A stretch of DNA of 64,000 nt from Solirubrobacter pauli (GTDB taxonomy: Bacteria > Actinomycetota > Thermoleophilia > Solirubrobacterales > Solirubrobacteraceae), in assembly GCF_003633755.1 (NCBI RefSeq), contig NZ_RBIL01000002.1, forward strand, positions 434,001 through 498,000. The letters run 5' to 3'. How positions within the stretch are numbered: the stretch's first letter is position 1; every line of letters begins with the position of its first letter. Made by a program: the position numbers and the translations under genes. A model generated the notes under the pieces. That model saw only the letters and a program-made list of their open reading frames with translations, was not told the DNA's origin and ran no database searches. Shown one piece after another: positions 1 to 64,000 of this stretch.

Positions 1-1
1 G

Positions 2-100
2 GCGGCGGTGATCGCGGCCTATGACGACCTCGAGCCGGCGAACCTGGACGAGGAGACCCTCGCCCTGGCCCACCGGCTCGAAGCGGAACGCAGGCCTTAG
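2..100 (+). CDS. C-terminal fragment of an unrecognised protein
   Basis: Only the last 32 codons and the TAG stop are in the window; the gene enters from the left edge. The visible tail is acidic and probably helical, ending in EAERRP. Its stop overlaps the stop region of the convergent DUF3618 gene by a few bases. There is no motif that identifies a family. The frame is supported only by being open to the edge and ending neatly against the convergent gene. Confidence 0.5.
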   Translation, partial: AAVIAAYDDLEPANLDEETLALAHRLEAERRP

Positions 101-648
101 GAGCGCGCGCTCGAAGCGGCTTCCTGCGCGTGGTCCTGCGCGGAGCCCTTGAGCTCTTCGGCGTGCTGCTGGCCGCTCTCCTTGGCGGTCTCCTGCGCCG
201 ATTGGGCGGCCTCCTGCGCGACCTGCTTGCCGCGCTCGAGGGCCTCCTGACCGGTCTCCTTGGCGCGATCGATCACGTCGTCGGAGATCTGGCCGAGCTT
301 CTCGTCCTCGACGCGCGTCGCGGGGACGAGCATGCCGGCGAGGAAGCCGACGGCCACGGCGCCGACCGCCAGCCCGAGCGGGTTGGACTGGGCGACGCTC
401 ACCGCCTTCTTGGCCTGGCCCTTGACCTGCTCGGTGTCGGGCGTCTTGTCGCCGACGGTCTGTCCGGCGCCGACGAGGCGCTCCTTGGCCGATGAGGCGA
501 CGCCCATCACGCTCTCCTTCTTGTCCTGGATCGAGTCCTTGGCACGCGCTTTGACGTCGGTCTTGTAGCCGAGCGCGTCAACGGTCTCACCCATCTCCGC
601 GCGGGTCTGCTCTATCTCGCGGCGGATCCGGTCTGGGTCTTCGCCCAC
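97..648 (-). CDS. DUF3618 domain membrane-associated protein
   Basis: This 183-residue protein begins with a DUF3618 segment (residues about 7-40, IRREIEQTRAEMGETVDAL, then a KARAKD stretch), continues as an amphipathic helix, has one hydrophobic segment at about residues 90-110 (LGLAVGAVAVGFLAGML) and ends in a long Ala/Gln/Glu-rich helical tail resembling late-embryogenesis or ElaB-type stress proteins. The GTG start lies inside the end of the upstream holin-like gene (37-nt overlap), so the two are probably translationally coupled. DUF3618 proteins are known as envelope-associated actinobacterial and proteobacterial proteins of unknown function. A stress role is inferred from the neighbours, which include Mn catalase. 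Confidence 0.8.
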   Translation of the reverse strand: MGEDPDRIRREIEQTRAEMGETVDALGYKTDVKARAKDSIQDKKESVMGVASSAKERLVGAGQTVGDKTPDTEQVKGQAKKAVSVAQSNPLGLAVGAVAVGFLAGMLVPATRVEDEKLGQISDDVIDRAKETGQEALERGKQVAQEAAQSAQETAKESGQQHAEELKGSAQDHAQEAASSARS

Positions 649-1055
649 TGGATGTCCTCCTTCACGGTCTCAACGGTTTGGGGTGCGGGCGGCGTGGCCT
701 TCTGGATCGCGTTCTTGCCCGCGAGTCCGAGGACGGCGGCGAGCGCCAGCCACAGCAACGTCACGATCAGCGCGGCCAGCCAGAGCGGCAGGAAGCTGTC
801 GAGGACGATGATCAGGAACGCGGTGAGCGCTCCGAGCCCGAGGAGGGCGACGACGGCCGCGCCGGCAAGCATGCCGGCGCCCTTGCCCGCGACCTTGCCC
901 TTCTCGGTGACTTCGGCCTGCGCCAGCTTGATCTCCTGGCGCACGAGCGTGGAGGTCTGGCTCGCCAGATCCTTGACCAGCTCGCCGAGGCCCTTGTCGC
1001 GGGGGTCCGGCTCGACGGCGCGAGCGCCCCCGTTGGTGGGGTCGTGGGTGGCCAT
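612..1055 (-). CDS. Actinobacterial holin-like (phage holin superfamily III type) membrane protein
   Basis: The 147-residue protein has a short polar N-terminus, an amphipathic helix carrying LVKDLASQTSTLVRQEIKLA (about residues 22-41), then two hydrophobic helices (about 55-80 and 85-112) and a polar C-terminal tail. This is the layout of the actinobacterial Holin-X family, whose members usually sit between DUF3618 and ElaB/YqjD-like genes, exactly as here. No lysis gene is nearby, so a phage lysis role is unlikely and a cell-envelope role is inferred. The ATG at 1055 lies 5 nt after the stop of the upstream gene. The reading frame stays open further upstream, but that part is antisense-like and lacks family similarity. 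Confidence 0.75.
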   Translation of the reverse strand: MATHDPTNGGARAVEPDPRDKGLGELVKDLASQTSTLVRQEIKLAQAEVTEKGKVAGKGAGMLAGAAVVALLGLGALTAFLIIVLDSFLPLWLAALIVTLLWLALAAVLGLAGKNAIQKATPPAPQTVETVKEDIQWAKTQTGSAAR

Positions 1056-1060
1056 GGGAT

Positions 1061-1726
1061 TCAGCGGGTGTAGTCCTCGCGGCGGATCGGGATGTCCCCG
1101 GCCGCTGCGCCCGGATCGGTCACGACCGTGCCCGCGCGCGGCGGCTGGCCGGTGCCGCCGACGGGCGGCACGCCGGTGCCGGTCCCGGGCGGGTCGATCA
1201 TGTCGTCCGCGGCGAGGCCGGTGCGGCTGGTCGGCGCGCCCGCGGTCAGGCCGGGGCTCGTGGTCGGCGGCCGGTAGCCGCCGTTGCTGCCGGTCCCGCG
1301 CGTCTCGTAGCGCCGCGTGCTGGACGCCTTCAGGAAGCGCGAGGCCGCGAAGCCGAGCGCGACGCCGCCGGCGATGACGGCCCACGGCTGCCGACGACCG
1401 AAGTCCTCCAGGTCCTGGAGGATCGTGTCGCCGTCGGAGCGCTGCAGGTAGTCGCCGAGCGACTCGGCGCGCTGTGCGGCCTGCTCGGCGAGCTTGGCGG
1501 GCTGGTCCTTGCCCTGCTCGCGCAGCTGGTCGGCGACGCTGCGGATGTCGGACGCGGTCGAGCTGACCTGCTCGCCGGCCTGCGTCGAGCGCGTGTCGAC
1601 CTGCTCACGGACCCGGCTCGCGGCCTGGCCCTTCGCCTGCTGCGCCTTCTCCGCCGCCTTTTCCTTGGCTTGATCGGTGGTGGAGCTCGGCCCATTGGCC
1701 GAAGCGGTTCCCCCAAGAGTGCTCAT
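1061..1726 (-). CDS. Tail-anchored helical stress-type membrane protein
   Basis: The protein has 221 residues. It opens with a Lys/Ala/Gln-rich coiled segment (about residues 15-110), has a hydrophobic stretch with PWAVIAGGVALGFAASRFLK at about 122-141, and then a Pro/Gly/Thr-rich, probably disordered and exposed tail. This combination resembles the YqjD/ElaB-like first member of holin/DUF3618 operons. The ATG at 1726 was chosen because the helical domain begins there; the upstream open frame is Pro/Arg-rich noise. It is the first gene of a three-gene leftward operon (1726 to 97) and is divergent from Mn catalase. Confidence 0.65.
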   Translation of the reverse strand: MSTLGGTASANGPSSTTDQAKEKAAEKAQQAKGQAASRVREQVDTRSTQAGEQVSSTASDIRSVADQLREQGKDQPAKLAEQAAQRAESLGDYLQRSDGDTILQDLEDFGRRQPWAVIAGGVALGFAASRFLKASSTRRYETRGTGSNGGYRPPTTSPGLTAGAPTSRTGLAADDMIDPPGTGTGVPPVGGTGQPPRAGTVVTDPGAAAGDIPIRREDYTR

Positions 1727-1826
1727 GGCCGGTGGGGCTTGCCAACCGCAGCGGTCGGCACTCGTGACTGGTAGGAGTCCTGACGCCGACCCGTCATGCG
1801 TCTGAGACGTGGGTAGGGGTCCGGAC

Positions 1827-2768
1827 ATGATCCTCCGTATTGACCGCTGGCAGACCGAGCTGCCGCCTCCCTCGACGCCGGACCCCGCGGGCGCCGCGAC
1901 CGTCCAGGAGCTGATGGGCGGCAAGTTCGGCGAGATGTCAACGCTGATGAACTACACGTTCCAGTCGTTCAACTACCGCTTCCGCCAGGGCACGCGGCCG
2001 TTCTACGACCTGATCGCGAACATCGCCGCGGAGGAGTACGGGCACATCGAGCTCGTCGCCGCGACGATCAACACGATGCTCACGGGCGTGGACATCCGTG
2101 ACGTCGAGAGCGAGGCGTACAAGCACCACTACAACTTCGGTGGCAAGGGTGCGCTTCCGGCCGACTCACACGGCACGCCGTGGACGGGCGATTACGTGCA
2201 CTCCTCGGGCGACCTCGTCGAGGACCTCACTCACAACTACTTCCTCGAGACGGGCGCCCGCTCCGGCAAGCTGCGCGTGTATGAGATGTGTGACCATCCG
2301 GCGGCGCGTGCGCTGACCGGCTACCTGCTCGTGCGCGGTGGCGTCCACCAGGTCGCGTACGCGCGCGCGCTCGAGAAGCTCACCGGCGCGGACATGTCCA
2401 AGCTGTTCCCGTCGCCGCGCATCCCGACGGCGAAGATCCCCGAGTGCCAGCCGCACATCGAGGCCGGGGAGCACAAGAAGCTGTACCGCTTCTCGCCCGA
2501 GGACTACCGCGAGGTGATCGCGGTCTTCAACGGCCCGCACCCGGAGACGGGCGAGGACCTCGAGGTCGTCGACCACGCGCCGGAGGGCTTCCCGCCGCAG
2601 GACCTGCCGCCGGAGACCGACGTCTTCGCGCCGGACTACGCGCCTGAGGAGATCGCCGAGATCGCCCAGAAGCTGCGCAAGGCCGCCGGCCTCCCGGACA
2701 AGGTCACGGGCATCGTGGCCAACGACGACGACGGCCTCGTCTCCAAGGTCAAGGACAAGCTCTCTTAG
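1827..2768 (+). CDS. Manganese catalase
   Basis: The 313-residue protein is a ferritin-like dimanganese catalase, which disproportionates hydrogen peroxide in the cytoplasm. The five metal ligands expected from characterised Mn catalases can be placed at Glu36, Glu70 and His73 (AAEEYGHIE), Glu141 (NYFLETGAR) and His174 (GGVHQVAY), with family-typical spacing. The C-terminal part (after about residue 230) is the usual Pro/acidic extension. I chose the ATG at 1827, which begins the conserved MILRIDRWQTELP motif, over a GTG 18 nt upstream; a GGGGT sequence precedes it. It is transcribed away from the membrane-protein operon, with which it may share a stress-responsive intergenic region. Confidence 0.93.
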   Translation: MILRIDRWQTELPPPSTPDPAGAATVQELMGGKFGEMSTLMNYTFQSFNYRFRQGTRPFYDLIANIAAEEYGHIELVAATINTMLTGVDIRDVESEAYKHHYNFGGKGALPADSHGTPWTGDYVHSSGDLVEDLTHNYFLETGARSGKLRVYEMCDHPAARALTGYLLVRGGVHQVAYARALEKLTGADMSKLFPSPRIPTAKIPECQPHIEAGEHKKLYRFSPEDYREVIAVFNGPHPETGEDLEVVDHAPEGFPPQDLPPETDVFAPDYAPEEIAEIAQKLRKAAGLPDKVTGIVANDDDGLVSKVKDKLS

Positions 2769-2786
2769 AGAGGGACAGTCCCTCTT

Positions 2787-4178
2787 TCAAGAATCGAAGC
2801 CCAGCCCGAGGCGGTCGAGCGTGCGCAGCCAGAGTCCTCTCCGGCCCGCGTTGCGGTCGGCCGCCGCGAGCCGGCCGCGCGTGTACTGGATGACCGCGTA
2901 GCGCAGCGGCTCGGGCGGGAACGGGATCGGCTTGCTGCGCACGTAGCGCGTGCGGGTCGCGTCCGTCATGCGTCCGTCGAGGACGTCCACCGCGGTACGC
3001 CCGCCGAAGCGCGCGGCCGCCACGCCCAGGCCGGTGTACCCCGTCGCGTACGCGAGCCGGCCCTGATGTGCAGTGCCGAAGAACACGCTGAAGCGGCTGC
3101 TGGTGTCGATCGCCCCGCCCCAGCGATGGGTGAAGCGCGTGCCCTCAAGCTGCGGGAACGTGTGGAAGAAGTGCTGGGCGAGCGTGGCGAAGGTGGCGTC
3201 GTGCTCGTCGTGGCGCGGGCCGACCGGACCCTTGTAACGGTAAACCGCGTCCCACCCACCGTAGAGGATGCGGCCGTCCCGGGTCCGGCGGTAATAGTGG
3301 AACTGGTTGCCACCGTCACCGATGCCCTGGCGATTGGCCCACCCGACTTCCCGTAAGTCCACAGGCTCGGTCATCAGCGCGTAGTCGTACACCGGCACGA
3401 CGTAGCGCTTGATGGCCCGCAGCAGCGGCGGGTAGGCGCTCGTCGCCAGCAGCACGCGGCCCGCCTTCACCCGGCCCTGCGCCGTCAGCACGTGCAGGTC
3501 GTCGGTGACGTGGTGGGCGGCGGAGTGCTCGTAGATGCGGACGCCCGCGCGCAACGCGGCGTCGCGCAGGCCGAGCGCGAGCTTGCCCGGGTCCAGGATG
3601 CCGGCGCCGGTGTGGTCCCAGACGCCACCGAGGTAGGTGGGGGAGGCGACCTGCGCCTGCATCGCGGCCTGGTCGAGCACGGTGACCTCGTGGCCGAAGC
3701 GCGTGAGCAGCTCGCGCTCCTCCTCCAGCCACGGCAGCTGGTACTCGTCCGTCAGGGCCAGCAGCTCGCCGGTGGCCTCGAAGTCGCAGTCGATGCCGTG
3801 CGTCTGGAGGTCCGCTCGGAGGCCGTCGAAGTTCTCCAGCGCGAGCCGCTCCAGGACCGGCATCTCCTCGGCGAACCGCGCCATGCCGTTGTCGATCCCG
3901 TGGGTGAGCGACGCGACGACGAAGCCTCCGTTGCGCCCGCTGGCGCCGAATCCGGCGGTCTCGGCCTCCAGCACGACGACGTCCTTGCCCTGCTGCGCGG
4001 CGTAGAGCGCCGCCCACAGCCCGGTGAAGCCACCGCCGACGATGCACAGGTCCGCGGACGTGGCCTCCGTCAGGGCCGGCGTCGGGGCGTGCGGCGTCCG
4101 TAGCCAGTACGAACGCGGCTCCGCGTCCCGGTAGCTCGCCCGGTGCGCGTCGGTGGGCGCGGTGGTGGGCCAGGGCAT
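2787..4178 (-). CDS. FAD-dependent oxidoreductase (DAO family, gamma-glutamylputrescine/amine oxidase-like)
   Basis: The protein has 463 residues. The Rossmann FAD-binding motif CIVGGGFTGLWAAL lies at about residues 46-59, preceded by the N-terminal SYWLRT segment typical of PuuB/OrdL-like D-amino-acid-oxidase-fold enzymes. The GASGRNGG motif follows at about 80, and the C-terminal TGYTGLGVAAARFGG motif completes the FAD site. Family members oxidise amines or N-methyl amino acids to aldehyde/imine plus peroxide. The ATG follows the stop of the amidase by 3 nt, so the two form an operon. Together they could degrade an amide- or amine-bearing substrate, but the substrate cannot be read from the sequence. 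Confidence 0.85.
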   Translation of the reverse strand: MPWPTTAPTDAHRASYRDAEPRSYWLRTPHAPTPALTEATSADLCIVGGGFTGLWAALYAAQQGKDVVVLEAETAGFGASGRNGGFVVASLTHGIDNGMARFAEEMPVLERLALENFDGLRADLQTHGIDCDFEATGELLALTDEYQLPWLEEERELLTRFGHEVTVLDQAAMQAQVASPTYLGGVWDHTGAGILDPGKLALGLRDAALRAGVRIYEHSAAHHVTDDLHVLTAQGRVKAGRVLLATSAYPPLLRAIKRYVVPVYDYALMTEPVDLREVGWANRQGIGDGGNQFHYYRRTRDGRILYGGWDAVYRYKGPVGPRHDEHDATFATLAQHFFHTFPQLEGTRFTHRWGGAIDTSSRFSVFFGTAHQGRLAYATGYTGLGVAAARFGGRTAVDVLDGRMTDATRTRYVRSKPIPFPPEPLRYAVIQYTRGRLAAADRNAGRRGLWLRTLDRLGLGFDS

Positions 4179-4181
4179 CCG

Positions 4182-5507
4182 CTACCGCAGCGCCTCGGCG
4201 AGCTGGAGCAGCGCGAGCTCGCCGCGATGGCGGCCGACGAGCTGCAGGCCGACGGGCAACCCGCTCGGGGTGAACCCCGCCGGCACGGCCAGGGCGGGGT
4301 GGCCGGTGACCGTGATCCGGCTGCAGGAGCGGAACCACTCGAGGTAGGAGCCCATCCGCTGCCCGGCGATCTCGGTCGGGTACTCCAGGTCGACGCTGAA
4401 CGGCGCGACCTGCGTGACGGGTGCGGCCAGGAAGTCGTAGCGGGTCAGGAACTCGCGCATCCGGGTGAACAGCTCGCCTCGGAGGGCGAGCGCCTTCGCG
4501 ATCCGCGCCGCGTCCAGGTGCTGGCCGAAGCGGATGTTCGCCCGCAGCGTCGGCTTGACGTCGTCGATGATGTCCTCGAAGGCGGCCGCGAACCCGACGC
4601 CGCGCAGCACCTCGAAGCACTCGTCGGCGCCGCTGAAGTCCGGCTCCGCGTCCTCGACGACGCAGCCCAGGTCCTCGAGCGCGGCGCGCGCCGTCTGCAG
4701 GACGGCGGTGACCTCGGGCTCGACGGGCAGCCCGCCGAGCGTCTCGCTCCAGGCGATCCGCAGACCCGCCGGGTCCGACCGCAGGTCGGCGGGGAGCGGC
4801 CAGGGCTCCTGGATCGAGAGCGGGTCGCGGGTATCGGGGCCGGCGAGGGCCGAGAACAGCAGCGCGACGTCCTGCGGCGTGCGGGCGATCGCCCCGAGCA
4901 CCGGGAACGGGTTGTACGGATCGCCAGGGCCATGGTCCGGGATCCGGCCCGGCGTGGGGCGCAGGCCGTAGAGGCCGCAGAACGCGGCCGGGTTGCGCAC
5001 GCTCGCACCCAGGTCGGAGCCGTCGGCGAACGGGATCATCCCCGCCGCGACGGCCGCCGCCGCGCCGCCGCTCGACCCACCCGGCGTCCGGGACAGGTCG
5101 TACGGGTTTCGCGTCGCGCCGAACACCGGGTTGAACGTCTGCGAGCCGGCGCCGAACTCGGGCGTGTTCGTCTTGCCGATGATCACCGCACCGGCCTGCC
5201 GCAGCCGCTCGACCAGCAGCGAGTCGCTCGTCGGCACGTGCTGGGCGAACAGCGGCGAGCCGTAGGTGGTGCGCATGCCCGCCGTGTCCTCGAGGTCCTT
5301 GACGGCGATCGGCAAGCCCTGCAGCGGGCCAGGCGGCGCCTCGTCGGCGGCCTTCAGCGCGAGCTCGGGATCCAGCTGCGTGACGATCGCGTTCACGAGC
5401 GGGTTCATCTCCTCGATCCGCTCGAGGTGGCTCTGCATCACCTCACGCGCGCTGAGCTCCCGGGCGCGGATGCCCGCGGCGAACTCCGACGCGGATCGCC
5501 CCCACAC
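4182..5507 (-). CDS. Amidase signature (AS) family amidase
   Basis: The protein has 441 residues with a complete Ser-cisSer-Lys set: Lys70 in LPIAVKD, the GGSSGG loop at 143-148 with the cis-Ser, and Ser169 in GSDLGASVRNPA. The last differs from the usual GSDTGGSIR by Leu and Ala at two neighbouring positions. The closing APVTQVAPF and HPALAVPAG motifs also fit. It hydrolyses a carboxamide; the substrate is unknown. The GTG at 5507 is chosen because the N-terminal helix with SASEFAAGIRARELSAREV starts there. No strong ribosome-binding site is visible, and the frame stays open to 5666, so the start is uncertain. It is the first gene of an operon with the FAD oxidoreductase. Confidence 0.87.
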   Translation of the reverse strand: MWGRSASEFAAGIRARELSAREVMQSHLERIEEMNPLVNAIVTQLDPELALKAADEAPPGPLQGLPIAVKDLEDTAGMRTTYGSPLFAQHVPTSDSLLVERLRQAGAVIIGKTNTPEFGAGSQTFNPVFGATRNPYDLSRTPGGSSGGAAAAVAAGMIPFADGSDLGASVRNPAAFCGLYGLRPTPGRIPDHGPGDPYNPFPVLGAIARTPQDVALLFSALAGPDTRDPLSIQEPWPLPADLRSDPAGLRIAWSETLGGLPVEPEVTAVLQTARAALEDLGCVVEDAEPDFSGADECFEVLRGVGFAAAFEDIIDDVKPTLRANIRFGQHLDAARIAKALALRGELFTRMREFLTRYDFLAAPVTQVAPFSVDLEYPTEIAGQRMGSYLEWFRSCSRITVTGHPALAVPAGFTPSGLPVGLQLVGRHRGELALLQLAEALR

Positions 5508-5681
5508 GCCGCCGGACTCTACTAGCGCCCGCGGCGGTCTCGCGCATCTCGACGTTGCCGTCACGACGACCTGCTGACGGTAAGTTCCGCCTTCACGCAT
5601 TTCGGGACGACGTCCGCGAAGCTCGAGCTGCTGATCCACCTTGGAGGCCAGCTTCGGCTCAGACAAGTTTTCGTGGACGTA

Positions 5682-5729
5682 AAGACCTGCAGCAGAACGG
5701 CGATTCCGGAGTGATTACGGAAAGGTCTT
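5682..5729. other. Nested inverted repeat in the gap between amidase and ATPase genes
   Basis: The roughly 230-nt gap between 5508 and 5735 is less GC-rich toward its right end. It contains an outer pair AAGACCT (5682-5688) and AGGTCTT (5723-5729) directly abutting an inner pair TTCCG (5704-5708) and CGGAA (5718-5722), which could fold as a two-stem hairpin with an asymmetric bulge. It lies downstream of the leftward ATPase gene and upstream of the leftward amidase operon. It could therefore be a terminator for one or a leader structure for the other. No riboswitch family is recognisable. Confidence 0.35.
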
Positions 5730-5735
5730 GCACCC

Positions 5736-6278
5736 TTAAGCGGCGAGTGCCGGGGCGGCGTGGTGAGCCGGGGTGAAGCGCAGCTCGGTGACCGCCGCGG
5801 CGCGCTCGCGGTCCATCAGCTCAACGGTCGCCCAGCCTTCGGCCTGCAACGTGCCTGACGCCAGCAGCGCCTGCCAGTCACCGACCTGGCGGTCCATCTC
5901 ACTGTCAGAGACGGTCCGGCCGCGGGCGCGCTGGCCCGCCTCCGCGACGGCCCGGTCCGCGTGCAGCAGGAGCAGGTGCGCCGGGCGTCCGCGCAGCGTG
6001 GCGAGCGCGAGGATGGTCCGCCGGGCCACGGTCTTCGTCCCGCGCGAGTGGATGACCGCGGGCTTCGCGCCGGCGATCGCCATCGCGATCCGCGCGTAGT
6101 GGCCGAGGTACAGGAGCGGGCCGCGACGCGCACGGTCGTCGGTGTCCACCACGGTCGCGAGCTCACGGTCGACCGCGCGCCGCAGCAGCGTCGTCTTCCC
6201 CGCCCCGGGCACGCCGGCGACGACGATCACGGAGTCTGAGGGGAAGATGAGATCCATGGCCCCCAGTGTGGGGGCCAT
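5736..6278 (-). CDS. P-loop ATP-binding protein (AAA/zeta-toxin or kinase-like)
   Basis: The 180-residue protein has a clear Walker A motif GVPGAGKTT at residues 22-30, followed by a DTDD segment, HSRGTK, and an Arg-rich lid-like stretch (GQRARGRTVSDSEMDRQV at about 117-134). This is the layout of small P-loop kinases such as the zeta toxin/gluconate kinase group, but the substrate is not recognisable. The start at 6278 is supported by AAAGGAG 10 nt upstream. A second in-frame ATG lies 21 nt further in. Both ATGs sit in the two arms of a perfect inverted repeat. The protein ends in an Ala/His-rich tail. No antitoxin-like partner is adjacent. Confidence 0.7.
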   Translation of the reverse strand: MAPTLGAMDLIFPSDSVIVVAGVPGAGKTTLLRRAVDRELATVVDTDDRARRGPLLYLGHYARIAMAIAGAKPAVIHSRGTKTVARRTILALATLRGRPAHLLLLHADRAVAEAGQRARGRTVSDSEMDRQVGDWQALLASGTLQAEGWATVELMDRERAAAVTELRFTPAHHAAPALAA

Positions 6279-6280
6279 GG
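6254..6280. repeat. Perfect inverted repeat covering both candidate start codons
   Basis: CCATGGCCCCC (6254-6264) and GGGGGCCATGG (6270-6280) are perfect 11-bp complements separated by a 5-nt loop. On the leftward transcript the first arm contains the ATG at 6278 and the second arm the in-frame ATG at 6257, just after an AAAGGAG ribosome-binding site. A hairpin here would sequester both start codons. Confidence 0.7.
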
Positions 6281-6293
6281 ATAACGATCTCCT

Positions 6294-7655
6294 TTAGCGC
6301 AGGCGACGGACGATGAAGAACAGCACCGCCGCGCCGACCGCGGCGAGCGCCACCTTCTTCGGGTCCCGCTTGACGCGTTCCAGCGCGCCGCCGGCCGCGC
6401 CCTGCTCCTCGTTGATCGGCGGGGCGGCGCCGAGCGGCTGCTTCGGGATCGACGCGGCCTCGGGCGGGGCCGCGTGGGGCGACGACCCCTGACCGCGTTT
6501 GTCCGGCCACCGGGATGACGTCGAGTCGGCGGGCGCCGCGGAGTCGGCGGCCTCGGGCTCGTCGGCCGTGATCGGCGGCGTGGGTGCGTCCGCCGGGTCC
6601 TGCGCCTGCGAGAACGCGGCCGCGGCGGGCGGCGTGTGCAGCGCGCCGGGCGCGTCGGCGGGCGGCGAGTCCAGCGCGCCCACGGGCGGGCCCTCGTCCT
6701 CGGCGTCCGAGGCGAGCGGCGACGTGTCGCCGATCACGGTCGTGTCCGCGGTCTCGTCGGTCGCGCTCAGCGAGGCGTCGTCCGCGGGCGGCTCGAGCGC
6801 GGGCAGCTCGTCGGCGGGCTCGAGCGCGGCGGGCTCGTCGGCGGGTTCGAGCGCGGGCTGCTCGGTCGTGGCCTCGTTGGCGGGCGCGTCCGTCGTCGCC
6901 TCGTCGGTCGTGGCCTCGCCCGCCAGCGTCGCGTCCTCCTCGGCGCGGTCGAGCGAGACGGCGGCGACGTCGTCGTCCGCGGGCTCGGCGAACAGCGGCG
7001 GCGCGTCGACCGCGTCGGTCGGCTCGTCCTTCGGCGCGACGGCCCCGAACGGCGCCGTCTCGTAGAGGCCGCTCGCGGCCGGCGGCTCGTCCGGGATCTG
7101 CGCCGACTCGATCTCCGCCGGGCTCGGCGGCTCGGCGGGCGGCGGCGCGTCGATGGTCGGCTCGGCGGCCGAGCTCCATGAGGACGTGTCCTGCTCGTCG
7201 GTCGTCGTCTCGCCGCCACGGGCCTGCCAGGCCGGCTCGTCCTTCTGGCCCCAGCCCGTGGGGGCCGGCGGCTCGTCGGTCGACGGCAGGCCACTGCCCG
7301 AGTCGTCCTCGGAGTAGCCGAGCCCGTAGTGCGCGTACAGGCGGCGCTCCTCGGACTGGTCGATGCGCGGCTCGGCACCGATGCCGGGCGCGCTCTTGAT
7401 CTTGTCGGCGGTGTGGGCGACGCGGATCGACCGCGACTCGACGCTCGCGTCGGCGAGCGGGACGAAGCGGGCGTCGGAGCCGTCGACGTCCACCAGGACC
7501 CACTCGGGGCGCCCGGTCTCGCGGTCGAGGTAGATCTCACGAACACCGCCCAGCCGCTGCCCGCTCGAATCGAGGACGTCGCGGCCGGGCCATTCGCCGT
7601 AGTCGCCGAATTGGGACTGGGTGGGCAGCTGAGCCATATCGGAATCTTTGCCCAT
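6294..7655 (-). CDS. PRC-barrel domain membrane protein with long acidic low-complexity linker
   Basis: The protein has 453 residues. An N-terminal PRC-barrel domain (about residues 20-95) is marked by WPGRDVLDSSGQRLGGVREI and YLDRETGRPEWVLV. A conserved-looking RRLYAHYGLGY segment follows at about 110. A long Ala/Glu/Asp/Pro/Thr-rich linker (about 120-410) leads to a short basic segment and a C-terminal hydrophobic helix with RR ending (VALAAVGAAVLFFIVRRLR). The protein is probably tail-anchored with the PRC domain facing the cytoplasm. PRC-barrels occur in RimM and in stress or surface-associated proteins; the function here is unknown. An ATG at 7637 (MAQLPTQ) is an equally plausible start. 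The gene diverges from the Vps62-like gene with only about 40 nt between starts. Confidence 0.7.
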   Translation of the reverse strand: MGKDSDMAQLPTQSQFGDYGEWPGRDVLDSSGQRLGGVREIYLDRETGRPEWVLVDVDGSDARFVPLADASVESRSIRVAHTADKIKSAPGIGAEPRIDQSEERRLYAHYGLGYSEDDSGSGLPSTDEPPAPTGWGQKDEPAWQARGGETTTDEQDTSSWSSAAEPTIDAPPPAEPPSPAEIESAQIPDEPPAASGLYETAPFGAVAPKDEPTDAVDAPPLFAEPADDDVAAVSLDRAEEDATLAGEATTDEATTDAPANEATTEQPALEPADEPAALEPADELPALEPPADDASLSATDETADTTVIGDTSPLASDAEDEGPPVGALDSPPADAPGALHTPPAAAAFSQAQDPADAPTPPITADEPEAADSAAPADSTSSRWPDKRGQGSSPHAAPPEAASIPKQPLGAAPPINEEQGAAGGALERVKRDPKKVALAAVGAAVLFFIVRRLR

Positions 7656-7694
7656 CTCGAGCTTCGACTACGCCTCGGGTACGGTGAGGAACTC

Positions 7695-8747
7695 ATGACC
7701 GACCCCAGCGCGCTGCTCGAGCGGCACAGGCCACGCCTCGTCTACGACGCGCAGGAAGCGTATTTCGCCGACTCGGCGGCGATCTGGACGGACTCCCCGA
7801 CCAACGAGCTGCGTCGCGCCGACGGGACGGTCATCGCCAAGCCGCCGACGCTCACGCTCGACTACCTCGGCACGTACCCGGCGCAGAAGGGCGACGTGAT
7901 CGGGGACCGGAGCCGTGCGTACGAGGCGAGTGCCCGCGCGCTCCACGCCCAGCCCCGGTACGCGAACCGCGCGTACGGCCACGCCCGGCGCGACCGGAAC
8001 GGCCGTCTGTGGCTCCAGTACTGGCTTTTCTACTACTACAACGACTTCAAGATCCTCGGGAACCTGCTTTCCGGCGGCAAGCACGAGGGCGACTGGGAGC
8101 TCGTCCAGATCGAGCTCGACGACGACGAGCGGCCGGTCCGCGCCGTCTTCACCCAGCACCGCGAGGCCGAGGTCCAGCCGTGGGATCGGGTCGTCAAGCA
8201 CGGGGCGCGGCCGCTCGTGTACGTCGCCCGCGGCTCGCACGCGAACTACTTCGGCCCCGGCACGCACTGGACCGGGCACTGGGTCGATCGCGCCGACGGC
8301 AAGGGCCCGCGGATCGACCCGGCGCTCGAGATCGTCGAGACCGACACGCCGAAGTGGCTCCACTGGCCGGGTCATTGGGGTGACACGAAGGCCGGCGGAC
8401 CGCTCGACTCCAACAGCCCGACGAGCCCCGGCTCGCGCCGCCACTGGAAGGACCCGCTGGCGCTCATCCAGCAGGCGACGCCGACCAGGCCCGCCCCGCA
8501 GACGCCCGCCCCGAAGACGAGCGTCCGGCGCGAGGGGGACGCGCTGGTCGTCGCTTATGAAGCGGACCCCGCGGCCACGCAGCTCGTCGTCGCCAACCGG
8601 CCCGCGGACAGCGAGGAGCCCGCGCAGGTCACGACCATCGACCTCGCGTCTCCGCGTGGCGAGATCACGATCCCCGCCCAGAGCGGCGACGACGACGTCT
8701 GGACCAGCGCCGTCGCTCCCGACAAGGCGCCGAGCGACAGCGTCTAG
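7695..8747 (+). CDS. Vps62-related (vacuolar protein sorting 62-like) protein
   Basis: The 350-residue protein carries the Vps62/DUF946-like core. Visible motifs are YWLFYYYND (about residues 113-121), KHEGDWELVQIELD (about 131-144), YVARGSHANYF (about 176-186) and a W/H-rich HWPGHWGD segment. The C-terminal quarter is a Pro/Ala linker followed by a small beta-rich segment. The family is widespread in plants, fungi and actinobacteria with poorly defined function. The ATG at 7695 is preceded by GTGAGGAAC, a good ribosome-binding site. Its TAG stop interlocks with the stop of the convergent MarR gene in a single CTAG. Confidence 0.75.
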   Translation: MTDPSALLERHRPRLVYDAQEAYFADSAAIWTDSPTNELRRADGTVIAKPPTLTLDYLGTYPAQKGDVIGDRSRAYEASARALHAQPRYANRAYGHARRDRNGRLWLQYWLFYYYNDFKILGNLLSGGKHEGDWELVQIELDDDERPVRAVFTQHREAEVQPWDRVVKHGARPLVYVARGSHANYFGPGTHWTGHWVDRADGKGPRIDPALEIVETDTPKWLHWPGHWGDTKAGGPLDSNSPTSPGSRRHWKDPLALIQQATPTRPAPQTPAPKTSVRREGDALVVAYEADPAATQLVVANRPADSEEPAQVTTIDLASPRGEITIPAQSGDDDVWTSAVAPDKAPSDSV

Positions 8748-9208
8748 CCATCGTCGCGGGCGAGGTCGCCCGCGGTCAGCGGCCGCCGGGCCACGAGCTC
8801 CCCGAGCTGGGCCTGCAGGCGGTCCAGCTCCGGCGCGCCGACCCGCGCCGCCCAGCGCTCGCGGACGTCGTCGAACAACCCGCTGCCGATGGCCACCATC
8901 TCGTGGCCCCGCGGCGTGACCCGCAGCCGCTTGCGGCGCGCGTCGCCGGGGTCGGCTTCCCGGGTGACGTACCCGAGCGCCTCGAGCGCGGCGATCGTCT
9001 TCGCCGCCGCCTGCTTGGTGACCGCCAGCCGGCGCCCGAGGTCCGACGCGGTCTCGGCGCCGCCGTCGATGGCGCGCAGCGCGAACTCGTGCACGGGGCG
9101 TACGCCCGCGTGGCCGCGGCGGTCCAGCTCCGCGACCACCTCGTCGACCATCGTGTGGAAGCCGCCGAGCAGCAGCATGGCGAGCTCGGCGCCCTGTGAC
9201 TGAGCCAT
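8744..9208 (-). CDS. MarR family transcriptional regulator
   Basis: The 154-residue protein has the winged-helix layout of MarR regulators: a recognition helix region TASDLGRRLAVTKQAAAKTI at about 52-71, followed by the wing with READPGDARRKRLRVT at about 83-98. MarR proteins are usually dimeric repressors released by small phenolic or oxidant ligands. It is divergent from the alpha/beta hydrolase at 9259, and two matching palindromes lie between them, so it most likely represses itself and the hydrolase. The ATG at 9208 begins a typical MarR N-terminal dimerisation helix. Confidence 0.85.
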   Translation of the reverse strand: MAQSQGAELAMLLLGGFHTMVDEVVAELDRRGHAGVRPVHEFALRAIDGGAETASDLGRRLAVTKQAAAKTIAALEALGYVTREADPGDARRKRLRVTPRGHEMVAIGSGLFDDVRERWAARVGAPELDRLQAQLGELVARRPLTAGDLARDDG

Positions 9209-9221
9209 GTAGAGCAGGGTA

Positions 9222-9267
9222 TCGACAACGAGGTTGTCCAGGTGCTAGATTGGACAACATGGTTGTC
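9222..9267 (+). promoter_or_regulatory. Promoter with two GACAAC-N3-GTTGTC operators and a leaderless start
   Basis: Two palindromes of the same form, GACAAC-N3-GTTGTC, lie at 9224-9238 and 9253-9267, centred 29 bp apart. Between them is a -10-like TAGATT (9246-9251); a -35-like TCGACA (9222-9227) overlaps the first site with an 18-bp spacer. The predicted transcription start falls at or next to the hydrolase ATG (9259-9261), and that ATG is itself the 3-nt spacer of the second palindrome. The sites are most simply read as MarR operators controlling both divergent genes. Confidence 0.7.
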
Positions 9268-10050
9268 GATCATCACCGCGCCTCGGTCAACGGCACCGAG
9301 CTCCACTACGTCTCCGCCGGCAGCGACGGAACGCCGGTCCTGCTCGTCCACGGCTTCCCGGAGAGCTGGTGGACGTTCCGCTCCCTGATCCCGCTGCTGA
9401 GCGAGCGGCACCGCGTCTTCGCCGTGGACCTGCGCGGCTTCGGCGACTCCGCGACCGCCGAGCCCGACCACGACAGCGCCACCGCCGCCGCCGACCTCGC
9501 CGCGCTGATCGAGCATCTGGACGTCGGCCCGGTGCACCTCACGGGCCAGGACATCAGCGGCCCGACGACGTTCCGCGTCGCCGCCACCCGCCCGGAGCTC
9601 GTCCGGAGCCTCACGGCGATCGAGACCGGCCTACCGGGGTTCGGCCTCGAGCAGCTTGCCGACGTGGCGTGGCACATCCGGGCGCTCGCGGCCCCGGGCG
9701 TCGCACACCTGTTCTTCGAGGGTCGCGAACGGGTGCTGGTCGCCAACCTCACGCCCTTCAAGGGCGAGGACCTGACCGCGATCGCCGGCAGCTACGCCCG
9801 CCCCGACGGCTTCAACGGCGCCGCCGGCCTCTACCGGTCGATGCTCGCCGAGGGTGACGAGATCCGCTCGCTGCCGAAGCTCACGCAACCCGTCCTGACG
9901 ATCGGCGGCGGCTCGGGAGACTTCACCGCCGCCGCCTTCCGCCAGGTCGCGGCCGACGTCACCGAGGTCGTCCTCGACAGCACGGCCCACTACCTCGCAC
10001 TCGAAGCGCCGGACCAGCTGGCCGCGGCGCTCCTCGGCTTCCTCGACTAG
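9259..10050 (+). CDS. Alpha/beta hydrolase
   Basis: The protein has 263 residues with the alpha/beta-hydrolase fold. VLLVHGFPESWWTFR (about 30-44) supplies the oxyanion-hole HGFP motif, VDLRGFGDS follows, and TGQDISGPTTF (about 95-105) contains an Asp at the nucleophile elbow, as in epoxide hydrolases and dehalogenases. A C-terminal catalytic His is likely in DSTAHYLALEAP. The Asp nucleophile suggests an epoxide hydrolase-like or haloalkane-dehalogenase-like activity rather than a serine esterase; this is inference. The ATG sits inside a MarR operator, and the transcript is probably leaderless. Its TAG stop interlocks with the ppc stop in one CTAG. Confidence 0.85.
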   Translation: MVVDHHRASVNGTELHYVSAGSDGTPVLLVHGFPESWWTFRSLIPLLSERHRVFAVDLRGFGDSATAEPDHDSATAAADLAALIEHLDVGPVHLTGQDISGPTTFRVAATRPELVRSLTAIETGLPGFGLEQLADVAWHIRALAAPGVAHLFFEGRERVLVANLTPFKGEDLTAIAGSYARPDGFNGAAGLYRSMLAEGDEIRSLPKLTQPVLTIGGGSGDFTAAAFRQVAADVTEVVLDSTAHYLALEAPDQLAAALLGFLD

Positions 10051-12689
10051 CCCGTGTTGCGCATGCCGGCCGCGATCCCCGTGATCGTGGCCAGCAGCGG
10101 CCCGCGCGCCTCGTCGCGCCCCGCGCGCAGGCGGCGCAGGAGCTCGACCTGGAGGTGCGAGAGCGGGTCGATCCACGGGTTGCGGTGCTCGAGCCGGGCC
10201 TGGAGCGCCGGCGTCTGCTCGAGCAGGCGCTGCTGGTTCGTGATCGCCAGCACGCGCTCGACGACGGCCTCGTGCTCGGCCTTCAGGTCGCTCCAGAAGC
10301 GCTCGGCGATGTCGTCGTCCACCAGCGACAGGTAGCGCTCGGCGACTCCGAGGTCGGTCTTGAACAGCGCCATCTCCAGCGTGCCGATCAGCCCGGTGAA
10401 GAACGGCCAGTCGCGGAACATCTCGCGCTGCATCTCGAGGTCGCCGGAGGCGAGCGATTCGCCCGCCCCGTACCAGGACGTGAGCAGCACGCGGTTCTGC
10501 ATCCACGCGAAGACCCACGGGATCGCCCGCAGCGACTCGACGGCGCTGGAGCCCTTCCGCGAAGGCGGCCGGGAGCCGATGTTCAGCTGCGAGAGCTCGG
10601 CGATCGGCGCGATCTGGTTGAAGAACCGGATGAACTCCGGATCGTCGTAGACCAGGCCCCGGTACTTCTGGCGCGAGACCAGCGACAGCCGCGCCATCTC
10701 CTCGCGCCACTCGACCTTGATCGGCGGGTTCGGCAGCGCGCTCGCCAGCAGCACGGCCGACACCGTCTGCTCCAGCGAGCGCTGCGCGAGCTCCTCGTCG
10801 GCGTAGCGCGCCGCGATCGTCTCGCCCTGCTCGGTGATCCGGATCCGGCCTTCGACCGTGCCCTCCGGCTGCGCGAGGATCGCGCGGTACGTGCGTCCAC
10901 CGCCGCGCGACGGCGAGCCGCCGCGGCCGTGGAAGAGCTCCAGCTGCAGGTCCAGCTCCTTGGCCTGCGCCGCGAGCTGCTCCTGGGCGTTGTAGAGCGC
11001 CCACGTGGACGCGACGTAGCCCGTGTCCTTGCCCGAGTCCGAGTAGCCGACCATCACCGTCTGGCGGTTGGCCTGCGTGCGCAGGTGCGTCAGGTACGGC
11101 TCGACGGCGTAGAGCGAGGCCATCGTGGCCGGCGCCTCCTCGAGCGCCTGGCGGGTCTCGAACAGCGGCACCATCCGCAGTGACGTCGCCCGCGCGCGCT
11201 GCGCGAGCCAGTGCGCGGCGAGCACGTCCGAGGGGCGCTCGGTCATCGAGATCACGAACGCGGGCACCGACTGCGGACCGAACGCCTCGGCGCTCAGCGC
11301 GACGGTGTCCAGCACGCGCAGCAGCTCGCCGGCCTCGCCACCCGGGTCGTGCGTGATGCCACGCCGGCCCGACTCCAGGGCCTCGGTGAGCAGCGCCATC
11401 CGGCCGGGCTCGTCGGCGTCGGCGAAGCCGGGCAGCGTCGCGCCCGTCGCCTCGCGGACGACGTTCGCCCCCTGGCGGATGTCGATCCCGGCCAGGTGGA
11501 AGCCGAAGACCTCGACCTGCCACAGCAGCCGCCGGATCGACCCGCTCGCCACGTGGCGTGAGTTCACGTGCGCGAGGACGAGCCGCAGGTCGATCGCCAG
11601 CGCCTGCGCGTCGGCGTAGCCGGGCTCGCGGCCGCGCGGCGTCAGCGTGTTGCCGAGCCGGTGGTGGACGAAGCCGAGCTTGGTGCGCAGCGGCTCCCAC
11701 TCGCGGTGGGGGCGCCGCAGCACGGGCGCGGTCGGCAGCTCCTGCGCGTCCTGCGCGAGGGAGTCCTCGAGCTCCTGGGAGACCGGGACGCGCAGCGAGG
11801 AGTGCGAGAACGACTGGGCGAGCTTGTCGACGCGGGTGCGCAGGAGCGTCAGCGCCGTCGACCGGTGCAGCGCGAGCGCGCTCGCCAGCGTGTCGGCGCC
11901 GACCTCGGGGTGGCCGTCCATGTCGCCGCCGGTCCAGGAGCCGTAGGTGAGGACGGGCTGGACGAGGTTCACGCCCAGCTCGTGCTCGATCTCGTCCAGG
12001 ACGGCGGGGATCGCGTCGAACAGGACCGCCTCGAAGAAGAACAGGTTGCGGCGAACCTCGTCCTCGACCTTCGGACGCACGCGGCGCAGCTCGTCGGTCT
12101 GCCACCACAGCGTCAGGTCCTCGCGCAGCTCGCTGAGGAGGTGACGGCGCCGGGCGTGGCCGGTGCGCGGGTCGTCGAGCTTGTCGAGCAGGCCCGCGAC
12201 GTCCCACTGGTGGTCGAGGACGGAGCGCCGCGTGGCCTCCGTCGGATGCGCGGTGAGCACGTGCTCGATCTGCAGCTTGCCCATCAGCGGCCCGATGTCG
12301 ATGTTGCGGTCGCGCAGGATCTGCGCGGTCTCCGCGAGCGACTCGCGCTGGGTCGCGCCGGTCTGGTCGTACTGGCGCCGGCGGCGCGCGCGCTCGCGCT
12401 CCTCGGCGATGTTCGCGAGCTGGAGCTCGAGCGAGCAGGCGCGGATGATCGGCTCGACCGACTCGTCCGGCACACCACGCAGATAGGCGACCAGCCGCTC
12501 GGCGGCGCCCTCGTCGCCTGCGCGCACGGCGGCGGCCGTCTTGAACAGCCACTGCAGGCGGGAGGCGAACATCCGTCCCGCCTGCTCCTCGAGCACGCTG
12601 TTGAGCGCGTCCGAGAGGAGCGCCGTGTCCTGGGCAAGCCCATCCGTCGCCTGCGCGGGCGCAGGACTGGGCACATCAAGCCGCGTCAT
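10047..12689 (-). CDS. ppc: Phosphoenolpyruvate carboxylase
   Basis: The 880-residue protein matches the family length. It catalyses PEP plus bicarbonate to oxaloacetate, an anaplerotic reaction. Hallmarks are VLTAHPTEATRRS with the catalytic His (near residue 147), GYSDSGKDTGYV (near 548), FHGRGGSPSRGGG (near 588) and the invariant C-terminal RNTG. The ATG at 12689 is chosen because it lies 13 nt beyond the cysN stop and begins the usual N-terminal region; a longer open frame upstream is inside cysN. The close spacing suggests co-transcription with the sulfate-assimilation genes. Confidence 0.96.
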   Translation of the reverse strand: MTRLDVPSPAPAQATDGLAQDTALLSDALNSVLEEQAGRMFASRLQWLFKTAAAVRAGDEGAAERLVAYLRGVPDESVEPIIRACSLELQLANIAEERERARRRRQYDQTGATQRESLAETAQILRDRNIDIGPLMGKLQIEHVLTAHPTEATRRSVLDHQWDVAGLLDKLDDPRTGHARRRHLLSELREDLTLWWQTDELRRVRPKVEDEVRRNLFFFEAVLFDAIPAVLDEIEHELGVNLVQPVLTYGSWTGGDMDGHPEVGADTLASALALHRSTALTLLRTRVDKLAQSFSHSSLRVPVSQELEDSLAQDAQELPTAPVLRRPHREWEPLRTKLGFVHHRLGNTLTPRGREPGYADAQALAIDLRLVLAHVNSRHVASGSIRRLLWQVEVFGFHLAGIDIRQGANVVREATGATLPGFADADEPGRMALLTEALESGRRGITHDPGGEAGELLRVLDTVALSAEAFGPQSVPAFVISMTERPSDVLAAHWLAQRARATSLRMVPLFETRQALEEAPATMASLYAVEPYLTHLRTQANRQTVMVGYSDSGKDTGYVASTWALYNAQEQLAAQAKELDLQLELFHGRGGSPSRGGGRTYRAILAQPEGTVEGRIRITEQGETIAARYADEELAQRSLEQTVSAVLLASALPNPPIKVEWREEMARLSLVSRQKYRGLVYDDPEFIRFFNQIAPIAELSQLNIGSRPPSRKGSSAVESLRAIPWVFAWMQNRVLLTSWYGAGESLASGDLEMQREMFRDWPFFTGLIGTLEMALFKTDLGVAERYLSLVDDDIAERFWSDLKAEHEAVVERVLAITNQQRLLEQTPALQARLEHRNPWIDPLSHLQVELLRRLRAGRDEARGPLLATITGIAAGMRNTG

Positions 12690-12702
12690 GTGGTCCGAAA
12701 GG

Positions 12703-13914
12703 CTACGAGACCATGCCCGCGGCGACTGTGTCCAGGGTGGATTCGTCGACGAGGATGAACGCGCCCGTCGCGTGGCAGCGCGCGTACGCGTCGGCCGCGA
12801 TCTCACCGCCAAGGCGAAGCTTTACGTGAGCGATGTCGTTCAGGCGCAGTTCGTCGGCGGTCGGCCAGTCGAGCGACTCGAAGTCGATCCGGCCCTCGAC
12901 GCTGTCGATCTTGGCCGGGACGGACCGCGTGCCGTGCTTGAGCTGGAAGCGGTCCCCGGGGCGGGCCGGGCGGTCGCCGAGCCAGCACACGGTCGCGCTC
13001 AGCTCACGCGTCGGCGCGGGCGCGTCCTCGACGGCGGCGATCAGCTCGCCGCGCGCGAGGTCGACCTCGTCCTCGAGCCGGATGGAGACCGACAGCGGCG
13101 CGTCGACCGTCTCGGCCACCCCGTCGGCGTCGCGCACCTCCGCCACGCGGGTCCGCGTGCCGGACGGCAGCACGACGACCTCGTCGCCCGCCTTGAGCGT
13201 GCCCGCGGCCAGACGGCCGGCGGCCCAGCGCGTGCCGCCCTCGCCGCGCAGCACGAGCTGCACGGGGAGCCGCGCCCCGTGGACGGCCGGCGGCTCGACG
13301 GGCACGGTCTCGAGCCGTTCGAGCAGCGGCGGCCCGTCGTACCAGGGCATGTCCGCCGAGCGCTCGACGACGTTGTCGCCCTTGAGCGCGCTGATCGGGA
13401 TGAAGTCCGTCTCGTGCAGGCCGATGGCGGCCCCGAGCTCGAGGACCTCGCGCACGATCTCGTCGAACCGGGCCTCGCTGTAGTCGACGAGGTCCATCTT
13501 GTTGACGGCCACGATCACGTGCTCGACCTCCAGCAGAGCGGCGATCGCGGCGTGGCGGCGGCTCTGCTCGGTCAGGCCGGCGCGGGCGTCGACGAGCAGC
13601 AGCGCGAGGTCGGCGGTCGAGGCGCCGGTGACCATGTTGCGCGTGTACTGGGCGTGGCCCGGGCAGTCGGCGAGGATGAACCGCCGCCGTGGCGTCGCGA
13701 ACGAGCGGTAGGCGACGTCGATGGTGATGCCCTGCTCGCGTTCGGCGCGCAGGCCGTCGGTGAGCAGCGCCAGGTCGAGCCCGTCGACGCTGCGCTCCTC
13801 CACGTGGGCGAGCTGGTCGGCCAGGACGGCCTTGGAGTCGTAGAGCAGGCGGCCGATCAGCGTCGACTTGCCGTCGTCGACGCTGCCGGCGGTGGCGAGC
13901 CTCAGGAGGTCCAC
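12703..13914 (-). CDS. cysN: Sulfate adenylyltransferase GTPase subunit (subunit 1)
   Basis: The 403-residue protein is an EF-Tu-like GTPase that couples GTP hydrolysis to APS formation by CysD. G motifs are visible: GSVDDGKST at 10-18 (P-loop), the EREQGITIDVAYR switch I at about 58-70, DCPGHAQY at about 83-90 and NKMD at about 138. Two beta-barrel domains follow. It is shorter than the enterobacterial protein (about 475), and no C-terminal APS kinase is fused. That fits the reductase route from APS rather than PAPS. The GTG start lies 3 nt after the cysD stop. Confidence 0.94.
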   Translation of the reverse strand: MDLLRLATAGSVDDGKSTLIGRLLYDSKAVLADQLAHVEERSVDGLDLALLTDGLRAEREQGITIDVAYRSFATPRRRFILADCPGHAQYTRNMVTGASTADLALLLVDARAGLTEQSRRHAAIAALLEVEHVIVAVNKMDLVDYSEARFDEIVREVLELGAAIGLHETDFIPISALKGDNVVERSADMPWYDGPPLLERLETVPVEPPAVHGARLPVQLVLRGEGGTRWAAGRLAAGTLKAGDEVVVLPSGTRTRVAEVRDADGVAETVDAPLSVSIRLEDEVDLARGELIAAVEDAPAPTRELSATVCWLGDRPARPGDRFQLKHGTRSVPAKIDSVEGRIDFESLDWPTADELRLNDIAHVKLRLGGEIAADAYARCHATGAFILVDESTLDTVAAGMVS

Positions 13915-13917
13915 GGC

Positions 13918-14835
13918 TTAGAAATACCCTTCGCGCTTGCGGTCTTCCATGGCGGCCTCGGTGGCCCGGTCGTCCGCGCGGGTCTCGCCCCGCTCCGTGA
14001 TGTTGGTGGCCGCGATCTCCGCCACCACGTCCGGAAGTGTGCGGGCCAGTGAGCGAACTGCACCAGTACAGCTCATGTCGCCGACGGTGCGGTAGCGGAC
14101 GGAGGCCGTGAACGGCTCCTCGCCGTCGATCAGCGTGATGAAGTCGCTGGTCGCGTACAGCATCCCGTCGCGCTCGAACACCTCGCGCTCGTGGGCCATG
14201 TAGATCGAGGGCAGCTCGAGCTCCTCGGAGGCGATGTACTGCCAGACGTCGAGCTCGGTCCAGTTCGAGATCGGGAACGCGCGGATGTTCTCGCCGGGGC
14301 GGACGCGCGCGTTGTAGAGGTCCCACAGCTCGGGGCGCTGGCGGCGCGGGTCCCACTGGCCGAAGTCGTCGCGCAGGCTGAGCACGCGCTCCTTCGCGCG
14401 TGAGCGCTCCTCGTCGCGGCGGGCGCCGCCGAAGCAGGCGTCCAGGCGGTGCTGGGCGATCGCGTCCAGCAGCGTGACCGTCTGCAGGCGGTTGCGCGAA
14501 GCGCGCGGACCGGTCTCCTCACGCACGCGGCCCGTGTCGATCGACTCCTGCACGGAGCCGACGAGCAGCTCCAGGCCCGTCTCGGCGACGAGCTTGTCCC
14601 GGAAGGCGATCACCTCGGGGAAGTTGTGACCGGTGTCGATGTGCAGCAACGGGAACGGCACGCGACCCGGCGCGAACGCCTTCTGGGCCAGCCGGACGAG
14701 GACGATCGAGTCCTTACCGCCGCTGAACAGCAGCGCCGGACGTTCGCGCTCGGCGGCCACCTCGCGGATGACGTGGATCGCCTCGGCCTCGAGCGCTCGC
14801 AGGTGCGAGAGCGCCGGGGTGGAGATGGCGGTCAT
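13918..14835 (-). CDS. cysD: Sulfate adenylyltransferase catalytic subunit (subunit 2)
   Basis: The 305-residue protein is an ATP-PPase that makes adenosine 5'-phosphosulfate from sulfate and ATP. It has the PP-loop FSGGKDS (about 44-50), the LHIDTGHNFPE motif (about 70-80), a conserved ACFGGARRDEERSRAKER segment and a C-terminal RYRTVGDMSCTGAV motif. The ATG at 14835 overlaps the cysH stop in an ATGA, supporting both the start and the operon. The longer open frame upstream lies inside cysH and was not used. Confidence 0.95.
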   Translation of the reverse strand: MTAISTPALSHLRALEAEAIHVIREVAAERERPALLFSGGKDSIVLVRLAQKAFAPGRVPFPLLHIDTGHNFPEVIAFRDKLVAETGLELLVGSVQESIDTGRVREETGPRASRNRLQTVTLLDAIAQHRLDACFGGARRDEERSRAKERVLSLRDDFGQWDPRRQRPELWDLYNARVRPGENIRAFPISNWTELDVWQYIASEELELPSIYMAHEREVFERDGMLYATSDFITLIDGEEPFTASVRYRTVGDMSCTGAVRSLARTLPDVVAEIAATNITERGETRADDRATEAAMEDRKREGYF

Positions 14836-15422
14836 ACGTGCAGCCCGCATTCGGTCTTCGACAGCCCCGCCCAGCGGCCTTCGCGGCCCGTGCCGGGATT
14901 CGTGCACGGCGCGCAGCCGATCGACGAGTAGCCCTGGTCGTGGAGCGGGTGATACGGCAGGTCGCGCTCGAAGATCCGGTTCCAGAGGTCCTTCTCGGTC
15001 CACTCGACGAGCGGGTTGTACTTCCAGATCTGGCGCTTGTCGTCGAACTCGACCGGCTGCGCGTGCTCGCGCGTGGCCGACTGCTCGCGGCGGATGCCCG
15101 TGATCCAGGCGTCCGCGCCGTCGAGCGCACGTTCGAGCGCCGCGACCTTGCGGTCGCCGCAGCAGTGGGCCGGCCCGCTCCAGTCGCCGGTGGCGTCCTC
15201 GATCGCGATGTGCACGCCGAAGCGCTCCTCGAACGCGCGCCAGGTGGCGAGCGTCTCCGGGAACAGCACGCCGGTGTCGATGGTCACGATCCGCGCGTCC
15301 GGGGCGATCTTCACCAGCTCGTCGACGAGGATCGACTCCTCCTTCTGGAACGAGCAGAGCATCACGAGGCGGTCCCCGTGGCGCTCGACGGCCTCCGTCA
15401 GCACCTCGGTGACCGAGCTCAT
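14832..15422 (-). CDS. cysH: Adenylyl-sulfate reductase (APS reductase, 4Fe-4S type)
   Basis: The 196-residue protein reduces APS to sulfite using thioredoxin or glutaredoxin. The assimilatory APS type, rather than PAPS type, is indicated by both cysteine pairs of the 4Fe-4S cluster: Cys87-Cys88 (AHCCGDRK) and Cys170/Cys173 (GCAPCT). The catalytic Cys192 lies in the C-terminal KTECGLHV. It is somewhat short because the C-terminus stops right after the catalytic motif. The ATG overlaps the upstream sir stop (ATGA), and its own stop overlaps cysD, giving tight translational coupling. Confidence 0.95.
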   Translation of the reverse strand: MSSVTEVLTEAVERHGDRLVMLCSFQKEESILVDELVKIAPDARIVTIDTGVLFPETLATWRAFEERFGVHIAIEDATGDWSGPAHCCGDRKVAALERALDGADAWITGIRREQSATREHAQPVEFDDKRQIWKYNPLVEWTEKDLWNRIFERDLPYHPLHDQGYSSIGCAPCTNPGTGREGRWAGLSKTECGLHV

Positions 15423-17002
15423 GCGACCGGCTCTTCGACCGGCGTGAGCTCGTCCGTCCACCACTGCGGGTCGGTCCGGCCCGCGAAGTCGCGGAACGTC
15501 TCGCCCTCGGCGTGGTGCGTCTCGTAGAGGGTGAAGATCCGCAGCAGCGTGTCGTTGAGCTCCCAGTTCGGGACCTTCTTGATCACGACGTCGCCGAACT
15601 TGGGGTCGGGGCCGAGGCGGCCGCCGATCCGGATGTCCATCGCCTCGACGAACTCGCCGTCGACCTTCTTGAGCACGCCCTCGATGCCGACGTCGGCGAT
15701 CTGGTGCTGCGCGCAGCTCGACGAGCAGCCGGCGAAGTGCAGGCGGAAGTCGTCGCCGTGGCCGTTCGGCCGCACGTGCTCGTCCAGGAACTTGGCGATC
15801 TCCACCGCCGGGCCCTTGGTGTGGACCTTGGCCAGACCGCAGTACTCCTTGCCCGTGCACGTCTGCAGGCCGCGCTGGAAGAGCGTGGGGGTGGGGGTGA
15901 GCTCGCCGATCAGCGGCTCGAGCAGCAACCCGTCCACCTTGTCCGCCGGGATCCACGGCAGCAGCACGTTCTGCTGGTGGGTGAGGCGGAGGGCGTCGTC
16001 GGGGCGCGCGCCGTAGGTGCGGGCGAGCTCGGTCAGCTCGAGCAGCTGCGCGGCCTTCAGGCGGCCGACCGGCACGACGAGGCCGACCGTGCGGAAGGCG
16101 TCGTCGGACTGGGGGAGGACGCCGATGTGGTCCTCGCCCGGGCCGGGCGGCTTGGGCACGCCGCGGCGCAGCGGCCGGCCGACGCGGCGCTCGAGCTCTT
16201 CGCGCAGCGCCTCGGGCCCGACGCGGTCCACGAGGAACTTCAGGCGCGCCTTGCCGCGCGCCTTCCGGTTCTCCTCGGCGTCGCGGAAGATGCCGGTCAT
16301 CCCCTCGATGACCTCCGGGGCCTCCTCCGGCGTGACGAAGACGTCCATCCAGCGCGCGAAGCGCGGCTGCGTGGACAGGCCGCCGCCGACGCGCAGGTTG
16401 AAGCCGCGCGTGCCGTCGTCGGCGATCGCGCCCGAGAGCGCGATGTCGTTGATCAGGCCGCGGGCGCAGTCCTCGGCGCAGCCCGTCACGGAGATCTTGT
16501 ACTTGCGCGGGAGGTTCGAGTAGAGCTTGTTGTCCAGGAAGTGCTCGTGGATCGCCTCGGCGGTGGCGTAGCCGTCGACGACCTCGTCATGCGCGAGGCC
16601 GGACAGCGTGCAGCCGACGACGTTGCGGGTGATGTCGCCGCAGGCCCCCGAGCTCGTCAGCCCGACGCGGTCGAGGCGGGCGAAGATCTCCGGGATGTGC
16701 TCGAGCCGGATCCAGTGGATCTGGAAGCACTGGCGCGTCGTGCAGTCGATCACGCCGCGACCGAACTCCTCGGCGATGCCGGCCATCACCTCGGCCTGCT
16801 CGAGGCTCAGCTTGCCCTGGATGACCTTCGTCCGGAGCATGAAGTGCCCGTCGCCGGTGTTGTGCGCGTAGAGCCCGTACCACTTGAGCAGGCCGACGTG
16901 GTCGGGGCTCAGCGTCTCCCACCCCTCGCGCGCGGCGCGGAGCAGCTCGGGCAGTACGTCGAGGCCGTCAGTCTCGGCCTTAATGCGTTCGATCTTGCTC
17001 AT
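15419..17002 (-). CDS. sir: Ferredoxin-type sulfite (or nitrite) reductase, sirohaem/4Fe-4S
   Basis: The 527-residue protein has the duplicated nitrite/sulfite-reductase half domains. Siroheme/4Fe-4S ligands are visible as TCTGKEYC and AGCSSSC (CX5C...CX3C) at about 380-440. TGCAEDCARG at about 190 and the RQCFQIHW segment at about 95 are also typical. Position at the head of the cysH-cysD-cysN operon argues for sulfite to sulfide; sequence alone does not fully exclude nitrite reductase. The ATG at 17002 begins MSKIER and lies after an AT-rich intergenic region that likely holds the operon promoter. Confidence 0.9.
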   Translation of the reverse strand: MSKIERIKAETDGLDVLPELLRAAREGWETLSPDHVGLLKWYGLYAHNTGDGHFMLRTKVIQGKLSLEQAEVMAGIAEEFGRGVIDCTTRQCFQIHWIRLEHIPEIFARLDRVGLTSSGACGDITRNVVGCTLSGLAHDEVVDGYATAEAIHEHFLDNKLYSNLPRKYKISVTGCAEDCARGLINDIALSGAIADDGTRGFNLRVGGGLSTQPRFARWMDVFVTPEEAPEVIEGMTGIFRDAEENRKARGKARLKFLVDRVGPEALREELERRVGRPLRRGVPKPPGPGEDHIGVLPQSDDAFRTVGLVVPVGRLKAAQLLELTELARTYGARPDDALRLTHQQNVLLPWIPADKVDGLLLEPLIGELTPTPTLFQRGLQTCTGKEYCGLAKVHTKGPAVEIAKFLDEHVRPNGHGDDFRLHFAGCSSSCAQHQIADVGIEGVLKKVDGEFVEAMDIRIGGRLGPDPKFGDVVIKKVPNWELNDTLLRIFTLYETHHAEGETFRDFAGRTDPQWWTDELTPVEEPVA

Positions 17003-17040
17003 GGGGTTCCCCGAAGGTACCCGCCGGAGGAGCAAATCAC

Positions 17041-17100
17041 AAGGAATCGGATCAGGATTAAGTTGATTCTTTCCCGATCGCCTTTGTCGAGTTTATACCA
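17041..17100. promoter_or_regulatory. AT-rich divergent promoter region with an imperfect inverted repeat
   Basis: Between sir (leftward, start 17002) and the first PAS gene (rightward, start 17141) lies the least GC-rich stretch of this part of the window. It contains AAGGAATC (17041-17048) and GATTCTTT (17065-17072), an inverted repeat matching at 7 of 8 positions. A TATACC-like element follows at about 17094 for rightward transcription, and TATAAA can be read on the other strand. The repeat is a candidate operator for sulfur control; the regulator is unknown. Confidence 0.4.
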
Positions 17101-17140
17101 GGGAACGGCCTGGCGCGCGAACCGGCCAGAATCCCGGGCG

Positions 17141-18157
17141 ATGGCGCTGATCGCATCGGCCCGGGAACGCCCGTTCGGCGCCGACGAGCTCTTCATGTGG
17201 ACCACGGACCCGGCCGGGCGCTTCGTCGCGGCCGACGCCGTGTTCGCGCGGTTGACGGGCTACGGGCGGGAGGCGATGCAGGGGCAGACGCACGCGTTCG
17301 TCCGGCACCCGGCGATGCCGGTCGCGCTGCTGCCGCCCCAGCCGGGGCCGATGTACGTCCGCTACCTCGCCGAGGACGGGGCGAGCTTCTGGGCGCTCGT
17401 CCTGAGCGTGCCGGTGGCCGCGGGGGTGGCCGGGGTCGGCTTCAAGCCGGCCGGCGCGCCGTTCGATGCCGCGCGCGAGCGGCTGCAGGCGGCGCGCGAG
17501 GCGGAGCTGGCGGGGGAGGCGGTCGCCGTGCCCGACTTCCGCGCGGCGTTCGTGGCCGAGATGTCCGCGCGACCGGCGGCGCGGGACGCCGAGCTCGAAG
17601 CCGCCGCGCGGCGGCTCGCTCGCCTGGACGAGGCGTTCGCCGGCGCGGAGCGCAAGCGCGCGTTCGTGGAGGAGCTGGCGGAATCGATCCGGCTGTTCGC
17701 GTTGAACGCGATCCTGGCCGCGCACCGGCTGGCCGACTCGGCGGCGATCGGCGCGGTCGCCGGGCTGCTGCAGACGCGGTCCGACGCGGCCGTCCCGGAC
17801 CTGCTCGCGCTCAGCGGCGAGATCGAGCGGGTGGCGGCGGCGCACGCGGAGGCGCGGTTCGCGGTCGCGGCCGCGCAGCTCCTGGCCGCGCACCCCCAGA
17901 CGGGGGAGGCCGCGGCGGTGGCGCGCGCGGCCGTCGCGCGGACCGTCGGGACGCTGGACGCGGCGCTCGAGCAGCTCGGCGCGGCGGTGGCGACGATCGA
18001 CGGCCACTTCAAGACGATCCGCTTTCTCGAGCTGCAGGGCCGAATCGAGGCCGCCCGGGCGACGGACACCGGGCACGTGCTGACGCTCTTCGAGGAGATC
18101 GGACGTCAGGTACGGCTCGCCGGTGCCGAGCTCGCCGCGTTCGGGGCGCTGCGCTGA
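17141..18157 (+). CDS. Aer-like PAS protein with degenerate signalling domain (paralogue 1)
   Basis: The 338-residue protein starts with an Aer-type PAS (about residues 8-110: ELFMWTTDPAGRF, LTGYGREAMQGQTHAFVRHP). It is followed by helical segments with two stretches that resemble decayed chemoreceptor tips: RLFALNAILAAHRLAD (about 186) and FLELQGRIEAARATDTG (about 290). No transmembrane segment, HAMP or methylation-type region is evident. Compared with the next gene it lacks most of the region after HPxMP that contributes to the flavin pocket in Aer. It may be a cytoplasmic redox or energy sensor that does not use the standard CheA/CheW interface. The ATG at 17141 is the first start fitting the PAS N-terminus. 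Confidence 0.7.
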   Translation: MALIASARERPFGADELFMWTTDPAGRFVAADAVFARLTGYGREAMQGQTHAFVRHPAMPVALLPPQPGPMYVRYLAEDGASFWALVLSVPVAAGVAGVGFKPAGAPFDAARERLQAAREAELAGEAVAVPDFRAAFVAEMSARPAARDAELEAAARRLARLDEAFAGAERKRAFVEELAESIRLFALNAILAAHRLADSAAIGAVAGLLQTRSDAAVPDLLALSGEIERVAAAHAEARFAVAAAQLLAAHPQTGEAAAVARAAVARTVGTLDAALEQLGAAVATIDGHFKTIRFLELQGRIEAARATDTGHVLTLFEEIGRQVRLAGAELAAFGALR

Positions 18158-18200
18158 CGCGTCAAGAACGGCCGCGCGACGGCCGACTATCCGGGGCACC

Positions 18201-19538
18201 ATGAGTGCCGAGCGTCCCTTCGACATCGACGAGCTCTTCGTGTCCACGACGGACCGCAAGGGCCACATCCGCATGACCAACCACGTCTTCGTGCGGGTCA
18301 GTGGCTACGAGCGCGACGAGTTGATCGGGCGAGCGCACAACGTCATCCGCCACCCGGACATGCCGCGCTCGGTCTTCCGGCTCTTCTGGCAGTTCCTCGA
18401 AGCGGGCAACCCGGTCGCGGCGTACGTCAAGAACCTCGCGAAGGACGGCGCGCACTACTGGGTCATGGCGATCGCGATCCCGGCCGGCGAGGGCTACCTG
18501 TCCGTGCGCCTGAAGCCGACGTCGCCGCTGTTCACGCTCGCCCAGGAGATCTACGCCGACGTCCGCGCGGTCGAGGAGTCCGTCGAGGGCGGCGACCCGC
18601 GCATGCGCAAGGCCTCGATCGAGGCCGGCGCCGAGCGGCTGACGGCGCGGCTCGCCCAGGCCGGGCACGACACCTACGAGTCCTTCATGCGCGCGGCGTT
18701 CAGCGCCGAGGTCGCGGCCCGCGACGCCGCCCTGGCGGGCGTGTCGCGCGAGCTCGACCTGAAGGGCGCCGAGCCCGGCCTGCGTGCCGTCGGCGAGGCG
18801 TCGCAGAGCACCGTCGAGATGCTGCACGCGCTCGGGGAGCGCCTCGCGGGCCACGGCACGCTCTCGGAGTCCCTCAAGCGCAAGTCCGGGTTCGTCGAGG
18901 AGCTGGCGGAGTCGATCCGCCTGTTCTCGCTGAACGCGATCCTCGCGGCCGACCGGCTCGGCGACGGTCGCGCGCTGGGCGCCGTCGCGTCGCTGCTGCG
19001 CACCCGCTCCGACGCCGCCGCGCCCGAGATCCTCACCCTCGGCACCGAGCTCGAGCAGGCCGTCACGCTCCTCAGCGAGACCTCGTTCCGCGCCGCCGCG
19101 GGCAAGATCCAGACCGAGATGATGGCCGCGTTCGTCGGCGAGCTGCTCGACGCGAGCATGTCCACCGCGGACGCTGCACCGCAGCTGCGCCTGCTGGCCC
19201 AGGCCGTGGCCGAGGCGAGCACCGCCGTCTGCACCTCGATGGCCGACGTCGACACCGTGCTCGACCGCCTGGCGGGCGTGTCGCAGACCGTCGAGCGCCA
19301 TCTGAGCGTCATCCGCGCCCTGGAGGTCAACGGTCGCATCGAGGCCGCCCGTGCCGCCGACACCGAGCAGGTCCGCGTTCTCTTCGAGGAGATCGGCAAG
19401 CAGGTCGAAGCCGCCGGCACCGAGCTGCAGGACTTCTCCGCCCTCGGTGATCGCGAGGACCGCGACGACGGCCGCGCGGCGCGCGAGTCGGCGGGCCACG
19501 TCGCGGCCGTCCAGTCGGCCGTGGCCGCGCTCGCATAG
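18201..19538 (+). CDS. Aer-like PAS protein with degenerate signalling domain (paralogue 2)
   Basis: The 445-residue paralogue of the preceding gene follows after 43 nt. The PAS (about 8-115) keeps the Aer hallmarks FVSTTDRKGHIRMTN, SGYERDELIGRAHNVIRHP, DMP and a Trp-containing segment, so FAD binding is plausible. A helical region has a tip-like block RLFSLNAILAADRLGDG (about 240) and a second one ALEVNGRIEAARAADTEQ (about 375). Both align loosely with the canonical [15 protein letters not shown] tip of the MCPs in this window, but neither retains it in full. There are no membrane segments. A soluble aerotaxis- or redox-sensor role is inferred from the PAS. Confidence 0.75.
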   Translation: MSAERPFDIDELFVSTTDRKGHIRMTNHVFVRVSGYERDELIGRAHNVIRHPDMPRSVFRLFWQFLEAGNPVAAYVKNLAKDGAHYWVMAIAIPAGEGYLSVRLKPTSPLFTLAQEIYADVRAVEESVEGGDPRMRKASIEAGAERLTARLAQAGHDTYESFMRAAFSAEVAARDAALAGVSRELDLKGAEPGLRAVGEASQSTVEMLHALGERLAGHGTLSESLKRKSGFVEELAESIRLFSLNAILAADRLGDGRALGAVASLLRTRSDAAAPEILTLGTELEQAVTLLSETSFRAAAGKIQTEMMAAFVGELLDASMSTADAAPQLRLLAQAVAEASTAVCTSMADVDTVLDRLAGVSQTVERHLSVIRALEVNGRIEAARAADTEQVRVLFEEIGKQVEAAGTELQDFSALGDREDRDDGRAARESAGHVAAVQSAVAALA

Positions 19539-19561
19539 CCCCCCGAGCCGGACGCTATGCG
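19532..19561. terminator. Hairpin between convergent PAS and helicase genes
   Basis: CGCATAG (19532-19538) and CTATGCG (19555-19561) are a perfect 7-bp inverted repeat with a C-rich 16-nt loop. The left arm includes the TAG stop of the PAS gene. It could terminate transcription from both sides; no U-tract follows. Confidence 0.4.
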
Positions 19562-19585
19562 CGCGCGAACTGCCGACTCGCGACG

Positions 19586-21769
19586 CTAGTCGAACAACGA
19601 GTCCGGCGACACCGTCAGCCGGCGCGCGGTCACGATCGGCGCCCCGCGGGGGTTCAGCGGGTCGTCGGGCAACCGCGTGACGTCGCAGCACGCCAGCACC
19701 TCGGGCGTGAGGAAGCGCGACGGCTTGCCGTAGCCGTGCGCGTCGTCGAACCCGCGCGGGCGGTGGTGGTAGCGGACCGGCACGTACATCGACAGCGTGC
19801 GCCGCGCGCGGGTCATCCCGACGTAGAGCAGGCGGCGCTCCTCGTCGATCTGCTCGCTCGTGCCCGCGGCCATGTCGGCGGGGAAGTTGCCGTCGTAGAC
19901 CGCCAGCACGTGGACGTGGTCCCACTCGAGGCCCTTGGCGCTGTGGATCGTCGACAGCGTCAAATAGTCCTCGTCGAGATGTGGCGGCTGCGCGAGGTCG
20001 GCGCTCGACTGCGGCGGGTCCAGCACGAGCTCGGCGACGAAGTGGCGCGGATCGTTGGCCTGGTGCGCGGCCGCGACGAGCTGGTCGAGGTCCTGGACAC
20101 GCACGCCGCCGTCGGGGTAGCGCGCCTTCACGAGCGGCGCGAGCACCTCGCGCAGCCCTTCGGCGCGTGGACCGGCGCGCTGCTCGTCGCGGGCGACGGC
20201 GAGCGCGGCGATCAGCGCGTCCGCGCTCGCGCGGGTGGCCGACGGGATGACCTCGCGCGCCGCGGGCCACGCCGCGAGCCGGTCGGGCACGGCCGCCAGC
20301 CGGCCTTCGCCCGCCTCGTCACGAGCGCTCGCCGACAGGCCGCGCCGGGTGGCCGCGCCGCCCGCGTCAGCCGCCTCGCTCGGCTCGCCGGCGCCACGCG
20401 CGTCGTCGCCGGCCATCACCGCCATGGCCTTGCGTGCGCTCGCCGGGCCGAGACCCTCGACGAGCTGCAGGACGCGGAACCACGCGATGTCGTCGCCGCC
20501 GTTGTCGGCCAGGCGGAGCAGCGCCACGAAGTCCTTCACGTGCGCCGCCTCGAGGTACTTCAGGCCGCCGTACTTGACGTACGGGATCTTCCTCCTGAGC
20601 AGCTCGAGCTCCAGCGCGTCGCTGTCGTGGGACGTGCGGGCGAGCACGGCCTGGTCGCGCAGGTCGGAGCCGTTCTCGCGCGCCTCCAGCACCCGGTTCG
20701 CGACCTCCTCGGCCTGCGCCGCCTCATCGCGGATGTGGACCACGCGGGGGCGGACGCCGCCCGGGCGGTCGGCCCGCAGGCGCTTGGGGAAGGCACGCGT
20801 GGCCTGGGCGGCGAGCTCGTTGGCCGCGTCCAGCACGGGCTGCGTCGAGCGGTAGTTGCGCTCGAGCGTCACGACGCGCGTGCCCGGGAAGTGCTCCGGG
20901 AAGTCGAGGATGTGCCCGGCCGACGCGGAGCGGAAGCCGTAGATGGCCTGGAAGTCGTCGCCGACCGCGGTCACGTCGCAGCCGAAGCCGCCGAGCGCCT
21001 GCGCGAGGTCCACCTGGAGCCCGTTGACGTCCTGGTACTCGTCGATCAGCACGTGGTCGAACGACGAGGCCAGGCGCGGCCCGATCACCTCGTCGCGCGC
21101 CAGCGCCCGCCACATCAGCAGCAGGTCGTCGAGGTCGATCACGCCCAGCGACTTCTTGCGCGCCGTGTACTCGCGGAACAGCGCGCTGATCGCCTCGCGG
21201 TGGTCCTCCACCCACGGGAAGTGCTCCGCGATCACACCCGACAGCGGCTGCTGCGCGTTGACCGTGCGCGAGTAGATGTCCAGCAGCGTCCCCTTCTTCG
21301 GGAACCGCGTGCGGGCCTTCGCGTGGCCGGCCTCCTCGCGCAGGAGGTCCAGCACGTCGGCCGCGTCGCCCGCGTCCAGCACGCCGAACCCACCCGGCAG
21401 GCCGAGCGCCGCGGCGTGCCTTCGCACCAACCGGTGCGCGACCGAGTGGAACGTGCCGCCGAGGACGCGTGAGGACGCCGGCACGAGCCCCCGCGCGCGC
21501 TGCAGCATCTCCCGCGAGGCCCGACGCGTGAAGGTCAGCAGCAGGATCCGCTCCGAAGGGACGCCCTCGGCCACGAGCCACGCGACGCGCGCGCAGAGCG
21601 TGGTCGTCTTGCCCGTGCCCGCCCCCGCGAGGATCAGCAGCGGGCCGCCCGTGTGGGTCGCCGCCGCCCGCTGCTCGTCGTTGAGCTCCTCGAGCCAGTG
21701 CCGCTCGCTCGTCTCCGCCAAGACCGCCATCGGACGAGCAACGCTATTTGCGGGATCGGACGACTCCAT
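19586..21769 (-). CDS. UvrD/PcrA/Rep-type superfamily 1 DNA helicase
   Basis: The 727-residue protein is an ATP-dependent 3'-5' helicase. Motifs in order: Q-motif LNDEQRAA (about 29-36), Walker A AGAGTGKTT (48-56), TFTRRAS, GTFHS, DEYQDVN Walker B (about 243), GDDFQAIYGFR, LERNYRS, TIHSAKGLEWDHV and the VGMTRARRTL motif VI. An Ala/Gly-rich insertion is present at about 460-500. UvrD/PcrA proteins work in repair and replication restart. A start at 21730 (MAVLAETSER) is also possible; 21769 is the first ATG. It is divergent from the TetR gene. Confidence 0.9.
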   Translation of the reverse strand: MESSDPANSVARPMAVLAETSERHWLEELNDEQRAAATHTGGPLLILAGAGTGKTTTLCARVAWLVAEGVPSERILLLTFTRRASREMLQRARGLVPASSRVLGGTFHSVAHRLVRRHAAALGLPGGFGVLDAGDAADVLDLLREEAGHAKARTRFPKKGTLLDIYSRTVNAQQPLSGVIAEHFPWVEDHREAISALFREYTARKKSLGVIDLDDLLLMWRALARDEVIGPRLASSFDHVLIDEYQDVNGLQVDLAQALGGFGCDVTAVGDDFQAIYGFRSASAGHILDFPEHFPGTRVVTLERNYRSTQPVLDAANELAAQATRAFPKRLRADRPGGVRPRVVHIRDEAAQAEEVANRVLEARENGSDLRDQAVLARTSHDSDALELELLRRKIPYVKYGGLKYLEAAHVKDFVALLRLADNGGDDIAWFRVLQLVEGLGPASARKAMAVMAGDDARGAGEPSEAADAGGAATRRGLSASARDEAGEGRLAAVPDRLAAWPAAREVIPSATRASADALIAALAVARDEQRAGPRAEGLREVLAPLVKARYPDGGVRVQDLDQLVAAAHQANDPRHFVAELVLDPPQSSADLAQPPHLDEDYLTLSTIHSAKGLEWDHVHVLAVYDGNFPADMAAGTSEQIDEERRLLYVGMTRARRTLSMYVPVRYHHRPRGFDDAHGYGKPSRFLTPEVLACCDVTRLPDDPLNPRGAPIVTARRLTVSPDSLFD

Positions 21770-21800
21770 GCAGCCCTAGCACGGAACCCCTCACCGGTAA

Positions 21801-21806
21801 TAGGAT
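21801..21806 (+). promoter_or_regulatory. Predicted -10 element for the TetR gene
   Basis: TAGGAT ends 8 nt before the ATG at 21815, so a leaderless or near-leaderless transcript is predicted. No convincing -35 is visible. Confidence 0.4.
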
Positions 21807-21814
21807 CGTCGGCG

Positions 21815-22438
21815 ATGGAGGCCCACGTTCGTCCGCTCAGGGCCGACGCCGCTCGCAACCGCGCCCGCGTCCTAGACGCCGCGCGGTCGGCCTTCGCAGA
21901 GGCCGGGCTCGATGTGGGGGTCGAGGAGATCGCCCGCCGCGCCGGCGTCGGCAAAGGCACGCTCTACCGCCGCTTTCCCACGAAGGAGGCGCTCGTCTGC
22001 GCCATCTTCGAGGACATCCTCGTCGACTTCGAGCAGGTGTCGCAGGAGGCACTCTCCGGCGAGGCGGTGGGGGAGGCGTTCGAGCACTTCCTGAAGACCG
22101 CCGGGGTCATGCAGGCCTCCAACCAGGGGTTCTACGACGTCGTCTCGCGCGGCGGGGCGGAGGTGCTGACCCCGGAGCAGCGCGAGCGCTTCCGGGCGGC
22201 GGCCGGCGGGCCGCTGGAGCGCGCCCAGCAGGCCGGTGTGATCCGCGACGACCTCGTGGCCGACGACCTGCTGATGATCTTCCGCATGCTCGGCCCGACG
22301 ACGCGGTCGTTCGAGGGCAAGCACTCGCTCGACGACCACTGGCCGCGCTACCTTGGCCTGCTGCTGGACGCGATGCGCCCCGCGGCCGCGAACCCGCTGC
22401 CCGCGGAGCCCTGGCGGCCGCCCGGCCCGGCGGCTTAA
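21815..22438 (+). CDS. TetR family transcriptional regulator
   Basis: The 207-residue protein has the TetR N-terminal helix-turn-helix at about residues 15-60 (RVLDAARSAFAEAGLDVGVE, IARRAGVGKGTLYRRFPTKE), followed by a helical ligand-binding domain with a SbtR-like C-terminus. The target is unknown; no obvious dependent gene lies downstream, since the next gene is convergent. The ATG at 21815 fits the family start. It is divergent from the helicase gene. Confidence 0.88.
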   Translation: MEAHVRPLRADAARNRARVLDAARSAFAEAGLDVGVEEIARRAGVGKGTLYRRFPTKEALVCAIFEDILVDFEQVSQEALSGEAVGEAFEHFLKTAGVMQASNQGFYDVVSRGGAEVLTPEQRERFRAAAGGPLERAQQAGVIRDDLVADDLLMIFRMLGPTTRSFEGKHSLDDHWPRYLGLLLDAMRPAAANPLPAEPWRPPGPAA

Positions 22439-22441
22439 ACG

Positions 22442-22471
22442 CCGAGCGGCGCCCCGGAGGACGCCGCTCGG
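22442..22471. terminator. Bidirectional terminator-like hairpin
   Basis: CCGAGCGGCG (22442-22451) and CGCCGCTCGG (22462-22471) form a perfect 10-bp stem with a 10-nt loop in the short gap between the convergent TetR and MCP genes. There is no U-tract, as is common in high-GC actinobacteria. Confidence 0.6.
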
Positions 22472-22490
22472 ACGCAACGCGTGACGGGGC

Positions 22491-24347
22491 TTAGACGGGC
22501 TCGCCGACCTTGAAGTGCGAGACGAGCTCGTTGAGCTCCTCGGCGGTCTTGGCCAGGTGCGCCGCGCTCGCCGCGATCTCCTGCGTGGACGCGGAGGTCT
22601 CCTGCGTGGACGCCGAGACCTGCTGGGCGGAAGCCGACGACTGCTCGGCGACCGCGGCCACCTCGCCGACGTCGCCCTCGGCCCGCGCCGAGTCGGACGC
22701 GATCTGCTCGACGGCGGTCGCGATCTCCGCGATCTGGAAGCCGACGCCCTCGACGGCGGCGTCGATCCGCAGGAACGCCTCCCGCGTCTGCTCGACGGTG
22801 TTCACGCCGTCCTCGGTGCGCGCGGCGTTGTCGGCCACGACGCCCACGACCTGGCGCGTCTGCGACTGCATCTCGCCGATCAGGCTGGAGATCTCGGCGG
22901 CCGCGACCTGCGACTCCTCGGCCAGCTTGCGGACCTCCTCGGCGACGACGGCGAAGCCCTTGCCCTGCTCACCGGCGCGGGCGGCCTCGATCGCGGCGTT
23001 GAGGGCGAGCAGGTTGGTCTGCTCGGCCAGCGCGGTGATGGTGCCGACGATGCCGCCGATCTTCTCCGAGCGCGAGGACAGGTCCTCGATCGCGGAGCCG
23101 ACCGACGCCGACGCGTCGGCGACCGAGCGGATGGCGGCCGTGGCCGACTCGGCGGCGGCGACGCCCTCGCGGGCGACCTCGCGGGCCTCGGAGGCGGCAC
23201 GGGCGGTGTCGGACGCGGTCTGCGCGCTCGCCGAGGCGGCCGTGCTGGCCTCCTGGACGGCGACGCGGGTGGACTCGACCATGCGCACCTGGCGCTCGGC
23301 GCCCTGGGCGACGTCGGTCACGGCGTGGGCGATCTCGCCCGCGGCGCGGCCGGCCTCCTCCGAGGAGGACGCGACCTGCTGGGAGGCGGAGCTGACGGAC
23401 TCGGCGGAGCGCGTGACCTCGCCGATCAGGTGCCCGAGCTCCTCGCGCATCGCGCCGTAGGCGCTGATCGAGCGGTCGGCCTTGGCGAGCATGGCGTTGA
23501 AGGTGGTGGCGAGCTGGCCGACCTCGTCGGTGGTGCGGACGTCGATCGGCTCGGTGGTGAGGGTGGCGGTGCGCGTGAAGTCGCCGGCCGCCGCGGCCTC
23601 GAGGCCGTCGGTGAGCGAGGTCAGGTCCTGCTCCTCCAGGCCGCGCAGGCGGGCCATCAGGCCCTTGACGGGGCCGACGACGCTGCGCGTGATCAGCACC
23701 GCGATGCCGGCGGCGACCAGCAGCGAGACGAGCGCGACGAGGAGCAGCGTGCGCGAGGTCGAGCCGGCGCGGGCGGCGACGGCGTCGGCGGTCGCGTCCG
23801 TGCCCTTGTTGACGGCGGCCTGCAGCGCGACGACCTCGGCGGCGAGATCGCCCGTCTGGTCGGAGATCTGCTCGACGTAGAGGGTGCGCGAGCCGTCGCG
23901 CTCCTCGACGGCGTCGACCGTCTCCTGGCGCGAGCGCTTGATCGCCTCGGTGGCGAGCTCGCCCCAGGCGCTGACCGACTTGGCGATGGCGTCGGCCTGC
24001 GTGGCGGCGGGCGTGCCGTCCGTCAGCTTCGACAGCTCGGCGGACTCGGCCTTGGCCTCTTTGAGCATCCGCTCGAAGCTGCCCTGGATCTCGTCCTGGG
24101 TCTTGAGGTCGCCGTCGTAGACGTAGAGGTGCTCGACGGTCTCACGACCGGCACCCTGGAGGTTCTGGCCGAGCTGGCCGGCGACGGCGAGGGACCGCAC
24201 GTCGCGGTCGGAGAGACGCTGCGTGTCGGCCTTGAAGGTTCCGAACGCTTGCGTGGCGAGGATCGTGATCGCCAACATGGCGAACGCGAGGAGGCCGAAG
24301 CCGGCTCCCAGGCGAGCGGCAATCGGCAAGTTGGCGAGGCGTGACAT
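22491..24347 (-). CDS. Methyl-accepting chemotaxis protein (4-helix-bundle sensor, HAMP)
   Basis: The 618-residue chemoreceptor has a first transmembrane helix at about 12-32, a periplasmic or extracellular helical sensor (about 33-197) of the 4HB_MCP type, a second transmembrane helix at about 198-218, HAMP with [19 protein letters not shown], and a long coiled signalling domain. The CheA/CheW-contacting tip is fully canonical ([20 protein letters not shown], starting at residue 442). The C-terminus (HFKVGEPV) has no NWETF-like CheR tether. The ligand cannot be inferred. The downstream hairpin suggests a monocistronic unit. Confidence 0.93.
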
Positions 24348-24544
24348 GGTTCTGTCATCGGCCTGACGATCGACGGATTGATGAGACGCCCCTCATTCGG
24401 GGGACTTGTGGCGCATCCGCGTTCTCCAGGCAAAAACCGCCCAGTCGGCGGCCCCTGACGCGAAATGGCCGACGGGTCCGGTGATCAACCAGGCGGCGAA
24501 GCGCTCAGACATGGCCCTGGTTTGTATCGTTGACCGCCGCTCTC

Positions 24545-25864
24545 ATGGCAAACGACATCAGCACCACTCTCACCGAGCTCCCCGAGTCCCGCGTCCGTGT
24601 CGACGCCGAAGTCGGCCCGGCCGAAGTCGAGCGTCGCGTGACGCAGGCGGCCAAGCAGCTCGCCCGCACCATCCGCGTCCCGGGCTTCCGCGCCGGCAAG
24701 GCGCCCGCTCCCGTCGTCATCAAGCGCATCGGCCGCGAGGCCGTCGTGGACGAGGCCGTCCGCGAGTCGCTGGGCGCGTGGTACCGCGAGGCGATCGACG
24801 ATGCGCACGTGGTGCCGGTCGGCGAGCCGTCGGTGGACCTGGGCGAGCTCCCCAAGGAGGGTGAGCCGCTGAAGTTCACGATCGAGATCGGCGTGCGTCC
24901 GAAGGCCGAGCTCGGCGAGTACAAGGGCCTCGAGGTCGCCAAGCGCGAGCCGGGTGTGCCGGACGAGCAGGTCGACCAGGAGCTCGAGGGCCTGCGCGAG
25001 CGCGCGGCCAAGCTCGACACGGTCGACCGCCAGGCCCAGCGCGGCGACTTCGTGGTGATGGACTTCGCCGGCTCCGTGGACGGCGTGCCGTTCCCCGGCG
25101 GCGAGGGCCGCGACCAGATGATCGAGCTCGGCTCGGGCCGGCTCGTGCCCGGCTTCGAGGACCAGCTCGAGGGTGCGGTCGCCGGTGAGGACCGCGAGGT
25201 CACGATCACCTTCCCCGAGGACTACCCGGCCGAGGAGCTCGCCGCCAAGGAGGCCGTGTTCGCGGTCACCGTGCGCGAGGTCAAGGCCAAGCAGCTCCCC
25301 GAGCTCGACGACGACCTGGCCGTCGAGGCGGGCTTCGACACGCTCGACGAGCTGCGCGAGGACATCCGCTCCCGCCTGTCGGAGAACGAGTCCCAGCGCG
25401 CCGAGGCGGAGTTCCGCGAGGCCGCGCTCGACGCCGCGGTCGAGGCCGCGAAGGTCGAGGTCCCGGACGCGCTGATCGAGGCCCGTGCCCGCGAGATGTG
25501 GGACTCCATGCTCCACTCGCTCTCGCACCAGGGCATCAACCGTGAGACCTACCTCCGCCTCTCGGGCGTCACCGAGGAGGAGACGATCGAGAAGGCCAAG
25601 CCCGACGCCGACGTCGCGCTGCGCCGCGAGGCGGTGCTGGCGGCGATCGCCGAGGCCGAGTCGCTCGATCCGACCGAGGAGGAGATGCTCGAAGCCGTGG
25701 CCGAGGCCGGTGGCGGCGAGCGCGTCAAGCCCGAGAAGCTGCTCGAGCGGCTTCGCAAGAACGGGCGTCTGGACAGCCTCAAGGACGACCTCTCCCAACG
25801 CAAGGCTTGGGACATCGTGGTGGAGTCGGCCAAGCCGGTTCCGGCCACGTCGTCAGATTCCTGA
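24545..25864 (+). CDS. tig: Trigger factor (ribosome-associated chaperone/PPIase)
   Basis: The 439-residue protein has three trigger-factor domains. The N-terminal ribosome-binding domain carries the IRVPGFRAGKAP signature (about 44-55). An FKBP-type PPIase domain follows (about 155-240: GDFVVMDFAGSVDG, LVPGFEDQLEGA), and then the helical chaperone domain. The ATG at 24545 is chosen because it begins MANDISTTLTELPESRV; an ATG 15 nt upstream in the same frame is less family-like. It is followed by clpP and clpX, the classic tig-clpP-clpX order. Confidence 0.96.
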   Translation: MANDISTTLTELPESRVRVDAEVGPAEVERRVTQAAKQLARTIRVPGFRAGKAPAPVVIKRIGREAVVDEAVRESLGAWYREAIDDAHVVPVGEPSVDLGELPKEGEPLKFTIEIGVRPKAELGEYKGLEVAKREPGVPDEQVDQELEGLRERAAKLDTVDRQAQRGDFVVMDFAGSVDGVPFPGGEGRDQMIELGSGRLVPGFEDQLEGAVAGEDREVTITFPEDYPAEELAAKEAVFAVTVREVKAKQLPELDDDLAVEAGFDTLDELREDIRSRLSENESQRAEAEFREAALDAAVEAAKVEVPDALIEARAREMWDSMLHSLSHQGINRETYLRLSGVTEEETIEKAKPDADVALRREAVLAAIAEAESLDPTEEEMLEAVAEAGGGERVKPEKLLERLRKNGRLDSLKDDLSQRKAWDIVVESAKPVPATSSDS

Positions 25865-25920
25865 TCAATACGCCCACATCCTGGTCGGTGGACCCGGGTC
25901 GGACCAGCTCCAGCCGTTGC

Positions 25921-26001
25921 TAGTCTTCGGCCGAGTGGTACGGCACGGGCCGTCGACCATCTGAAGGATTCGAGCGTTCGAAGCGAAACGAAGCGAGGAC
26001 C
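25921..26001 (+). promoter_or_regulatory. Candidate clpP promoter and leader with direct repeat
   Basis: In the 137-nt gap between tig and clpP, TAGTCT (25921-25926) resembles the -10 elements seen elsewhere in the window. Downstream, GAAGCGA occurs twice with a 10-bp period (25980-25986 and 25990-25996) immediately before the start codon; the second copy overlaps the GAGGA ribosome-binding site. This could be a regulator-binding site for clp control, but it matches no known box exactly. Confidence 0.35.
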
Positions 26002-26586
26002 GTGAGCCCACTCGTACCGATGGTTGTCGAGCAGACCTCTCGTGGAGAGCGTGCGTTCGACATCTACTCCCGCCTCCTGAGCGAGCGCATCATCTTCCTC
26101 GGCACGCCCGTGGACGACCAGATCGCGAACCTCATCGTGGCCCAGCTCTTGCATCTGGAGTCCGAGGACCCGGACAAGGACATCTCGATCTACATCAACT
26201 CGCCCGGCGGGTCGGTGTACGCGGGCCTCGCGATCTACGACACGATGAACTTCATCAAGCCGGACGTGTCGACGATCTGCGTCGGCATCGCGATGTCGAT
26301 GGGCGCGCTCCTGCTGACCGGTGGCGCGAAGGGCAAGCGCATGGCGCTGCCCAACGCGAAGATCCTCATCCACCAGGTCTCGTCCGGCTTCCAGGGGCAG
26401 GCGACCGACATCGAGATCCACGCGCGTGAGGTCATCGAGCTGCGTCGCAAGCTCGACGAGATCATCGCCGAGAAGACCGGCCAGTCGATCGAGAAGGTCA
26501 AGAGCGACACCGAGCGTGACTACTTCATGACCTCGGAAGAGGCCAAGGAGTACGGCATCATCGACCGGGTGATCTCCGAGCACTAG
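26002..26586 (+). CDS. clpP: ATP-dependent Clp protease proteolytic subunit
   Basis: The 194-residue serine peptidase has the catalytic triad Ser99 (AMSMGALLL), His124 (ILIHQ) and Asp173 (TERDYFM). The oxyanion motif NSPGGSV (66-72) and [13 protein letters not shown] are typical. The loop before the catalytic Ser reads GIAMSMG instead of the common GQAASMG. The GTG start gives the family N-terminus with [20 protein letters not shown]. It forms tetradecamers that degrade ClpX-unfolded proteins. Actinobacteria often have a second clpP; none is adjacent here. Confidence 0.96.
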
Positions 26587-26595
26587 CCTGATCTC

Positions 26596-27864
<1,269 letters not shown>

Positions 27865-27876
27865 GGGCACCTCCGA

Positions 27877-27907
27877 GCGGCGACGCGACCCGATGACGCG
27901 CCGCCGC
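27877..27907. terminator. Terminator-like hairpin after clpX
   Basis: GCGGCGACGCG (27877-27887) and CGCGCCGCCGC (27897-27907) pair over 11 positions with one mismatch and a 9-nt loop, in the gap between convergent clpX and the second MCP gene. Confidence 0.5.
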
Positions 27908-27920
27908 CCGTCGGTGGTCG

Positions 27921-29744
27921 TCAGGCCAGCTGGAAGCGGCCCACGATGCGCTCGAGCTCCTGCGCCGTGTCGCTGAGCGACGCGGCCGAAGCGGCGATCT
28001 CCTGCGTGGAGGCAGACGTCTGCTGGGTGGAGGCGGACACCTGCTCGGTCGAGGCGCTCGACTCCTGGGCGAGAAGGCTGACCTCGCCGATGCCGGTCTC
28101 CATCGCGGTCGCGCCGGCGGCGATCCGGTCGGCCACGCCGACGATCGCCTCGACGCGGGCGGTCATGCCGTCGACGGCCTCGCCGATGCGCAGGAACGCC
28201 TCGCGCGCCTGGTCGACGGTGGCGGCGCCGTCCTCGGTCTGGCCGCTGGCGGTCTCGACGACGCCGACGACCTTGCGCGTGTCGGCCTGCATCTGCTCGA
28301 TCAGGCCGGCGATCGTGGCCGCCGCTCCCTGGGACTCCTCGGCGAGCTTGCGGACCTCCTCGGCCACGACGGCGAAGCCCTTGCCCTGCTCGCCGGCGCG
28401 GGCGGCCTCGATCGCGGCGTTGAGCGCGAGCAGGTTCGTCTGCTCGGCGAGGCTCGTGATCGTGTGGACGATGCCGCCGATCTCCTCCGAGCGGACGCCG
28501 AGGTCGCGGATGGCGACGGCGGCCTGCTGCGAGGACTCGCGGACGGCGTGCATGGCCTTGGTGGCGTGCTCGGCGGTGCCGACGCCCTCCTTGGCCACCT
28601 CCGCGGCCTCGATCACGGCGGCGGCGGTCTCCTGCGCGGCGGCGGCGGACTCGCTGACGCCCGCGGACACCTCGGTGATGCGTTGACGCGTGGTCTCGAC
28701 CGAGTGCAGCTGGCGCTCGGCGCCCTGCGCGATGTTCGAGATCGCGCCGGCGATCTCGCCGACCGCGCGGCCGGTCTCGTCCGACGTGGCGGCCATCTGC
28801 TGGGAGGCGGACGCGACCGTGGTCGCCGACTCGGCGACCGCGGCCAGCGCGTCCCGCAGGTTGTCGGACATCCGGCGCAGGGCGTGGCCCAGCGCGTCGC
28901 GCTCGCCCTTGGGCGTGATCTCGTGCGTCAGGTCGCCGTCGGCGATCCGGTCGGCCGTGGCGGTGGCCTCCTGCAGGTAGGCGATCATGCGCTCGAACTC
29001 GCGGCCGGCGTCGCCGATCTCGTCGTTGGAGCGGATGGCGACCTCCTGCTCGACGTCGCCCTCGGCGATGCCGTGGGCGGCCTTGACGAGGCGGTTGGTG
29101 CCGCCGGAGATCGTGCGGGTGAGCCAGAGGGCGATGCCGACGGCGATCACGAGCGCGATCCCGAGCAGCACGAGCGACAGCGTCCGGGTCGAGTCCGCGT
29201 CCGCGCGGACCTCGGCCATCGTCGCCTTCGAGTAGTCGGCGTTGACCGCGTCGAGCGTGGTCAGCGTCTCCTTGACGCCCTCCCAGGCCTGGTCGCCGGC
29301 GCCGCCCTCGATCAGGGCGAGGCCGTCGGGCGCGCGGCCCTGGTCGGTGAGCGCGGGCAGGTCGGCGGAGGCGGCCTTGTACTCGCCCCATACCTTCACG
29401 AAGGCGTCGAGGGCGGCGTCGGCCTTGGGGCCCGTGGACAGGCCCTGCTGGTAGCCGATCAGCGTGTCGACCTCGGCCACGTCCTCGCCCAGCGTCGCGC
29501 CGATGTCCTTGCGCTTCTCGGCCGTCGGCGCGGCGGTGTAGCGGACCTGGTCGCGGCGGAACTTGCCGGTCTGGTTCTTGAGCTCGCCGACGACGCGTGC
29601 CGAGGGCAGCATCTTCGCGTCGAAGACGGCGGTGTCCTCGCTCATCCGGCTGGCGCCTGAGGCGGCGGTCCAGCCGAGCAGCGCCATCAGCGCGAGCACG
29701 GCGGCGAATGCGGCAAACAGCTTCAGCTTGATCGTCAGTCTCAT
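27921..29744 (-). CDS. Methyl-accepting chemotaxis protein (second copy)
   Basis: The 607-residue chemoreceptor has a first transmembrane helix at about 7-27, a helical sensor with a KFRRDQVRY segment, a second transmembrane helix at about 190-210 followed by [20 protein letters not shown] (HAMP), a second HAMP-like stretch with [13 protein letters not shown], and a signalling domain with the fully conserved tip [20 protein letters not shown]. The C-terminal half is closely similar to the MCP at 22491-24347, suggesting paralogy with divergent sensors. The ATG at 29744 begins [10 protein letters not shown], a normal membrane-insertion start; the open frame upstream is non-coding. Confidence 0.92.
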
Positions 29745-29851
29745 CTCAGGGGGGTCGATCGGGTCGGGGTCGTTCCTCTGATCGGCTGAACGCCGAGCAA
29801 CCTGAGGCCTGGCCTCGCGCGTGCGTGCGGTGTCCAGCGGCGGCGATTTCC

Positions 29852-29857
29852 TAGACT
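29852..29857 (+). promoter_or_regulatory. Predicted -10 element for the folC operon
   Basis: TAGACT ends 9 nt before the ATG of a 19-codon ORF that overlaps folC, so transcription would start almost at that ATG. No clear -35 is visible. Confidence 0.4.
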
Positions 29858-29866
29858 GCTGGGCGC

Positions 29867-29926
29867 ATGAGGTTCCATAACCACCGCGCAAAGTTCGCGC
29901 TGTACGTCAAGGGCAACGGCCGGTGA
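29867..29926 (+). CDS. Possible 19-residue basic leader peptide upstream of folC
   Basis: A 19-codon ORF encoding [19 protein letters not shown] begins 9 nt after a TAGACT -10 element and ends in a TGA that overlaps the folC GTG start (GTGA). It has no Shine-Dalgarno sequence and would be read from a leaderless transcript. The arrangement suggests that it delivers ribosomes to folC by translational coupling. The peptide matches no family I know; it could be a chance ORF. Confidence 0.35.
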
Positions 29927-31116
29927 GCTGGGACCTCCGTCAGGCCGAGGAGCACCTGCTGTCCCTCGAGCTGTTCGGCATGCGCTTCGGCCTGGAGCGC
30001 ATGCGTCGGCTGCTCACCGTCCTCGGGTCGCCGCAGGAGCGCTTTCGCGCGGTCCACGTCGTGGGCACGAACGGCAAGTCGTCGACCGTGCGGTTCACGG
30101 CGGCGCTGCTGGAAGCCAACGGCGTCAGGACCGGCGCGTACCTGTCGCCGCACCTGACGACCTTCGCCGAGCGCATCCGCGTCGGCGACAGCGATCTCAC
30201 CGCGTCCGAGTTCGCCGCGGCGATCGAGCGCGCCGCGACCGCCGCGGCGAAGGTCGACCGGACCTCTCCGGACGGCGAGCGCGTGACCCAGTTCGAGTTG
30301 CTGACCGCCGCCGCCTTCGACGAGTTCGCGCGCCGTGGGGTCGAGGTCGCCGTGATCGAGGCGGGCCTCGGCGGCCGCTACGACGCCACCAACGTGCTCG
30401 GCGCGGAGGTCGTGGTGCTCACCAACGTCGGCCTGGAGCACACGCGCTGGCTCGGGCCGACGATCAAGGACATCGCGGGGGAGAAGCTCGCGGTGGTCCG
30501 CCCGGGCGCGACGCTCGTGCTCGGCGACGACCACCCGGACGTGCTCGCCCTGGCCGAGCGGACCGGGGCCACGATCGTGCGGCCGGCGTCAGTCGGGGTT
30601 GACGCGCCGGGCTACCAGCGGATGAACCTCGGGGCGGCCGTCGCGGCGGCCAAGGCCGTCCTCGGCGCGCCGCTGGAGGCCGCGCCGATCTCGCTCGCCG
30701 TGCCCGGGCGCCTGCAGGTGGTCGCGCACGACCCGCTGACGATCTACGACGGCGCCCACAACGCGCCGGGGATCGCGGCGCTCGCGGAATCCGTGCCGCA
30801 GGGCACCGTCGCGGTGCTCTCGGTGCTCGACGACAAGGACGCGGCCGCGATGCTCAAGGCGCTGCTTCCGCGGCTCTCCGCCGCGGTCTTCACGCGCGCC
30901 CCGAACCCGCGGGCGCTCTCGCCGGCCACGCTCGCCGACCTCGCCGCGAAGGTCGGTCCGGGGCTGCCGACCGAGATCGAGCCGGACCCGCGCAAGGCCG
31001 TGAGCAGGGCGAGGGAGCTCGCCGGCGAACATGGAACCGTGCTCGCCACGGGTTCGATCTACCTCGTTGCCGATCTTCTCAGCGCGCCGGGAGCGCGCCG
31101 GGCGAGTGCGCTGTGA
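29923..31116 (+). CDS. folC: Folylpolyglutamate synthase / dihydrofolate synthase
   Basis: The 397-residue Mur-ligase-like enzyme adds glutamate to dihydropteroate and/or folates. The ATP-binding loop is VVGTNGKSST (46-55), the LSPHLTTFAERIRV motif follows (about 74-87), then EAGLGGRYDATN (about 146-157), and the C-terminal domain contains YDGAHNAPG. Whether it is bifunctional cannot be decided. The GTG start overlaps a 19-codon ORF, and its stop overlaps the GTG of a small membrane protein gene. Confidence 0.93.
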   Translation: MSWDLRQAEEHLLSLELFGMRFGLERMRRLLTVLGSPQERFRAVHVVGTNGKSSTVRFTAALLEANGVRTGAYLSPHLTTFAERIRVGDSDLTASEFAAAIERAATAAAKVDRTSPDGERVTQFELLTAAAFDEFARRGVEVAVIEAGLGGRYDATNVLGAEVVVLTNVGLEHTRWLGPTIKDIAGEKLAVVRPGATLVLGDDHPDVLALAERTGATIVRPASVGVDAPGYQRMNLGAAVAAAKAVLGAPLEAAPISLAVPGRLQVVAHDPLTIYDGAHNAPGIAALAESVPQGTVAVLSVLDDKDAAAMLKALLPRLSAAVFTRAPNPRALSPATLADLAAKVGPGLPTEIEPDPRKAVSRARELAGEHGTVLATGSIYLVADLLSAPGARRASAL

Positions 31117-31229
31117 ACGAACGCGGGCCCAGTGTCATCGCGATGATCGCCCTCGTGGCGGTCGTGGTGGCCGTCGTCATCCTGATCTTCTTCGGCATCG
31201 GCTACGCGCTGGGGCGCGCCTTCCTGTGA
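31113..31229 (+). CDS. 38-residue single-span membrane protein
   Basis: A 39-codon gene starts with a GTG overlapping the folC TGA (GTGA). It encodes a short polar N-terminus (NERGPS), one strongly hydrophobic helix (about residues 9-31, beginning VIAMIALVAVVVAVVIL) and a short RAFL end. The overlap with folC and the clean transmembrane profile support translation. The function is unknown; such microproteins are often missed. Confidence 0.55.
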   Translation: MNERGPSVIAMIALVAVVVAVVILIFFGIGYALGRAFL

Positions 31230-31269
31230 CGGCGTCGCCGCTTTCCCCACTACGATTCCGGGTCATCAC

Positions 31270-31860
31270 ATGAACACGCTCGCCGTATTTGGGATCGAGA
31301 ACATCGAGCAGGAGTGGGCGCAGACGGTGCTCAACGTCCTGCTCCTGGTCGCCGCGGTCCTCTATCTCGCACTGATCTTCTGGACCTTCGCGGACGCCCG
31401 CCGGCGCATCGACGATCCACTGCTCGTCGCCTGCGCCACGCTCGCGAGCTTCTTCCCGTTCGTCGGGACGATCGTCTACCTGATCGTCCGCCCGCCGGAG
31501 TTCCTCGACGACGTGCGCCTGCGCGAGCTCGAGATGACCGCCGCCGAAGCGCGCCTGGCCAACCTGGACTACCACCTGTGTCCGCACTGCGACTACGAGG
31601 TCCAGAGCGACTACCTGCGGTGCCCGAGCTGCATGCGCAAGCTCAAGGAGCGCTGCTACTCGTGCTCGAAGCCGATCGACCCCGCCTGGCGCATCTGCCC
31701 GTTCTGCGAGGCCGAGACGAGCGCCCCGTCGCCGTCCGCCTCGTCGACGCGTCGGCGCCGCCGCCAGACGACGGACCAGTCGACGGTCGCCGCCGAGACC
31801 CTGGAGCCCGAGACGGCCGAGGCGTCCGCGGGTGAGACGTCGCGCCGCAGACGTCGCTGA
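31270..31860 (+). CDS. Membrane protein with double zinc-ribbon domain
   Basis: The 196-residue protein has two transmembrane helices (about 19-40 and 54-74, the second with SFFPFVGTIVYLIVRPPEF). A four-pair zinc-ribbon region follows (about 103-153: CPHC, CPSC, CYSC, CPFC), then a disordered basic tail rich in Arg and Thr. The zinc ribbons probably face the cytoplasm. Partners are unknown. It is preceded by a TACGAT element and followed closely by ndk. Confidence 0.75.
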   Translation: MNTLAVFGIENIEQEWAQTVLNVLLLVAAVLYLALIFWTFADARRRIDDPLLVACATLASFFPFVGTIVYLIVRPPEFLDDVRLRELEMTAAEARLANLDYHLCPHCDYEVQSDYLRCPSCMRKLKERCYSCSKPIDPAWRICPFCEAETSAPSPSASSTRRRRRQTTDQSTVAAETLEPETAEASAGETSRRRRR

Positions 31861-31875
31861 CACACTGACGGTCCT

Positions 31876-32286
31876 ATGGCTACTGAAAAGACACTGATCC
31901 TGGTCAAGCCGGACGCCTTCGCGCGCGGCCTCACCGGGGAGATCATCGCCCGCTTCGAGCGCAAGGGCCTCAAGATCATCGCCGCCAAGCACATGACGGT
32001 GACCGAGGACATCGCCAAGCAGCACTACGCCGAGCATGCTGAGCGCCCGTTCTTCGGCGAGCTCGTGAGCTTCATCACCTCCGGCCCGATCGTTGCGCTC
32101 GTGCTCGAGGGCGAGAGCGCCATCAAGGCCGCGCGTCAGGTGATCGGCGCCACGAACCCGCTCGAGGCGGCCACGGGCTCGATCCGCGGCGACTTCGCCC
32201 TCGAGATCGGCACGAACATGGTCCACGGCTCCGACTCGCCCGAGTCCGGCATCCGCGAAGCGGGGATCTTTTTCCCGGAGCTCTAG
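31876..32286 (+). CDS. ndk: Nucleoside diphosphate kinase
   Basis: The 136-residue enzyme transfers the gamma-phosphate between nucleoside triphosphates and diphosphates through a phosphohistidine. The active His117 lies in [29 protein letters not shown] at the N-terminus, RPFFGELV and the [18 protein letters not shown] loop are canonical. The length is typical. Its TAG stop overlaps the first codons of the following Maf reading frame. Confidence 0.97.
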
Positions 32287-32837
32287 TCCTCGGGAGCGGC
32301 TCGCCGCAGCGGCGCGCCATTCTCGAGCAGATCGGCGTCTCCTTCACCGTCCTCGTCTCTGACGTCGACGAGGAGACCACGGGCGATCCCGTCCAGGTCG
32401 CCGAGGAGAACGCGCGCCGCAAGGCGCTCGCGGTGGCGGCGCTCGCCGCCACCGGAGCGACCGTGCTGGGCGCGGACACGGACGTCGGTCTCGACGGCGA
32501 CGTCCTCGGCAAGCCGGCCGACGCCGACCAGGCGCGCTCGTTCATCGCGCGCCTGGCGGGTCGCACGCACCAGGTGGTCGGCGGCATCGCGATCGTCCGC
32601 GAAGGCGAGCTGGTCCACACCTCGGTCGAGGTCACCCAGGTCCACTTCCGCCCGGCGAGCCCCGCGCTGATCGACTGGTACGTCGGGACGGGCGAGTGGC
32701 GCGGCCGCGCGGGCGGCTACGCCATCCAGGGCGCCGGCGCGGCGCTGATCGCGGGCATCGAGGGCGACTACCTCAACGTCGTCGGCCTGCCGCTCGCGCG
32801 GCTGCTCGACGCGCTGCCCGAGTTGCTCCCGGCGTAG
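32283..32837 (+). CDS. maf: Maf-like nucleotide pyrophosphatase without a canonical start codon
   Basis: The frame encodes a near-complete Maf/HAM1-fold protein. The family N-terminus [18 protein letters not shown] is read from 32283, followed by [22 protein letters not shown], a GGYAIQGAG motif and [11 protein letters not shown]. The substrate loop is SPQR rather than the usual SPRR. No ATG, GTG, TTG or CTG exists in frame ahead of the conserved N-terminus; the first GTG is at 32433 and would delete it. The frame overlaps the ndk stop (CTAG). Either an unusual start is used, or there is a sequence error or a start-codon loss. Maf proteins hydrolyse modified or canonical nucleotides and affect division. 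Confidence 0.7.
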
Positions 32838-33007
32838 CGGCGGGCGCGTACGCCGATCGGGGGGTCTTGTGAGCGCGCCTCACCACTCGGCGCGGCGACG
32901 CGCATGAGCGCACGTCGGCGCTCACCGGGGGCGCGAATGGATCGACGCCGCGCGTGAAGCGGAGTGAGAGCGCCTTTGCAGCCCATTTCTGTGGATCGAC
33001 CCTTCGG

Positions 33008-33048
33008 TAGACTCCGGAATCGGCTCGGTCTCCCTAACTAGAGGAGGT
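33008..33048 (+). promoter_or_regulatory. mreB -10 element and strong ribosome-binding site
   Basis: The 226-nt gap between maf and mreB holds TAGACT (33008-33013) and a perfect AGGAGGT (33042-33048) 15 nt before the mreB ATG. That spacing is longer than usual. This is the likely promoter of the mre-mrdA-rodA operon. Confidence 0.45.
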
Positions 33049-33063
33049 CCGGTCCGCTCACGC

Positions 33064-34116
33064 ATGGGCTTCTTCTCGTACCTCACCGGGTTCGGCGGCC
33101 GTGACATGGCGGTCGATCTCGGCACCGCCAACACGCTCGTCTACGTCCGTGGCCGTGGCATCGTGCTCTCAGAGCCGTCCGTGGTCGCGATCGACTCCCG
33201 CACCGGCGAGGTGCACGCGGTCGGCATCGAGGCCAAGCGCATGCTCGGACGTACCCCGGGCACCATCTCCGCAATCCGCCCGCTGAAGGACGGCGTCATC
33301 GCCGACTTCGACGTGACGGAGGAGATGCTGCGCCACTTCATCCAGAAGGTGCACCAGAACCGCTGGGCCCACCCGCGTGTCGTCGTCTGCGTCCCCTCGG
33401 GCGTGACCGGCGTCGAGAAGCGCGCGGTGGAGGAGGCGTGCCTGTCCGCGGGCGCCCGCCAGGCGTACCTGATCGAGGAGCCGATGGCCGCGGCCATCGG
33501 CGCGGGCCTGCCGGTCGGCGAGCCGACCGGGAACATGGTCGTCGACATCGGCGGCGGCACCTCCGAGGTGGCCGTCATCAGCCTCGGCGGCATCGTCGTC
33601 TCCCAGTCGATCCGCGTCGGCGGCGACGAGCTCGACGACTCGATCATCAACTACGTCAAGAAGGAGTACAAGCTCCTGATCGGCCAGCAGACGGCCGAGG
33701 AGGTCAAGCTCGAGATCGGGTCCGCGTACCCGCTCGAGGAGGAGGTGCAGGCCGAGATCCGTGGCCGCGACCTCGTCTCCGGCCTCCCGAAGACCGTCGT
33801 GCTGACGTCCGAGGAAGTACGCGCCGCGCTCGAAGAGCCGCTCGTCCAGATCATCGACTCCATCAAGGAGACGCTGGACCGCACACCGCCCGAGCTGGCG
33901 TCGGACATCATGGATCGCGGCATCATGCTCGCGGGCGGCGGCAGCCTCCTGCAGGGCCTGGATGAGCGCCTCCGCGAGGAAACGCAGATGCCCGCGCACC
34001 GCGCCGAGTCGCCGCTCACGTGCGTCGCCGTCGGCAGCGGCCGCAGCCTCGAGGAGTTCGAGGCGATCCACAAGTCCAACCGCTCGAACAACCGCAATCG
34101 CCGCCCGCGCCGATAG
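33064..34116 (+). CDS. mreB: Rod shape-determining actin homologue
   Basis: The 350-residue protein forms actin-like filaments that guide lateral wall synthesis. The actin-fold motifs are visible: phosphate-1 [19 protein letters not shown] (about 17-35), [20 protein letters not shown] (phosphate-2, about 160-179) and [15 protein letters not shown] (adenosine motif). The amphipathic MGFFSYL N-terminus is likely the membrane contact. It ends in a basic NRNRRPRR tail. It is the first gene of the elongasome operon. Confidence 0.97.
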
Positions 34117-34167
34117 AGCCGCTAGCTTGCTCTTGACCGCTGAAGCCAACCAAGTCTTGATACCTGT

Positions 34168-35034
34168 ATGCACGACAAAGCGGTCAGACGCCGCCGTGCA
34201 GTGCTGGTCGTTCTCGTAGCGGCCTCGCTGATCCTGCTCACCGCCTATTACGGCGAGTCCTCCGACGGCCGCCTGCACGGGGCGCAGCGCACCGCGCTGG
34301 GCGTCCTGAGCCCGATCCAGGAAGGCGCCAGCCGCGTCTTCAAGCCCGTGCGCGACCTGTTCGGCTGGTTCGGCGACACGATCGACGCCAAGGACCAGCG
34401 CGACGAGGCGGTCAAGCAGCGCGACGCCTACCGCTCGCAGCTCGCGCAGATGCAGAAGCAGCTGAGCGAGGCGAACCAGCGGGCCGGGCTCAACGAGAAC
34501 AACCAGCTGGGCTGGAGCAAGTACGGCCCGGTCGACGCGCGCGTGTTCGTGCACTCGCCGAGCACCTGGTTCCAGCGCGTGACCATCAACAAGGGCACGA
34601 GCGACGGGGTCCGCCGCGGTGACCCGGTGGTCAACGGCGCCGGGCTGATCGGCAAGGTCGAGGAGGCCGCCGGCGGCGCGTCGGTGGTGACGTTGATCAC
34701 GGACCAGAGCTTCGCGACGACGGTGAACGTCGGCCGGGACCAGTTCGCCGGTTCGATCCAGCCCGCGATCGGCGCGCCTGGGGACCTGCTGTTCGAGCCC
34801 GTGGACGCGACCGCCAAGGTGCGCGAGAACGACCTCGTGTACACGGCCGGCACGATCAACCGGCAGGTCGAGTCGCGCTACCCGGCGGCGATCCTGATCG
34901 GCACGGTCAGCCGCATCGACTTCGGCGAGGGCGACCTCGACAAGCGCATCCACGTCAAGCCCGCCGCGGACTTCCTGCGCCTGGACATGGTTCAGGTCCT
35001 GACCGATCCACACGCCGACCTCGAGGGCCGATGA
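34168..35034 (+). CDS. mreC: Rod shape-determining protein MreC
   Basis: The 288-residue bitopic protein has one N-terminal transmembrane helix (about 10-27) after a basic KAVRRRRA stretch, a coiled coil (about 70-105) and the beta-rich MreC core (RVFVHSPSTWFQRVTINKGT, then GLIGKVEE and TLITDQSF). It links MreB to the periplasmic-side PBPs. Its stop overlaps mreD in an ATGA. Confidence 0.94.
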   Translation: MHDKAVRRRRAVLVVLVAASLILLTAYYGESSDGRLHGAQRTALGVLSPIQEGASRVFKPVRDLFGWFGDTIDAKDQRDEAVKQRDAYRSQLAQMQKQLSEANQRAGLNENNQLGWSKYGPVDARVFVHSPSTWFQRVTINKGTSDGVRRGDPVVNGAGLIGKVEEAAGGASVVTLITDQSFATTVNVGRDQFAGSIQPAIGAPGDLLFEPVDATAKVRENDLVYTAGTINRQVESRYPAAILIGTVSRIDFGEGDLDKRIHVKPAADFLRLDMVQVLTDPHADLEGR

Positions 35035-35597
35035 CGGTCTCGGGCAAGAGCGTCCTGCGCCTCTGCCTGCTCGGCCTGCTCGGCTGGCTGCTGCAGATCA
35101 CGGTGGTCTCGAACGTGACCGTGTTCGGCGTGCCCGCGGACCTCATCCCGCTGCTGGTCGCGTTCGCCGGGTTCATCGCCGGCTCCACCACCGGCGCGGT
35201 CTTCGGCTTCTGCCTCGGCCTGCTGGTCGACCTGCCGTCGATCCAGACGCTCGGCGTGAATTCGCTCGTCTTTACGGCGGTGGGCTACGGTGCCGGACGC
35301 ATCCGGGAGCTGCGTGACCCGGCGCACGGCCTCGCGCCGGTGGCCGTCGGGGCCGCGGCGACCGCGATCGCGGCCGTGGGCTTCGCGCTCCTGCAGTTCC
35401 TGCTGGGGGTGAAGGCACCGGTCTCGCTCCTGCTCCTCCGCGACACGCTGATGATCGTCCTGCTCAACTCCCTCATCGCGCTCCCGGTCTACGCGGTCAT
35501 GCACCGCGCCCTGGCCACGTTCCTGCCGGACGACCCGCGCCGCCGCCGGCGCCGGGCCTACACGACGGGCGGCCTGAGCCCGCTCAGCCGGGCGTAG
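35031..35597 (+). CDS. mreD: Rod shape-determining protein MreD
   Basis: The 188-residue protein is largely hydrophobic with about five predicted transmembrane helices and the family core around FGFCLGLLVDLPSIQTLGVN (about 63-82). The ATG overlaps the mreC stop. It ends in an Arg-rich cytoplasmic tail. Its assignment rests mainly on hydrophobic pattern and position between mreC and the PBP2 gene. Confidence 0.9.
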   Translation: MTVSGKSVLRLCLLGLLGWLLQITVVSNVTVFGVPADLIPLLVAFAGFIAGSTTGAVFGFCLGLLVDLPSIQTLGVNSLVFTAVGYGAGRIRELRDPAHGLAPVAVGAAATAIAAVGFALLQFLLGVKAPVSLLLLRDTLMIVLLNSLIALPVYAVMHRALATFLPDDPRRRRRRAYTTGGLSPLSRA

Positions 35598-35600
35598 CCG

Positions 35601-37796
35601 ATGCCGCAGCGCGTCGAAGAACGCCTTCGCCCGATCACGCCGCAGCTGGCGTGGCGCGTCGCCGTGCTCGGCGGCATCGCCTTCGTCCTGTTCGGGATCG
35701 TCTTCTTCCGCCTCTGGTACCTGCAGGTGCTCACGGGCGACACGGCGCGCGTCGCCGCCAGCCAGAACGGTCGTCGCACCGAGCGCATCGAGGCGCCGCG
35801 CGGCGACATCGTGGACCGCAACGCGCAGGCGCTCGTGCGCACGAAGAAGGCCGCGGTCGTCCAGCTCGTGCCCTCGTCGCTGCCGGCGTCCGTGCTCAAG
35901 CAGGCCAGCGACTACCAGAAGGCGCTGTCCGCGGCCGAGACCGAGCGGCTCGCCAACGAGCGTCGCTACGACGCGTTCGTGCGCTCGCTCAAGGACGACG
36001 GGCGCAAGACGACCAAGGAAGAGGACGAGGAGCGCAAGACGCTCAAGAAGGCCGCGAGCACGGCCCGCAAGGTCGCGCTGCCGACGATCCCGCCCAACGA
36101 GAAGGACCTCGCGGAGCTCTACCGCCGCGTCGGCGAGGCGATCGGGATGACGCCGAAGACGATCCACGAGCGCGTCATCCGCAGCGTCGCCGACACGCCC
36201 TACTCGAACGTCACCATCAAGAGCGACGTCGAGCTCGCCAAGTTCAACTACATGCGCGAGCGCCCGGAGTACTTCAAGGGCGTCGAGGTGGCGTACGTCT
36301 ACCAGCGCGAGTACCCCGAGGGCAAGCTCGCCGCGCAGCTCTTCGGCAGCGTCTCCGAGATCAGCGCCGAGCAGCTGAAGGAGAAGAAGTACAAGGACGT
36401 CGCGCAGGGCACGCGCGTGGGCAAGACCGGCCTCGAGTACCAGTACGACAAGTACCTGCGCGGCACGGACGGCGCGACGCGCCTCGTGGTGGACGCCTTC
36501 GGCTCCCGTGACGACGAGCGCAAGGTCTCGGTCACCAACCCCAAGCAGGGCCAGCGACTGCGGCTGACGATCGACTCCGACCTGCAGAAGACGGGGGAGC
36601 AGGCGCTCGCGGAAGCGATCCAGAGCTCCAAGTACCAGACGCGCGCCGGCGCCTTCCTGGCGATGGACCCGCGCAACGGCGAGATCCTGGCGATGGGCTC
36701 CGCGCCGTCGTTCGACGCGAACTGGTTCGCGAAGCCGTTCACCCAGAAGCGCTACGACTACCTCACGTCGGACTCGACCGACGCGCCGCTGCTCAACCGC
36801 GCGACCGAGTCCGCGTACCCGTCGGCGTCCACCTTCAAGGTCGTGACCGCGCTGGCGGCGCTCGAAGAGGGCCTGATCACGCCGACCCGCAAGGTCGACG
36901 ACGACGGCGGCACGTGGAAGTACGGTGGCCGCGAGTGGAAGAACGCGCAGGACGCGGTCTTCGGGCCGGTCGACATCGTCAAGGGCCTCGCGGTGTCCTC
37001 GGACATCTTCTTCTACAAGCTCGGTGCGCAAGCGAACAACGGCTCGGTCATCCAGCGCTGGGCGGACAAGCTGGGCTTCGGGAACAAGACGGGCATCGAC
37101 CTGCCGAATGAGCGGCCGGGGCTGGTGCCCAACCGCAAGTGGCGCAACACGGAGTACGAGAAGTACGTCAAGTGCGTGAAGAAGGCGGGCTTGAGCGCGG
37201 GGACGACCGAGGCGTTGTTCGAGTGCGGCGGCATCGAGCGCGGCTGGTCGGGTGGCGACAACGTCAACCTCTCCGTCGGCCAGGGCGACCTGCAGGTGAC
37301 GCCGTTGCAGGTGGCGGTCGCGTACTCCGCGCTCGAGAACAACGGCACCATCGTCAAGCCGCACCTGGGCAAGGCGATCGAGGACGGCAACGGGATCCCG
37401 CTCCAGGAGTTCCGCCCCAAGGCCAAGCGCAAGATCAAGCTGAACCCGCGTGACCGCGCCGCGGTGCTCGAAGGGCTGCGCGGGGCCGCCCAGGAAGAGG
37501 GCGGCACCTCCGCGCAGGTGTGGAAGGGCTGGCCGATGAGCGAGTTCCCCATCTACGGCAAGACCGGCACCGCGGAGCGCCCGCCCAACGCGGATCAGTC
37601 CTGGTACGCCTGCTTCGTGCGGGACAAGGGCCGCCCGATCGTCGTCGTCGTGACGGTCGAGAAGGGTGGCTTCGGCGCCGAGACGGCGGCACCCGCAGCG
37701 CGCAAGATCCTCTCCGAGTGGTTCGATGTGTCTTCCCCGGCGCCGAAAGCGGATACGCCACCGGACACCGCCGTGGAAACGACCGTCACTCGATGA
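35601..37796 (+). CDS. mrdA: Penicillin-binding protein 2, elongation transpeptidase
   Basis: The 731-residue class B PBP has a short cytoplasmic N-terminus, one transmembrane helix (about 20-42), the RGDIVDRN PBP-dimer motif (about 72) and the transpeptidase domain. Catalytic motifs are SASTFK (Ser near residue 410), the SSD motif (as in PBP2s rather than SxN) and KTGTAE near 654. A Lys/Glu-rich charged insertion (about 130-160) is unusual. The protein cross-links peptidoglycan with RodA as glycosyltransferase. Its TGA overlaps the rodA ATG. Confidence 0.95.
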   Translation: MPQRVEERLRPITPQLAWRVAVLGGIAFVLFGIVFFRLWYLQVLTGDTARVAASQNGRRTERIEAPRGDIVDRNAQALVRTKKAAVVQLVPSSLPASVLKQASDYQKALSAAETERLANERRYDAFVRSLKDDGRKTTKEEDEERKTLKKAASTARKVALPTIPPNEKDLAELYRRVGEAIGMTPKTIHERVIRSVADTPYSNVTIKSDVELAKFNYMRERPEYFKGVEVAYVYQREYPEGKLAAQLFGSVSEISAEQLKEKKYKDVAQGTRVGKTGLEYQYDKYLRGTDGATRLVVDAFGSRDDERKVSVTNPKQGQRLRLTIDSDLQKTGEQALAEAIQSSKYQTRAGAFLAMDPRNGEILAMGSAPSFDANWFAKPFTQKRYDYLTSDSTDAPLLNRATESAYPSASTFKVVTALAALEEGLITPTRKVDDDGGTWKYGGREWKNAQDAVFGPVDIVKGLAVSSDIFFYKLGAQANNGSVIQRWADKLGFGNKTGIDLPNERPGLVPNRKWRNTEYEKYVKCVKKAGLSAGTTEALFECGGIERGWSGGDNVNLSVGQGDLQVTPLQVAVAYSALENNGTIVKPHLGKAIEDGNGIPLQEFRPKAKRKIKLNPRDRAAVLEGLRGAAQEEGGTSAQVWKGWPMSEFPIYGKTGTAERPPNADQSWYACFVRDKGRPIVVVVTVEKGGFGAETAAPAARKILSEWFDVSSPAPKADTPPDTAVETTVTR

Positions 37797-38983
37797 GCAC
37801 GAAGATCCAGCCAGCCTCCGAGCCGCCGCCCCCGCTCGTCCCGCGCGAGTGGCGGATGCGGCTGGACCCGTTGCTGCTCCTGGCGACGCTCGGCCTGATC
37901 GCCTGCTCGTTGATCGCCATCAAGGGTGCGACGGTCGACGACGCCGACGATCCGCTGTTCTTCGTCAAGCGCCAGACGGTGTACATCGCCGTCGGGCTGG
38001 TGCTGATGTACGGCTTCTCGCGGCTGGACTACTCCCGGCTGCGCGAGCTGCGGTATCCGATCTACGGGCTGCTGATCTTCGGCAACCTGTTCATCCTGGC
38101 CTTCGCGCCAGAGACGCGCGGCACGCACGCGTGGATCGAGCTGCCGGGCTTCAACCTGCAGTTCTCGGAGATCGGCAAGGTGTTGCTCGCGGTCTCGCTC
38201 GCCGGGTTCGTCGTCGAGCGGATGCGTGAGATGGGACGGCAGACGACCGCCCGGGTGATGCTGCTCGGGTTGCTGCCGACGATGATCGTCCTGGCTCAGC
38301 AGGACCTCGGGTCCGCGACGGTCTACGTCGCGGGCACGCTCGCGATCCTGTTCGTGGCGGGCGCGCCGTGGCGGCACTTCGCGGGGCTCGTGGCCCTGTT
38401 CGTGGTGGCCGTGACGTTCGTGTTGGTGGCGGCGCCGAAGATGGGCGTGGAAGTCCTCAAGCCCTACCAGGTGGACCGCCTGACGTCGTTCCTGCACCCC
38501 AGTGAGAGCGCCAATGACGCGGGGTACCAGCAGGAGCAGGCACGGATCGCGATCGGCTCGGGTGAGAAGACGGGCCGCGGCGTCGAAGGCGCCACGCAGA
38601 CCAAGCTCGACTTCCTGCCCGAGCACCACACCGACTTCATCTACGCCGTGATCGGCGAGACCTACGGTTTCGCCGGTTGCGCGCTCGTCTTATCGCTGTA
38701 CGCGCTGCTCATCTGGCGCGCGCTTCACATCCTGACGATCGCGAAGAACCTCTTCGGGGCGCTGATCGCCGGCAGCATCGCGATGATGCTGCTGTACCAG
38801 CTTTTCGTGAACATCGGGATGAATGTGGGGATCATGCCTATCACCGGCGTGACAGCTCCACTGCTGAGCTTTGGCGGCTCGTCGATGCTCTCCACTTTCC
38901 TGGCCCTCGGCCTCTTGCACTCGATCAACGCGCAGGCGCGCGAGACGTCGTCGAGCAAGGGGAGGGCCGTGTACTTCCAATGA
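37793..38983 (+). CDS. rodA: Peptidoglycan glycosyltransferase RodA
   Basis: The 396-residue SEDS protein has about ten hydrophobic helices. SEDS hallmarks are QFSEIGKVLLAVSLA, AQQDLGSATVY (with the catalytic-site Asp), RLTSFLHPSESANDAGYQ, FLPEHHTDFIYAVIGE and the C-terminal PITGVTAPLLSFGGSSML. It polymerises glycan strands with PBP2. The ATG overlaps the mrdA stop in an ATGA, so the pair is translationally coupled. Confidence 0.95.
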   Translation: MSTKIQPASEPPPPLVPREWRMRLDPLLLLATLGLIACSLIAIKGATVDDADDPLFFVKRQTVYIAVGLVLMYGFSRLDYSRLRELRYPIYGLLIFGNLFILAFAPETRGTHAWIELPGFNLQFSEIGKVLLAVSLAGFVVERMREMGRQTTARVMLLGLLPTMIVLAQQDLGSATVYVAGTLAILFVAGAPWRHFAGLVALFVVAVTFVLVAAPKMGVEVLKPYQVDRLTSFLHPSESANDAGYQQEQARIAIGSGEKTGRGVEGATQTKLDFLPEHHTDFIYAVIGETYGFAGCALVLSLYALLIWRALHILTIAKNLFGALIAGSIAMMLLYQLFVNIGMNVGIMPITGVTAPLLSFGGSSMLSTFLALGLLHSINAQARETSSSKGRAVYFQ

Positions 38984-38992
38984 GGTTGTCCC

Positions 38993-41900
38993 TTGAAAAA
39001 GCAAGTGCTGGTCACGGTGGATCGCGGCGAGACCCGCGTCGCCATGCTGGAGGCGTCAGGTGATCCGGGCGCGCCGACCAAGTCCTCACGCGGCCGGGGT
39101 GGCCGCAAGCGCAGGCCGAACGCCGTCCCCGACGGGTACCGCGTAGCCGAGATCTACTTCGAGCGCCGTGGTGGCCGCTCGATCGTCGGCAACATCTACA
39201 AGGGCCGCGTCGACAACGTGCTGGCGGGGTTGGAAGCCGCCTTCGTCGACATCGGGCTGGACAAGAACGGCTTCCTGCACGTCGACGAGATCGTGCTCCC
39301 GGGCGTGGAGCAGGCCAAGCGCGGCCGCGGCAGCGGGCCGCGGATCACGGACCTGCTGAAGCCGGGCCAGGAGATCACGGTCCAGGTCGTCAAGGATCCG
39401 CTCAAGACCAAGGGCGCGCGTCTGAGCATGGAGCTCACGATCGCCGGTCGCTACATGGTCTACGCGCCCACGGGCGAAGGGGTCGGCGTCTCCCGCCGCC
39501 TCGAGGACAAGGAGCGCGACCGCCTTCGCAAGGAGGCCAAGCAGCTGAACCTGGACGGCGGTGGCGCGATCATCCGCACCGCGGCGCACGGCGCCACGCG
39601 GGCGGATTTCGAGCGCGAGCTGCAGTACCTGTTCAAGCTCAACGAGGTTCTCGAGAAGCGCGTCAAGGAGACCACGGCGCCCGCGCTCGTGTTCCAGGAG
39701 GCCGACCTCTCGGTCCGCGTCGTGCGCGACATCTTCTCCGAGCACTTCGAGCGCGCGGTCGTCGACGACGAGCTCGCGCACCACCGGCTCGTCTCGTTCT
39801 TCACGCGCACCGCGCCCGAGCTGGTCGACCGCGTCGAGCTCTACGACGGCGAGGACCCGCTGTTCGAGGCCTACGGCGTCGACCCGGTGATCAACGGCAT
39901 GCTCGAGCGGCGGGTGGACCTGCCCAGCGGCGGCTACCTGATCATCGACTACGCCGAGGCGCTGACCGTCATCGACGTCAACACGGGGTCGTTCACCGGC
40001 AAGGGCAAGAGCGCCCGGCTCGAGGACACGATCACCCAGACGAACCTCGAGGCCGCGGAAGAGGCCGTGCGCCAGCTGCGGCTGCGCGACATCGGCGGCA
40101 TCATCGTCATCGACTTCATCGACATGGCGCGGTCGCGCAACCGCGACGCCGTGCTGAAGGTCCTGCGCAAGTCCCTGGACGAGGACCGCACGAAGACCTT
40201 CGTGGTCGAGATCTCGCCGCTCGGCCTGGTCGAGATGACGCGCCAGAACGTCACCGACGGTGTGCGCGAGATCATGACCAACACCTGCGCCGTGTGCCAC
40301 GGCGAGGGCGTGGTCAAGTCGGCGGAGACGATCGCGATCGAGTTCTCCCGCCACATCCGGCACATGGTCAAGGACGCCGGCCCGGACGGCCCCGAGGCCT
40401 ACCTGCTGCGGATCAACCCGAAGGTCACGGCGTTCTTCATCGCCGACGGCGCGCGTGAGCTGCACGCGCTCGAGGAGGAGACCGGCCGCTTCTTCCACTT
40501 CGAGGGCTCGGACGGCCTGCCGCTCGACCACTTCGCGGTGACGATGGAGGGCACGCGGTCCGAGATCGAGGAGCACGCGGTCCCGTTCCGCGCCGGCGAG
40601 GAGGTGCACGTCCACCTCGTCGAGCCGCACATGTACAACGAGGACGACGCGGTCGCCAAGGTCGATGGCTACCTGATCGACGTCGTCAACGGCGTCCACT
40701 TCGTCGGTGAGAAAAAGATGGTCCGCATCGAGGAGGCGGGGCGCACGATCGCCCGCGCGGTCCTCGTCGGCGCCGACGCCGAGGTCGCCGAGGAGGCCGC
40801 GAAGGAGCGGGAGTCCGCGCGCGAGAAGGCACAGGCCGCCGCCCGCCGCACCGCCGCCGCGAAGAAGAGCGCCGCCAAGCGCCGCCCGCGCGAGGACGAG
40901 CAGGCCGCGATCGCCACGGCGACGCTCACGGACGAGTCGCCGACCGAGGCGGGCACCGCCCCCGCGGCCGAGGACGACGCCGACGCCACGCCGCGCAAGC
41001 GCCGCCGCCGTGGCGGCCGTGGCCGCGGCCGCGGTCGCAAGACCGCCGAGGCCACCGAGACGACCACCGAGGACGTCGTCGCCGAGGACGGCGCGACCGA
41101 CGAGGACGCCCCGCGCAGCCGCTCGCGCCGCCGCCGGGGTGGGGCCGAAGCCGACGTCGACGCGGTGGCGGGCGAGGGCACGCCGCAGGACGGCTCGGCC
41201 GCGGAGGCCGAGGACGACGCGCCGCGCGGCCGCTCGCGCCGCCGCCGGGGCGCGGCGGTCGACGCCGACGTCGACGCGCCGTCCGCCGACGAGTCCGTCG
41301 AGGACGAGGCGCCGCGCGGGCGCACTCGCAGCCGTCGTGGCGCGGACGCCGCGGCCGCGCAGGCGGCCGACGAGGCCGTCGCCGCGGGCGAGGTCGTCGA
41401 GGACGAGGCGCCGCGTGCGCGTTCGCGCCGTCGCCGGGGCGCGGTCGATCCCGAGGCGGCCGCGGAGGCCGTGACCGCGGGCGAGGTCGTCGAGGACGAG
41501 GCGCCGCGTGCGCGTTCGCGCCGTCGCCGCGGGGCGGACGACGGCGACGCCGCGGCCACTCAGGCGGCCGACGACGCCGTCGCCGCGGGCGAAGTCGCCG
41601 AGGACGACGCCCCGCGTCCGCGTTCGCGCCGTCGCCGCGGTGCGGTCGACCCCGAGGCGGCCGCGGAGGCCGTCGCCGCGGGCGAGGTCGTCGAGGACGC
41701 GCCCAAGCCGCGTGCGCGCCGTCGTCGAGCCGCGGAGGACGCGCCCGTCGAGGCGGTCGCCGCGGACGAGGCCGTCGAGCCCGCCCCGAAGCCGCGGGCA
41801 CGGCGCCGCAAGCCGGCGGCCGAGACCGCGCCGGGTGAGGCGGTCGAGGCCGTCGTGGAGGACGAGCCCGTCGCGAAGCCGCGTGCGCGTCGGCGCGCTG

Positions 41901-42220
41901 CCGCCGTCGCCGACGAGGCGGCCGTGGACGGGACGCCGAAGCCGAAGGGACGGGCGCGCAAGCGGCCCGCTCCGGAGGCCGTCGCGGCCGCAGCGGAGGC
42001 CGCGGTCGGCATCGGCGACGAGGACCCCGCGCCGAAGCCGAAGGGCCGCGCGCGCAAGCGTCCGGCCGCGCTCGAGATGACGGAGGCGTCCGCCTCGCCG
42101 AGCTTCGAGGAGGACGGCGACGGCGACGCGCTATCCTCTTCGCCCCGGCGCCGTGGCCGTAGTGATGGTCGGCGCCGTTCCCGCGCGCAGGCTCAGGCCG
42201 ACGCCGAAGTCTCCGACTGA
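38993..42220 (+). CDS. rng: Ribonuclease E/G family endoribonuclease with long Arg-rich repeat tail
   Basis: The 1075-residue protein starts with TTG (MKKQVLVTVDRGETRVAML), preceded by GAGGTT overlapping the rodA end. An S1-like domain with an insertion (about 45-150) is followed by the catalytic DNase I-like domain with the magnesium-binding Asp residues in TVIDVNTGSF (about 327) and VIDFIDMARSRNRDA (about 372), then the Zn-link TCAVCHGEG (about 430). From about residue 620 the protein is a low-complexity tail of alternating acidic/Ala and Arg-rich blocks. Gene symbol rne is equally possible. It processes rRNA and mRNA. Here it sits just upstream of rplU-rpmA, a common pairing. Confidence 0.93.
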   Translation: MKKQVLVTVDRGETRVAMLEASGDPGAPTKSSRGRGGRKRRPNAVPDGYRVAEIYFERRGGRSIVGNIYKGRVDNVLAGLEAAFVDIGLDKNGFLHVDEIVLPGVEQAKRGRGSGPRITDLLKPGQEITVQVVKDPLKTKGARLSMELTIAGRYMVYAPTGEGVGVSRRLEDKERDRLRKEAKQLNLDGGGAIIRTAAHGATRADFERELQYLFKLNEVLEKRVKETTAPALVFQEADLSVRVVRDIFSEHFERAVVDDELAHHRLVSFFTRTAPELVDRVELYDGEDPLFEAYGVDPVINGMLERRVDLPSGGYLIIDYAEALTVIDVNTGSFTGKGKSARLEDTITQTNLEAAEEAVRQLRLRDIGGIIVIDFIDMARSRNRDAVLKVLRKSLDEDRTKTFVVEISPLGLVEMTRQNVTDGVREIMTNTCAVCHGEGVVKSAETIAIEFSRHIRHMVKDAGPDGPEAYLLRINPKVTAFFIADGARELHALEEETGRFFHFEGSDGLPLDHFAVTMEGTRSEIEEHAVPFRAGEEVHVHLVEPHMYNEDDAVAKVDGYLIDVVNGVHFVGEKKMVRIEEAGRTIARAVLVGADAEVAEEAAKERESAREKAQAAARRTAAAKKSAAKRRPREDEQAAIATATLTDESPTEAGTAPAAEDDADATPRKRRRRGGRGRGRGRKTAEATETTTEDVVAEDGATDEDAPRSRSRRRRGGAEADVDAVAGEGTPQDGSAAEAEDDAPRGRSRRRRGAAVDADVDAPSADESVEDEAPRGRTRSRRGADAAAAQAADEAVAAGEVVEDEAPRARSRRRRGAVDPEAAAEAVTAGEVVEDEAPRARSRRRRGADDGDAAATQAADDAVAAGEVAEDDAPRPRSRRRRGAVDPEAAAEAVAAGEVVEDAPKPRARRRRAAEDAPVEAVAADEAVEPAPKPRARRRKPAAETAPGEAVEAVVEDEPVAKPRARRRAAAVADEAAVDGTPKPKGRARKRPAPEAVAAAAEAAVGIGDEDPAPKPKGRARKRPAALEMTEASASPSFEEDGDGDALSSSPRRRGRSDGRRRSRAQAQADAEVSD
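41098..42075 (+). repeat. Intragenic imperfect repeats encoding Arg-rich blocks in the RNase E/G tail
   Basis: About eleven blocks of the form AP-x-(S/A)RSRRRRG or PKPRARRR are separated by acidic Ala/Glu/Asp/Val spacers. The longest shared spacer is AVDPEAAAEAV-x-AGEVVED, present twice nearly unchanged around 41440 and 41640. The repeats are in frame and conserve charge rather than exact sequence, consistent with a disordered RNA- or protein-binding tail. Confidence 0.75.
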
Positions 42221-42234
42221 AGCCTTTACAGACA

Positions 42235-42546
42235 ATGTCCTACGCAGTCATCAAGACCGGCGGTAAGCAATACCGCGTCATCGAGGGCCAGACCCTCCTG
42301 ATCGAGCGTCTGCCCGACGATGTCGGCGCCACCGTCGCGCTGCAGCCTCTGCTGCTCGCCGCTGACGGCGCCGACGCCGTCTTCGAAGGCGACGGTCTGG
42401 CGAACGCCAGCGTCCAGGCGGAGATCGTCGCGCATGAGCGCGGCCCGAAGCTGCGCGTGTTCAAGTTCAAGCCGAAGCGCGGCTACAAGCGGCGCACCGG
42501 TCACCGCCAGGAACTGACGCGAATCCGCATCACGTCGATCGGTTAG
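42235..42546 (+). CDS. rplU: 50S ribosomal protein L21
   Basis: The 103-residue protein has the full L21 signature: [19 protein letters not shown] at the N-terminus and the basic [17 protein letters not shown] segment near the C-terminus. It binds 23S rRNA with L20. It is followed after 13 nt by rpmA. Confidence 0.97.
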
Positions 42547-42559
42547 GGAGCAAGCACCT

Positions 42560-42829
42560 ATGGCTCATAAGAAAGGTCTCGGCTCCAGCCGCAACGGCCG
42601 CGACTCCAACGCCAAGCGCCTCGGCGTGAAGGTCTTCGCCGGTGAGACCGTCACCGGTGGCGAGATCATCGTCCGCCAGCGCGGCACGAAGTTCAAGCCG
42701 GGCCTCGGCGCCGGCATCGGCAAGGACGACACGATCTACGCTCGCGCCGCGGGCAAGGTGGACTTCAAGGAAGGCCGCCGCGGTCGCGTCATCTCGGTCA
42801 TCCCGGCCGAGACCGAAGCCGCCGCCTAG
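42560..42829 (+). CDS. rpmA: 50S ribosomal protein L27
   Basis: The 89-residue protein opens with [16 protein letters not shown] and continues with [10 protein letters not shown] and [10 protein letters not shown], all typical of L27. Its N-terminus reaches the peptidyl-transferase centre. No N-terminal cleavable extension of the Firmicutes type is present. A strong terminator-like hairpin follows. Confidence 0.97.
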
Positions 42830-42852
42830 CGCGAGCAGCGACACGCAGCTTC

Positions 42853-42884
42853 CATCGGGCGCCCACTGGGCGCCCGATGCTGTT
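42853..42884 (+). terminator. Terminator of the rplU-rpmA transcript
   Basis: CATCGGGCGCCC (42853-42864) and GGGCGCCCGATG (42868-42879) form a perfect 12-bp stem with a 3-nt loop, followed by CTGTT. It is the clearest intrinsic-terminator-like structure in the window. Confidence 0.75.
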
Positions 42885-42943
42885 AACCGGCCCGTCCGGG
42901 CGCCCGGCACCGTCGCTGCGCCCCGGCCCGGACACCGGTGCCA

Positions 42944-42949
42944 TAGGTT
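42944..42949 (+). promoter_or_regulatory. Predicted -10 element for the DUF488 gene
   Basis: TAGGTT ends 6 nt before the GTG at 42956, which places the predicted transcription start at the start codon itself. No -35 is convincing. Confidence 0.4.
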
Positions 42950-42955
42950 GAGCCG

Positions 42956-43345
42956 GTGCCGATGGACATCCGCCTCAAGCGGGCGTACGTCCCCGCCGAC
43001 CCCGTGGACGGGTACCGCGTGCTCGTCGACCGCCTGTGGCCGCGCGGCGTGTCCCGCGAGCGCGCCCGGCTGGACGCGTGGGAGAAGGACCTCGCGCCGA
43101 GCACCATGCTGCGGCGCTGGTTCGGCCACGACCCCGAGCGGTTCGAGGAGTTCCGCCGGCGCTACGTCGACGAGCTCCGCGCGCACCGGCCCGAGCTGGC
43201 CCGGCTTCGCCGCCATGCCCGCGAAGGGACGCTCACGCTCGTGTACGGGGCGGCCGACGTCGAGCACAACGACGCACGGGTCCTGGCGGATGTCCTGCGC
43301 CGCGGGCTCCCGCGGTCGTCAGTCGCCGTCGAACGTCGCTCGTGA
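42956..43345 (+). CDS. DUF488 family protein (YeaO-like)
   Basis: The 129-residue protein carries the DUF488 core: GYRVLVDRLWPRGVSRERA (about 19-37), WEKDLAPSTMLRRWFGHDP (about 42-60), FRRRYVDEL and a C-terminal TLVYGAADVEHNDA. The biochemical role of the family is not established. Start is GTG at 42956 or ATG at 42962. Its last 27 nt overlap the 3' end of the convergent HxlR gene. Confidence 0.85.
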   Translation: MPMDIRLKRAYVPADPVDGYRVLVDRLWPRGVSRERARLDAWEKDLAPSTMLRRWFGHDPERFEEFRRRYVDELRAHRPELARLRRHAREGTLTLVYGAADVEHNDARVLADVLRRGLPRSSVAVERRS

Positions 43346-43678
43346 CTCGAGGATCTCGTCGACGTGGCTCTCGGCCCAACCGGCGAGGCCGCGGACGACG
43401 GCGAGAAGGCTGAGGCCGCGGGCCGTCAGCGCGTAGTCGACGCGCGGCGGCTTGGTGTCGAACACCGTGCGACGCACGAGCCCATCCCGCTCGAGCCCGC
43501 GCAGCGTCACGCTGAGCATTCGCTGCGTGATCGGCGCGCAGAGCCGCCGCAGCTCGTTGAAGCGGCGCGTGGATCCGCCCAGCTGGCAGATGACGACGAC
43601 CGACCACTTGTCGCCGATCCGCTCGAGCAGATCGCGCACGAGCGTCTGCGTCGCGGCTTCGTCCGGCGCGATGGCCAT
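43319..43678 (-). CDS. HxlR family transcriptional regulator
   Basis: The 119-residue winged-helix protein has the HxlR signature LLERIGDKWSVVVICQLGG (about 17-35), RRFNELRRL (about 38-46), and ITQRMLSVTLRGLERDGLV (about 50-68). Cysteines at about 31 and 47 could sense thiol-reactive compounds, as in YodB-type members; this is inference. It is divergent from an SDR gene it probably controls. Confidence 0.88.
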   Translation of the reverse strand: MAIAPDEAATQTLVRDLLERIGDKWSVVVICQLGGSTRRFNELRRLCAPITQRMLSVTLRGLERDGLVRRTVFDTKPPRVDYALTARGLSLLAVVRGLAGWAESHVDEILESRATFDGD

Positions 43679-43739
43679 GTCTCGAGTCTAAGCCGAGCGC
43701 GCCGATCGGCGACGACGCGGTTCTCTCAGGGGTACCAGC

Positions 43740-43753
43740 GCACTTCGAAGTGC
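43740..43753. promoter_or_regulatory. Candidate HxlR operator (14-bp palindrome)
   Basis: GCACTTCGAAGTGC is a perfect palindrome in the intergenic region between the divergent HxlR and SDR genes, and a second short palindrome GGTACC lies 4 bp to its left. It is a plausible operator for the HxlR protein. Confidence 0.45.
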
Positions 43754-43820
43754 TCTCTTGTCGAGGGGGCCGGACGCTCGCAGACTCGGAGACGAGACCA
43801 ACGTCATTACGGAGCACACC

Positions 43821-44585
43821 ATGTCCGAACGTTTCGCAGGCAAAGTCATCCTCGTCACCGGCGCCACCTCCGGGATCGGGCGCGCGGTCGCCGACCGGGT
43901 CGCGGAGGAGGGCGCCACCGTCGTGCTCGCCGCTCGCGGCCACGAGGCAGGCGCGGCGGCCGCCGCCGAGCTGCGCGCCGCCGGCGCCGACGCGCACTTC
44001 ATCGCCACCGACGTCACTGTCGAGTCCGAGGTCGCCGCGCTCGTCCGGTCGATCCTGGATCGCCACGGACGCCTCGACGGCGCGTTCAACAACGTGGGCG
44101 CCGCCACCGCGATCGCGCCGCTCGCCGAGATCGAGCCGGGCGCCTGGCGCGCGGAGATCGCGCTCAACCTCGACAGCGTCTTCTTCTCCCTCAAGCACCA
44201 GCTGCCGGTGCTGCAGGCCGCCGGGCGCGGCGCGATCGTCAACAACGCCTCCAGCGCGGGCGTCACCGGCGCCGCAGGCCTTGGCTCGTACAGCGCCGCC
44301 AAGCACGGCGTCGTCGGGCTCACCCGCTCGGCGGCGCTGGAGGCCGCGCCGAGCGGCGTGCGGGTCAACGCCCTCGTCACCGGCGGCGTCGACACGCCGC
44401 TGCTGCGCCGCAACATGGGCTCCACGCCGGACGAGGCGATGCGCGCCGCGAAGGCCCTGCACCCGGTCGGCCGGATCGGCGAGCCGGACGAGATCGCGGC
44501 CTTCACCGCGTTCCTGTTGAGCGACGAGGCCCCGTTCATCACCGGGGCCGCGCTCGCCATCGACGGCGGTCTGACCGCCCAGTAG
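43821..44585 (+). CDS. Short-chain dehydrogenase/reductase (SDR)
   Basis: The 254-residue classical SDR has the cofactor motif VTGATSGIGRAV (about 12-23), NNVGAA, the catalytic Ser in NNASSAGVTG (about 136-145) and YSAAK (about 154-158), and a C-terminal GAALAIDGGLTAQ. NAD(P)-dependent oxidation/reduction is expected; the substrate is unknown. The ATG at 43821 follows GGAG with 6 nt spacing. Position divergent from HxlR suggests induction by a reactive carbonyl or quinone-like compound. Confidence 0.9.
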   Translation: MSERFAGKVILVTGATSGIGRAVADRVAEEGATVVLAARGHEAGAAAAAELRAAGADAHFIATDVTVESEVAALVRSILDRHGRLDGAFNNVGAATAIAPLAEIEPGAWRAEIALNLDSVFFSLKHQLPVLQAAGRGAIVNNASSAGVTGAAGLGSYSAAKHGVVGLTRSAALEAAPSGVRVNALVTGGVDTPLLRRNMGSTPDEAMRAAKALHPVGRIGEPDEIAAFTAFLLSDEAPFITGAALAIDGGLTAQ

Positions 44586-44591
44586 GGACAC

Positions 44592-44711
44592 GCGGTGCAT
44601 CCGCTCGCCGTGCAGGGTCGTCACCACGAGCAACGTTCACTTGTCGCCGATCCGGTCCAGGATGCCGCGGATCGCACGGCCGCCGTCGGCCAGGCAGATG
44701 CAGCCGATCAT
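44592..44711 (-). pseudogene. Relic of a second HxlR-type regulator
   Basis: The short leftward reading frame between the SDR and metallo-hydrolase genes reads RGILDRIGDK, then TGA where the family has a Trp codon (TGG), then continues in the same frame as TLLVVTTLHGERMHRV. This matches the DRIGDKW-(T/S)LLVV core of HxlR proteins, including the intact gene at 43319-43678. Nothing recognisable precedes or follows, so it appears to be a decayed fragment. The short length limits confidence. Confidence 0.5.
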
Positions 44712-44771
44712 GGCCCGGGCCGGCACGAGCGTGCCGATGCCGATGGTCCGGCTGATCGTCCCGCCTTGACG

Positions 44772-44800
44772 TTGCGCTGTCGCGGCTCGTCGCCTAGTCT
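44772..44800 (+). promoter_or_regulatory. Predicted promoter of the metallo-hydrolase/LuxR operon
   Basis: TTGCGC (44772-44777) and TAGTCT (44795-44800) are separated by 17 bp. The -10 ends 11 nt before the ATG at 44812, giving a leader of only a few nucleotides and no Shine-Dalgarno. Confidence 0.5.
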
Positions 44801-44811
44801 CGCGCCCCAAC

Positions 44812-45612
44812 ATGAGCCACGTGGCCCGCATGGACCTCGGCGGCGTGTCGGTGGACGTGATCTGCGACGCGGTGGCCGACCACCCGCGCCCGCTGGCGGA
44901 CGCGTTCCCGGGCGCGCCCGCGGCGGGCTGGGAGGCGGTCCGGGAGCAGTTCCCGCAGACCGTCGGCGCCGACGGGCGCTGGCGCTTCGGGACGCACGTC
45001 CTGCTCGTCCGGACGGACGCCGCGTGCGTGCTCGTCGACGCGGGTGTCGGACCCGCCGGCTCGGCCGCCGCCGGCTGGTTGCAGGTCGCCGGGACGCTCG
45101 ACGAGGACCTGGGCGCGCTCGGGCTCACGCCTGAGGACGTCGACCTCGTGGTGCTCACCCACCTGCACCAGGACCACGTCGGTTGGCTGGTGGCGCCCGG
45201 GACGGGCCGCCCGCGGTTCGCGCGTGCGCGGCACGTGGTGAGCGGCGCGGAGTGGGCGTCCGTCCAGGGGGACGCGCGGCCGGCGCATGTGCGGGACACG
45301 CTCGGCCCGGTCGAGGCCGCGGGGCAGCTCGACGTCGACGGCAGCCTGGTCGCCGGGATGCGACTGCTGCCCCTGCCCGGCCACACGCCCGGACACGCGG
45401 GCGTGCTGGTCGAGGGCGACCAGCGGCGGCTGCTGTTCGGCGGGGACGCGTTCAACCACCCGCTACAGCTCGCCGATCCCGGCGTGCCGTCGCTGGCGGA
45501 CCGCGACCGCGCGCAGGCGATCGCCACACGGCGGGAGCTGCTCGCGCGCGCGGAGTCGCTCACCGTGCTGGGCGCGCACCTGCCCGGTGCGTTCTGGCCG
45601 GGGCACGGATGA
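44812..45612 (+). CDS. Metallo-beta-lactamase-fold metallohydrolase
   Basis: The 266-residue protein has the metal-binding THLHQDHVGW motif (about 120), GHTPGHAGVLV (about 183-193) with the next His, FGGDAF with the bridging Asp, and a late GAHLPG His. This is the quorum-quenching lactonase/glyoxalase-II-like subgroup. The substrate is unknown. It is coupled by ATGA to the LuxR/MalT-type regulator, implying that the regulator controls or senses something linked to its product. Confidence 0.87.
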   Translation: MSHVARMDLGGVSVDVICDAVADHPRPLADAFPGAPAAGWEAVREQFPQTVGADGRWRFGTHVLLVRTDAACVLVDAGVGPAGSAAAGWLQVAGTLDEDLGALGLTPEDVDLVVLTHLHQDHVGWLVAPGTGRPRFARARHVVSGAEWASVQGDARPAHVRDTLGPVEAAGQLDVDGSLVAGMRLLPLPGHTPGHAGVLVEGDQRRLLFGGDAFNHPLQLADPGVPSLADRDRAQAIATRRELLARAESLTVLGAHLPGAFWPGHG

Positions 45613-48209
45613 CGGCGGCGCTCGACGAGCGGCGCCCGCTGATCGCGCGACCGGCACTCGTCCAGCGGCTGACGACCCGGGCGACCCCGGTCACCCTCGT
45701 CGCGGCGCCCGCCGGCAGCGGCAAGACCGTGCTGCTGCGCTCGTGGCTGCGCGAGGTGGAGCGAGCGGCCTGGGTGTCCGTCGATCGCGACGAGCGCGAC
45801 CCGCAACGCTTCTGGGTGGCGGTGCACGACGCCGTGCTGCGCGCCGCCGGGGGACGGGTGGAGCCGCTCACGCCGATGCCCGGGCTTGACCTCGGCGGGG
45901 TGGTGCAGCGCCTGATCAGCGAGCTCGACGGGGCCGACGACCCCGTCTGGCTCGTGATCGACGACCTGCACGAGCTCCGCTCCGAGCAGGCCCTGGCAGA
46001 GCTGGAGACGCTGCTCACGCAACGGCCGCCCGGGCTGCGGGTCGTGCTCGCGACCCGGAGCGACCCGGAGCTCGGCCTCCACCGGCTGCGGCTCGCCGGC
46101 GAGCTCACGGAGATACGCGAACCCGACCTGCGCTTCACCCGTGCGCAGGCTGGGGAGCTGCTGGCCGCCTCCGGCGTGGAGCTGTCGGAGGCCGGCCTGG
46201 ACCGCTTGCACGACCGCACCGAGGGCTGGGCCGCCGGGCTGCGCCTCGCCGCGCTCGCGCTCGTAGACCACCCGCGGCCTGAGCGGTTCGTCGAGGAGTT
46301 CTCCGGCAGCGAGCGGACGATCGCCGCCTACCTGGTCGCCGAGGTGCTGGAACGCCAGACCGACGCGGTCCGGCGGCTGCTGCTGCGGACCTCGATCCTG
46401 GACCGCGTCACCGGCCCGCTGGCCGACGCGCTGACCGGCGCCGCCGGGGCGGAGGCGACGTTGCAGCGGCTCGAGGCCGCGAACGCATTCGTGACCGCGC
46501 TCGACGCCGGGCGCACGACCTTCCGCTACCACCACCTGCTCGCGGACCTGCTGCGCCTGGAGCTGCGGCGCACCGAGCCGGAGGCCGTCGTCGAGCTGCA
46601 CCGCGCCGCGGCGCGCTGGCACGAGGCCGAGGGCGACGTGCTCGACGCGGTGCGTCACGCGCAGGCCGCGCAGGACTGGCGCCAGGCGGCCCGGCTGCTC
46701 TCCGATCACAGCGTCAGCCTGGTGCTCAACGGCCGCTTCCGAACCGTGCACGCCCTGCTGAAGGCGTTCCCGGAGTCCGCGGCGGTGGACCCCGATCTGC
46801 TCACGTTGCGCGCCGCCGACCAGCTCAGCTACGGCGCGCTCGACGACGCCGAGGCCTACATCGGGCTCGCGAGCCGCCACGCCGGCGCGGTCCCGCTGCA
46901 GCGCCGCCGCCGGTTCGAGGTCACGCTCGGGCTCGTCCGGCTCGCGCTCGCGCGCCGGCGGGGTGACGTCGGGTCGGTCGCCGCGGAGGTCGAGGCGCTG
47001 CTCGCCCCGGCGACGGTGGAGTCGGCGGGCGAGGTGGTCCTGGGCACCGACGCCCGCACGCTCGCGCTGCTCAGCCTCGGCAGCCTCGAGCAGTGGTCGG
47101 CGCGCAGCGAGCAGGCGGAGCGCCTGTTCGAGCAGGCGCTCGACCTGGCACGGCACGGCGGACGTCCGTACCTGGAGGTCGAGGCGCTCGGCCACCTCGC
47201 GCTGGTCGACGCGCAACGCCGGTCCTTCGGCCAGGCGCGGACTCGGTCGCTGGAGGCGCTGACGATCGCCGAGGCGCACGGCTGGGGCGCGGGGCTCGTC
47301 GCCGCGGTCCCGCTGGCGATGGTCGCGTCGGTCGACGTCTGGCAGGGCCGCTTCCGGGAAGCCGCGGCGTGGCTGGACCGCGCGGAGGCCGCCGCCCTGT
47401 CCACCGACCTGGACCCGGCATTGCAGGTCAGCGTGCGGCTGGTCCGCGGCCGCTGGCTGGTCGGCGTCGGCCGGCTGGAGGACGCACTCGCGGCGTTCCG
47501 CGTCGCCGAGCGGGTGGAGGCGGCGCTCGGGATGCGGCACGCGCTGACCGTGGCGATCCAGCTGTGCCTCGTGCTCACGCAGCTGCGGCTCGGTGACACC
47601 GCCGCGGCGCGCGCGACCATGGCCGCCGTCCCCCCGGCCGACCGCGCGTGGGGTGAGATGCGGACCGCGGCGGCCGCGGTCCACCTGGCGGACGGAGATC
47701 CCGCGGCCGCGATCGACGCGCTGCGGCCGGTCCTGGGCGGGTCGGTGCCGGTGCTGCGGGACGTCTACGTCGTCCTGGCCGTCCTCGTGGACGCGCTGGC
47801 GCGGGACGCGCTCGGGGACGCGCGTGCCGCGGAAGCCGGCATCGAGCGCGCGCTCGCGATCGCCGAGCCGGACGCCTTGCTGTGGCCGTTCGTGATGCTC
47901 GCGCCGACGCCGCTGCTCGAACGCCACCCGCGGCACCGGACGGCGCACGGGGCGCTGCTGCAGCAGATCCTGCTCGTGGTCGGCGGCGACGAGGCGCGCG
48001 GCCCGGCCGAGGAGCTGAGCGCGGCCGAGCTGCGGGTCCTGCGCTATCTGCCCAGCAACCTGACGGCGCCGGAGATCGGCCACGAGCTCGTGCTGTCGAC
48101 GAGCACCGTCAAGACGCACATGCGGCACATCTACGCCAAGCTCGGCGCGCACCGGCGCAGCGAGGCGGTCGCGCGCGGGCGCGCGCTGGGGTTGCTCGCG
48201 CCGCGCTGA
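45609..48209 (+). CDS. LuxR-family regulator of the MalT/LAL type with P-loop STAND ATPase
   Basis: The 866-residue protein has Walker A APAGSGKT (33-40), Walker B WLVIDDLHEL (about 116-125), an ATRSDPEL sensor segment, a long alpha-helical TPR-like middle (about 380-780) and a C-terminal LuxR helix-turn-helix (LSAAELRVLRYLPSNLTAPE to STSTVKTHMRHIYAKLG, about 800-845). These ATPases are ligand-activated transcriptional activators. The recognition helix departs from the usual LPxxLSxxEIAxxLxVSxxTVKTH mainly in detail. The ATG overlaps the hydrolase TGA. A longer open frame upstream runs inside the hydrolase gene and was rejected. Confidence 0.9.
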   Translation: MTAALDERRPLIARPALVQRLTTRATPVTLVAAPAGSGKTVLLRSWLREVERAAWVSVDRDERDPQRFWVAVHDAVLRAAGGRVEPLTPMPGLDLGGVVQRLISELDGADDPVWLVIDDLHELRSEQALAELETLLTQRPPGLRVVLATRSDPELGLHRLRLAGELTEIREPDLRFTRAQAGELLAASGVELSEAGLDRLHDRTEGWAAGLRLAALALVDHPRPERFVEEFSGSERTIAAYLVAEVLERQTDAVRRLLLRTSILDRVTGPLADALTGAAGAEATLQRLEAANAFVTALDAGRTTFRYHHLLADLLRLELRRTEPEAVVELHRAAARWHEAEGDVLDAVRHAQAAQDWRQAARLLSDHSVSLVLNGRFRTVHALLKAFPESAAVDPDLLTLRAADQLSYGALDDAEAYIGLASRHAGAVPLQRRRRFEVTLGLVRLALARRRGDVGSVAAEVEALLAPATVESAGEVVLGTDARTLALLSLGSLEQWSARSEQAERLFEQALDLARHGGRPYLEVEALGHLALVDAQRRSFGQARTRSLEALTIAEAHGWGAGLVAAVPLAMVASVDVWQGRFREAAAWLDRAEAAALSTDLDPALQVSVRLVRGRWLVGVGRLEDALAAFRVAERVEAALGMRHALTVAIQLCLVLTQLRLGDTAAARATMAAVPPADRAWGEMRTAAAAVHLADGDPAAAIDALRPVLGGSVPVLRDVYVVLAVLVDALARDALGDARAAEAGIERALAIAEPDALLWPFVMLAPTPLLERHPRHRTAHGALLQQILLVVGGDEARGPAEELSAAELRVLRYLPSNLTAPEIGHELVLSTSTVKTHMRHIYAKLGAHRRSEAVARGRALGLLAPR

Positions 48210-48263
48210 TTCCTACGAATCGTGTGACGACCGGTCATCCGCCACGCGGCGAGGCTCCCGGCC

Positions 48264-49283
48264 ATGCCTGAGCGAATGCACGCCGTAGTCGTCGCCGAGC
48301 CGGACGCCGAGTGGCGCCTGGAGGAACGCGACCGCCCCGCCGTCGGCCCCGACGAGGTCCTGGTCCGCATCCGCGCCTGCGGGATCTGCGGCACCGACCT
48401 CTGGCTGGCGCAGAACAAGCTGTCGTTCCGCCCCTTCCCGCTCGTGCTCGGCCACGAGGGGGTGGGGGAGGTGGTCGCGGTCGGCGAGGCGGTCACCAAG
48501 CGCAAGGTCGGCGACCGCGTCGGCGTCTTCATGATGCAGAAGGCGTGCGGCGTCTGCGACTTCTGCCACGAGGAGCACACCAACAGCTTCGTCACGGCCG
48601 CGAACTGCGACAACCCGACGCTCACGGGCGTCAACGTCGACGGCGCGCACGCCGAGTACGTGGCGGTCGACGTCGGCGGCACCGTGCTCCTGCCGGACGC
48701 GGTGTCCTACGAGCTGGCCGCGCCGACGCTGTGCGCGGGGTACACGGTGTGGGCGGCGCTGCGCCGTGCCGACGCCAAGCCCGGAGCGCGGATCGCGGTC
48801 GTGGGGATCGGCGGGCTCGGACACCTCGCCATCCAGTACGCGAAGGCCGCGGGCTACCACGTGACCGCGGTGACCCGCAACCCGGACAAGCGCGACGCCG
48901 CCTCGGAGCTGGGCGCCGATCTCGTCGTCACGGACGGGCAGGCCCTCAAGGACGCGGGCGGCGCGGACGTGCTGATGCACACCAGCAGCAACCACGCCGC
49001 GGCCGTGGACGCCCTCACCGGCCTGCGCCCGTGGGGCAAGCTCGTCATGAACGGGATCGCGTTCGACGACATGGCCCTGCCCGCGCTCGCGCTCGTCTCC
49101 AACAGCCATCAGGTCGTCGGCTCGGCGCACAACGGGATCGAGTACCTCGTCGAGGCGCTCGACTTCGTCGCGCGCGGCGCCGTCAGCCCGTGGGTCGAGG
49201 TGTTCCCGTCCGACCGCGTGCAGGCGGCCTACGAGAAGGTCGTCGCCGGCGACGTGCGCTTCAAGGCGGTCGTGACGTACTGA
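48264..49283 (+). CDS. Zinc-dependent alcohol dehydrogenase
   Basis: The 339-residue medium-chain dehydrogenase has the catalytic-zinc region ACGICGTDLW (about 38-47) and GHEGVGEVVAVG (about 63-74). A Cys-rich structural-zinc loop follows (about 92-115: CGVCDFCHEEH with a further Cys). The cofactor motif is VVGIGGLGHLAIQYAK (about 179-194). It resembles the AdhA/CAD-like group acting on primary alcohols or aldehydes. It follows the LuxR-type gene by 54 nt in the same direction and may be its target. Confidence 0.9.
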   Translation: MPERMHAVVVAEPDAEWRLEERDRPAVGPDEVLVRIRACGICGTDLWLAQNKLSFRPFPLVLGHEGVGEVVAVGEAVTKRKVGDRVGVFMMQKACGVCDFCHEEHTNSFVTAANCDNPTLTGVNVDGAHAEYVAVDVGGTVLLPDAVSYELAAPTLCAGYTVWAALRRADAKPGARIAVVGIGGLGHLAIQYAKAAGYHVTAVTRNPDKRDAASELGADLVVTDGQALKDAGGADVLMHTSSNHAAAVDALTGLRPWGKLVMNGIAFDDMALPALALVSNSHQVVGSAHNGIEYLVEALDFVARGAVSPWVEVFPSDRVQAAYEKVVAGDVRFKAVVTY

Positions 49284-49284
49284 G

Positions 49285-49986
49285 TCAGTTGAGGCCGGCG
49301 CGCAGGGCGACGAGCTCGGCCCGCACGCGAGCCAGCTCGTCCTCGCCCGCGGGGAGCGCGAGCCGCAGCTCGGCGGCGCGGAGCGCGCGCGTGAGGTCTC
49401 CACGGCGCTGGAACGCGGGGACGAGGTTGTTGAGCATCCGCATCGCCGTCTGCTGCGGCGTCCACGGGCGGACGAACGCCCACGGCACGTCGCCGGCGAG
49501 CGGGAGCCCGCCGGCGAACGGGTCGAGCAGCAGCGGCTCGGCGCCGCCGAAGTGCCCGACGACGTAGTGGCCTGGCAGCCCGACGCCGGCGAGGGGGACG
49601 CCGGCGCGCCGGGCGACTTCGACGTAGACGGTCGACAGCAGGATCGGGAGCCCGCGCCGGCGCTCGAGCACGCGGTCGAGCAACGAGTTCTCGGGCCGGT
49701 CGTACTGCTCGGTGTCCCCGTGGAACCCGTGCCGCGTGCCGAGCACGTGCGTGAGCGCGCTCGCCTCCGCCTGTGGTGTGCGGTCCGCGCCGCCCAGCGC
49801 GCGGGCGACCTCCTCGCCGAGGGCGTCGAGCGTGGCCAGCGCGCCCTCCACGTCCACCGGCCGCAGCGCGGCGGCCAAGGCGAGCGCCAGCCGGTCCAGC
49901 ATCGGGTCCGTGGACGCCGCGAGGTCCTCGAAGCGAGGCAGGTCCATGCCCTGGAGTCTGCCCAGCGACGGCGCGTTCGTCGTCAC
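49285..49986 (-). CDS. SirB1-family transglutaminase-like protein
   Basis: The 233-residue protein shows the SirB1 pattern: ENSLLDRVLERRRGLPILLS (about 99-118), VYVEVARRAGVPLAGVGLPG (about 120-139) then HYVV, a DPFAGG segment and a C-terminal TPR-like RMLNNLVPAFQRRGD stretch. The catalytic Cys of true transglutaminases is replaced in this region by Leu/Ile, so enzymatic activity is doubtful. The GTG at 49986 overlaps the flgB stop (GTGA); an ATG at 49947 is an alternative. Confidence 0.8.
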   Translation of the reverse strand: MTTNAPSLGRLQGMDLPRFEDLAASTDPMLDRLALALAAALRPVDVEGALATLDALGEEVARALGGADRTPQAEASALTHVLGTRHGFHGDTEQYDRPENSLLDRVLERRRGLPILLSTVYVEVARRAGVPLAGVGLPGHYVVGHFGGAEPLLLDPFAGGLPLAGDVPWAFVRPWTPQQTAMRMLNNLVPAFQRRGDLTRALRAAELRLALPAGEDELARVRAELVALRAGLN

Positions 49987-50339
49987 GCGACGCCGAGCGC
50001 GGCCTTCACGGCGGCCCCGCGCGCCTCCTTGACCGCGACCAGCGCCTGGTACTCGAGCCCGTTGGCGGCGAGCATCGCGGACTCGGCGTCGATGTCGACC
50101 GTGCTGCCGTCGGCGCGCACCGTTCCGGCCGTGGGGTCGCGCGTCGGGGTGAAGACGGTCTCCGACGGCTTGCGGCCGGCGCCGAGCGCGGCTTCGAGCG
50201 CGCTGTGGAAGTCGACATCCTGGCGCACGTAGCCGGGCGTGCTGGCGTTCGCGAGGTTCGCGGCGAGCGCCTGATGGCGCGCCTGCGCGCCGCGGAGGGC
50301 GGCCCCGAGGGCCTGCTGTGTCACGTCTGAGAGCTCCAC
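49983..50339 (-). CDS. flgB: Flagellar basal body rod protein FlgB
   Basis: The 118-residue protein carries the flagellar rod signature LAANLANASTPGYVRQDVDF (about 26-45) and a C-terminal segment SAMLAANGLEYQALVAV that matches the conserved rod-protein C-terminal helix. Length is slightly short for FlgB (about 130). Start is GTG at 50339, or GTG at 50324, which has GGAG 9 nt upstream. It is isolated: flgC and fliE, its normal neighbours, are not adjacent. Its stop is coupled to the SirB1-like gene. Confidence 0.8.
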   Translation of the reverse strand: MELSDVTQQALGAALRGAQARHQALAANLANASTPGYVRQDVDFHSALEAALGAGRKPSETVFTPTRDPTAGTVRADGSTVDIDAESAMLAANGLEYQALVAVKEARGAAVKAALGVA

Positions 50340-50386
50340 ACCTCCGGCTTCGGCGTTCGCCGGATGTGAGTTGAATGAGAATCCTC

Positions 50387-51382
50387 TTAGGCGGCCGCGA
50401 GCGTTCGGCGGAGCGCTTCGAGCCCGCTGTGGCGCGGGCTCCAGCCGAGCTCGCGCCGCGCCTTGCCGGTGTCCATGATCATCGGGCGGCTGAGGGCCTC
50501 GCTCCACTCGAGCGCGGGTGGGGCGAACGGCAGCCCCGCCAGCGCCCGTGCCCCGGCCTGCGTCACGCGGCGGGAGGCCGGCAACGGGGCGAGCCCGAGC
50601 TCCCGGGCCACGTCGCGCGCGCTGAGCACGCCGTCGCCGGCGACGTTGTACGCGCCGGGCGGCCCGGCTCCGAGGATGCTCAGCAGCAGCGCCTGCCCGA
50701 CGTCGTCCTCGTCCACGAACTGCACCGGCAGGTCGGGCACCGCCACCGGCACGGGCAGCGGGAGCCGCCGCACCAGCGTCCCCGCGCCGCGTACGAACGG
50801 CACGAGCGGCCTCGGCACGAGGTCCTTGGCGCCGATCGTGTGCGGCCCGAGCACGATCGGCGGGCGCAGGACGTACAGCTCGAGGTCCGGCCAGGCGGCC
50901 GCCTCGTCCGCCAGCCGGCGCTCGATCTCCGCCTTCTCCTGCGCGTAGAACAGGTGCGACGCGGGCCGCACCGGCCAGTCCTCGGTCAGCGGCTGCGGGT
51001 TGTCGGCGTGGAAGCCGTACGCCGCGACCGACGACGCGTACACGAACCGCCGCGCCCCGGCGGCGGCCGCCGCGCGGAACGCGTTCAGCGTCCCGTTCAC
51101 GTTGATCGCGCGGATCGTCGCGCGCGGCGCGGTGCCGGTGATCATGAACGCCAGGTGCACCACGACGTCGGCGCCGGCGAACGCCTCCTCGAGAGCGGAC
51201 CGGTCGCGGACGTCCCCCTGGCGGTACTCGAGCTTCGTCCAGCCGTGCTCGGCCGGGTCGAACGGCCGCCGCGCGATGCCCACGACGCGCTCCACCCGCG
51301 CGTTGAGCTCGAGCAAGGGGAGCAGGCCGAACCCGAACGTGCCGGTCGGACCGGTCACGGCGACCGTGAGGCGGGAAGACAT
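50387..51382 (-). CDS. NAD-dependent epimerase/dehydratase (extended SDR)
   Basis: The 331-residue protein has the N-terminal cofactor motif VTGPTGTFGFGLLPLL (about 9-24), GDVRD, the VVHLAF segment, VYASSVAAYG (about 114-123) and a catalytic YAQEK (about 147-151). It is of the UDP-sugar epimerase-like group; the substrate is unknown. It lies between flgB and the IclR gene, in the same direction as both, without obvious coupling. Confidence 0.85.
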   Translation of the reverse strand: MSSRLTVAVTGPTGTFGFGLLPLLELNARVERVVGIARRPFDPAEHGWTKLEYRQGDVRDRSALEEAFAGADVVVHLAFMITGTAPRATIRAINVNGTLNAFRAAAAAGARRFVYASSVAAYGFHADNPQPLTEDWPVRPASHLFYAQEKAEIERRLADEAAAWPDLELYVLRPPIVLGPHTIGAKDLVPRPLVPFVRGAGTLVRRLPLPVPVAVPDLPVQFVDEDDVGQALLLSILGAGPPGAYNVAGDGVLSARDVARELGLAPLPASRRVTQAGARALAGLPFAPPALEWSEALSRPMIMDTGKARRELGWSPRHSGLEALRRTLAAA

Positions 51383-51406
51383 CCCGGGGTACTACCCAGA
51401 CGTCGG

Positions 51407-52162
51407 CTACGCCTCGAGCGTCGCCGCGACCTGCTCGGCGTGCTCGCGCAGCAGGCCCGCGATGTCCGCCGTGTCGGCGTGCAGGATCCGGGTGGTCGGG
51501 CCGGAGACGCTGATCGCGGCGAGCGGCGCGCCCGAGCGGTTGAGGATCGGGGTCGCCACGCAGCCGACGCCGAGCTCGTGCTCCTCGTTGTCGGTGCTGT
51601 AGCCGCGGCGGCGGATCTTCGCGAGGTCGTCCTGCAGGGCGGTGAGCGTGGTGAGGGTGCGTGGGGTGGAGGCCGGGAGCTCCGAGCCGCCCAGCAGCGC
51701 CTCGACGTCGATCGGGTCGCGCCAGGCCAGCAGCGCCTTGCCCGCGCCCGACGTGTGGGCGGGGATCGCGTGGCCGATGTCGGTGAACAGGCGGACGCTG
51801 CGGGTGCCGGAGACGCTGTCGACGTAGACGACGTTGCGGCCTTCGAGCACGCACAGGTTGGTCGTCTCGCCCGTCTCGTCCTGGATCGCTTCCAGGTGCG
51901 GCCGCGCGGCGGTGCGCAGGCGCGCCATCCGGTCCGACAGCCCGCCCGTCAGCTGCAGCAGCTTGTAGCCCAGCAGGTAGCGGCCGGTGGCCGGGTTCTG
52001 GGCCGCGTAGCCGCGGTCGACGAGGGTGCCGAGCAGGCGGTGCGTCGTGCTCGGCACGAGCCCGGTCTGCGCCGCGAGCTCGGAGACGCCGAGCTCATCC
52101 GCGCCCGACAGCGCTTCGAGAAGATCAAGCGCCCGGTCCAGCGATTGCACGCGTTGCGCCAT
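51407..52162 (-). CDS. IclR family transcriptional regulator
   Basis: The 251-residue protein has the IclR winged helix (RALDLLEALSGADELGVSEL, LVPSTTHRLLGTLVDRGY; about 10-52) and the effector-binding domain (about 75-245) with HTSGAGKALLA and the GVGCVATPILNRSGAPLAAISVSGP motif. It follows the ureide genes in the same direction. A palindrome lies 22 bp upstream of its ATG. Regulation of allantoin use is inferred from position. Confidence 0.9.
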   Translation of the reverse strand: MAQRVQSLDRALDLLEALSGADELGVSELAAQTGLVPSTTHRLLGTLVDRGYAAQNPATGRYLLGYKLLQLTGGLSDRMARLRTAARPHLEAIQDETGETTNLCVLEGRNVVYVDSVSGTRSVRLFTDIGHAIPAHTSGAGKALLAWRDPIDVEALLGGSELPASTPRTLTTLTALQDDLAKIRRRGYSTDNEEHELGVGCVATPILNRSGAPLAAISVSGPTTRILHADTADIAGLLREHAEQVAATLEA

Positions 52163-52184
52163 GAAGGCGCAGCATACCGCTTGA

Positions 52185-52200
52185 CGGAACGTATGTTCCG
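52185..52200. promoter_or_regulatory. Candidate IclR operator
   Basis: CGGAAC-GTAT-GTTCCG is a palindrome with 6-bp arms between iclR and the DUF3830 gene. GGAAC/GTTCC half-sites resemble those bound by several IclR regulators. The site would lie upstream of the iclR ATG, suggesting autoregulation. Confidence 0.5.
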
Positions 52201-52614
52201 CTATGCGGAGGCGAACACGATGTCGAGCGCACCCTTCCATAGGACGTGCTCCCCGAGCGGGCGAAGCTGCTCGACGCCCTCGGTGATCGTCAGGAAGTGG
52301 TTGCCCGCCAGCTGGCCGACGATGCTCGCGAAGCGCGTGCCGCCGTAGGGGAACAGCAGCTCGGTCTCGCTGATCCCGCCCGGGTACCAGAGGACCTGGC
52401 CGGGGGCGGGGAAGCTCGTCGCGTTCTCCGGCTTCTGCTCGAGCCCGATGTCCAGGTCGCCCAGCGGGATCCACGCCGACTCGCCGCTCCAGCGCACGTG
52501 GATGATCTGGGAGTGGAACGGCAGCAGGCGCTCGAAGGCCTCGACGGTCTTCGGCGCGCGCTCGCGTTCGAGCTCGCCCTTGAAGGAGAACGGGCCGGCG
52601 GTGATCGTGAGCAT
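52201..52614 (-). CDS. DUF3830 cyclophilin-like protein in a ureide operon
   Basis: The 137-residue protein matches the DUF3830 family (cyclophilin-like beta-barrel): SFKGELERERAPKTVEAFER near residues 9-28, LPFHSQIIHVRWSGES (about 31-46) and PGQVLWYPGG. Its ATG overlaps the allantoinase TGA by one base, so it is translated with that enzyme. The biochemical role of the family is unknown to me. Context suggests a function in ureide breakdown, for example on a carbamoylated intermediate. Confidence 0.75.
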   Translation of the reverse strand: MLTITAGPFSFKGELERERAPKTVEAFERLLPFHSQIIHVRWSGESAWIPLGDLDIGLEQKPENATSFPAPGQVLWYPGGISETELLFPYGGTRFASIVGQLAGNHFLTITEGVEQLRPLGEHVLWKGALDIVFASA

Positions 52615-53888
52615 CAGCGGATCGTAGGCCTCAGCAGCCGTCCCACGCCCGGTGCCGGATCGAGGCCGCGCACGAGCGTCCGCCGCACGCGCGCCTGCAG
52701 GCGCCGGCCGACGTACGGGGAGACCGGATGGCGGTAGCGCAGGTCCGCGGCCTGGAGCGTGTACGGGGCGCCGAGGTCCACGAGCGCGAAGTCGGCGTCG
52801 GCGCCCGGCTCGAGCGCCCCCTTGCCCTCGATCCGGAAGCGGGCGGCCGCGCTGGTCGTCAGGCGCGCGGCGTCGTCGACGGCGAACGCGCCGAGCAGCA
52901 GCTCCAGCGTCGACTGCGCGCCCGCGATCCCGCCCCAGGCCTCGCCGAACGCGCCCGCCTTGAGCTCCGGCGACGACGGCGAGTGGTCGGAGGTGACGAA
53001 GTCGACCTCCCCGTGCCGCAGGCGCGCCCACAGGGCGTCCTGCTCGGGCGCGTCGCGGATCGGCGGCGCGCACTTGGCGATCGGTCCGAGCGCCTCGACG
53101 TCCTCGGGGGTGAGGAACAGGTAGTGGGGGCAGGTCTCGCACGTCACGTCGACGCCGCGGGCGCGCGCGGCGGTCACGAGCGCCACGCCGCTGCCGCTCG
53201 ACACGTGCACGACGTGGAGCGCGCAGCCCGTCGCCTCGGCGTAGGTGATCGCGCGACCGATCGCCTCGAGCTCGGCGACGACGGGGCGCGACGCCATCCA
53301 GTCCCGCACCGACGGTCCCCGTAGCCGTGCCGTCAGCGCGTCGTTCTCGGCGTGCACGGCCACCGGCAGCCCGAGCTCCGCGGCGATCGCCATGCCCTCG
53401 TAGAGCGTGACGTCGTCGGCGTGCGCGAAGTCCTCGATGCCCGAGTTGGACATGAAGGCCTTGAAGCCGATCACGCCGCGCGCGGCCAGCTCCTCGAGCC
53501 GCGCGCCGGGCACGAGCCCGCCCCACAGGCCGAAGTCGACCGAGGACTCGCGCGTCGCGGCCTCCAGCTTGGCGTCGAACGCGGCACCGTCGACCACCGG
53601 CGGCGTCGAGTTCAGCGGCATGTCGAAGAAGGCGCTGAAGCCGCCCGCGGCGAGCGCGGCGCTGCCGGTCCTGAGCCCTTCCCAGTGCGTGCGGCCCGGC
53701 TCGTTGAAGTGCACGTGCGGGTCCAGGCCGGCGGGCAGCACGTGCAGGCCGCGGGCGTCGATCTCGCGCGTGCCGTCGCCCAGCTCGGGCTCGACGGCGG
53801 TGATCGCGCCGTCGGCGACGCCGACGTCCGCGTCGAGCACGCCGTCGGGCGTGACCACGTGCCCGCCGCGGACGACTAGGTCGAGCAC
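52614..53888 (-). CDS. allB: Allantoinase (dihydroorotase-like amidohydrolase)
   Basis: The 424-residue metal-dependent hydrolase has the HVHFNEPGRTHWEGL metal motif (about 58-72), the GVIGFKAFM carbamylated-Lys segment (about 137-145), VAVHAEND (about 175), LHVVHVSSG (about 230) and DFVTSDHSPSS with the catalytic Asp (about 305). This is the allantoinase pattern (FKAF, EPGRT) rather than dihydroorotase. It hydrolyses allantoin to allantoate. The GTG at 53888 has GAGG 5 nt upstream and overlaps the previous gene by 13 nt. Confidence 0.93.
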   Translation of the reverse strand: MLDLVVRGGHVVTPDGVLDADVGVADGAITAVEPELGDGTREIDARGLHVLPAGLDPHVHFNEPGRTHWEGLRTGSAALAAGGFSAFFDMPLNSTPPVVDGAAFDAKLEAATRESSVDFGLWGGLVPGARLEELAARGVIGFKAFMSNSGIEDFAHADDVTLYEGMAIAAELGLPVAVHAENDALTARLRGPSVRDWMASRPVVAELEAIGRAITYAEATGCALHVVHVSSGSGVALVTAARARGVDVTCETCPHYLFLTPEDVEALGPIAKCAPPIRDAPEQDALWARLRHGEVDFVTSDHSPSSPELKAGAFGEAWGGIAGAQSTLELLLGAFAVDDAARLTTSAAARFRIEGKGALEPGADADFALVDLGAPYTLQAADLRYRHPVSPYVGRRLQARVRRTLVRGLDPAPGVGRLLRPTIR

Positions 53889-54982
53889 GCGAACCTCGTC
53901 GCGGCCTCGATCGCGGCGGCCACGTCGGCCTCGGTCACCGCCTCGTCCGGATGGTGGCTGACGCCGCCGGCGCAGCGGACGAACAGCAGCGCGATGTCCG
54001 TGAAGCCGGCCATCGTCACGGCATCGTGGCCGGCGCCGCTCGGCAGCCGGTGCGCGCCCGGCCCGACGGCCTCGGCGAGCCGCTCGGCCAGCTCCGGCGA
54101 GCACGGCGTGGCGTCGTGCGCGTGGATCTGCTGCCAGAGCGCGTCGATCCCCGGCCGTGCGCGGTGCCGGCGCAGCTTCTCGATCCCGCGGGCGCGGACG
54201 GCGTCGTCGGCGTGGCGGATGTCCAGCGACAGCTCGACCTGGCCGGGGATGACGTTGACCGCGCCCTCGGGCACCGCCAGCGTGCCGACCGTCGCCACGA
54301 GCCCCGGTTCGGCGAGCGCGACCCGCTCCGCGGCGAGCACGAACTCGGCCGCAGCCACGAGCGCGTCGCGGCGGAGGTCCATCGGCGTGGTGCCGGCGTG
54401 CCCGGCGCGGCCGGTGAACGTCAGCCGGAAGCGCGACTGCCCCGCGATGGCGGTCACCACCCCGAGTGGCCGGTCCAGCGCCTCCAGCACCGGGCCCTGC
54501 TCGATGTGGACCTCGAAGTAGGCCTTCGCCCCGTCGAACAGCGGCGGGCCGGGCTCGATCCCGCACATCGCCGCCTCCTCCGGGAGCAGCTGCCCGACGA
54601 ACGCCCGGCTGCCGAGGAAGGTCAACCCGTGGCGCAGGCCCTCCTCGTCGGCGAAGGCGACGACGTCGAGCGGGATCTGCGTGGCGGCCGCGACCTCGAT
54701 CGCGACCAGCACGCCCAGGACGCCGTCGTAGCGGCCCGCGTTCGCGACCGAGTCCAGATGCGAGCCCATCAGCAGCCGCTCGCCCTCGCCGCGACGCCCG
54801 ACCAGGTTGCCGAGCGCGTCGGAGGCCGGCTGGAGCCCGGCTTCGCGCATCCAGTCGGCGACCCGCGCCGTCGCGCCCGCCAGCGCCGGCGTCCCGAGCG
54901 GGCGCGTGATGCGCCCCGGCTCCTCGGTGAAGCCCGCCAGCTCGTCCGCCCGTTCCAGCACACGCCGCGCCGCTTCGCTCAT
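53876..54982 (-). CDS. allC: Allantoate amidohydrolase (M20/carbamoylase family)
   Basis: The 368-residue zinc amidohydrolase has GSHLDSVANAGRYDGVLGVL (about 73-92), FADEEGLRHGLTFLGSRAF (about 109-127), AYFEVHIEQGPVLE (about 154-167), GRAGHAGTTPMDLRRDAL in the lid domain and the PSGAGHDAVTMA motif typical of allantoate amidohydrolases. N-carbamoyl-amino-acid hydrolase cannot be excluded by sequence alone, but the allantoinase neighbour decides it. It converts allantoate to ureidoglycine, ammonia and carbon dioxide. It is the first gene of the leftward ureide operon. Confidence 0.88.
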   Translation of the reverse strand: MSEAARRVLERADELAGFTEEPGRITRPLGTPALAGATARVADWMREAGLQPASDALGNLVGRRGEGERLLMGSHLDSVANAGRYDGVLGVLVAIEVAAATQIPLDVVAFADEEGLRHGLTFLGSRAFVGQLLPEEAAMCGIEPGPPLFDGAKAYFEVHIEQGPVLEALDRPLGVVTAIAGQSRFRLTFTGRAGHAGTTPMDLRRDALVAAAEFVLAAERVALAEPGLVATVGTLAVPEGAVNVIPGQVELSLDIRHADDAVRARGIEKLRRHRARPGIDALWQQIHAHDATPCSPELAERLAEAVGPGAHRLPSGAGHDAVTMAGFTDIALLFVRCAGGVSHHPDEAVTEADVAAAIEAATRFACST

Positions 54983-55047
54983 CGGCGCGGACGATGACAG
55001 GTCAGGCGACGTTGACTTCTGAGCGGCGCTCAGAAAGGCTTCATCTC

Positions 55048-56169
55048 ATGCCAAGGACGGTCCTCCTGCTCCTGGCGGTCACCGCGCTGGTGTTGCCCAG
55101 CGCGGCCGTGGCCGCCACCCCCACGACCACAACGGTGACGCCCAGCGCGGTGACCAGCGTCTACGGCGACGAGACGCTGACGTTCCTCGCGCAGGTCGCG
55201 GGCACGAACGGGGTGCCGACGGGCTTCGTGCAGTTCCTGGTCAACGGCGAGGCGTACACGGAGCCGCGCGCGCTCGACGCGCTGGGCCGGGCCCAGGAGC
55301 TGTTCCCCGAGTTCTACCTGGACGTCGGCGACGACGTCAGCGCCCGCTACCTCGGCAACGGCGTCGACGAGTCCAGCCAGGGCGACGCCACGTTCACGAT
55401 CCTGCCGGCCCGCACGCAGGTGGCGGTGGCCACCAGCCCGCGGCCCACGCTCGCCGGCGAGCCGGTGACGATCATCGTCAAGGTGGACAACGCGTCGACG
55501 GCGCTCCCCGCCTGGGGAACGGCGGCGCTGGTGGTCGACGGCGCGGTCGAGGCGGAGTTCCCCGTCGACGAGGGCACGCTCACGGTCACGGGAGGCGAGG
55601 ACCTTGCGGCCGGCACGCACACGTTCGAGGTGCGCTTCACCAACCCGGCCGGCGACTTCGAGCCGAGCAGCGGCACCACTACGCACACGGTCCAGGGGAG
55701 GACCCTTCCGGTGCAGCCGCCGCCGCCGTTCAACCCGCCGCCGCCGCCGCGTCTGATGCCACCCCCGGTGGCGACGCCCGCGCCCACCGCTCCGTTCGCG
55801 GTGCTGCGCCACACGACCAAGGCGGCCACCGGAGCGGTCTCGCTGCTCACCCAGCTGCCCGCCGCCGGCACCGTCACCGCCCATGCGTCCGCCGCCGGCG
55901 TGCCCAAGTGGGGCACGGTCTCGAAGGTCGTCACGGCCGCCGGGCGCGTCACGCTCGTCGTCAACCCCAGCGCCAAGGCCAGGCGCAAGCTGGCCAAGGG
56001 CAAGAGCGTGAAGGTGACCGTCCAGCTGCGCTTCCAGCCGGCGGCCGGAGGCGCAGCGCGGACGCTCACGCGCCGCGTCACCGTGAAGGCGACGAAGACG
56101 GCTAAGGGATCTCGCGCACCATCACGAGGTTCGTGGCGCCTGGCGTCCCCGTCCGGCGCCCCGAGGTGA
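55048..56169 (+). CDS. Secreted Ig-like repeat protein
   Basis: The 373-residue protein starts with a clear signal peptide (MPRTVLLLLAVTALVLPSA, cleavage near AVAA). Two bacterial Ig-like (Ig_3 type) beta-domains follow (about 25-115: TTVTPSAVTSVYGDETLTF and PTGFVQFLVNGEAY; about 118-215: SPRPTLAGEPVTI). Then come a Pro-rich linker (PPPPFNPPPPPRLMPPP, about 225-250) and a small beta domain with basic turns. The ATG is preceded by AAAGG with 10-nt spacing. The last 68 nt run antisense into the pyruvate kinase gene. Confidence 0.75.
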   Translation: MPRTVLLLLAVTALVLPSAAVAATPTTTTVTPSAVTSVYGDETLTFLAQVAGTNGVPTGFVQFLVNGEAYTEPRALDALGRAQELFPEFYLDVGDDVSARYLGNGVDESSQGDATFTILPARTQVAVATSPRPTLAGEPVTIIVKVDNASTALPAWGTAALVVDGAVEAEFPVDEGTLTVTGGEDLAAGTHTFEVRFTNPAGDFEPSSGTTTHTVQGRTLPVQPPPPFNPPPPPRLMPPPVATPAPTAPFAVLRHTTKAATGAVSLLTQLPAAGTVTAHASAAGVPKWGTVSKVVTAAGRVTLVVNPSAKARRKLAKGKSVKVTVQLRFQPAAGGAARTLTRRVTVKATKTAKGSRAPSRGSWRLASPSGAPR

Positions 56170-57502
56170 TGACCACGCGGGAGCCCGGCGCCAGGCCGGC
56201 GAAGTCGCGCGCGGTCTTGAGCGCGCTCTCGATCATGTCGTCGACGGACTCCGCCGTCTCCATGATCGTCGGGTAGACGCCCCACTCGAGCGTCAGCTGC
56301 TCGGCGATCGTGTCCTCGTGCGCGAGCGCGATGATCGGCCGGCGCTTGCGGTACTTCGCGCAGATGCGTGCGCCGCCGCCGGACGCGGTCGGGATGATCA
56401 GCGCGGTCGCGTCGAGCTCGTCGGCGAGGTCGACCGCGGCGCGCATGACGGCGCGGCTCGTGTCCTCACCCTTGATCGGCCGCGCGCGGCCGTGGATGAC
56501 GGGCGTCTCCTCGGCGGCGAGCGCGATCGTCGCCATCGCCGTGACGGACTCCAGCGGGTAGGCCCCGACGCTCGTCTCGGCCGACATCATCACCGCGCTC
56601 GTGCCGTCGATCACGGCGTTGGCGACGTCGGTCGCCTCCGCGCGGGTCGGCTCGGGCGCCTGGATCATCGACTCGAGCATCTGCGTCGCGGTGATCACGA
56701 ACTTGCCCGCCTGCGTGGCGCGCCGGATCGTGTCCTTCTGCATCAGCGGCACGCGGGCGACGCCCGCCTCCACGCCGTAGTCGCCGCGCGCGACCATCAG
56801 GCCGTCGGACGCGCCGATGATCTCGTCCAGCGCCTCGTAGGCCTCGATCTTCTCGACCTTGGCGATCAGCCGCGCGCGGCTGCCGTGCCCGGTCACGAGC
56901 TCGCGCAGCTGCTGCATGTCCGCCGCCGAGCGCACGAACGAGAGCGCGATGAAGTCGCCGCCGAGCTCGCACGCGAGCGCGAGGTCGGCCCGGTCCTTCT
57001 CGGTGATGGCCGGCAGCTCCGGCCGCGCGTAGGTCACGTTGATGCCCTTGCGCGGGGAGAGCGGGCCGGGGGAGACCGCGCGGGCCACCACGTCCTCGCC
57101 GTCGAGGCGCTCGACCGCGAAGCGCGGGACGCCGTCCCCGATCACGATCTGCGACCGCTCGGTGACGAGGGCCGCGAACTTGTCGAACTCGACCTTCACC
57201 GCCCCGGGCGTGCCGCTCGCCGAGAAGGTGACGACGTCGCCGACGGCGACCGTCCGCTCCTCGACATCCCCCGAAAGGCGCAACTTCGGTCCTTGTAGGT
57301 CAAAGAGCAGGCCGAGCGGGCGTCCTGCCCGTTCTGCCGCAGCGCGCACTGCGGCCGCGCGGCGCCGCAGGTCGTCGTGTGAGCCGTGTGAGCAGTTCAG
57401 CCGTGCGCAGTCCACACCGGCTGCCACCAGCTTGTCGAGCATTCCGTCCGCGTCGGTCGCAGGGCCGAGCGTCGCGACGATCTTCGTCCGCCGTTCCAAC
57501 AT
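56102..57502 (-). CDS. pyk: Pyruvate kinase
   Basis: The 466-residue enzyme makes pyruvate and ATP from PEP and ADP. Visible motifs are RRTKIVATLGPAT (about 4-16), ARLNCSHG, the IAKVEKIEAYEALDEII segment with the catalytic Lys (about 215-231), the MVARGDYGVE loop (about 238-247; most family members have Leu where this has Tyr), ATQMLESM and DGTSAVMMSAETSVGAYP. The C-terminal regulatory domain ends in GATNLVMVREIP. The ATG lies at 57502. It is divergent from the sugar dehydrogenase gene. Confidence 0.95.
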   Translation of the reverse strand: MLERRTKIVATLGPATDADGMLDKLVAAGVDCARLNCSHGSHDDLRRRAAAVRAAAERAGRPLGLLFDLQGPKLRLSGDVEERTVAVGDVVTFSASGTPGAVKVEFDKFAALVTERSQIVIGDGVPRFAVERLDGEDVVARAVSPGPLSPRKGINVTYARPELPAITEKDRADLALACELGGDFIALSFVRSAADMQQLRELVTGHGSRARLIAKVEKIEAYEALDEIIGASDGLMVARGDYGVEAGVARVPLMQKDTIRRATQAGKFVITATQMLESMIQAPEPTRAEATDVANAVIDGTSAVMMSAETSVGAYPLESVTAMATIALAAEETPVIHGRARPIKGEDTSRAVMRAAVDLADELDATALIIPTASGGGARICAKYRKRRPIIALAHEDTIAEQLTLEWGVYPTIMETAESVDDMIESALKTARDFAGLAPGSRVVITSGRRTGTPGATNLVMVREIP

Positions 57503-57586
57503 CTGGAAGAGATTCTGTCGAACCGCGCCGCGAGTCCGTGCGTAGGTGCCCGTGGGGGGTCAACCTGAACACAACCGGAGGTGGGG

Positions 57587-59086
57587 ATGAAAGCGGTGCG
57601 TTTCACCGTAGGGATCGCGGCTGCCGCGAGCCTGACGTTCGCCGGATCGGCGCTGGCGCAGACCGCGCCGAGCGTGGTGGACCCGAAGCTCAAGGTCGAG
57701 CCGGTGGTCACCGGGCTGAGCCAGCCCGTGCAGATGGAGTTCATCGGCGACAACGACTTCTTCGTACTCGAGAAGCCGACCGGGCAGGTCAAGCGCGTCA
57801 AGGACGGCGTCGCGTCGGTCGTGCTGGATCTGACGGTCAACTCGAACTCGGAGCGCGGCCTGCTGGGCATCGCGCTCGACAAGTTCTTCAAGTACAACGG
57901 GACGGTCTACCTCTACTGGAGCGAGACGACCCAGCCGGCGGACAACGCCGCCGGTGACGCGGTCCCGCTGCTCGGCAACCGCCTGGACCGCTACCACTGG
58001 GACGGCACGGCGCTCGTCTTCGAGAAGACGCTGCACCGCCAGCGCGCCCTGCAGGACGACGTGACCAACCGGACCAACCCGGCGACGCCGGTGTTCCGCG
58101 GCAACCACAACGGCGGCGTGGTGCGCGTCGGGCCCGACGGGATGATCTACCTGCAGGTGGGCGACACGGGGCGGCGCGGCCAGCTCCAGAACCTGGTCGA
58201 CGGCCCGTTCGTGTTCCCGCCCAACGACGGCGAGACGATCGGCGACGACCAGTTCGGCGGCCCGGACCCGGACGCCGCGCACACCACCGGCGTGATCCTG
58301 CGCATGGACGGCAACGGCAAGGCGCCGCGCGACAACCCGTTCTACCGGCTGGGCGTCGAGCGGGGCGGCTCGGTCGGCGCTTCGCTGAAGAAGATCTACG
58401 CCTACGGCCTGCGCAACGGCTTCGGCATGGCCTTCGACCCGTTCAGCGGTGACCTGTGGGAGCAGGAGAACGGCGACGACTCGTTCAGCGAGATCAACCG
58501 CACCGAGCCCGGCTTCAACTCCGGCTGGGTGCAGGTCATGGGCCCGCTCTCGCGCGTCGCGCAGTTCAAGGCGATCGAGACCACGCGCACGCCCAACCCG
58601 CCGGACCCGGCCGCTCCGGCCGGCTACTACGGGCTGCAGCAGACCCGCTGGGACCCGATCAACATCGCCGACACACCGCGTGAGGCCGAGGACCGGCTGT
58701 TCAAGCTCCCGGGCTCGAAGTTCCGCGACCCGGTGTTCGCCTGGAAGTACGAGGTGGCGCCCGGCGGCATCGAGTTCGCCTCCGGCAAGGCCCTGGGCAA
58801 GGACTACAAGGGCAAGCTGTTCGTCGGCTCCGCCCGGGCCTCCCTGCGCGGCGGCAACCTGTTCCTGCTGCCGATCTCGGGCAACCGCCGCAACGTCGAC
58901 CCGGACGACCGGCGCTTGCGCGACGGCGTGGCCGACAACGTCGCCAAGTACGAGATCACCGAGTCCGAGTCGCTGCTGTTCGGCGAGAACTTCGGCGTGA
59001 CGCCGGACATCAAGGAAGCCCCGGACGGCTCCCTGTACGTCGTCTCCTCCTCGCAGGGCACGGTGTACGAGATCAGCCGCAAGTAG
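57587..59086 (+). CDS. Secreted PQQ-dependent sugar dehydrogenase-type protein
   Basis: The 499-residue protein has a signal peptide (MKAVRFTVGIAAAASLTFAG, cleavage near ALAQ) and a six-bladed beta-propeller of the soluble glucose/aldose dehydrogenase (GSDH) family. Marks are SERGLLGIALD (about 91-101), GNHNGGVVRVGPDGMIYLQV with the catalytic-type His (about 170-189), YAYGLRNGFGMAFDP and a late PGGIEFASG. Enzyme activity and PQQ binding are inferred from the family. GGAGG lies 5 nt before the ATG at 57587; an in-frame GTG 6 nt earlier overlaps that site. Confidence 0.87.
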   Translation: MKAVRFTVGIAAAASLTFAGSALAQTAPSVVDPKLKVEPVVTGLSQPVQMEFIGDNDFFVLEKPTGQVKRVKDGVASVVLDLTVNSNSERGLLGIALDKFFKYNGTVYLYWSETTQPADNAAGDAVPLLGNRLDRYHWDGTALVFEKTLHRQRALQDDVTNRTNPATPVFRGNHNGGVVRVGPDGMIYLQVGDTGRRGQLQNLVDGPFVFPPNDGETIGDDQFGGPDPDAAHTTGVILRMDGNGKAPRDNPFYRLGVERGGSVGASLKKIYAYGLRNGFGMAFDPFSGDLWEQENGDDSFSEINRTEPGFNSGWVQVMGPLSRVAQFKAIETTRTPNPPDPAAPAGYYGLQQTRWDPINIADTPREAEDRLFKLPGSKFRDPVFAWKYEVAPGGIEFASGKALGKDYKGKLFVGSARASLRGGNLFLLPISGNRRNVDPDDRRLRDGVADNVAKYEITESESLLFGENFGVTPDIKEAPDGSLYVVSSSQGTVYEISRK

Positions 59087-59108
59087 GGCGTCTGTCGGCT
59101 GCCGCGCG

Positions 59109-59114
59109 TAGGTT
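59109..59114 (+). promoter_or_regulatory. Predicted -10 element for ligA
   Basis: TAGGTT ends 7 nt before the ligA GTG, so the transcript is predicted to be leaderless. There is no recognisable Shine-Dalgarno sequence in the gap. Confidence 0.45.
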
Positions 59115-59121
59115 TCTCTCC

Positions 59122-61104
59122 GTGAAGGAACGGATCGAGGAGCTCGCGCGGCAGCTGACGGAGCTGCGCGCTTCGTACTACGAGGGCACACCGTCGGTGG
59201 CGGACGCCGAGTACGACGCGTTGGAGGACGAGCTGCGGGCGCTGCTCGCCGAGCATCCGGAGCTGACGCCCGATCCGAACCCGCTCGAGCAGGTCGGCGC
59301 GCCCGGCGTGCTCCACGCGCCGGTCCGGCACTCACGGCCGATGCTGTCGCTGGAGAAGGCGACCAAGCCCGAGCAGGTGGAGGCCTTCATGGCCCGCTTC
59401 CCGGGCCAGCCCGTGATCGTCATGCCCAAGCTCGACGGGCTGTCGCTGGCGGTCGTCTACGAGGGCGGGCGGCTCGCGCGGGCCGTGACGCGCGGCGACG
59501 GGACGACGGGCGACGACGTGACGATGCTCGTCCGCGCGCTCGTCGACGGCGTGCCCGCGGCGGTGGCCTCCGACGGCCGCGTCGAGGTCCGCGGCGAAGC
59601 CGTGATGCTGCGGTCCACGTTCGCGGCCTACAACGAGGCGCACCCCGACAAGCCGCTGATCAACCCGCGCAACGCGGCCGCCGGCACGATCCGCGCGAAG
59701 GACCCGGCGACCGTGGCGGAGCGGCGGCTGCACTTCTTCGCCTTCGACCTGGACGCCTCCGAGGGCGCGGCGACCGACCTCGAGGAGGGCCTGCGCGCCC
59801 TGGGCTTCGACCCGGCCGGGATGCGGCACTGCGACGACGCCCCGGCCGCGCAGGAGGTCATCTCCTCGATCGAGGCCGAGCGGGCCGAGCTGGACTACGA
59901 CCTGGACGGCGCCGTGCTCCGGCTCGCCGACCGCGACGCGTTCGCGGCCGCCGGCACGCGGTCGGCCTCTCCGCGCGGCGCGCTGGCGTTCAAGTTCGCG
60001 GCCGAGGAGAAGACGACGGTGCTCAACGACGTCGTCTGGGACGTCGGCAAGACCGGGAAGATCGCGCCCGTCGCGTGGCTGGAGCCGGTGTTCGTCGGCG
60101 GCACGACGGTCACGCGCGCGACCCTGGCCAACCAGGAGGTCATCCGCGCGCGCGGCGTCAAGATCGGCGACACCGTGCTGGTGCGCCGCGCCGGCGATGT
60201 CATCCCGTTCGTGGCCGGCGTCCTCGACGAGTCCAAGCGCACGGGGGAGGAGCGGGAGATCGTCCCGCCCTCGCAGTGCCCGTCGTGCGGGGAGCCGCTG
60301 ACCGAGCGGGGCGAGTCACGCGAGCTGTTCTGCACGAACCTCGCCTGCCCGGCGCAGACCGTGCGGCGGCTGATCCACTGGGCGTCGCGCGCCGCGGCGG
60401 ACATCGAGGCGGTCGGGCCGGTGTGGATCGAGCGCCTGGCGGCGTCGGGCGACCTCGAGCACCCGTCGGACTTCTACGCGCTGACCAAGGAGCGGCTGCT
60501 CGAGTTCGACCGGATCGGCGAGGTGAGCGCCGACCGCATGATCGAGTCGATCGAGGCCTCCAAGGACGTCGGGCTGCGGCGCGCGCTGATCGGACTCGCG
60601 ATCCCGATGGCCAGCGAGGGCACTGCGGCGCGGCTCTGCCGCTCCGGCTTCAAGTCCCTCGAGGAGGTGGCCGACGCGGGCGTCGAGACGCTCGTCGCGG
60701 TCGAGGACATCGGGCCGAAGGTCGCGGAGTCGCTGACCACGCACCTCCAGCGCGTGCGCCCGGAGCTCGAGCGGCTGCGCTCGTTCGGCGTGTCGCTCGA
60801 CGTGCGCGAGGAGGACCTCCCGCCCGAGGTCGCGGCGGGCGCGCCGCTGGAAGGCAAGACCGTCGTGATCACCGGCGCGATCGCCGACCCGCGCAGCGGC
60901 GAGAAGGTCCCGCGGCCCGCGTTTCAGCGCCTCTGCGAGCGAGCGGGCGCGACGACGGCCTCCTCGGTCTCCGCCAGTACGGACATGCTGATCACTGGCG
61001 CGGACGTCGGGGCGGCGAAGATCGCCAAGGCCGAGAAGCTCGGCGTGGCGGTCGTCGACCAGTCCGAGATCTGGGAGCAAATAATCAGCGCAGGAATCGT
61101 CTGA
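59122..61104 (+). CDS. ligA: NAD-dependent DNA ligase
   Basis: The 660-residue ligase seals nicks in replication and repair. Domains in order: Ia with DAEYDALEDEL (about 29-39), adenylation domain with catalytic Lys103 in MPKLDGLS, then NPRNAAAGTIR and the LAFKFAAEEK motif (about 290), OB-fold, a four-Cys zinc finger (CPSCGEPL...CTNLACPAQ, about 386-414), helix-hairpin-helix repeats and a C-terminal BRCT domain (LEGKTVVITGAIADPRSGEK, about 575). The length is typical. The start is GTG. Confidence 0.96.
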   Translation: MKERIEELARQLTELRASYYEGTPSVADAEYDALEDELRALLAEHPELTPDPNPLEQVGAPGVLHAPVRHSRPMLSLEKATKPEQVEAFMARFPGQPVIVMPKLDGLSLAVVYEGGRLARAVTRGDGTTGDDVTMLVRALVDGVPAAVASDGRVEVRGEAVMLRSTFAAYNEAHPDKPLINPRNAAAGTIRAKDPATVAERRLHFFAFDLDASEGAATDLEEGLRALGFDPAGMRHCDDAPAAQEVISSIEAERAELDYDLDGAVLRLADRDAFAAAGTRSASPRGALAFKFAAEEKTTVLNDVVWDVGKTGKIAPVAWLEPVFVGGTTVTRATLANQEVIRARGVKIGDTVLVRRAGDVIPFVAGVLDESKRTGEEREIVPPSQCPSCGEPLTERGESRELFCTNLACPAQTVRRLIHWASRAAADIEAVGPVWIERLAASGDLEHPSDFYALTKERLLEFDRIGEVSADRMIESIEASKDVGLRRALIGLAIPMASEGTAARLCRSGFKSLEEVADAGVETLVAVEDIGPKVAESLTTHLQRVRPELERLRSFGVSLDVREEDLPPEVAAGAPLEGKTVVITGAIADPRSGEKVPRPAFQRLCERAGATTASSVSASTDMLITGADVGAAKIAKAEKLGVAVVDQSEIWEQIISAGIV

Positions 61105-61170
61105 CGGGGTACCTTGGGGTTCGAGGCCGCGCGCAGGGGTGCGGCGGCCCCGACAGTTGGGAGGTTCCAA

Positions 61171-63267
61171 TTGCAGTTGTTTCGGCTGCAGCAACGGCGG
61201 TGCCGCATCGTGGCGGCGCTGCTCGCGGCAGCTCTGAGCGCCGGCACCGCGTTGCCGGCGACGACCCTCGCCGAGCCCGGCGGCTGGGACGGGGGCATGG
61301 GCTCGAGCTCGCCCTCGTCGCAGGAGTCGAGCTCGTCGAGCAGCTCGAGTAGCTCGAGTAGCTCCTCGTCGTCCTCGGACAGCGACAGCGACAGCGACGC
61401 GTCGTCGTCGAGCTCGTCCAGCTCGTCCAGCTCGTCCGACTCGGACAGCGACTCCGGCGGCGGCTGGGACGGCTCGGTGGGTTCGAGCTCGCCCTCCTCG
61501 CAGGAGGGCAACTACGGTGGCGGCAGCAGCGACTCGTCGCCCTCGTCGCCGAGCGAGGCCGCGGACGCGGCTGGCCCGTCGTCCTCGTCCTCGTCGTCGA
61601 GCTCGAGCAGCTCGTCCTCGTCGTCGTCGCCCAGCGCGGCGGCCGACGCGGCCAGCCCGTCGGCGAACTCGGGCGTGTCCGACTCGTCCGACTCGTCCGA
61701 CTCGTCCGACTCGTCCGACGACAGCGGCTGGGACGGCTCGATCGGCTCGAGCTCGCCCTCGTCGCAGGAGTCCAAGTACGAGGGCGGCGGCGAGTCGCTC
61801 TCATCCTCGAGCGAGTCCGAGGACTCCTCGACCGACTCGTCGGCCCCGACGACCGCCATGGGCGACGTCGCCGGCCCGTCGAGCGACACATCCACGCCGG
61901 CCGCGGACACGAGCGACGACTCGTCCGCGACCGACTCGTCGGCCCCGACGACCGCCATGGGCGACGTCGCCGGCCCGTCGAGCGACACGACCACGCCGGC
62001 CGCCGAGCCGGCCGACGACAGCGGCTGGGACGGCTCGATCGGTTCGAGCTCGCCCTCGTCGCGCGAGACGCAGGACGCCACGGACGCCGACGACTCGGCC
62101 CCGGTGACCGCCATGGGCGACGTCGCCGGTCCGAGCGCGTCCACGAGCACGCCGTCGACCGACGACGACGCCCCGGCCGCCAAGGCCGAGAGCGCCGCGC
62201 CGGCCGAGGACACGACGCCGACGATGACCGCCATGGGCGACGTCGCGGCGCCGCCGAGCCACGCCGGCCCCGCCGGCGAGGACGCGGCGGACACCACCAC
62301 CACCACGGCGCCGGAGACCACCGACGCCGCACCCGCGGACGAGACGCCCGCGTACACCGCCATGGGCGACTACGCCGGCCCGTCGACGCCGACGGTGGAC
62401 GACTCGGACCTGAACATCGGTCCGAGCTCGCCCTCCTCGCGGGAGCAGCAGGAGACGCCGTCGACGATGGCGCCGTCCACCGCTCCCACGCAGAGCAACA
62501 ACCGCACGAACACCACGTCCGCCTCCGAGGAGGAGGACGACGACACGCCGGCCGCGTACACGCCGATGGGCGACTACGCGGGCCCGTACGACGTCACGGA
62601 CCCGGAGCTGACCGACACGAGCGACCCGTCGCTGCAGCAGTACGGGCCCGTGTACGACCCGTCCGAGCCCGTGTCGACCATGTCCGACGAGCCGACGTAC
62701 ACGCCGATGGGCGACCTGGCGATGCCGGGCACGCAGGCGCAGACGCCGAGCTCGACCTCGGTCCTGACCGGACCGGAAGAGGGCGTGGGCGTGTCGCTGA
62801 CCGGCGCGTTCGGCCCGTACGGGGCGACCGTCGGCGGCTCGATCGACAAGGACCGCGTCGCGGTCTCACTCGGTCCGGCGGCCGGCTACGGCCTGTCCGG
62901 CAGCGTGGGGCCGGCCGATCCACCGGACCAGCTCCTCAGCGGGGCCGGCACGGTGTCGGGCGGCATCGGGCCCGTCGGCGGCTCGCTCGAGGTCAACACC
63001 GCCACCGGGATCACCGGGACGGTGGAGACGTCGATGGAGCACAACCCGGCGATCTCGCAGACCACCGCGCACTCGATCAACATGAACAACCAGGGCCAGG
63101 TCACCACCGACACCCAGGAGAAGGTCAACTTGGGCGTGTCGGAGGGCGTCACGGTGACCTACACGGTCACCCTCTCCATACCTCTGGACTGGGTCCAGAC
63201 GGTCGGGAACTGGGTCGGCCTCGGTGAGCCACCCCGCAACGGCCGGGTGACCGGCGGCGGGTTCTAG
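61171..63267 (+). CDS. Large secreted Ser/Asp-rich repeat protein
   Basis: The 698-residue protein starts at TTG 61171, chosen for GGGAGG 6 nt upstream, and has an N-terminal signal peptide (RIVAALLAAALSAGTALPA, cleavage near ATTLAEP). The body is low-complexity: Ser/Asp tracts, five WDGSIGSSSPSSQE-like units and seven (T/Y)xxMGD(V/Y/L)AxP units. From about residue 535 a non-repetitive Gly/Val/Thr-rich domain begins (TGAFGPYGATVGGSIDKDR, then SGAGTVSGGIGPVGGSLEVN, VTVTYTVTLSIPLDW). This resembles a beta-rich surface domain, but I recognise no family. No LPXTG anchor is visible. Its TAG stop interlocks with the urate oxidase stop. Confidence 0.7.
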   Translation: MQLFRLQQRRCRIVAALLAAALSAGTALPATTLAEPGGWDGGMGSSSPSSQESSSSSSSSSSSSSSSSSDSDSDSDASSSSSSSSSSSSDSDSDSGGGWDGSVGSSSPSSQEGNYGGGSSDSSPSSPSEAADAAGPSSSSSSSSSSSSSSSSSPSAAADAASPSANSGVSDSSDSSDSSDSSDDSGWDGSIGSSSPSSQESKYEGGGESLSSSSESEDSSTDSSAPTTAMGDVAGPSSDTSTPAADTSDDSSATDSSAPTTAMGDVAGPSSDTTTPAAEPADDSGWDGSIGSSSPSSRETQDATDADDSAPVTAMGDVAGPSASTSTPSTDDDAPAAKAESAAPAEDTTPTMTAMGDVAAPPSHAGPAGEDAADTTTTTAPETTDAAPADETPAYTAMGDYAGPSTPTVDDSDLNIGPSSPSSREQQETPSTMAPSTAPTQSNNRTNTTSASEEEDDDTPAAYTPMGDYAGPYDVTDPELTDTSDPSLQQYGPVYDPSEPVSTMSDEPTYTPMGDLAMPGTQAQTPSSTSVLTGPEEGVGVSLTGAFGPYGATVGGSIDKDRVAVSLGPAAGYGLSGSVGPADPPDQLLSGAGTVSGGIGPVGGSLEVNTATGITGTVETSMEHNPAISQTTAHSINMNNQGQVTTDTQEKVNLGVSEGVTVTYTVTLSIPLDWVQTVGNWVGLGEPPRNGRVTGGGF
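61831..61988 (+). repeat. 59-bp direct repeat within the Ser/Asp-rich gene
   Basis: An identical 59-bp sequence occurs at 61831-61889 and 61930-61988, period 99 bp (33 codons, in frame). It encodes TDSSAPTTAMGDVAGPSSDT. The exact nucleotide identity implies recent duplication or gene conversion. Confidence 0.8.
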
Positions 63268-64000
63268 ACCAGCGGATACGGGTCCCAGACGGGACCGGCC
63301 TCGGGGGCGCCGTCGCGCACGACGGCGCCCTCGATCAATCCGTAGGGACGATCGTCGGCGTGGAAGACCTCGTTCGGGTTCTCCAGGCCGAAGGGTGAGA
63401 GGTCCACGACGAAGTGGTGCTTGTTGGGCATCGACAGCCGGATCTCCGCCACACCCGGGCACGCGTCGAGCACGGCGGAGCCCATCGCGTAGAGGGTCTG
63501 CTGAAGCGACAGCGAGTGGTGCGCCGCGAAGCACTCCAGCAGCGCGGCCCGCGCCGCGCCGAAGTCGGCGGACCCGTCGTGGCGCCAGCGCGCCGCCACC
63601 TCCGTCGCCAGCACGCGGTCGTCGGTCTCGGCCAACGTCGTGTAGCGATCGCGCGGGAACCCGTGGAACTCCGAGTCGGTCGTCTTGAGCACCACGAGCC
63701 CCGACAGCCCGGAGACGAACCACTGCGCGTCCGCCTCCGCGACCACCACCGCCACCCGCTGCTCGGAGGACGCCTGCGTGAACGCGTGGTCGCTCAGCCG
63801 CGTCCAGGCGACCTCGCGGACCTCCACGCGCGCCCGCGTGATCGCGCCGCCGACGAAGTGCCGCGCCAGCAGCGCCGCGAACGCCTCCGGCGTCCCGACC
63901 CCGTGCTCGCGAGCGAACGCGTAGACGGTGTTCTTCTGCGTGTCGGTCGCCAGCACGGCCGAGTTGTCGCCGTCCAGGTGCACGGCCTCGAGCGCACCCG
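63264..64000 (-). CDS. Factor-independent urate hydroxylase (urate oxidase), N-terminus beyond the right edge
   Basis: At least 245 residues are visible; the reading frame is still open at the edge, where family members continue upstream. Uricase motifs are LDGDNSAVLATDTQKNTVYA with the catalytic Thr/Lys region, LVVLKTTDSEFHGFPRDRYT, the SLQQTLYAMG segment and IRLSMPNKHHFVVDL near the C-terminus. It oxidises urate to 5-hydroxyisourate, the first step toward allantoin. The allantoin-degrading operon lies about 9 kb to the left. Its TAG stop interlocks with the convergent repeat-protein stop in CTAG. Confidence 0.93.
   Translation of the reverse strand, partial: GALEAVHLDGDNSAVLATDTQKNTVYAFAREHGVGTPEAFAALLARHFVGGAITRARVEVREVAWTRLSDHAFTQASSEQRVAVVVAEADAQWFVSGLSGLVVLKTTDSEFHGFPRDRYTTLAETDDRVLATEVAARWRHDGSADFGAARAALLECFAAHHSLSLQQTLYAMGSAVLDACPGVAEIRLSMPNKHHFVVDLSPFGLENPNEVFHADDRPYGLIEGAVVRDGAPEAGPVWDPYPLV

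What the first reader, a model, noticed from the sequence alone, without database searches (positions are those of the whole stretch)
61171..63267. Unrecognised secreted repeat protein with two interleaved repeat types and a beta-rich C-terminal domain
Five WDG(S/G)-x-GSSSPSSQE units and seven (T/Y)xxMGD(V/Y/L)AxP units alternate with Ser/Asp tracts, then a 150-residue Gly/Thr/Val-rich domain. The two motif types are spaced as if they form a modular, possibly calcium-binding or phosphorylated, stalk. I know no named family with this MGDxA motif.
Basis: partly seen in the sequence, partly recalled or inferred. Interest (0 to 1): 0.6.

Follow-up and report, generated by a model that had tools for sequence, protein, structure and literature searches.

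The report
Fast-evolving secreted two-part Solirubrobacter protein
This soil bacterium makes an unnamed exported protein with a long, acidic, motif-studded flexible arm and a quickly changing sheet-like end domain that appears to have been exchanged as a unit between species, found so far only in Solirubrobacter and a few relatives.

Summary
The gene (TTG 61171–63267, +, 698 aa) encodes an exported protein: signal segment, about 500-residue acidic disordered arm, and a 165-residue beta domain. Five of six other sampled Solirubrobacter genomes carry it at the same ligA–uricase locus, with the same short motifs reshuffled (12, 19, 25, 86). No Pfam, NCBIfam, PHROG, PADLOC or PDB family matches. 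A profile found three distant relatives in another Solirubrobacteraceae genus, with the beta domain before the acidic repeats.

- The beta domain evolves about five times faster at the amino-acid level than its neighbours.
- Its tree contradicts both flanking genes. Identity to the sister species falls only over this domain and recovers in uricase, as if it had been exchanged as a unit.
- The 5' leader has a hairpin conserved across species and unique to this gene.
- With eight sequences, AlphaFold gives eight antiparallel amphipathic strands plus a helix (pLDDT 73), with no significant structural match.

Most likely it is a secreted or surface protein: an entropic acidic arm carrying linear motifs, and a variable beta module doing the binding. 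Calcium binding and phosphorylation have no support; Pmt O-mannosylation is unlikely. Function is inferred, not shown.

The parts
61105..61170 (+). 5' leader between ligA stop and the start codon
   Evidence: 81% mean column identity across five Solirubrobacter species, kept in S. soli although the upstream gene differs there
61125..61149 (+). conserved hairpin GGCCGCGCGCAGGGGTGCGGCGGCC with GGGG loop
   Evidence: consensus fold with one pair kept through C-G / U-A / U-G; only occurrence in the own genome at up to 3 mismatches; one per Solirubrobacter genome that has the gene, absent from G191 that lacks it; no Rfam match
61159..61164 (+). ribosome-binding site GGGAGG
   Evidence: invariant in the leader alignment, 6 nt before TTG
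61171..61272 (+). basic N-terminus and signal segment (residues 1-34)
   Evidence: only hydrophobic segment in the protein; no later window passes the transmembrane threshold
61273..62769 (+). acidic Ser/Asp/Thr/Ala/Pro-rich disordered arm
   Evidence: 83 D+E against 5 K+R in the middle region, 29% Ser
61285..61326 (+). W unit 1: WDGGMGSSSPSSQE
61465..61506 (+). W unit 2: WDGSVGSSSPSSQE
61546..61572 (+). third motif kind: SPSEAADAA
   Evidence: repeated in orthologues
61729..61770 (+). W unit 3: WDGSIGSSSPSSQE
61852..61872 (+). M unit 1: TAMGDVA
61951..61971 (+). M unit 2: TAMGDVA (99-bp tandem duplication with unit 1)
62026..62067 (+). W unit 4: WDGSIGSSSPSSRE
62107..62127 (+). M unit 3: TAMGDVA
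62227..62247 (+). M unit 4: TAMGDVA
62254..62280 (+). fourth motif kind: PSHAGPAGE
   Evidence: repeated up to four times in the S. deserti orthologue
62356..62376 (+). M unit 5: TAMGDYA
62419..62445 (+). W unit 5 without the WDG prefix: GPSSPSSRE
62560..62580 (+). M unit 6: TPMGDYA
62701..62721 (+). M unit 7: TPMGDLA
62770..63264 (+). C-terminal beta domain (165 residues), ends Gly-Gly-Phe
   Evidence: orthologues and three distant relatives; model of the G193 orthologue with eight strands plus helix, pLDDT 73; incongruent tree

Best explanation
An exported (probably Sec-dependent) surface or matrix protein made of two units with separate evolution. The acidic, disordered arm (about 500 residues) acts as a long hydrated spacer or brush and shows short linear motifs (SSPSSQE, TxMGDxA and others) in a charged background of weakly constrained sequence. 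The C-terminal beta domain is the functional module that contacts a partner (envelope component, surface or competitor); it diverges quickly and has been exchanged as a block between lineages. Expression is probably tuned through a gene-specific 5' leader hairpin just upstream of the ribosome site. Shown here: architecture, orthology, motif conservation, rapid divergence and tree conflict of the domain, leader conservation. Inferred: export, surface location, disorder, binding role, exchange by recombination, and regulation by the leader.
For: Signal segment and no other membrane segment, lipobox or LPXTG. Orthologues near uricase and aceE in five other Solirubrobacter genomes, directly after ligA in all but S. 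soli; motifs conserved while order and number change, synonymous codons varying within invariant motif residues. Beta domain pN 0.17-0.48 against 0.06-0.11 for LigA at broadly comparable pS. ligA and uricase trees join G000 with G190 (94/96 and 97/97); the beta-domain tree rejects that pair (AU p 0.001 DNA, 0.007 protein). G000-G190 DNA identity is 0.88 ligA end, 0.81 leader, 0.88 N-terminus, 0.75-0.82 arm, 0.74 linker, then 0.62, 0.57, 0.53 over the beta domain, then 0.87 in uricase. Distant relatives in G179 (two copies) and G182 keep domain plus acidic repeats, in other order (hhalign 92%, E 6e-7). Leader.
Against: No anchor was found, so it may be simply released. No adhesion, envelope or glycan-binding family matches. 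The swap was tested after the pattern was seen, with only five species and fast sites; strong acceleration in one lineage could imitate it. The domain order is not conserved in the distant relatives, which weakens 'spacer plus head'. The first AlphaFold run with five sequences failed (pLDDT 38).
Confidence: 0.42

Rival explanations
1. An extracellular hydrophilin-like or matrix polyanion: the acidic arm itself is the active part, holding water and cations and protecting cells in dry soil, and the beta domain only retains it in the wall or matrix.
For: Strong excess of acidic residues in all orthologues; acidic composition kept in the distant relatives while their repeats are unrelated in sequence; genus common in desert and high-UV soils (PMC10722151).
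Against: Sequence-specific motifs are conserved across species, more than a bulk polyanion needs; fast change and exchange of the beta domain does not fit a mere retention part.
Confidence: 0.25
2. A secreted polymorphic-toxin-like or contest protein whose variable C-terminal domain acts on competitors.
For: Conserved N-terminal part and leader with an exchanged C-terminal domain; amphipathic strands could be membrane active.
Against: No immunity gene: the stop codon overlaps or abuts the convergent uricase gene; no toxin family matches; the variable part is a divergent version of one domain, not unrelated domains.
Confidence: 0.08
3. A membrane-inserted beta-barrel (porin-like) of an unrecognised outer layer, with the terminal aromatic residue as an assembly signal.
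For: Eight predicted antiparallel strands with strong alternation of hydrophobic residues (p below 2e-4 against within-strand shuffles); weak structural likeness to outer-membrane barrels; C-terminal F or W.
Against: S. deserti is described as Gram-stain positive (PMC10722151); best structural Z is 7.6, in the range of chance matches, and Foldseek TM-scores are 0.35 or lower; in the distant relatives the terminal aromatic is hundreds of residues away from the beta domain.
Confidence: 0.08
4. Low-complexity by-product: Ser/Asp-coding DNA expanded by slippage, with little protein function.
For: Simple TCG/AGC repeats and a 99-bp tandem duplication; pN/pS of the arm is 0.68-1.14.
Against: Open frame, start, ribosome site, signal segment, motifs, C-terminal domain and leader are kept over five species with 79-91% identity in neighbouring proteins.
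Confidence: 0.05

Closest known systems
Staphylococcal Sdr/Clf surface proteins with Ser-Asp repeats (from general knowledge)
   Same: Exported, long acidic Ser/Asp-rich repeat arm joined to a beta-rich domain.
   Different: No LPXTG or sortase signal, no family match to any Sdr domain, the arm has specific interspersed motifs and Thr/Pro/Ala tracts, and the family was found only in Solirubrobacteraceae.
Actinobacterial secreted Ser/Thr/Pro-rich glycoproteins made by Pmt (from general knowledge)
   Same: Ser/Thr/Pro/Ala-rich exported regions.
   Different: The diagnostic PMT_4TMC domain is not found in this genome, while it is in the control Corynebacterium glutamicum; a GT-C enzyme of the YkcB/PMT_2 kind exists, so another glycosylation route is not excluded.
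Polymorphic toxins and allele-swapping surface antigens (from general knowledge)
   Same: Constant N-terminal part, exchanged C-terminal domain.
   Different: No immunity gene, single copy, the swapped versions are still homologous.
Eight-stranded beta barrels: designed TMB10, Pla, Rv0813, VapB
   Same: Antiparallel meander of about eight strands.
   Different: VIA Z 5.9-7.6 and Foldseek E above 0.01, which are chance-level; no sequence relation found.

Membership tests
LPXTG cell-wall-anchored (Sdr/MSCRAMM-like) proteins | C-terminal LPXTG, hydrophobic stretch and basic tail | tested here: not met
   No LPXTG-like motif in the last 80 residues and no transmembrane-like segment after residue 45 in any of six orthologues
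LPXTG cell-wall-anchored (Sdr/MSCRAMM-like) proteins | Ser-Asp dipeptide repeat arm | tested here: inconclusive
   Short SD tracts are present (61380-61450, 61677-61719) but the arm is mixed
Polymorphic toxin systems | Immunity gene directly downstream | tested here: not met
   Stop codon overlaps or abuts the convergent uricase gene in G000 and G188
Polymorphic toxin systems | Conserved N-terminal part with exchanged C-terminal domain | tested here: met
   Tree conflict and identity drop restricted to the beta domain, five species only, tested after the pattern was seen
Any described protein family (Pfam, NCBIfam, PHROGs, PADLOC) | Profile match at the family's cut-off | tested here: not met
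Outer-membrane beta-barrel proteins | Closed transmembrane beta-barrel | tested here: inconclusive
   Eight amphipathic strands predicted but structural matches are not significant
Pmt-dependent O-mannosylated secreted proteins | Pmt enzyme (PMT plus PMT_4TMC) in the genome | tested here: not met
   PF16192 absent from the 96.5% complete own genome, present in the control C. glutamicum
Calcium-binding (EF-hand-like) repeat proteins | DxDxDG-type sites in the repeats | tested here: not met
   No DxDxDG-type site in this protein, one in one orthologue; loose binding of calcium to acidic tracts was not testable

The most novel reading that the evidence does not exclude
The beta domain is a variable recognition module under diversifying or balancing selection (for example facing phages, rivals or kin), exchanged between species as a cassette on a conserved acidic arm, and controlled by a dedicated 5' leader RNA: a new kind of polymorphic surface system in Thermoleophilia.
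Probability: 0.13. Interest if true: 0.65.

Novelty: new variant of a known kind. Interest (0 to 1): 0.42.

Why it matters
Solirubrobacter is common in dry soils, and no description of its surface proteins turned up in the literature searches made here. A lineage-specific exported family with a swappable domain would be a concrete handle on what these cells present to their surroundings. The gene-specific leader hairpin offers a testable control element not in Rfam, and the profile built here lets others find the family.

Tried and rejected
Family libraries and PDB sequences gave nothing. The weak order-level BLAST hits L013-L020 and the own-genome hits L002 and L005 were read and look like chance matches in unrelated or wrong-frame ORFs; L003, L004 and L006 were not read. 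Rfam did not recognise the leader; single-sequence folding of the leader is not unusual (z -0.8), so the case for it rests on conservation and one covarying pair. The first structure prediction from five sequences was useless (pLDDT 38). Foldseek in PDB had no match with E below 1e-3; the single viral match with E 5.5e-4 has TM 0.19 and rmsd 17 and was disregarded. PF02366 matches were rejected as evidence of protein O-mannosylation because the control genomes ring as well and PF16192 is absent. Plasmid tblastn found nothing. The genome-contig scan with one sequence failed and succeeded with the alignment. A viral-contig scan with the wide alignment could not be run because no stretch is conserved enough. 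Literature searches found no description of the protein.

Full report
Identity and setting. The window lies in a 7.1-Mb, 4-contig genome (G000). Related loci with record titles are Solirubrobacter taibaiensis, S. deserti / sp. CPCC 204708, S. phytolaccae and S. soli. The gene stands between ligA (59122-61104, upstream, same strand) and a convergent uricase gene (PF01014), whose stop codon it overlaps.

The observation. The frame is open from TTG 61171 to the stop at 63267, GC at third codon positions is 96% in this frame, and start and ribosome site align across five species, with S. soli using ATG at the same place. There are seven T(A/P)MGDxA units and five G(S/P)SSPSS(Q/R)E units, of which four carry WDG. 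Shuffles of the arm essentially never give them. Two more motif kinds, SP(S/T)EAADAA and PSHAGP(A/V)GE, became visible only from orthologues. One M pair reflects a recent tandem duplication, but across 23 W-type and 24 M-type copies in five species the amino acids stay while synonymous codons vary, which points to selection on the protein.

Relatives. BLAST over 232 genomes of the order finds orthologues in five of six other Solirubrobacter genomes, directly between ligA and uricase in all but S. soli, where ligA lies further upstream with other genes in between, among them a histidine kinase and a MacB/FtsX permease, and a lipase-like gene follows. Two of the five (G188, G189) are near-identical genomes. 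G191 has uricase but neither gene nor leader. A profile of the C-terminal domain finds three further proteins in genus g21 of the same family: G179 (two) and G182 (one). Profile-profile comparison supports common descent (92%, E 6e-7). These proteins combine the domain with other acidic repeats (SVDAPDPTP, DDGGYGGSDVGS, SDDGRGGDTGNASNASS) and end in W or F, but carry the domain before or inside the arm. Nothing was found in 396 genomes drawn from the phylum other than the window's own, in plasmids or in the family libraries and PDB sequences.

Structure. AlphaFold failed with five sequences (pLDDT 38). With eight, and the S. taibaiensis orthologue first, it gives eight antiparallel strands and a C-terminal helix, pLDDT 73, pTM 0.61. 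Strand residues alternate strongly between hydrophobic and small/polar (1.13 against 0.49 +/- 0.13 in shuffles). Structural searches give no significant match; the best, outer-membrane-type barrels and VapB/Rv0813, stay at Z 7.6 or less, which the tool states is typical of models without a true match. So the fold is a plausible beta meander or barrel, not identified.

Evolution. LigA and uricase are 84-91% and 79-89% identical among these species; the beta domain is 37-51% identical to the window copy. At broadly comparable pS (about 0.3-0.5) its pN is 0.17-0.48 against 0.06-0.11 for LigA; pS is near saturation and biased codon use limits it, so pN/pS values near 1 should not be read as positive selection. 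ligA and uricase trees pair G000 with G190 (94/96, 97/97); the beta-domain tree instead puts G000 with G193/G188 and G190 nearer G192 and rejects the pair (AU p 0.001 DNA, 0.007 protein). DNA identity G000-G190 is high up to the linker and in uricase and drops only across the domain. The simplest reading is replacement of the domain by recombination in one lineage; strong acceleration of G190's copy is the alternative. The hypothesis was framed after seeing the distances, so the p-values are indicative.

Leader. The 66-nt leader has a core GCCGCxYGCAGGGGTGCRGCGGC that is nearly invariant, lies in front of no other gene of the own genome, and is present once in every Solirubrobacter genome with the gene. 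It is unlikely to be translated: the frame differs between species. Consensus folding gives a hairpin with a GGGG loop; one pair is U-A, C-G or U-G in different species, the rest hardly vary. A protein-binding DNA site is not excluded.

Mechanism. The protein has an export signal, no anchor, a very acidic arm and an amphipathic beta domain. I propose a secreted or loosely retained surface protein in which the arm is a hydrated spacer with linear motifs and the beta domain is the variable contact module. Calcium or phosphate are unsupported. Pmt-type O-mannosylation is unlikely because PMT_4TMC is missing, though a YkcB-like GT-C enzyme exists. A toxin role is unlikely for lack of an immunity gene. 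Function remains inference; overall it is an uncharacterised family of a known general kind with an interesting evolutionary pattern.

Noticed in passing
window 61125-61149: 5' leader hairpin specific to this gene, conserved in five species, with no Rfam match.
   Followed up: partly
window 41097-41650: The RNase E/G-like ORF (38993-42220) has a C-terminal tail of Arg-rich/acidic repeats (DEAPRARSRRRRGA type) with 93-108 bp periods.
   Followed up: no
window 49983-50387 (-): An isolated flagellar rod-type protein (PF00460, E 1e-4), FlgB-like, stands beside unrelated genes; S. deserti of the same genus is described as non-motile (PMC10722151).
   Followed up: partly
window 17405-17483: ARAGORN calls a tRNA-Sec, but Rfam at gathering threshold lists none; probably false.
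   Followed up: partly
L068 (G182) around 1-4800: The G182 relative lies a few kb from ORFs that look, by eye, like a glycosyltransferase, a multi-pass membrane protein and an asparagine-synthase-like protein, perhaps a surface polysaccharide or peptide cluster.
   Followed up: no
window 61171 and L060/L061 N-termini: Most orthologues have a cytoplasmic stretch RGPTRxEL before the signal segment and the distant relatives have ERPPTLxEL, a shared short motif that the window copy lacks.
   Followed up: no
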